A stretch of DNA of 22,756 nt from a virus, in the IMG/VR virus record IMGVR_UViG_3300036846_000525, positions 1-22,756 of that record. The stretch is one strand, 5' to 3'. Position numbers and translations under genes: made by a program. A model generated the notes under the pieces. The model saw nothing but the letters and a program-made list of their open reading frames with translations, ran no database searches and was not told where the DNA came from. This document shows positions 1 through 22,756 of the stretch, one piece after another (the stretch's first letter is position 1; each line of letters starts with the position of its first letter).

Positions 1-253
1 CGCCAAGGTCGGGTCCTGCGTCGCGCACGGTGCCGTACGGGTCGCCGTAGCGGTCCGAGCCGAGCACTTGCACGCGGTCGCCGACGAACAGCGCTGCGCC
101 GTCGGCGGACTGCCGGTCGATGTCCTGGCCGTTGGGTAGGTCTTTCGGCTCCCAGGCGGTTGCGCGCATCGCGGCAGCAAGGCCGTGCGCGTTCTTTGCT
201 AGCTGCTCCAGATCGAGCGCCATCATCTGCACGTAGTCAGCGGGGTCAGGCAT
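1..253 (-). CDS. Small phage protein, partial (runs off left edge)
   Basis: The ATG at 251-253 opens a frame that stays open for 84 codons to the window edge, so the C-terminus is missing. GAGGAG lies six bases upstream as part of the recurrent promoter/start unit at 260-317, which supports this start. The first ~30 residues look helical (DYVQMMALDLEQLAKN). The part from about residue 55 (ALFVGDRVQVLG, then YGDPYGTVRDAG) reads like a small SH3-like or KOW-like beta-barrel. That fits the many such modules in the giant protein just upstream, but it is also a common fold in small phage proteins. It is separated from the structural genes by its own promoter, so it probably begins a new transcription unit. 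I recognise no family; function unknown. Confidence 0.7.
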   Translation of the reverse strand, partial: MPDPADYVQMMALDLEQLAKNAHGLAAAMRATAWEPKDLPNGQDIDRQSADGAALFVGDRVQVLGSDRYGDPYGTVRDAGPDLG

Positions 254-259
254 GTGCTT

Positions 260-317
260 CTCCTCATTGGTCGGGATTTACTCCCACCATGTTAGCACGC
301 GCCGTGTGCTTAGGAGG
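260..317 (-). promoter_or_regulatory. Recurrent promoter/operator/start unit, copy 5
   Basis: Minus-strand element upstream of the left-edge gene. It has a GCAC...GTGC imperfect palindrome (295-309), immediately followed by a -10-like TAACAT (289-294), then a variant of the start-associated box with ATTGG in place of CGG (260-274). GGAG ends six bases before the ATG. The matching -35 window (CCTCCT) is poor, so the palindrome may be the functional recognition element. It abuts the stop codon of the 71-residue gene. Confidence 0.5.
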
Positions 318-525
318 ATGGTGGCGGCGGTAGTGGTTCGGCGAGGTCCACGTCGTCGGTCACGAGACGCTTGTCGTCGTACAGCGACTTGGTGTAGATC
401 GGGTCGTCACGCTGCGCGACCAACCGGGTGATCGCGAAGCAGATGCGGAACCGGCCGATGTCGGTTGCGTACGGCGGGATCTGCGCGTCGTTGGGCTCGT
501 ACTCGGCTGGAATCTGGTAAGCCAT
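310..525 (-). CDS. Hypothetical 71-aa protein after the giant gene
   Basis: The frame starts with ATG at 523-525, 15 bases after the stop of the giant protein gene, and ends next to promoter copy 5. No convincing Shine-Dalgarno sequence is visible, so translation may depend on reinitiation after the giant gene. The sequence has a mixed alpha/beta centre (DIGRFRICFAITRLVAQ) and a low-complexity proline/serine tail (EPLPPPPSS). There is no signal peptide or membrane segment. Its position as the last gene of the portal-MuF-giant set suggests co-transcription with them. I do not recognise a family. Codon use matches the neighbours, so it is probably real despite its size. Confidence 0.65.
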   Translation of the reverse strand: MAYQIPAEYEPNDAQIPPYATDIGRFRICFAITRLVAQRDDPIYTKSLYDDKRLVTDDVDLAEPLPPPPSS

Positions 526-540
526 GATCGTGAGCTTAGC

Positions 541-3500
541 CTACGCGCTGAGCTTGACTCCGTTGAGCATCTCGGAGTGCTTGCCGTCAGCGAACTGGGC
601 CATCCACGCGACTCGTGCCTTGAGGTTCTTGCGGATCTCGTCCTTCATCTTCTGATTGGCGAACGGCGCGGCGTCCACGAGCTGGTCGATCTTCTCCGGC
701 GTCAGCGTCGCGGCAATCTGCGCGGCCTGTTGGCGCATCTCGGGCTCGGACACGCTGACACCCTTGACGCCCTGGCCGCCGCCGGTCAGCAGCGACTTGA
801 CCTCGACCGGCACGGGGCCGAACTCCTTCGGTTTGCCTTGCGCGCGGTACATGAACGTGCCGCCCTGGTCGATCCGGGTTGGCTTGTCGCCGTTCCACAG
901 CACGTTGTCGTCCTCCAGCCCAGCGAAGTCCCAGTTGCCGACGAGCGCGTCGGTCATCACGCCCTGGCCGAGCGCTTTCATCTTCGCCTGGTCGGTGCCG
1001 GACCAGGGTTGGGTGTTGCCGCCGACAAGCGGGTAGGCGAGCTTCGTCTTGCCGCCCTGCTGAAGCGTTCCGGCGTCGGCGGCGTTGAGCCCCATCGAGC
1101 GGTAGACGCTGTTGGCGAGCAGTTCGGTCGCGACGCGGTCCTCATTGCCGCCGTAGGACTTGATCAGCCACTGCTTGCCGGTCGGGTCGGTCGCTAGCTG
1201 GGCTCCGGTTGTCCCCCCAGCGCTACCGGTCGGCGTCAGCTTGGTGCCGGTGTAGTCGGGCATCTCGCCCAGGCCGGGTTTCGGGGCTGCGGGAGGGAGC
1301 TTCTCGACCACCGGCTCGGCTGGCGGCTCCTTCTGATCGAGCAGGTCCTTCAGCGCCGCGAGGTTGTGAGGGTCGTCCATCGCCTCGGGCGGGAGCGCCG
1401 CTGCGTAGGACTCGCCCCAGCCCCAGTTCGGGTGCTGCTGCTTCTGTTTGGCTGCTTCGGCGTGGACCCAGTTCGCGGTCTTGGATGGGACGCCGTTGTC
1501 GAGCATCCACTTGTCGGCGGCGTTGGTCGCGGTGAAGTGCGCGTCGTTGGCTGGGGCGGGAATCGCGCTGGCCTCGGCGCTCGGCAGGATCGGCTGCTCG
1601 CCCTTGGACACGAGCGTGTACTTGACCGGCGAGTCGTCGTGCAGCACACCAGCGGTCGCGCCCGCGCCGGACAGTTTCTTGAAGTGGGTGGCTTCGCCCG
1701 CCTTGGCGGTGACCTCGAAGTGGCCTCCCTCGGGGTTGCTGAACACGTCGCCCTTGCCCAGCTCGTGTGGCGCGACGAGCTTGCCGACCTGGAGCGCCTG
1801 GTCGATCTGCTTGGTGAGTTCGTGCGGGTTGCCCTGGTAGTCGCCGGGCGTCTTGAACTGGGTGTGGCCGCTGACCGCCTGTGCGTACGCCTCGCCGGGC
1901 CCCCACTGGTCCTGTCCGGGGAGGAAGTCCGCGACCTTCTGGTGGATCGCGGCGATGTCCTCGGCGGGCATTTTGTGCTGCTTGAGCCACTGGTCGGCGA
2001 TCCGTTGCGCTTTGTAGTGGGCGTCGTTGACGGGCAGGGGGAACGGCGGGCCTTTCATCGACTCGTGCCCGGTCTTCTCGACCTGCAAGGTTGAGTTCTT
2101 CGGGATGTCGGCGCTGCTGCCGTCCTTGGCGGAGGTGATCTCCCAGTGGGTGCCGTGGTCGGCGGTGACCTTGAACGGGCTGCCGCCCGATCCGGAGTTG
2201 ATCAGGTCGCCGACGCGGAGCTTGTCCCACGTCGTCGGAGTCGGAGCGGGTGCGGGTTCGGCGGCGGGTTCTGCACCGTGCACCATCCAGCCGTACGCCT
2301 GGTCGTGGCTCAGGTCGTTGTGGGTGACGCCACCGGGGCTGGTGACGTGGTAGCCACCACTGTTCGCATAGCTCGCGAGCCACCCGTTCGTGTGGTGATC
2401 GCCGCCTTGCGTGCTGACGTTCGTGAGCAGGTTGTCGGTCTGTGCGGCGGTCAGGTGCCCAGGGACCTCCGGCTGCTCGGGTTGCGGCTCGATGTACTCG
2501 GGGACCGGCGCGGTGCTCGCGAGCTTGTAGACCCTCGTCGGGACAGTCTTGCCCTTGGCGTTGGCGAAGTGGGTCGGCACGTCGAACGTCCCGCCGGACG
2601 GGCCCTGGACGGTGGTGCTCGCGGTTACGTCTTCGAGCTTCTTGACGTTGTGCTTGACGACGATGTACTTGTTGCCGCTCTTGTCGGAGAACTGCTCGCC
2701 TGGTGCGAGCTTGTTGATCGGCGCGTACGTCTGCCCTCCACCGCCCTTGTGCCACAGGTACGGGTCGATGGGCATGTCGTGGACGGTTGGCATCCCGCCG
2801 AGCTGTCCGGATGCGCTGCCGCCAGTCGTGGGCGGTGCCTTGTAGGTGATCTCCGGCGCGGTCGAGAACGGGGTGTCGTGCGGCATCGGGATCGTGTCGC
2901 CGTCCTGGTTCTTGACCGTCGTGTAGATGTCGTCCTTCTGCATCACCTCCCACTCGTGCGGGCCGATCTTGTACTTGTCGCCGACGTTGAGGTCGCCGAG
3001 CGTCTGCGGGCCGTGCGCCGGGATCGGAGCGGACGGCGGCGGCGTCGGCGGTTCGGGAACGCCCTTCTCCAGGTCGGTCACGGCGATCTGTAGCGGCGGT
3101 CCGCCTACGTCGTTCGGGTCGCCGATCAGCGCTTTGCCTGGCGCTTCTGGGTCTGGCCCCTGGTAGGTGAAGCCGGGTGTGCCGTAGACAGTCACCGGGT
3201 CGCCGTGCGCGAGCGGCCACCCGTTGGTGTCGTTCTGTGCCGTGTCGCCTTGCGGTGCTGGCGAGGTCTTGATGTACGACTCGGGGACGAACCCTTTGTG
3301 GACAAACAGCGAGCCGCCGGTGGTGACGTTCTCGGTTTCGATGTTGTTGTACTTGGTGACGTTCGTGACCTTGAACGTGTTCCCGCCATCGTGGTAGAGG
3401 TCGCCTTTCTGGAGCCCGAGGTCTTCCAGCGACTTGCCCGCGTCGTTCGGTGTCATCTCAGCGGCGGTTGGCGCAGGCGCTTCCTTGGTGATCAGGATGT

Positions 3501-6500
3501 TCTTGTTGTAGTGCTTCCAGTCGTAGACCTTGCCCGGCCCGGCCTTCGTCATCACCTGGAGCTTGATCGTCTTGTCACCCGGCTTCGGGGTTTCCATCAC
3601 CTCGTACTCGGCACCCTTACCGTCGGTTTTGATCTTCATGTGGTGACCCTTGGCCAGGTTCATCGCTGGGTGGATACCGGTTCCTGCGGTAGTCCCCGCG
3701 CCGGTTGGTTTTTGCGGCACGTCTTCGTGACCAACGATCCCCACCTTGCCGCCCCACTCCTTGGGAATGTCGTTCGAGAGCCCGGTCTTCTGGTTGGTGA
3801 TCGTCCAGCTATCGCCGTTGTCGGCGGTGACCTTGAACGGCGCGGTCGCGGTCGGCATCGTCACCGAGTCGCCCACGTGCACGTCGCCCCACGTCTTCCA
3901 GCCGCCGGGCGGTTCGGTGCCGGGCTCCGGTGTCGGTGCAGCCGCTCCAGTCTTGACTGCCTGGAACAGGCTGTTGCCCATGTCGATGGTCTGGTTGTCC
4001 TCGCCGTAGGTGTTCACGTAGGCGTCGGTGTACGCCTGTGCCCACTTGGTCGCGGGAGCCCAACTGGCCGGGTACTTGCCGCTCGTCGCGACGTTCGCCT
4101 TGGCCTCGGCGTGAAGGTGCGAGATGGCCGACGGGGTGTGACCAGCGCCCTCCAGGAAGTCGGTGGCGGCTTTCTCGGCGGGGACGATGCCCACCAGGGC
4201 GGGCCCCGGCGCGGTGGGCGGCTCCTCGCCCATCGCGCCTTTGACCGCGAGGTTCAGCGATCCAACGCCCGCGTAGCCCTTCATGTTGATGTGCGCGGCT
4301 TCGTATGCGTCCGGCCAGTCCTTGCCTTGCGCGTGGTGGGTTACCGCGAGTTCGTGAATCTGGTTGATCGTGCCCGGCGCGTACCCCTCCTTCTCCATCC
4401 ACGACTGCGCGGCAGCTTTCACTGCGCTTGGCGGGCCTGGCGGCGTCGGTTCGAGCCCGCCGCGTGAGTTCCAGGAGCCAAGCTCGAACTTGCCGTGCTG
4501 GTCAGCGGGCGCACTCAGGATCGCGCCGTTCTTCAGATTCTTGGCGTCCAGGCCCGCGGGCCCGTGGCCGAGCACGATCCACGGCTCGCCGCCGCCCGCG
4601 AAGAACGTCTGCCCGGACTGCATTTCGTGAACGTCCACGCTCTGCCCTGTGTGCTTGATCGAACCGGGTGGCGGGATGCTTGCCGACAGCGCAACGGAGG
4701 TCAGCTTCTCATCGTTGGGGATCTCCACGGCCGGACCGCCGACCTCGGCCCAGTGGTCGCCATGCTGGATGTCCTTCTTCTTGTAGACGAGCGTGCCGTC
4801 CGCGCGTTGCGCCATCTCGTGGGCGTCGAACATGTGGGCGGGCGTGATCGGCCCCACGCTCTGCGCATCCAGGAACGACGGCAGCGCTGGGATCGGTGTC
4901 GGCTCCGCTGCTGGTGTTGGCTCCGCCTTGTGGTAGCTGGGAGGAACCACGAACGGCTGGAACGTCTGGGTGAGTTCGGCGTCGTCGGCCTTGGCGGTGT
5001 ATCCCGTTGTCGGTGAGCCGGACTGGATCGTCCAGACGTGACCGTGGGTGTTGATCTTGTCGCCCGGCTGCGGAGCCAGCTCCTTCAGGCTGCTCGTGTT
5101 CGGCGTCATCGCGACGGGCTCCGGCGCGGGCGTGGCGTGCTGAGTGCTGAGGTCCGGCGTGGTGCCGTCGGGAATCGGTATGAACCCGGCGCTGGGCTCC
5201 TTGACGTGCAGGTTGCCGTTGTTGACGGTGTAGAGCTGCTGGCCGTCGGTGATGATGGGGTGCTCGCCGGGCTGCTTGACTTTCCAGAGCTGCCCCTTCT
5301 TGTCGGTGAAGTGCTCGCCCTCCGCGAGCGAGCTGACCTTCGGGTAGACCTGTCCGCCGCCGCCCTTGTGCCACTTGTACGCCTGGAGGTCGCCGTGCTC
5401 CACGGCGTCCATCAGGTCGCTCGGGTTGACGGTCACCGGCGGGGGTGGTGTGCTCGGTTCGCCCTTGCCGAGGTATGTGGCGTGGTCGCTGATGTCCTTC
5501 GGAATCCACCCCTTGTTGCCGCCGGGTGCTTCGTACTGCCAGCCCACCGTGCCCTGCTCGGTGGCTTCGCCGACGAGCGTGAGGTCCTGTCCGCCGGGGA
5601 GAGAGAACTTGTCGCCCGGCTCCAGGTCTATCGTGTTCACCTTGTCGCCTGGCTTCCAGGTGGCGTGCGCTGGTGTTGTCGCTACCGCGCCCTTGCCAAC
5701 GAGCGTCGGGTAGCTCTTGTTCTTGGAGACGGGAGTGACCTCGCCGGTGTCGAGGTTCTTCAGGTACGTCTTGGTGCCGACGTGGCCGAGCACCATGTAC
5801 GGCCGTTTGGTGTTCGGGGAGCCGGACACGAGCGTGCCGGGTGCCATCGTGCTGAGCTTGTCCTTGGGCCCGTGCTCGTAGTCGTCGGGGCGGATCAGGC
5901 TGTTCAGCTCGTTGGGGTGGAACTTCTGGACCTTCTGGCTGCCCTCGCCGGGCAGGAACGGCCTGGCGATCACGGTGCCGTCCTTCTGCACGTTCGTGAC
6001 CGTGTGCTTGATCCCGCCGTTCTCGAACGTGTCGCCCTTCTGCGGCGTCAGCTTCGGTAGCTGCGGCCCCTCGCTGAGCGAGGCGGTCGTGACCATGAAC
6101 GGCTTCCCACCCGCGAACGACGCCTCAGCGAACTTGCCGTCGTCGGACACGTTCACCACGTCCGCGATGCGCCCGTCGTCCAGCTTCACCGTGTCGCCAA
6201 CCTCGGGCACGAACGGCGCTGCGGTCCCGGACAGCTTCTGGGTCTTCCACAGCGAATCGACGGTGCCCTCGCTGCCGTCGGACAGCGACTGGAGCGCTAC
6301 CGAACCGCCCGTTTTCTTGGTGATCTCCCAGTGATCGTCGTTGATCGCGATTTTGTCGCCGACGTTCATCTGCCCGACCGGGATCGCTGGGCCGCTCGGC
6401 GCGAGCGACGCCATGTCATGCGACCATGCCTCCTCGGTGGGCGGTGGTGGCAGCGGGAAGAACAGCGGCTTGCCGTCGTCGCCCACGACCACCTTGGCCT

Positions 6501-8592
6501 TGGTGGACTTGTAGCCGCCACCGGCCGGGTTCACGTCGTAGTCGCCGGAGCCGGTGAGCAGCGGCACGTACTGGATTTCGTTCGGCCCGAGCGCGTCGTT
6601 CTGGATCACCAGGTAGCGCGTACCGGCCTGCGACCCGCCCTTCTCAACGACCATGCCCGGCTTCGCTTGCATGTCCGCTGGCCATTCGGAGATTGGTTTC
6701 TGCTCAGCCCACGCCGGGTGTCCCGGATTGGCGTTGACCTTCTCCTCGATGTCTGCCATCACGTTGTCGGGTGGGATGTAGTAGGTCTTGGCCCCTGCTG
6801 CTTTCTTCAGGTGGAAGTTCGCCTCGACCTGGCCAAGATCGACGGTGTACGGGTCGTCCTTGCTGAAGTGCTTCTTCAGCGCACCGGCAATCGAGCCGCC
6901 CTGGGCGTTCGTGTTGAGCTTCCCGCCGAGCCACTTGAACAGCTTGTGCGCCTGGCTGGTGCCGCTGCCGTAGCCGGGGTCCTGGATCTCGTGGTTGAGG
7001 TAGTAGCCCGCCTGCTTACCGACCTTCAGCCGGTCGAGGTTCGCCAGCTCCGACTCGCTGCTGCCCGAGCCCCACCCTTGGCCGAGCAGGCTCTCGAAGA
7101 ACGCGACGTTGCGTACGGGCATCGCGAACACGAACGAGTTCGGTTCGCTCCACGAACCCGTCTTCCACGACGTTGACAGTCCGCTCAGCACGGACGTGTT
7201 GCCCTGGAGCGCTTTCTTGAACACCTCCGCGCCACCGGCCCGGTGGATCACGGTGATGTCAGGCTCGGCGAGGCGGTTGTAGAGGTCCCAGGAGACGAGC
7301 GCGTTGACATCGCTCTCGTACTCCCTGAACCGCTCGTACTTCGCCTGCGCTTTCGCCAGCGCTTCCGGGTTGCCCATCAGTCCCTTGAACACGTTGACGC
7401 CTGAGAGCTGGTTGCCGCGCGTGGCTCCCTTGAGGCTGCTGACCTCGGCGTTGAATGTGCTCACCGCGTCGGGCGGTGCCCCCTTCGTGATTGCCGACAG
7501 CTTCGCTGACCACTGCGACCCGCCTTGCGCTATCGGTGGTGGTTTGTGACCGTTGATCTCCCACGCCCCGAAGCGGTCCATCACCTCGTTGTAGTAGAGC
7601 TGGTCCACCCGACCGAAGTGCGACCACTGCTCGGGGGTAAGTTTGGACAGCGGGCTCGGGTGGATCGTCGGGTCGTGCGTTTCTGGGTGGCTGTCAGCGT
7701 CAACGACCAGCGAGTTCTCGTTGGCGATCACCTGTTTGGTGCCGGACTTGAATCCGCTGCGCAGGATTCGCGGCTCGGCGGGTGTTGCGTTCGGCAGCGC
7801 GTTCTCCACGTCTCCGACCTTCTGGGTGTCGAACACCTGCGTTGTGGCTTTGGCCACGTCACCGGATGCTTCGGCGGCGATGACTCTGCCACCCGCAACC
7901 TGTGTGATTTCCCACTCGTGGCCGTCCTTGTTGAACCGCTGTCCAACGCGCATGAACTGGCCGGAGATGTTCTGGCCGGTGGGGCTGTGTGAGCCGGGTG
8001 GCCAGCGGGGGTGGAGCTTCTCGTTGTAGATCGCCTCGGCGAGCGTCAGCGCTTCATCGAGCACGCGGCCGGTGGGTGTGGCGCGCGGGTCGCCGCCGAG
8101 CAGCGCGTCAAGCTCGGGCCCATCCGGGTCGTGATCGACGGACAGGTCGCCGAAGTCGCCGCTGCCGTTCTCCAGCGGCCCCCAGTGACGTTGGACGTAG
8201 GCATCGGCCTGCGGGTCTTGGACTGGGGTTAGGGCTTCGTCGCGGGTGACCTTGCGGTCGCCGTTCGCGCCGTACCCGGCGAACGCTGCGGCGGTGGATG
8301 GGAACGTGCCGCGTGCGTCGTGCGCGATCCCGGTGGTGGGGTCGTAGGCGACGGTGTGCTCCAGCGTCCCGGTGTTCGGATTTCCGGTGTATAGGGCCTT
8401 GACTTTCAGGGCCGGGTAGCGGCGCGCTAGCGCTGCGGCGAGCTGGGTGGACCCATCCCCCAGGTAGGTGTCGCCAATGGGCTCCAGGGAGCTGTCAGCG
8501 CGTCCTGGGCACGTTGGCGCGGCCCCCCTCGACAGTGCTTGAGCGAAGCTGAACCGCTGCCCCGGTGCAGCGGCTTCGATCAGGGCGCTCAC
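541..8592 (-). CDS. Giant 2683-aa multidomain protein: papain-like N-terminus, ART-like domain, SH3-like array, C-terminal kinase-like domain
   Basis: GTG start overlaps the stop of the 52-aa gene (GTGA), with GAGGAG 11 bases upstream. In order: residues ~40-95 resemble a papain/transglutaminase-type fold (GDGSTQLAAALARRYP, then LEHTVAYDP and HDARG), with Ser where a Cys is expected. Residues ~440-520 carry an ADP-ribosyltransferase-like R-S-E pattern (IHRAGG with R451, LSTSW 472-476, ESE 513-515). From ~740 to ~2320 about 16 SH3-like modules of the type xxGDxhxxxGxxWxI occur. Four helical repeats lie near 1390-1450, 1472-1548, 2194-2268 and 2354-2420. Residues 2444-2683 form a HipA/PI3-kinase-like domain with K2478, E2490, N2553/D2555, D2562/N2563 and D2575. 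Proline-rich linkers separate modules. Placement after MuF suggests a head-associated, possibly ejected protein; this is inference. Domain names are by eye. Confidence 0.75.
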   Translation of the reverse strand: MSALIEAAAPGQRFSFAQALSRGAAPTCPGRADSSLEPIGDTYLGDGSTQLAAALARRYPALKVKALYTGNPNTGTLEHTVAYDPTTGIAHDARGTFPSTAAAFAGYGANGDRKVTRDEALTPVQDPQADAYVQRHWGPLENGSGDFGDLSVDHDPDGPELDALLGGDPRATPTGRVLDEALTLAEAIYNEKLHPRWPPGSHSPTGQNISGQFMRVGQRFNKDGHEWEITQVAGGRVIAAEASGDVAKATTQVFDTQKVGDVENALPNATPAEPRILRSGFKSGTKQVIANENSLVVDADSHPETHDPTIHPSPLSKLTPEQWSHFGRVDQLYYNEVMDRFGAWEINGHKPPPIAQGGSQWSAKLSAITKGAPPDAVSTFNAEVSSLKGATRGNQLSGVNVFKGLMGNPEALAKAQAKYERFREYESDVNALVSWDLYNRLAEPDITVIHRAGGAEVFKKALQGNTSVLSGLSTSWKTGSWSEPNSFVFAMPVRNVAFFESLLGQGWGSGSSESELANLDRLKVGKQAGYYLNHEIQDPGYGSGTSQAHKLFKWLGGKLNTNAQGGSIAGALKKHFSKDDPYTVDLGQVEANFHLKKAAGAKTYYIPPDNVMADIEEKVNANPGHPAWAEQKPISEWPADMQAKPGMVVEKGGSQAGTRYLVIQNDALGPNEIQYVPLLTGSGDYDVNPAGGGYKSTKAKVVVGDDGKPLFFPLPPPPTEEAWSHDMASLAPSGPAIPVGQMNVGDKIAINDDHWEITKKTGGSVALQSLSDGSEGTVDSLWKTQKLSGTAAPFVPEVGDTVKLDDGRIADVVNVSDDGKFAEASFAGGKPFMVTTASLSEGPQLPKLTPQKGDTFENGGIKHTVTNVQKDGTVIARPFLPGEGSQKVQKFHPNELNSLIRPDDYEHGPKDKLSTMAPGTLVSGSPNTKRPYMVLGHVGTKTYLKNLDTGEVTPVSKNKSYPTLVGKGAVATTPAHATWKPGDKVNTIDLEPGDKFSLPGGQDLTLVGEATEQGTVGWQYEAPGGNKGWIPKDISDHATYLGKGEPSTPPPPVTVNPSDLMDAVEHGDLQAYKWHKGGGGQVYPKVSSLAEGEHFTDKKGQLWKVKQPGEHPIITDGQQLYTVNNGNLHVKEPSAGFIPIPDGTTPDLSTQHATPAPEPVAMTPNTSSLKELAPQPGDKINTHGHVWTIQSGSPTTGYTAKADDAELTQTFQPFVVPPSYHKAEPTPAAEPTPIPALPSFLDAQSVGPITPAHMFDAHEMAQRADGTLVYKKKDIQHGDHWAEVGGPAVEIPNDEKLTSVALSASIPPPGSIKHTGQSVDVHEMQSGQTFFAGGGEPWIVLGHGPAGLDAKNLKNGAILSAPADQHGKFELGSWNSRGGLEPTPPGPPSAVKAAAQSWMEKEGYAPGTINQIHELAVTHHAQGKDWPDAYEAAHINMKGYAGVGSLNLAVKGAMGEEPPTAPGPALVGIVPAEKAATDFLEGAGHTPSAISHLHAEAKANVATSGKYPASWAPATKWAQAYTDAYVNTYGEDNQTIDMGNSLFQAVKTGAAAPTPEPGTEPPGGWKTWGDVHVGDSVTMPTATAPFKVTADNGDSWTITNQKTGLSNDIPKEWGGKVGIVGHEDVPQKPTGAGTTAGTGIHPAMNLAKGHHMKIKTDGKGAEYEVMETPKPGDKTIKLQVMTKAGPGKVYDWKHYNKNILITKEAPAPTAAEMTPNDAGKSLEDLGLQKGDLYHDGGNTFKVTNVTKYNNIETENVTTGGSLFVHKGFVPESYIKTSPAPQGDTAQNDTNGWPLAHGDPVTVYGTPGFTYQGPDPEAPGKALIGDPNDVGGPPLQIAVTDLEKGVPEPPTPPPSAPIPAHGPQTLGDLNVGDKYKIGPHEWEVMQKDDIYTTVKNQDGDTIPMPHDTPFSTAPEITYKAPPTTGGSASGQLGGMPTVHDMPIDPYLWHKGGGGQTYAPINKLAPGEQFSDKSGNKYIVVKHNVKKLEDVTASTTVQGPSGGTFDVPTHFANAKGKTVPTRVYKLASTAPVPEYIEPQPEQPEVPGHLTAAQTDNLLTNVSTQGGDHHTNGWLASYANSGGYHVTSPGGVTHNDLSHDQAYGWMVHGAEPAAEPAPAPTPTTWDKLRVGDLINSGSGGSPFKVTADHGTHWEITSAKDGSSADIPKNSTLQVEKTGHESMKGPPFPLPVNDAHYKAQRIADQWLKQHKMPAEDIAAIHQKVADFLPGQDQWGPGEAYAQAVSGHTQFKTPGDYQGNPHELTKQIDQALQVGKLVAPHELGKGDVFSNPEGGHFEVTAKAGEATHFKKLSGAGATAGVLHDDSPVKYTLVSKGEQPILPSAEASAIPAPANDAHFTATNAADKWMLDNGVPSKTANWVHAEAAKQKQQHPNWGWGESYAAALPPEAMDDPHNLAALKDLLDQKEPPAEPVVEKLPPAAPKPGLGEMPDYTGTKLTPTGSAGGTTGAQLATDPTGKQWLIKSYGGNEDRVATELLANSVYRSMGLNAADAGTLQQGGKTKLAYPLVGGNTQPWSGTDQAKMKALGQGVMTDALVGNWDFAGLEDDNVLWNGDKPTRIDQGGTFMYRAQGKPKEFGPVPVEVKSLLTGGGQGVKGVSVSEPEMRQQAAQIAATLTPEKIDQLVDAAPFANQKMKDEIRKNLKARVAWMAQFADGKHSEMLNGVKLSA

Positions 8593-8747
8593 GGCTTGTC
8601 TGGCTCCTCGACGTTGTCGAGGTCTATCGGCTTGAGCTTGTTGGCGTCCACCTTCTTACCGTGGACGGTGAAGATGCCGTCCTGGTACTTGGGCATCGGA
8701 CCCGCGAGATACTCGGCGGCGTCAGGTGGGATGCGGTTCTCGGTCAC
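8589..8747 (-). CDS. 52-aa linker gene between MuF fusion and giant gene
   Basis: A 52-codon frame exactly fills the gap between the MuF fusion gene and the giant gene. Its GTG (8745-8747) overlaps the MuF stop as GTGA, and its TGA (8589-8591) overlaps the GTG of the giant gene in the same way. An AAGG sits eight bases before the start. The product begins MTENRIPPDAAEYLAG and contains a small basic segment (TVHGKKVDANKLKP) followed by an acidic C-terminus. Double four-base overlaps indicate translational coupling of all three genes and suggest fixed stoichiometry. No domain is recognised. It could be a chaperone or scaffold-like partner of one of its large neighbours, but nothing in the sequence shows that. 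Confidence 0.75.
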   Translation of the reverse strand: MTENRIPPDAAEYLAGPMPKYQDGIFTVHGKKVDANKLKPIDLDNVEEPDKP

Positions 8748-11700
8748 GCGGTCGCCTTCGCGACGTGCTCGTCGTACTGGGCCTTGTCGAGCACCTTCAT
8801 CGACTTGCCCGCTGGCTTGTCGGCGATCAGCGTCGGCTTGCCGCGCTTGACGGTCGAGTACACCTTGACGTGCACGTCGGGCATCTTGGACACGTCCTCG
8901 GTGTAGCTCTGCGCGACCGTCCGGTGCTGCTCGCGCAGCAGCGACTCGGCGACCTTGCGGCCGGTGCGCTCAGCGCGGGCCCGCTCGCGGGTGACGGCCT
9001 CGGACACGGGCACGTGCGCGTACCGCGCTTCAACGTCGTATCCAGCGTCGGCGGCGGCTTTCAGCTTGCGGCCGAACTTGCCGATGTGCGAGTTGCCGGT
9101 CCCGTCCACGATGATCGGGTAGTTGCCTTCCATCGCGAGCGCAGTCATCAGTTTCGCGAGGTCGCTCGACTCCTCGTGGGTCGCGGCGGCAGCGATGTCC
9201 TGTCGGCCCATCTTGCGCAGCGCGTCGTACTCGGGGAGCTGCGCCTTGATGTCGTCGGGGTTGATGTACACCGCGCCGTCGGGGATGTCGAGGTTGAACT
9301 TCGCGTCACTGGACTGTCCGGCCAGCCCGGACTTGCCGGATGCCGCACCCCCGGCGGTGAAGATCGCCTTGGCTTTGCCGTCGGTGACGGGCTTGGCGTT
9401 CGCGAAGAAGTGGTCCACGATCTCCTGGTGCAGTAGCTGCCGGGCGGCGGTGTATTTGCCGTCCACCTGGTGGAGCTTCTGGGTGTCGAGCGCCTGGCCA
9501 CCCGCGAGCGCCTGGTAGGCGTCGTCGTCGCGCTTGTCGCCGAGCGATCCGATGATCGCGTCGGTGGGGGCGGGAGGCGCGGCCGTCAGCGCCGTGAACC
9601 CGTGCGGTGGCTTGGGGCCGAGCTTCCCGATCCACTTGCCGCCCCGGCCGCGCGGGTGCAGCGCCTCGGTGTACTCGGCTTCCTCCAGGCGCTTGAGGAT
9701 GCTGAACGGGACGGTGTAGCCCTTGCCCGAGTCGAGCTTGACGTTGGCCATCCCCTTTCCCGCGTCGCCGGTCACGGTCGCCTTGTTCCCGTTCACCTCC
9801 ACGCGGTCGCCCTTCTTGAAGAACGGCACCTGCGCGCCCGGCGGTTTGAAGCTCTGTTGCGCCGGTGGCTTGTACGCACTCGGGAGGTACGGCGGCTTGT
9901 GGTACGGCAGCAGGATCGCTTCGAGCGTCTGCTTGCCGTCCGGGCCGGTCGTGAGCCCCTGTACTTGCATGCGCTGGTTGCGTGGCAGCAGCATGTCCGG
10001 CTCGCCCTTCTGCGCGTCGTCCAGGTGCATCATCCGCGCGCCGCCGGGGACCAGCAGCCGGACGCGGGTGTTGCCGGTCGCGTCGTTGATGTTGGTGTGC
10101 GCCCGGATGTAGGACTTCATCGAGAACGTCTTGCCGACCATGTCCTTCGTCGGCGCAGCGTCAGCGCCGAGGTACACGTGGGTGTCTACCGGGGCGTTGG
10201 TGGCTTCGAGCACCGCGTCGAGCCGCTTGACGCCTTGGCGTTCCGGGTCGGTGAAGTCCTTGCCGCTGCGGAGGTGGTCGTCCAGGGTGCGGCCCGCTGC
10301 GGTGGCGTACTTCTCCAGCGCCTGGTGCTCCTCGGGGTACACCTCCAGCTTGTCCTGCGCGTCGGTGAACTGGGTGCGCGCCTCGGCCCCGGTCGCCGGT
10401 CGCGGCAGGCTCTCCTCGCCGGTGGCGAACTTGCGCATCCAGCCCACCCGTGCCTTCAGTGCGCTGGCGGTCAGCTTGCGGTCCGCCTCGCTGGGGTATG
10501 ACGCGGCCTTCGTCAGCTCCTCGATCTTCGCGTTGGTGAGGGTGCGGGCGATGTGAGCGGCCTGCTGGCGCAGCGCGTCCTCGTTCTGAGGGATCGTGCC
10601 TGCCGCCTGGCCCCGGTAGCGCATCGTCCACACCTCCTCCGGCGTGTCACCGAAGGCGTGCAGCTCGCCGCCCTTGCGTCCGTACCCGAGGGTGCTGCCC
10701 ATGTTCGTCCGGATCGGCGTCTTGTCGTCTGTCCAGCGGACGTTGGCTCCACGGTCGCCGAGGAAGTCGCGGTTCGCGAGCAGCGCGTCGGCCATGTACC
10801 CGTTGCCGAGCGCCTCGTTCGGGGCGTCGATGTTCTTCGTCTTGCCGCCCTTGACGGTCTTGAACGCGAGCGCGGAGCCGGGCTGCTCGGGCGGGAAGGT
10901 GTCCTTGAACTTGCCGGTCGGGATCGGCTGGTCGAGCACGGCCTTGAGGATCTCCTGGTCGCGCTGCTTGTTGAGCATCTTCGCGGCCTCGTCCGGCGTG
11001 ACGGTTTTGATCGCCTGCGTCTCGTCGCTCGGTGTTGCCTCGCCGCCCGTGCGGACACCCACGTAGAAGCGGCTGGTGCCTGTGTCGCCCTTGAAGTCGC
11101 CGACGACCCCGGTGATGTGCGCGTGCAGCCCCGTCTCCTCCCACAGCTCCTTGTGGGCGTTCTGCTGCGGCGTGAGGTTCGGTTCGACGCCGCCCTTCGG
11201 GAACGTGTGGATGTACCCGCCGTAGTGGTTGCGCGGCTCGATCAGCGTCAACCTGCCGTCAGGCTCGCGGAGGATGATCCCGGTCGAGATGCGGGCGTGC
11301 GGCTCCGCGTCGATGGGCGGTTCGTTGGGAAGGTCCTCGGCGCGCTGGGCGAAGTCGGGTTCCGGTTCGGTTTGGACGCGACCCATCGTTGGGGTGTCGA
11401 TCCCGAGCGTGCGGTAGACCGAGTTGGACAGCAGCTCGCTCGCGACCCGTGTGCGGTCGCCGCTGTGGTTCTTCACGATGTAATCGTCACCGAGCCCGCG
11501 GGCCTTGATCGAGTCGCTGCCGAACGCCGGGGGGAGCTGGAGCTTCAGCGGGATGTGCCCGAAGTCGGGGATTGCCTTCTGCTTGGCGGGCGCGGGCTTG
11601 TCGCCGCCGAGCACCGTGTCGGCGATCTTCTTGGGCCCGCCGACGACGGTGCTGCCGGGCGACAGGTCCGGCATGAACGTCTCTTTCGGGACGTACGGTT

Positions 11701-12682
11701 TGGGGGCGACGTGCGGTGGCTTCGGCGCGTCGTGGCCCTTGGCGAAGTCGAACAGCGACCCGCCCGGCTTGTCGATCCATTCGCCGCCTCGGCCGCGCGG
11801 GTGCAGGAAGTCCTTCCACTTGACCTCCTGTAGCTCGCGGATCGCCTTGGCGATGCTTGGGCGCACGTCCTGCCCGTCGAGGAACGCTTCGATCTCACCG
11901 GGGTCGGCGACAGCTCGGATCGCTTCTTCGAGCGCGAGCGCGGCCTTGGCCATGTTCAGCGCGTCCCCGGCCTGTGGTGGCGGTGGGTCACTGGGACCGA
12001 GCGGCACCAGCGAGCAGAGGCAGCCGGGGTGCAGCGGCGGTTGGATCGCGTCGAGCACCGACCACGGCCAGCTCTTGCCCGCGAGCGCGAGGCACCCGAG
12101 CGTGTGGTTCTTGGTCGGCCCGAGCATCCAGCGTGCGCCCGCTGGGCTTCTGGCCTTCACCTGGGCGTTCTGGACGTGCGCCTTCGCGCGCTCCATCATC
12201 ACTTTGGTACGTAAGGCGGCGTAGTGCTGCTCCAGCTTCAGGATCGCCTGGACCTTCTGCTGCTGCTGCTCCAGGGTGGGAAGCTCCCCGGCGGTTTGCA
12301 GCGCGGCGGTGACGCGCTTGATCGCCTTCTGTTGGAACAGGCGCTCCAGCTTCATCTCGTTCTCGACAGCGGCCCTAATCGTGCTGGGGTCGGCGTCGGG
12401 GAACAGGCGCGTCAGTTCCTTCGTGAGCCAGTCGGTGCTGTCCGTGGTGTGCCAGCGCAGCAGCTTGCGCAGAACCTTCAGGATCACCGCGATCTTGACG
12501 CCGTGGACGAACGCCTCGGCGGGCACCTTGACGACGCCAACGGCTGCCCGAGCGGGCAGCGTGACCGCGACGGCCGGAGCAACAATGGCGACCTTGGCCG
12601 CTTGACCGGCGGCTGCGGCTTTCAACAGTTGCGTGACCGGCTGCGGCTGCTGGGGTTGCTGCTGCTGGTCAGGGACTGCCAC
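8744..12682 (-). CDS. MuF-type head protein fused to kinase-like, Nudix, ADP-ribosyltransferase-like, SH3-like and zeta-kinase domains (1312 aa)
   Basis: GTG start; TAG lies in frame four codons upstream, so no longer start exists. Residues ~100-228 carry the MuF signature (WMLGPTKNHTLGC, then PPLHPGCLC at 215-223), known from phage Mu gpF-like head morphogenesis proteins and MuF polymorphic toxins. Residues ~392-436 and ~600-756 are two halves of a kinase-like fold paralogous to the C-terminus of the giant protein. A Nudix domain (~461-583, PRNHYGGYIHTFPKGG and KELWEETGL) sits between them. Residues ~775-925 resemble an ADP-ribosyltransferase (FSMKSYI; EPD in place of ExE). An SH3-like module lies at ~955-1000. 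Residues ~1075-1290 match zeta toxin kinases: Walker A GGAASGKSG 1111-1119, THEESSDLA, IVDGTGNSH. LHPR linkers occur at 293 and 1008. Likely packaged and possibly delivered to the host; this is inference. Confidence 0.85.
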   Translation of the reverse strand: MAVPDQQQQPQQPQPVTQLLKAAAAGQAAKVAIVAPAVAVTLPARAAVGVVKVPAEAFVHGVKIAVILKVLRKLLRWHTTDSTDWLTKELTRLFPDADPSTIRAAVENEMKLERLFQQKAIKRVTAALQTAGELPTLEQQQQKVQAILKLEQHYAALRTKVMMERAKAHVQNAQVKARSPAGARWMLGPTKNHTLGCLALAGKSWPWSVLDAIQPPLHPGCLCSLVPLGPSDPPPPQAGDALNMAKAALALEEAIRAVADPGEIEAFLDGQDVRPSIAKAIRELQEVKWKDFLHPRGRGGEWIDKPGGSLFDFAKGHDAPKPPHVAPKPYVPKETFMPDLSPGSTVVGGPKKIADTVLGGDKPAPAKQKAIPDFGHIPLKLQLPPAFGSDSIKARGLGDDYIVKNHSGDRTRVASELLSNSVYRTLGIDTPTMGRVQTEPEPDFAQRAEDLPNEPPIDAEPHARISTGIILREPDGRLTLIEPRNHYGGYIHTFPKGGVEPNLTPQQNAHKELWEETGLHAHITGVVGDFKGDTGTSRFYVGVRTGGEATPSDETQAIKTVTPDEAAKMLNKQRDQEILKAVLDQPIPTGKFKDTFPPEQPGSALAFKTVKGGKTKNIDAPNEALGNGYMADALLANRDFLGDRGANVRWTDDKTPIRTNMGSTLGYGRKGGELHAFGDTPEEVWTMRYRGQAAGTIPQNEDALRQQAAHIARTLTNAKIEELTKAASYPSEADRKLTASALKARVGWMRKFATGEESLPRPATGAEARTQFTDAQDKLEVYPEEHQALEKYATAAGRTLDDHLRSGKDFTDPERQGVKRLDAVLEATNAPVDTHVYLGADAAPTKDMVGKTFSMKSYIRAHTNINDATGNTRVRLLVPGGARMMHLDDAQKGEPDMLLPRNQRMQVQGLTTGPDGKQTLEAILLPYHKPPYLPSAYKPPAQQSFKPPGAQVPFFKKGDRVEVNGNKATVTGDAGKGMANVKLDSGKGYTVPFSILKRLEEAEYTEALHPRGRGGKWIGKLGPKPPHGFTALTAAPPAPTDAIIGSLGDKRDDDAYQALAGGQALDTQKLHQVDGKYTAARQLLHQEIVDHFFANAKPVTDGKAKAIFTAGGAASGKSGLAGQSSDAKFNLDIPDGAVYINPDDIKAQLPEYDALRKMGRQDIAAAATHEESSDLAKLMTALAMEGNYPIIVDGTGNSHIGKFGRKLKAAADAGYDVEARYAHVPVSEAVTRERARAERTGRKVAESLLREQHRTVAQSYTEDVSKMPDVHVKVYSTVKRGKPTLIADKPAGKSMKVLDKAQYDEHVAKATA

Positions 12683-12709
12683 GCCTACAGGCTAAGTGCA
12701 GGCGTGGCA
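12677..12709 (-). promoter_or_regulatory. Perfect 10-bp inverted repeat over the MuF start codon
   Basis: TGCCACGCCT (12677-12686) and AGGCGTGGCA (12700-12709) are perfect reverse complements separated by 13 bases. In the minus-strand mRNA the 3' arm contains the GTG start codon of the MuF fusion gene. A hairpin here would hide the start codon, and no good Shine-Dalgarno sequence is seen nearby. It could be a translational control element or a protein-binding DNA palindrome. It has no T tract, so it is not a typical intrinsic terminator. Confidence 0.6.
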
Positions 12710-12741
12710 GTGCGCCCATGTGGGAATGCGCAGTCAGGCGA

Positions 12742-12759
12742 GGGCAGGGCAGGCTAGAC
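12742..12759 (-). repeat. Cassette-flank repeat, left copy
   Basis: Reading the minus strand, GTCTAGCCTGCCCTGCCC closely matches two plus-strand copies right of the cassette (14469-14487 and 14605-14622), sharing the core CTAG(C/T)CTGCCC. Left and right copies are in inverted orientation around the two-gene plus-strand cassette. Confidence 0.6.
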
Positions 12760-12932
12760 GCGCGGGGAGCTGGGCGGAGGAGGGAAGGGGTGGGATGTCG
12801 GGTCGGGATGTGGAGCGGTCAGGTCTTGAGCGGACTCGCCGGGTCGGCTGGTCAGGCGGGGAGAGGGCCGGGATGAATAGGCACGAGTAGGTTAGTCAGG
12901 CGTGGCCGGGGCTGGTCGGATTCGATGCGAAC

Positions 12933-12948
12933 CGGCTTGGACTGTCGG
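12933..12948 (-). repeat. Cassette-flank repeat, second family, left copy
   Basis: On the minus strand this reads CCGACAGTCCAAGCCG and matches CCGACAATCCAAGTCG at 14418-14433 on the plus strand at 14 of 16 positions. Like the other flank repeat it lies in inverted orientation relative to the cassette. Confidence 0.5.
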
Positions 12949-13074
12949 AAAGGCTGGGGCCGAACCGGTCCGGGTTGGCGCGGGTTGTCGGGGAGAGCCG
13001 AAAGGAGACGGAACGGCCTGAGTAGGTAAGTCGAGATCGTGTATCCGGAAGGTCCCGGAGTGCTGCGCACGCTA

Positions 13075-13089
13075 GCACGTATCGTGGGC
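13075..13089. promoter_or_regulatory. Operator-like palindrome upstream of the cassette promoter
   Basis: GCACGTATCGTGGGC resembles the palindrome in the recurrent minus-strand promoters (such as GCACGTCGTGTGC), with a different centre. Unlike those, it lies upstream of the cassette's presumed -35/-10 rather than inside the spacer. Read on the minus strand it is followed by TAGCGT, so a divergent promoter toward MuF is conceivable. The minus-strand -35 is poor, and no start-associated box follows. Confidence 0.3.
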
Positions 13090-13097
13090 ACCACGGC

Positions 13098-13152
13098 TTT
13101 GGTCGTTATAAAGGAGGTGCTAGGCTTCCGCGCCATTCATCCGACCGAGGAG
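13098..13152 (+). promoter_or_regulatory. Putative promoter and start-associated box of the plus-strand cassette
   Basis: A -10-like TAGGCT (13121-13126) lies 16-17 bases after a TTGGTC-like -35 (about 13098-13104). TATAAA at 13108 is an alternative -10. CCGACCGAGGAG (13141-13152), the same box found before minus-strand genes, ends six bases before the GTG at 13159 and fixes that start. The GCAC...GTGC palindrome of the other copies is missing from the spacer here, so regulation may differ. Confidence 0.5.
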
Positions 13153-13158
13153 GCATAA

Positions 13159-13872
13159 GTGCCCGAGTCGATCTTTGGGAAGTACGAACCCAAGGGCTAC
13201 CCCTACGTTTTCCGTGGGCACATCATCGTTGAGCTGCTGGCTGGTGGAACTCCGACCAACCCGGACGTGGCAGCCGCGTGGATCAAAGCGAAGGGCTACA
13301 AGGACCTGAAGGACGAGCTGATCGCAGAGGAAGTCTCCAAGATCATGGCCGAGCGCGGTGTCACCGAGGACGACGCCATCGAGCAGGTGTCTGAGAATCG
13401 TCACCTGTCGGGGTTCCGCCGCGACGAGCATGGGTTGTACATCGAGGGCCGTCAGCTCAAAGCGATGCTGAAGGAGGCTGCGAGCGTCGCGGCCGATGTT
13501 GGCAAACTTCAGATCCGGGGGTTGGGAGCGAACCCGAAGAAGGGGATCAAGTCGTTCGTTGCGGAGCACATCTTTGTGCGCGAGCAGCGGCTGCACCTCG
13601 GAGCGGACAAGCCGAGCGACGTGATCCAGTCCTTCATTCACACGTTCAGGGGCAGCGGCATCCAGTACACCGAGGTACTGGAGCAGGCCGAGTTCGACTT
13701 CACTGTCGAAACAGACCGCAAGTTCGATGACGAGTTCTGGGCGATGCTGTGGCTCACCGGCCAGCGTCAAGGCATTGGTGCTACCCGCTCGCAGGGGTTC
13801 GGTGCGTTTACGATCACGGAGTGGGAACCGCTTGGTGAGGTCAAGCCGGTCCGGCGTAAGAGGGCTGCATGA
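13159..13872 (+). CDS. Stand-alone RAMP/Cas7-like RNA-binding protein (candidate)
   Basis: GTG start chosen because CCGACCGAGGAG ends six bases upstream. The 237-aa product has features of the RAMP superfamily (the ferredoxin-like fold of Cas7, Csm3, Cmr4, Csf2 and Cas6). A hydrophobic first strand reads YVFRGHIIVELLAGG (16-30). A segment YIEGRQLKAMLKEAA (94-108) resembles the substrate-loop/helix region where Cas7-type proteins have G-x-x-x-K-G-x-x-R. A C-terminal glycine-rich loop GIGATRSQGFGAF (205-217) fits GhGxxxxxGhGxh exactly. Strand pattern around EFDFTVETD (178-186) and WAMLWLTG also fits. The tail is basic (RRKRAA). It is co-translated with the next gene (ATGA overlap). GC looks lower (35 of 60 in 13201-13260, versus 42 of 60 in 9001-9060). 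No CRISPR or Cas10 gene is present. Role unknown: host-CRISPR interference or phage RNA binding are inferences. Confidence 0.65.
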   Translation: MPESIFGKYEPKGYPYVFRGHIIVELLAGGTPTNPDVAAAWIKAKGYKDLKDELIAEEVSKIMAERGVTEDDAIEQVSENRHLSGFRRDEHGLYIEGRQLKAMLKEAASVAADVGKLQIRGLGANPKKGIKSFVAEHIFVREQRLHLGADKPSDVIQSFIHTFRGSGIQYTEVLEQAEFDFTVETDRKFDDEFWAMLWLTGQRQGIGATRSQGFGAFTITEWEPLGEVKPVRRKRAA

Positions 13873-14387
13873 CTATCACCTCCGACCTGATCACCGAACT
13901 GGTTGAAACGAAGGTTGAGGAGATCCTGGCCTCCGAGGGCGACGTGCTGCTCTCGGAGGCTGCGGCGGATGTTGTCGCAGATGCGCGGCAGACCGACGCG
14001 GATGCGCTGATCGACTGGTTCTCGGATCACGCGATCAATCTGATCCGAACGCAGCTTCAGTCACGGCTTGCGATGGCACGTCGCGGCACTCGCATCGGCG
14101 TGTTCCAGGAACGCGAGGTGAAGCCGTTCGAGCGCCGGTACGCCACCGCAGACAACGTGTGGAAGCGTATTGGCGAAATGCGCCGCCCAGATTGGCGATT
14201 TTTGGTCGAACAACGCTCGAAGCTCGCTACCGCCAGCCTGTTCGACATCGCGCTCGCGAAGCGGCTGATCAAGCGCTTGCCGGACGACACAACACCGACC
14301 CATGAAGTGGTGAGCGAAGCCGAGCTACGTTCACTTGAGGATCAGGCGCAGGTGGCTGCCGAACGATCCGTCGCCAAGTTTGCTTGA
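13869..14387 (+). CDS. Helical 172-aa partner of the RAMP-like protein
   Basis: The ATG (13869-13871) overlaps the RAMP-like stop by four bases (ATGA), so the two are almost certainly coupled and probably work together. The product looks mostly helical: an acidic N-terminal third (residues 1-45, TKVEEILASEGDVLLSEAAADV), a basic centre (LQSRLAMARRGTRIGVF; FERRYATADNVWKRIGEMRR) and a charged C-terminal helix (SEAELRSLEDQAQVAAERS). There is no signal peptide, membrane segment or cysteine cluster. I recognise no family. Small helical subunits accompany Cas7-type proteins in Cascade-like complexes, and the pairing recalls that, but no sequence motif supports it. GC in 14161-14220 is 33 of 60, again below the structural genes. 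A hairpin follows seven bases after the stop. Confidence 0.75.
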   Translation: MTITSDLITELVETKVEEILASEGDVLLSEAAADVVADARQTDADALIDWFSDHAINLIRTQLQSRLAMARRGTRIGVFQEREVKPFERRYATADNVWKRIGEMRRPDWRFLVEQRSKLATASLFDIALAKRLIKRLPDDTTPTHEVVSEAELRSLEDQAQVAAERSVAKFA

Positions 14388-14393
14388 TCCACC

Positions 14394-14417
14394 GTGCCCG
14401 GAGCCGTTCTCCGGCAC
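14394..14417 (+). terminator. Hairpin after the cassette, candidate terminator
   Basis: GTGCCCGGAG and CTCCGGCAC can pair over nine base pairs with one bulged C and a five-base loop (CCGTT), beginning seven bases after the stop of the 172-aa gene. No T tract follows; instead the RNA becomes very C-rich. It may act as an RNA-end-stabilising hairpin or with Rho-dependent termination. It would keep cassette transcripts out of the oppositely oriented portal gene. Confidence 0.5.
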
Positions 14418-14433
14418 CCGACAATCCAAGTCG
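14418..14433 (+). repeat. Cassette-flank repeat, second family, right copy
   Basis: CCGACAATCCAAGTCG matches the inverted left-flank copy at 12933-12948 at 14 of 16 positions. Confidence 0.5.
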
Positions 14434-14446
14434 TCCCAGACCAGAC

Positions 14447-14487
14447 CCGACTACCCCATCCTCCCCCGGCCTAGCCTGCCCATGCCC
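14447..14487 (+). repeat. ~40-base flank repeat, copy A
   Basis: Begins CCGACTACCCCA and ends in GCCTAGCCTGCCCATGCCC (14469-14487). The same succession recurs at 14583-14622 with a few substitutions and equal internal spacing. A further degenerate unit, GACTAGTCCGCCCAGTCC, follows directly at 14488-14505. Confidence 0.65.
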
Positions 14488-14582
14488 GACTAGTCCGCCC
14501 AGTCCGTGCCCGCGCTCCCCGACCCATCGCGACAACCCCCGTCAGGCCAGGCCCTCCCTCGTCTGCCCCCGCCATGCCAACT

Positions 14583-14622
14583 CCGACTACCCCAGTCTTG
14601 CCCGGCCTAGTCTGCCCAGCCC
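14583..14622 (+). repeat. ~40-base flank repeat, copy B
   Basis: Begins CCGACTACCCCA and ends in GCCTAGTCTGCCCAGCCC (14605-14622), matching copy A at 14447-14487. The inverted left-flank unit at 12742-12759 matches its second half. Confidence 0.65.
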
Positions 14623-14738
14623 GCACCTGACCACGCGCGTCATTGCACCCCTCGCCGCCCCGCGCCCAGCCTGACATCCCCAGTCCCTCCAGCACACCGC
14701 TGCGCCACCTCACCCCGGCCCGACTTCTCCCAACGCTG

Positions 14739-16832
14739 CTAGTGCTTGGGGCTGCTGCCGTTTCCGTTCGCGGTGGCAGCTTCGAGCATCTCGTCCACCA
14801 GATCGCCGATCTCCGCGTCCCAGAGATTCATCAGCCGCGCCATGCGGTTCTCCTCGGACTCGTCGGCCACCGCTGCCTGGTACATCGGCTGCTGCCCCTG
14901 GTTGTCCTGGTAGCTGGACGAGAACCCTTGCGCACCATAGGGATTTTGTTCACCGTCTGGCCCTTGGCCTGCTGACGGCTGTTCGCCGGAGACGTACGAG
15001 CTGCCGCCGAACGGATTCGGCCCCTCCGGGATCAGCGGCGGCGCTCCACCTGGCTGCGACTGGCCAGGACCGGCTGCCTGGGCCATTGACGCGGCGACCA
15101 TCGGATCGACATATCCCTCTGGAAGAATCCTCTCGACGGCGGCGGCGGGGTCGGCGAGTTCCAGCCCCTGGCCGAGCGCGACACTGAGCAGCGTGCGGCT
15201 GAGTTCGAGGTTCGTGTTGTTCGGATCGAACGTGCGGGCGAGGTTCGCGATGCTGGTGATCAGGTCGGCCATCGAGCGTTTCATCGGGCTTGGCATCGAG
15301 AACTCGTAGCTCAGGTCCCGCTCGGTCTGCTTCTCGTCCTGCGTCTGGCCGTGGTAAGCCTCTGTGAGCTGCTCGGAGCCGGTTCCGCCCATCGGGTCCG
15401 TCATCGACAGTGGAGGCTCCTGCTGGGCGGGAGCGGGCGGCGTAAGGCCCTCTCCGCCGGGTACCTGCTCCCCCGGCTTCTTGGACTTGAGCGCGAGGCG
15501 TTCCTCGGGCGTCAGCTCGGTCGGGAGACGGCCGGAGTCCACTGCCCGTTCGATCACGCGGTCGGTGAACGTGCGGAACAGCCCCTCGAACAGTTCCTGG
15601 AAGGATTCGACCTTCTTGATGACCGGCAGCTCCAGGGCGCTGGCAGTCGCGAGGTTCGCGTTGGACTGGTCGCCGAGGTAGTGCTGCGGCCATGTCGCTG
15701 ACGCGATCTGCGAGCGGATCATCTGCGCGTCCTGCGCCGCCTGCGGGGCTTGGGTGGAGACGGAGAACGGCTCGGTCGTGACGTTCTCGTTCTCGTTCAG
15801 GATCGACGCGGGGCGCGGGCCGGGCGCGATGGTTCCGGCGCTCGGGTCGTCCATCGACGTGGCCGCGAGGGTGGAGGCGCGCGACAGGGCCTTCGCGGCG
15901 ATGTTCGCAACCTGAGTCGAGGAGCCCTTGACGGTCCGGCGCATGATGAACGCGGCAGCGGCCTGGGTCATGTCCACCCGTGCGGCCATGAAGTCGTTCA
16001 GCGCCGCCATCCACTTCACGATCCGGCGCATCGCAGGGATGCCGAACACCTGCTCGCTGCCCCGGTTGATCGCGATGTGGTAGACGAGCCCGTCGCCGAG
16101 CTTCTCCGACGGGCAGGTCGGGTCGTCGGTGTCGAGCTTGCCGGTCGCGGGATCGGTCGCGGCGAGCGCCTGGTAATACTGGACGACGGGTCTGCCGGAC
16201 GCCTGCATGTTCGCGGTCGCTTTGAGGCTCACCCGGTCCATCTGGTAGTCCCACTCGTAGTCGCGGCGGCGGGCGACGTAGTACAGGACGCGGAGGCGGT
16301 TGCTGGTGTCGCGTACCGCGTCCTCCACGAGGTCGTGGTTGAGGATGCCGAGCTTGACCTTGCCGTCGTTGCCGTCCTCGAAGAACAGGATGAACAGGTT
16401 GGACTGGAGCACGAGGTCGGTGCAGAGCGCGACCTGGGCCGGGAACGTCGTCAGGCACGCCTGGTTGTCCGGGTCGCTCCAGGCTTCGTCCACGACCTCC
16501 TGCACCTTGCTGTCGGCGCACTTGGGTTGCGGGACGCCGCGTCCGAAGATGAACTGGCACGACAGGTCCACGTTGGCTCCAGCGACGGGGTCTTGAATCC
16601 AGACCATCCGGGCTTGCGCGGCCATCTTGCGGCGCTCGATGGCCTTGACCTCCTGGGGCTGCCCGCCGATCTGGTCGAGGACGTAGTAGCCGAGCAGGTC
16701 GAGTTCCTTCTGCATCGCGCGGCGCTCTACGTCGCTGGCCTCCAGGAGTTGCAGGCGGTCCTGGTCGATCACCGTCTTGCCGGTGCGCGTCTCGACTACT
16801 TCTTGCAGCCGTCCGATCAGCCCGTCAGCCAT
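14739..16832 (-). CDS. Phage portal protein
   Basis: The 697-aa product is a portal: it forms the dodecameric ring at the capsid vertex through which DNA is packaged and ejected and to which the tail joins. Supporting features are the hydrophobic-charged stretch VALCTDLVLQSNLFILFFED (135-152), the typical RGSEQVFGIPAMRRIVKWM (257-274) followed by helices with AARVDMTQAAAAFIM, and the conserved late segment GDQSNANLATASALELPV (387-404) leading into a helical crown. From ~435 the chain becomes rich in Pro, Gly and Gln, longer than usual for portals, and ends with an acidic helix (EIGDLVDEMLEAA). The ATG overlaps the preceding 63-aa gene by eight bases. Normally a MuF-type gene follows immediately; here the inverted cassette lies between. 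Confidence 0.92.
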   Translation of the reverse strand: MADGLIGRLQEVVETRTGKTVIDQDRLQLLEASDVERRAMQKELDLLGYYVLDQIGGQPQEVKAIERRKMAAQARMVWIQDPVAGANVDLSCQFIFGRGVPQPKCADSKVQEVVDEAWSDPDNQACLTTFPAQVALCTDLVLQSNLFILFFEDGNDGKVKLGILNHDLVEDAVRDTSNRLRVLYYVARRRDYEWDYQMDRVSLKATANMQASGRPVVQYYQALAATDPATGKLDTDDPTCPSEKLGDGLVYHIAINRGSEQVFGIPAMRRIVKWMAALNDFMAARVDMTQAAAAFIMRRTVKGSSTQVANIAAKALSRASTLAATSMDDPSAGTIAPGPRPASILNENENVTTEPFSVSTQAPQAAQDAQMIRSQIASATWPQHYLGDQSNANLATASALELPVIKKVESFQELFEGLFRTFTDRVIERAVDSGRLPTELTPEERLALKSKKPGEQVPGGEGLTPPAPAQQEPPLSMTDPMGGTGSEQLTEAYHGQTQDEKQTERDLSYEFSMPSPMKRSMADLITSIANLARTFDPNNTNLELSRTLLSVALGQGLELADPAAAVERILPEGYVDPMVAASMAQAAGPGQSQPGGAPPLIPEGPNPFGGSSYVSGEQPSAGQGPDGEQNPYGAQGFSSSYQDNQGQQPMYQAAVADESEENRMARLMNLWDAEIGDLVDEMLEAATANGNGSSPKH

Positions 16833-17016
16833 GTTGGGGTACCACCACCCGCCAGCCTTCGAGGTGTTTGGAGGGAACGCATTCGACCTCGCCGTTGCGG
16901 CAGTCTTCGATCACTGCCTGGCCGCTCTCTGGTAGATCGAGCACGTACACGAGACGTTTCTCGTTGGTCAGCCACAGGTCCCGCTCTAGCGGTCGTGTTC
17001 GCGCTGCGACTCCCAC
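16825..17016 (-). CDS. 63-aa protein upstream of portal, SH3-like
   Basis: GTG at 17014-17016 is the only good upstream start. It makes the gene overlap the end of the 122-aa gene by 31 bases, and the stop overlaps the portal ATG by eight bases. The product reads as a single small beta-barrel: RLVYVLDLPESGQAVIEDC, then GEVECVPSKHLEGWRVVVP, similar in pattern to SH3/KOW-like proteins in which a short barrel binds nucleic acid or protein. Two cysteines (in EDCRNG and VECVP) are spaced as a hairpin pair. Position suggests translational coupling to portal and a head-related or regulatory role, which is inference. The start remains uncertain because of the long overlap. Confidence 0.65.
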   Translation of the reverse strand: MGVAARTRPLERDLWLTNEKRLVYVLDLPESGQAVIEDCRNGEVECVPSKHLEGWRVVVPQHG

Positions 17017-17354
17017 CGGTCGCGCTCCTGAGCGTCGATTGCGAGCGCGAGCCCCTGCTCACGTTCCCGGTCTTCGGGGTGTCCGGCTGTCAGGTCACCC
17101 CGGCGGTTCAGTAGTGGGCGGATGGTCTTGCTGGCCAGCAGCGCTTCGCGGTCCTTGCGCCACGTCGGGCATTGCTGGTAGCCCTCGCGGTTGAAGCAGT
17201 AGGAGGCGAGCGTCGAGGGATCGTGGCGGGTGTCGATCACGTCGCCGGTGACGCGACAAGCGCACCCCGTGCCACCGGCCGCCTCAGCCACGAGGGACGC
17301 TGCGGGGCACGGGGGGTCGTTCGGGCGGGGAACGACTATGCGCTCGTACTCCAT
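16986..17354 (-). CDS. Cysteine-containing 122-aa hypothetical protein
   Basis: ATG at 17352-17354 has a G-rich AAGGTGGGG ribosome-binding region just upstream. The product contains C16, GCAC (C31, C33), YC (C53) and QQCPTW (C62). The cluster C31/C33/C53/C62 could hold zinc or an iron-sulfur cluster. The C-terminal half is strongly charged and helical (PEDREREQGLALAIDAQERDRW, split by charged runs). No signal peptide is present. I have no firm family name; the spacing around YCFNREGYQQCPTW is distinctive enough to search for. It lies in the chain of small genes leading to the portal and is probably expressed with it. Confidence 0.65.
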   Translation of the reverse strand: MEYERIVVPRPNDPPCPAASLVAEAAGGTGCACRVTGDVIDTRHDPSTLASYCFNREGYQQCPTWRKDREALLASKTIRPLLNRRGDLTAGHPEDREREQGLALAIDAQERDRWESQREHDR

Positions 17355-17398
17355 CGAGCCCCACCTTACCGCCGCTCGGGGCGCTTTCCGCAGGCGAG

Positions 17399-17656
17399 CT
17401 ATCGGTAGCGGGTCAGCGCTTCGGCGGCGATCTTCGACATCCAGCCGGGTCCACCCTCGTGGTCTTCGACCTCGATCCGTTCGAGCGTCAAGCGGAAGTG
17501 GTCGCGCTCGACGGTCAGCCGGGTGATGGTGTCAGCGAGCCTCTCGGCATCCGCCAGCGCCCCGCCGGAGTCGCAGTAGGCGTCGGTGCCGGGCGGGCCG
17601 TCGGCGTAGTGCCGGACCCGCGCCAGCACATCCGCCAGCGACTCCCGCTCGGGCAT
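17399..17656 (-). CDS. 85-aa hypothetical protein
   Basis: An upstream in-frame start at 17707 exists, but the ATG at 17654-17656 overlaps the stop of the 161-aa gene as TGATG, the junction used repeatedly in this window, so I choose it. The product (MPERESLADVLARVRHYADG...) is mainly helical, with an amphipathic segment (LADTITRLTVERDHFRLTLERIEVED) that could form a short coiled coil. It carries one Cys and no membrane segment. No family recognised. It is likely co-expressed with the Spo11-like protein and the 161-aa protein. Confidence 0.7.
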   Translation of the reverse strand: MPERESLADVLARVRHYADGPPGTDAYCDSGGALADAERLADTITRLTVERDHFRLTLERIEVEDHEGGPGWMSKIAAEALTRYR

Positions 17657-18141
17657 CAGTGGAACTCTACGAGCCCATCCTCCGCTGCCAACTCGAACGC
17701 CCGCCACCAGGTGACGTACTCCTCGTAGTAGCTCCCCGGCGCGTTATCGTCGCGCGCCTGCTTGTCGTGCGCAGCGAACGCCTCGGCGAGACGCTTCGCC
17801 GGGCCGGGTCCGATGACTCCCTCGTTGTCGGCGAAGTTGATCAGCTCGTAGAACGGCTTGTCCTGGTATGTCCGCGAGTTCCCCCAGACGATGGCTGGTG
17901 CGACTCCGAGCATGGTGCTGCTCAGCCAGTGGCGGAACGCGCCGTAGCCGCTGTAGGAGCCCGCTGGGAAGTCGAGGCGTTCCTCGTAGGAGTAGTACCC
18001 GTTCGTGCGTCCGTCCGCGCGGTCGAGCCAGTCGCGGTTGGTGCGGCCGATCCACTCGTAGCCCCGGTCGGTCATCTCGTCGTACTCGCCGTCGGCGGAG
18101 ATGAACTTGACCTTGCTCAGCGCTGTCACATCCAAACCCAT
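17656..18141 (-). CDS. 161-aa MGLDV-type conserved hypothetical protein
   Basis: ATG at 18139-18141 overlaps the stop of the Spo11-like gene (TGATG). The product starts MGLDVTALSKVKFI, has FPAGSYSGYGAFRHWLS near residue 60 and many aromatic residues through the C-terminus. Small proteins with an MGLD start and a GSYSGY-type centre are, to my recollection, widespread as unannotated proteins in phages and bacteria; their function is not known to me. It is soluble and acidic, with no obvious catalytic motif. Coupling to the topoisomerase VI A-like gene suggests related timing but not necessarily function. Confidence 0.75.
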   Translation of the reverse strand: MGLDVTALSKVKFISADGEYDEMTDRGYEWIGRTNRDWLDRADGRTNGYYSYEERLDFPAGSYSGYGAFRHWLSSTMLGVAPAIVWGNSRTYQDKPFYELINFADNEGVIGPGPAKRLAEAFAAHDKQARDDNAPGSYYEEYVTWWRAFELAAEDGLVEFH

Positions 18142-19151
18142 CAGTCACTCCCTCCGTTCAGGCTGTCCACGATTTCCTCCCACTGCTGGCTGGCTTGGCG
18201 TAGGAGCCGCTGTCCGTCACGTTCGCGCTCCTGGGCAGCGTCCCATGCCGGGTCTTCGATCATGCCCTCCACGTGCGTCCTGACGAGCCCAGAGAGCACG
18301 TCTGGCGGGAGCGCGTCCAACTCCCAGCTTTCGTAGCCGTACTCGCGGATGTAACCCTCGGCGCGTGAGTCGCTCAGCTTCGCCGGGTTCGGCGGCGGTT
18401 GGTACTGGTTGATCTGGTCCATGTTCAGCGCGATCCGGCGGACCTCGAAGCGGTCGAGCGCGTCATTGACCCACTGCTTGACGGTGGAGTCCTGGTTCGC
18501 CTTGCTGAGTTCGTCCCAGTTCGCGGTCCTGTCCATCTGCCAGTGCGCGTAGTCGGTGGCGATGAACAGCCGCAGGCGATCCTCGATGTCGCGGGTCATG
18601 TCGATCCCGGACGGATCATGGTCGCCGAGGTGCAGGATCGTGATGCGCTTGCCTGCCTGCACCTGCGTGCCGATCCGTTGCGCGGCGCTCCACATTTCGC
18701 TTTGGCTGGTGTAGCCCCGGCAGGAGAAGTACGGCACGTCGAGTTCGGTCGAGACACCTTCGATCACGCCAACGAGCGCGTCCTTCTCGATCCACACCTC
18801 GACGTAGCTGTTCTGCTGCTCCCACAGGTCCACCTTGTAGGAGCGGGCTGTCGCGTCGATGATGTCGGCCGGGTCGTCCCAGTGCTGGAGCATCCGCACG
18901 TTGCGGGTGCGGTCCACGATGCTGTCCCAGTCGATGTACCCGGACAGCCGGGCGTCGTTGATGATCGACCCGAGCCGCTTGTAGCTGCGCTCGACGTTCG
19001 GGATCAAGTCGCGTGAAACGAACTGGTAGTAGAGCTGTCGGAGTGTCAGGTCGTAGCCCGCCGCTGCGTACTCGTCCAGGATCTGGTTGGCCTGAACGAT
19101 GACAGCGAGGGTGTCGGCACTGAAGCGTTTGGATTCGTAGGCGATCTTCAT
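18141..19151 (-). CDS. Spo11/topoisomerase VI subunit A-like TOPRIM protein (Mini-A type)
   Basis: The 336-aa product has the two halves expected of a type IIB topoisomerase A subunit. LRQLYYQFVSRD (37-48) corresponds to the R-x-x-YY motif that carries the catalytic tyrosine in Spo11/TopoVI-A (Y41 or Y42 here). A TOPRIM domain follows, with VWIEKDAL (E122) and HLGDHDPSG (D177, D179) as metal ligands. Such enzymes cut DNA through a tyrosyl-phosphodiester link. No B-subunit (GHKL ATPase) gene is in the window. Stand-alone A-like proteins from mobile elements have been called Mini-A, and this one fits that description. ATG start with CCGACCGAGGAG six bases upstream and its own promoter (copy 4). 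Possible roles in replication, recombination or host DNA breakage are inference. C-terminus is charged and helical. Confidence 0.75.
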   Translation of the reverse strand: MKIAYESKRFSADTLAVIVQANQILDEYAAAGYDLTLRQLYYQFVSRDLIPNVERSYKRLGSIINDARLSGYIDWDSIVDRTRNVRMLQHWDDPADIIDATARSYKVDLWEQQNSYVEVWIEKDALVGVIEGVSTELDVPYFSCRGYTSQSEMWSAAQRIGTQVQAGKRITILHLGDHDPSGIDMTRDIEDRLRLFIATDYAHWQMDRTANWDELSKANQDSTVKQWVNDALDRFEVRRIALNMDQINQYQPPPNPAKLSDSRAEGYIREYGYESWELDALPPDVLSGLVRTHVEGMIEDPAWDAAQERERDGQRLLRQASQQWEEIVDSLNGGSD

Positions 19152-19157
19152 GGGGTG

Positions 19158-19224
19158 CTCCTCGGTCGGGTAGCGCGGCGGTGCGCCGCACCCACAGGGT
19201 AGCGCACGACGTGCGTCTAACGGA
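19158..19224 (-). promoter_or_regulatory. Recurrent promoter/operator/start unit, copy 4
   Basis: On the minus strand the perfect palindrome GCACGTCGTGC (19204-19214) is followed by -10-like TACCCT (19196-19201) and the box CCGACCGAGGAG (19158-19169), which ends six bases before the ATG of the Spo11-like gene. The palindrome starts three bases after the upstream gene's stop codon. The -35 window is weak. The 5' leader also contains a perfect 6-bp hairpin (19175-19189), unique to this copy. Confidence 0.55.
19175..19189 (-). other. Leader hairpin of the Spo11-like gene
   Basis: GCGGCG and CGCCGC form a perfect 6-bp stem with a three-base loop, between the -10-like box and the ribosome-binding site. 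It lengthens the spacing in this copy of the promoter unit compared with the others. It might affect mRNA stability or translation; no T tract follows. Confidence 0.45.
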
Positions 19225-20470
19225 TAAATTCCCAGGCGCGTTTGGTGTCCTTGAACGGACCTTGACCCTTGACGTGCGGGCGTACCCAGACTTGGCGTGG
19301 GCCGTTCTTGGTGTGGCGGACTGCCCAGTAGCCGTGGACGAGGAAGCTGACGTTGTAGTGCCGGTCTGTTTCCTCGCTGTCACCGGTTGAGCGTTCGCGG
19401 CGGAGCTTGATGACGTTGACGTTCTGCTGGTCGAGCTTGAGTCGGCGTTTCGCGTCGCGGCGGATACCGCGCGGCGCTTTGTGCGCGACTGGCACAAGCT
19501 GTTGGCTGAGTCGCCACAGCACCTGCATCGTCGTTTCCTGCTCCCTGGCGCGTCGTACGACCTCCCCCGGGCTGTCGTCGTACGGTTCGGCGTTCACGTT
19601 CAGGTCGTCGTCTTCGCTCGGCAGCGTGCCCCACGTCCACTGGTAGTAGTGCGCGAGTTGCAGCGGGCTGTTGCGCCGCCACCAGTCGCGCATCTCGTCT
19701 TCCATCGGGTTCGGGTCGTCATCCACATGGCCGTAGACGCTGATCCAGAAGCAGCCGGACGTGTTGTCGTCGCCGATGATCGAGGTCCACGCAAGCGCGC
19801 GGAACGCCTGCGGATTGTCCGGCTCGTTGTGGAGGTAGATCGGCTTGGACAGGAGGCAGAAGCCGCTCGGCACGAAGGCGTCGCTGCCGATCACGGCCTC
19901 GGGCGTCCACGTCTCGCGGGCGTGGTGGATCAGGTCCACCACGTCGGGCGCGATCCAGCACGGCTCGGCTTCGCTGAGCGTCAGCAGTTGCATGTTGACC
20001 AGGAAGCCTGCGGGTAACCGCGCCTCTGGCTTGTGCCGGGCGTTCATGTCCCGCTCCTGTTCATCCAGGACCCGGCGTCCGTCATAGGAGCGGGCGAAGT
20101 CCAGCAGGCGCATCTGTTCGAGCATCGCGTCTTCCCACCGGCCGTACAGGTGCGCTGGTTCGGTGGCGTACGCCTTCGGGAAGGCGATGGCTGCCACCTC
20201 GTCCAGCGTCTGCCTCGTGGTGACGTTCCCGGCAACGTCGAGGTACTCAATCGCGTCACCGCCAGCGGCCCAGCGGATCGACTTGCCGTCGTCGCGCGGC
20301 TCCGCCTGCGTCATCACGTCGTCCAGCACCTGGGCGGCGTACGTGCGCGCGAGCGCGCGACCGTCAGGGTTGTCGATCCGGTCGTACAGGTCGAGCAGCC
20401 GTTCTGACAGCCGCTCTCGCAGGCCGGGGAAGTCCGGCGGGAACAGCCGAGCGTCGAACTCGGCGTCCAT
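19217..20470 (-). CDS. 417-aa hypothetical protein with HGYW...VKGxGPF C-terminal motif
   Basis: ATG overlaps the stop of the zinc-ribbon gene (TGATG). The protein is soluble with no signal peptide. It begins with helices (PGLRERLSERLLDLYDRI), has a long middle region rich in acidic and aromatic residues (HYYQWTWGTLPSEDDD), and a basic helical stretch (GIRRDAKRRLKL) before the C-terminus. The last 48 residues contain VHGYWAVRHT (378-387) and PRQVWVRPHVKGQGPF (391-407). Similar C-termini (H-G/R-x-W, then aromatic residues and KG-P) occur, to my recollection, in actinobacterial phage and plasmid proteins of unknown function and may bind nucleic acid. Position between a zinc-ribbon and a Spo11-like gene suggests early DNA-related functions; this is inference. 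Confidence 0.75.
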   Translation of the reverse strand: MDAEFDARLFPPDFPGLRERLSERLLDLYDRIDNPDGRALARTYAAQVLDDVMTQAEPRDDGKSIRWAAGGDAIEYLDVAGNVTTRQTLDEVAAIAFPKAYATEPAHLYGRWEDAMLEQMRLLDFARSYDGRRVLDEQERDMNARHKPEARLPAGFLVNMQLLTLSEAEPCWIAPDVVDLIHHARETWTPEAVIGSDAFVPSGFCLLSKPIYLHNEPDNPQAFRALAWTSIIGDDNTSGCFWISVYGHVDDDPNPMEDEMRDWWRRNSPLQLAHYYQWTWGTLPSEDDDLNVNAEPYDDSPGEVVRRAREQETTMQVLWRLSQQLVPVAHKAPRGIRRDAKRRLKLDQQNVNVIKLRRERSTGDSEETDRHYNVSFLVHGYWAVRHTKNGPRQVWVRPHVKGQGPFKDTKRAWEFIR

Positions 20471-21117
20471 CAGAGTCCCGGTCCCTCCGCCAGCGCGTCC
20501 TCGGCCGCCTGTATCGCGGTGTCGCGACGATCTCGCCGCTTCTCCTCGATAAAGTCAGCCCAGTCTTCAGGGTCGGTCGGCTTGCCGTCGGGGTACGTGG
20601 ACCCCTCGTACTCGTCGGCGAACTCGGACTCCTCGGCGTCGGGGTCGTCCATGCTCTCGATGTCGTCGGCGGCGGAGTCGATGGTGTCGGCGGCGGATTC
20701 GCACTCGTTGGCCTTCTCGCGGATCTCCTCGGACTGGGATGTCTCGTGCCCGAATCCTTCCTCGATGTTGTCGGCGGACTCGCCGTAGCCCTCGCCGACC
20801 TCGCGGACGCTCTCTCCGTAGGCGCGGACGATCTCGGCGTAGTCGTTCAGGCTCAGGTCGTCGCCACCCTGCGAGAGCGCGTCCTCGGCCGTCTCCTGCG
20901 CCGAGTAGAGCGCCTGGAGATGCGGGCTCGTGGTCTTGTCCGATTCCCGGACCTGGCAGTTGGCGCAGAAGTCCTTGCGCTGGCTCGACCGACCGATCCG
21001 GTTCGCGAGCCACTTGTAGCTGTCGCCCGGCTTGATCTCGGTGCCGCACTTGACGCAGCGGCGGTTGCGTCCGTCCTTGCGCCCCTTGGCGCTCTTGACG
21101 TAGGTAACTCGGGCCAT
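20470..21117 (-). CDS. Zinc-ribbon protein with acidic C-terminal region (215 aa)
   Basis: ATG at 21115-21117; upstream is promoter copy 3, with GAGGAAAGGAAG spaced 8-13 bases from the start. Residues 21-54 form a four-cysteine zinc site: CVKCGTEIKPGDSYKW and then FCANCQ (C21, C24, C51, C54). The MARVTYVKSAKGRK start followed by such a ribbon is a type I associate with small actinophage proteins. The rest (from ~60) is strongly acidic and helical (IEEGFGHETSQSEEIREKA; SAADDIESMDDPDAEESE), possibly a DNA-mimic or partner-binding tail. It is co-translated with the 417-aa gene (TGATG). Likely nucleic acid or protein binding in the cytoplasm; exact role unknown. Confidence 0.75.
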   Translation of the reverse strand: MARVTYVKSAKGRKDGRNRRCVKCGTEIKPGDSYKWLANRIGRSSQRKDFCANCQVRESDKTTSPHLQALYSAQETAEDALSQGGDDLSLNDYAEIVRAYGESVREVGEGYGESADNIEEGFGHETSQSEEIREKANECESAADTIDSAADDIESMDDPDAEESEFADEYEGSTYPDGKPTDPEDWADFIEEKRRDRRDTAIQAAEDALAEGPGL

Positions 21118-21130
21118 CAGGTTGCTTCCT

Positions 21131-21183
21131 TTCCTCGGTCGGGGGTTTGTCCGGAGTCTAGCACGCGACGTGCGCTAGGGTCC
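21131..21183 (-). promoter_or_regulatory. Recurrent promoter/operator/start unit, copy 3
   Basis: Minus strand: palindrome GCACGTCGCGTGC (21161-21173), directly followed by -10-like TAGACT (21155-21160), then CCGACCGAGGAA (21131-21142). This copy differs in that the start codon is 13 bases beyond the box, with an extra AAGG sequence between. The -35 window reads GGACCC. Confidence 0.55.
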
Positions 21184-21206
21184 TGCGAAGCTCGTGTCCG
21201 CAAGAC
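21180..21206 (-). terminator. Hairpin after the secreted-protein gene, weak terminator candidate
   Basis: On the minus strand GTCTTGCG and CGCAGGAC can form an 8-bp stem with one U-G pair and an 11-base loop, 14 bases beyond the stop of the secreted-protein gene and just upstream of promoter copy 3. No T tract follows, so this is only a candidate. Confidence 0.3.
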
Positions 21207-21219
21207 CCCTCGGTGCGTC

Positions 21220-21552
21220 TTACCACTGCTTGAGCAGTTGTCCATTCGTGCTGCGCCACACGCCGTTGGCGACAGTGATGGTTGAGCCGTACTTGTCGTA
21301 AACGCCGCCCTGGGTGACTGTGTACGTGGCGTAGCAGGTGTAGTACCCGCCGCCACCGGCCGCGCAGCCGCGCACCGTGGCTTGAGTCACTCGGTAGCCA
21401 CGAAGCCGGGCGTTCTGCCGCAGCTCGCTGCTCCAGCGTCCTTGCAGGCTCCTGGCGACACTGCCGGTGCTTGCTGACGCGACTGCGGGTATGGCGATTG
21501 CGGGTACGGCGATGGTGAGCGCTGCCGTGGCAGCGACAATGAGCTTCCTCAT
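21220..21552 (-). CDS. Small secreted protein with signal peptide (110 aa)
   Basis: The frame is open farther upstream, but the ATG at 21550-21552 overlaps the stop of the 158-aa gene (TGATG), has AAAGGGG eight bases before it, and gives a clean signal peptide: MRK, a hydrophobic core LIVAATAALTIAVPAIAIPAV, and an ASA site near residue 27. No lipobox is present. The mature part of ~82 residues holds a two-cysteine loop (C63 in VRGC, C73 in YTCYATYTV) likely forming a disulfide, and ends in beta-strands (STITVANGVW). The pattern recalls small secreted actinobacterial domains (DUF4333-like spacing), but I cannot assign it. In a phage such proteins may act at the cell surface, for example in superinfection exclusion; this is inference. 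Confidence 0.8.
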   Translation of the reverse strand: MRKLIVAATAALTIAVPAIAIPAVASASTGSVARSLQGRWSSELRQNARLRGYRVTQATVRGCAAGGGGYYTCYATYTVTQGGVYDKYGSTITVANGVWRSTNGQLLKQW

Positions 21553-22028
21553 CAGAGGTGCCCCTTTCTGTTTCTGGTTTGGTTGTTCGACGGCCGAGTG
21601 GCCGAAGGTGGTGTTCTGAGCGCCGCGCGCACGGCCTCGACCGCCGCGACGTTCGCGGGGCGGTTGCGGACCGACGGTTTGAACCACGCGCCGGGGTCCT
21701 CGCCGTTCGCGACAGCGGACCCGATCACGCCTGCGATGGCGTTGGCGCGGTCCTTCGCTTGGCGCTCGTCGGCGTCCTCGGTGCGGGCGACGGCGAGCGC
21801 GGCGGGGTACGCGACCCTGAAAATCTCGATCTGGGTCAACGGCCTGGCCTGCTTTGTCAGCATGCCGGACTTGACCCAGCCGTAGGCGATGTGGTTGACA
21901 TCGCTGGAGCCGAGTCCATGCCCCGGCGATTCGGCGGCGAAGTCCTCGGCGATCCTGGTGCGAATCTCGCTCCAGTCGCCGTAGACGCCAGCGCGAAGGT
22001 CGTCTTGAGTCTGCTTCCAATCATCCAT
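21552..22028 (-). CDS. 158-aa hypothetical protein
   Basis: ATG at 22026-22028 is six bases after CCGACCGAGGAG of promoter copy 2, the best-formed promoter of the set. The product is soluble and mostly helical: MDDWKQTQDDLRAGVYGDW, a central AYPAALAVARTEDADERQ, then ANVAAVEAVRAALRT and a basic Asn/Arg-rich tail. No cysteines, signal or membrane segment. I do not recognise a family. It is translationally coupled with the secreted-protein gene, so the two may have related roles or simply share timing. Confidence 0.75.
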   Translation of the reverse strand: MDDWKQTQDDLRAGVYGDWSEIRTRIAEDFAAESPGHGLGSSDVNHIAYGWVKSGMLTKQARPLTQIEIFRVAYPAALAVARTEDADERQAKDRANAIAGVIGSAVANGEDPGAWFKPSVRNRPANVAAVEAVRAALRTPPSATRPSNNQTRNRKGHL

Positions 22029-22034
22029 CGTGTT

Positions 22035-22087
22035 CTCCTCGGTCGGGAATGCTCTACGAGCTTAGCACACGTCGTGCGTCTTGTCCA
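22035..22087 (-). promoter_or_regulatory. Recurrent promoter/operator/start unit, copy 2
   Basis: The best promoter in the window. Minus strand: -35 TGGACA (22082-22087), 17-base spacer containing the palindrome GCACGACGTGTGC, -10-like TAAGCT (22059-22064), then CCGACCGAGGAG (22035-22046) ending six bases before the ATG. The TAA of the -10 is also the stop codon of the upstream 77-aa gene. Confidence 0.65.
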
Positions 22088-22295
22088 CGAGTTCGACTGC
22101 TGTCAGGGGATCGACCCAGCGGCAGACGACCCGCAGGCCGTCCGGCTTCACGTCGAGGCGCTGGAGCATCACGGGTCCGTCCCAGTAGCCGTCGCGCACG
22201 GCGACGGTTTCGTAGAGGGCTCGGCCTCCCCGGATGCGGATGTACTGGTCGCCGTCGTAGCCGATCAGCGCGAACGCGGTGATGTGGTTAGTCAT
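22062..22295 (-). CDS. 77-aa hypothetical protein
   Basis: Two starts are possible. ATG at 22302-22304 has GAGG touching it, whereas ATG at 22293-22295 has GAGG eight bases upstream, so I choose the latter (MTNHITAFALIG). It overlaps the end of the 42-aa gene by eight bases. The protein appears to be a small beta-rich domain (DQYIRIRGGRALYETVAVRDG; VMLQRLDVKPDGLRVVCRW) with an acidic-polar C-terminus ending in Cys. The C-terminal codons lie inside the palindrome of promoter copy 2. No family recognised. Confidence 0.7.
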   Translation of the reverse strand: MTNHITAFALIGYDGDQYIRIRGGRALYETVAVRDGYWDGPVMLQRLDVKPDGLRVVCRWVDPLTAVELVDKTHDVC

Positions 22296-22416
22296 CGCGC
22301 TCATCCTCGGTGTCCATCGCGAGGTCGAGCCGCCGGTCGCGCTCAGCCAACTCGTCGTCGGTCAGCTTGCGCTGGCGGGGCAGGCCCCACCCGTAGTCGT
22401 TCCCATCCCACGTCAT
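22288..22416 (-). CDS. 42-aa hypothetical protein
   Basis: Short frame with ATG at 22414-22416, six bases after CCGACCGAGGAG of promoter copy 1, ending in TAA that overlaps the next gene. The product starts MTWDGNDYGWGLPRQRK and continues as a charged helix (LTDDELAERDRRLDLAMD) with an acidic end. The strong start signal, the promoter and the overlap are why I accept it despite its size. No family recognised. Confidence 0.7.
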   Translation of the reverse strand: MTWDGNDYGWGLPRQRKLTDDELAERDRRLDLAMDTEDERDD

Positions 22417-22422
22417 GCTGTG

Positions 22423-22474
22423 CTCCTCGGTCGGATTGCTCTCCGAGCATAGCACACGACGTGCGTCTAGTCTA
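22423..22474 (-). promoter_or_regulatory. Recurrent promoter/operator/start unit, copy 1
   Basis: Minus strand: -35-like TAGACT (22469-22474), 17-base spacer containing GCACGTCGTGTGC, -10-like TATGCT (22446-22451), then CCGACCGAGGAG (22423-22434), six bases before the ATG. It begins within the stop codon of the right-edge gene. Confidence 0.6.
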
Positions 22475-22756
22475 GCTGGCAGGCACCCTGCGGGAGTGGC
22501 CCTTGATGAAGCGCGTCGGCTGTCCCTTGACGTGACCCTTCGCGCTGTTCGTCATCTTGGCGATGGACGTTCTCTGTCCGCAGCCGCACTTGCACAGCCC
22601 CGGCCCGTGAACCGGCTCGGGACGCTCGACGCGATCCCAGGTGTCGCCCCGTACCGCCATCTGCACGGTCGAGATAGACACGCCGTATTCGTCGGCGAGA
22701 GCACGGCTCCGCTCGCCTGCGTGGTAGCGCTCACGGATCGCTCGCACGCTCTCCAA
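22472..22756 (-). CDS. Partial DNA-binding protein: helix-turn-helix plus CxCGCG/RFIxGH module
   Basis: The frame is open to the right edge, so the true start is probably outside; a TTG at the very edge is not a convincing start. The visible 94 residues have an HTH-like part (IRERYHAGERSRALADEYGV, then SISTVQMAVRGDTW) like the small DNA-binding repeats found in phage homing endonucleases and regulators. A second part contains CKCGCGQRTSIA and KGQPTRFIKGH, a module I associate with actinophage HNH-type endonucleases. No HNH catalytic motif is seen before the stop, so it is either N-terminal outside the window or absent. Could be a homing-endonuclease relative or a regulator derived from one. 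Confidence 0.7.
   Translation of the reverse strand: MESVRAIRERYHAGERSRALADEYGVSISTVQMAVRGDTWDRVERPEPVHGPGLCKCGCGQRTSIAKMTNSAKGHVKGQPTRFIKGHSRRVPAS

Follow-up and report, generated by a model that had tools for sequence, protein, structure and literature searches.

Why a phage should encode a CRISPR-like protein among its virion structural genes, with no CRISPR-Cas locus nearby, is the question raised by a 22,756 bp stretch of viral DNA (IMG/VR record IMGVR_UViG_3300036846_000525, positions 1–22,756; referred to here as the window). The original prediction, made from the sequence alone, was that the gene at 13159-13872 encodes a lone RAMP/Cas7-like protein that could mimic a Cascade subunit, cap guide RNAs as an anti-CRISPR, or bind phage RNA in an unrelated system. 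We find that the protein is as described, although the gene is not alone, and that together with a partner gene and two flanking arrays of five-base repeats it most likely forms a guided system of the VIPR type, in which short coded RNAs would lead the protein to genes of competing phages.

A Cas7-fold protein and its partner gene

The open reading frame at 13159-13872 (plus strand) encodes a 237-residue protein, and has a GTG start codon preceded at a distance of 5 nt by a strong Shine-Dalgarno sequence (GAGGAGG, 13147-13153, plus strand). Residues 205-217 (GIGATRSQGFGAF) are an exact match to the RAMP glycine-rich loop GhGxxxxxGhGxh, and G205, G207, A208, R210 and G215 are invariant in 43 homologues. 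A second conserved block, GLYIEGRQLKAMLKEA, resembles the YIPGSSLKGxLR helix of Csm3 and Cmr4. Pfam and single-sequence PDB searches gave nothing significant, but PADLOC profiles for Csm4 (E=3e-4) and Csm3 (E=0.0016, residues 88-160) match the single sequence. An AlphaFold model built on an alignment of 42 sequences (pLDDT 85.6, pTM 0.80) has the ferredoxin-like core, and a Foldseek search of the PDB returns Cas7-type subunits of type VII (E=1.1e-7), type III (Csm3, E=1.8e-6) and Cas7-11 complexes as the listed top matches; neither a fold lacking this core nor a best match to an unrelated enzyme family, either of which had been named in advance as counting against the assignment, was observed. 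The predicted protein shares with Cas7, Csm3 and Cmr4 of CRISPR types III and VII the RAMP fold, a YIxGxxLKxxLKE-like helix motif and the glycine loop, but has a helical insertion (residues 35-80) after strand 1. The predicted fold also matches (E=5e-11) BFVD A0A8S5R426, a phage RAMP annotated as a 'Cas system-associated RAMP superfamily protein' of Siphoviridae sp. ctcMb1.

The surrounding genes are structural, with a portal gene at 14739-16832 (PHROG, E=4e-26). To the left of the module, a 1312-residue protein (8744-12682, minus strand) in the structural block has Nudix (E=1e-14) and zeta-toxin/kinase-like (E=2e-21) domains and a weak ADP-ribosyltransferase match (E=0.018), and is a multi-enzyme head protein that is perhaps injected with the DNA. 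A 2683-residue protein (541-8592, minus strand) has many recurring similar segments (GDxxxxxGxxWxV-like) and no family match, and is a giant repetitive structural protein. No Cas10, Cas5, Cas6 or adaptation genes were found, with no PADLOC match among eight other window proteins scanned, although genes beyond this 22.8-kb record cannot be excluded; no CRISPR array was found in the window and there are no regular long direct repeats in 12600-14800.

The RAMP gene is nonetheless not alone. The gene at 13869-14387 (plus strand), which encodes a 172-residue protein, overlaps the RAMP stop codon by 4 nt (ATGA), and members of its family are present in 83 of 108 loci with the RAMP and in none of the loci without it; it is the only widely conserved neighbour. 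The family is predicted to be all-helical (pLDDT 89, modelled on the relative at locus L022; L numbers denote the individual loci compared) and a fold search of the PDB gave no match. Relatives of the RAMP were not found in a plasmid collection, and among 50,697 phage records only Microcystis phage Mae-JY09 carries the family convincingly.

Noncoding arrays of pentamers

Next to the RAMP genes lie roughly 300-1500 nt of noncoding DNA, about 50% C and 17% G, with 8-40 copies of CGAC and almost no GTCG. Alignment of 735 CGAC sites revealed a C every 5 nt with a single 3-nt step at each CGA, such that the tracts can be described as CGA followed by n x CNNNN. In the window there are two such arrays, one at 14419-14643 (plus strand) within the intergenic interval 14388-14738, and one at 12741-13033 on the minus strand within 12683-13158. 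Of 42 arrays, 37 exceed all of 300 shuffles for 5-nt periodic C, and neither window array was equalled in 300 shuffles (z=6.3 and z=7.0, respectively). Entropy by pentamer position is 0, 1.99, 1.98, 1.82 and 1.57 bits; position 1 is C, positions 2 and 3 are maximally variable, positions 4 and 5 are C-rich, and G is avoided at position 5. The arrays have no excess of predicted folding (z -0.46 and +1.11), no structured 3' tail was seen, and an Rfam search gave no hit. Between close relatives the arrays are the fastest-evolving segment.

Unsupervised scanning finds arrays in 92 of 105 loci with this RAMP and in 4 of 150 without it, compared to 2 in 3.3 Mb of block-shuffled DNA. The remaining 13 loci with the RAMP, representing fewer distinct phages, have no array in the stretch examined. 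Of the four exceptions, L132 is another part of the contig of L102, which has the RAMP but no array near it, and L142 carries the same terminase stretch as L132; the L132 arrays (102-776 and 2395-2703) have the same grammar and lie within a few kb of a terminase gene, showing that arrays can lie far from the RAMP gene. Relatives of the locus include prophage loci of Streptacidiphilus (L052) and Actinomadura (L051). In the Streptacidiphilus record a run of N at about 9500-9783 lies inside the array and is flanked by a 27-nt exact duplicate, suggesting an assembly gap caused by the repeats. In the window and in L002 the order is array (minus strand), RAMP, partner, array (plus strand), whereas most others are partner, array, RAMP on one strand, and L005 and L050 are partner, RAMP, array.

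Relationship to VIPR

An April 2026 preprint describes VIPR, which comprises a phage RAMP (Vipr), an accessory gene, and RNAs of YNNGG repeats whose NN pairs read DNA while skipping one base, silencing rival phages (PMC13142463). Like the type II VIPRs of Escherichia phage SUSP1 and a P. fulva prophage, the window locus has a single-RRM RAMP and one small accessory gene flanked on both sides by noncoding pentanucleotide arrays with a variable NN after a pyrimidine; the one-base skip, its placement at the codon wobble position, and the targeting of other phages and other VIPRs are shared at the level of the family. The SUSP1 locus was located as a control. Profile comparison with the experimentally studied type II Vipr proteins shows that the two RAMP families are only remotely similar (E=6.4e-5, probability 64%, over 145 collinear columns, without a tree that includes CRISPR RAMPs), and the accessory family does not match vap1 (E=0.54), one of the VIPR accessory families vap1-6. 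The repeat is CNNNY rather than YNNGG, retaining the Y-NN register but not the GG, and scanning for the CNNNN grammar finds no arrays in SUSP1-type loci, as expected for a different consensus. The arrays also differ in having CGA punctuation and many short units of 6-9 pentamers, in place of single 9-16-repeat RNAs with an invariant structured tail. The preprint mentions seven types, related consensus sequences, staggered arrays and other architectures for other types, and this family may be one of them; it fits the main-text definition of RAMP, accessory and pentanucleotide code. Relatives of the SUSP1 Vipr, with adjacent small genes and annotated as hypothetical proteins, are also present in the actinophages LittleE of Mycobacterium (L121, 1986-3148) and two Gordonia phages (L122 and L124), and in LittleE the gene is inverted between the tape measure and minor tail genes, a placement between structural genes like that in the window.

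Decoding of array units

A search for targets assuming a 5-nt pitch, ignoring only the C, gave no clear excess. With NN at positions 2 and 3 and one skipped base, there were 40 exact seven-pentamer matches in about 1 Mb of related phage DNA versus 3.6 (z=21), but this was inflated because one unit matched many homologous vipr genes. We therefore counted units, and the enrichment is modest: at eight pentamers 3/186 units match versus 0.65 in shuffles (1 of 100 shuffles), and at seven pentamers 13/329 versus 6.9 (2 of 100). Skips of 0 and 2 show nothing, and a skip of 3 is weak (6 of 100 at seven pentamers), such that the one-base skip gives the clearest enrichment.

Only two units have convincing full-length targets. 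A unit in L010 matches over 9/9 pentamers the antisense of the terminase Walker A codons (VRGPHGLGK) of L027, with 17/18 bases matching in L039. A unit in L006 matches over 8/8 pentamers the vipr genes of other phages, but its own gene at only 14/16 bases. In both instances the skipped base is the codon wobble position and the match ends at the CGA boundaries. When the 18 fixed bases of the L010 pattern were scanned over 2.9 million viral contigs there were at least 120 hits, and all 120 examined encode VRGPHGLGK in the predicted frame. An 18-base pattern from the window gave 0 hits, and no target was found for the window's own units. A 16-base pattern from a further unit (L081), which looked promising in eight contigs, gave 13 scattered hits and is attributed to chance; these put the chance level at about one hit for 18 bases. 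Because a conserved motif multiplies hits once it is matched, the L010 result is one independent event and not 120, and our rough estimate, itself an inference, is that some unit among all those tested would meet so widespread a site by chance with a probability of about 1% or less.

Interpretation

We propose, with good confidence, that 12741-14643 is a VIPR-type RNA-guided DNA-recognition module of an actinophage-like virus. The computations establish a Cas7-fold protein, a conserved partner gene, noncoding arrays of CGA and CNNNN pentamers with maximal entropy at positions 2 and 3, and natural matches of relatives' units that follow the NN and one-base-skip code. That the arrays are transcribed, that each CGA-delimited unit (typically 33-48 nt) is processed or read as one guide, that one RAMP protomer sits on each pentamer and holds the C, that the NN pairs read three bases of double-stranded DNA per protomer, and that binding represses rival phage genes (terminase and competing vipr genes) by blocking transcription, as shown for SUSP1, are all inferred. 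In this view the position of the skipped base at the wobble would not let targets escape by synonymous changes, and the partner probably helps DNA binding or repression. The observation of a RAMP protein in a phage structural region is thus confirmed other than in its being lone. The earlier interpretation is only partly supported: a genuine Cas7/RAMP-fold, probably RNA-binding protein without a CRISPR-Cas locus is correct, mimicry of a Cascade subunit or capping of host crRNAs is not supported, and binding of phage RNA in an unrelated system was the closest of the three suggestions.

VIPR is proposed as the ancestor of CRISPR effectors. If the proposal is correct, this family shows that the pentanucleotide code survives with a different fixed letter and without the tail, isolating the essential rule of Y, NN and a one-base skip. 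It offers a large natural set of multiplexed guides in actinophage-like viruses, suggests that phages aim at conserved protein motifs through their wobble-invariant codon positions, and, with dozens of loci with readable guides, makes it directly testable who attacks whom among phages. A more tentative possibility is that this is a distinct VIPR type with its own grammar of CNNNY pentamers punctuated by CGA, dozens of short guides per locus, a new all-helical accessory, and guides aimed at near-universal essential motifs such as the terminase P-loop codons, so that one guide hits a great many competing phages.

Alternative explanations

An alternative that seems unlikely is that the arrays are a non-guide RNA (or ssDNA) scaffold, coated every 5 nt by the Cas7-like protein to form a filament that sequesters or protects something, with neutral variable bases. 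The C periodicity, the G-poor sequence without predicted special structure, and the rapid evolution of the arrays are in accord with this, but the full-length coded matches to the terminase Walker A codons and rival vipr genes, in the wobble frame and ending at unit boundaries, argue against it, as does the clearest enrichment being with the one-base skip. It is very unlikely that the module regulates the phage's own replication or recombination; in several relatives it lies in regions with RecT-like, exonuclease and clamp-like genes (assigned by eye from sequence), but the window copy is among structural genes, neighbours other than the partner are not conserved, and the two convincing targets lie in other phages. 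A role as a substitute for RecT is rejected as RecT-like genes co-occur with it. An anti-CRISPR or Cascade mimic, a stray Cas7 that caps or competes for host crRNAs, is compatible with the fold, the phage location and the lack of a cas operon but is equally improbable, because the arrays and accessory are conserved with the RAMP across distant phages and the periodicity is 5 nt rather than the 6 nt of Class 1 crRNA complexes, in which disruption is at every sixth position (PMC13142463).

Finally, we note that this short record also encodes a topoisomerase-like protein (18141-19151, minus strand; PHROG 6247, E=1e-113).
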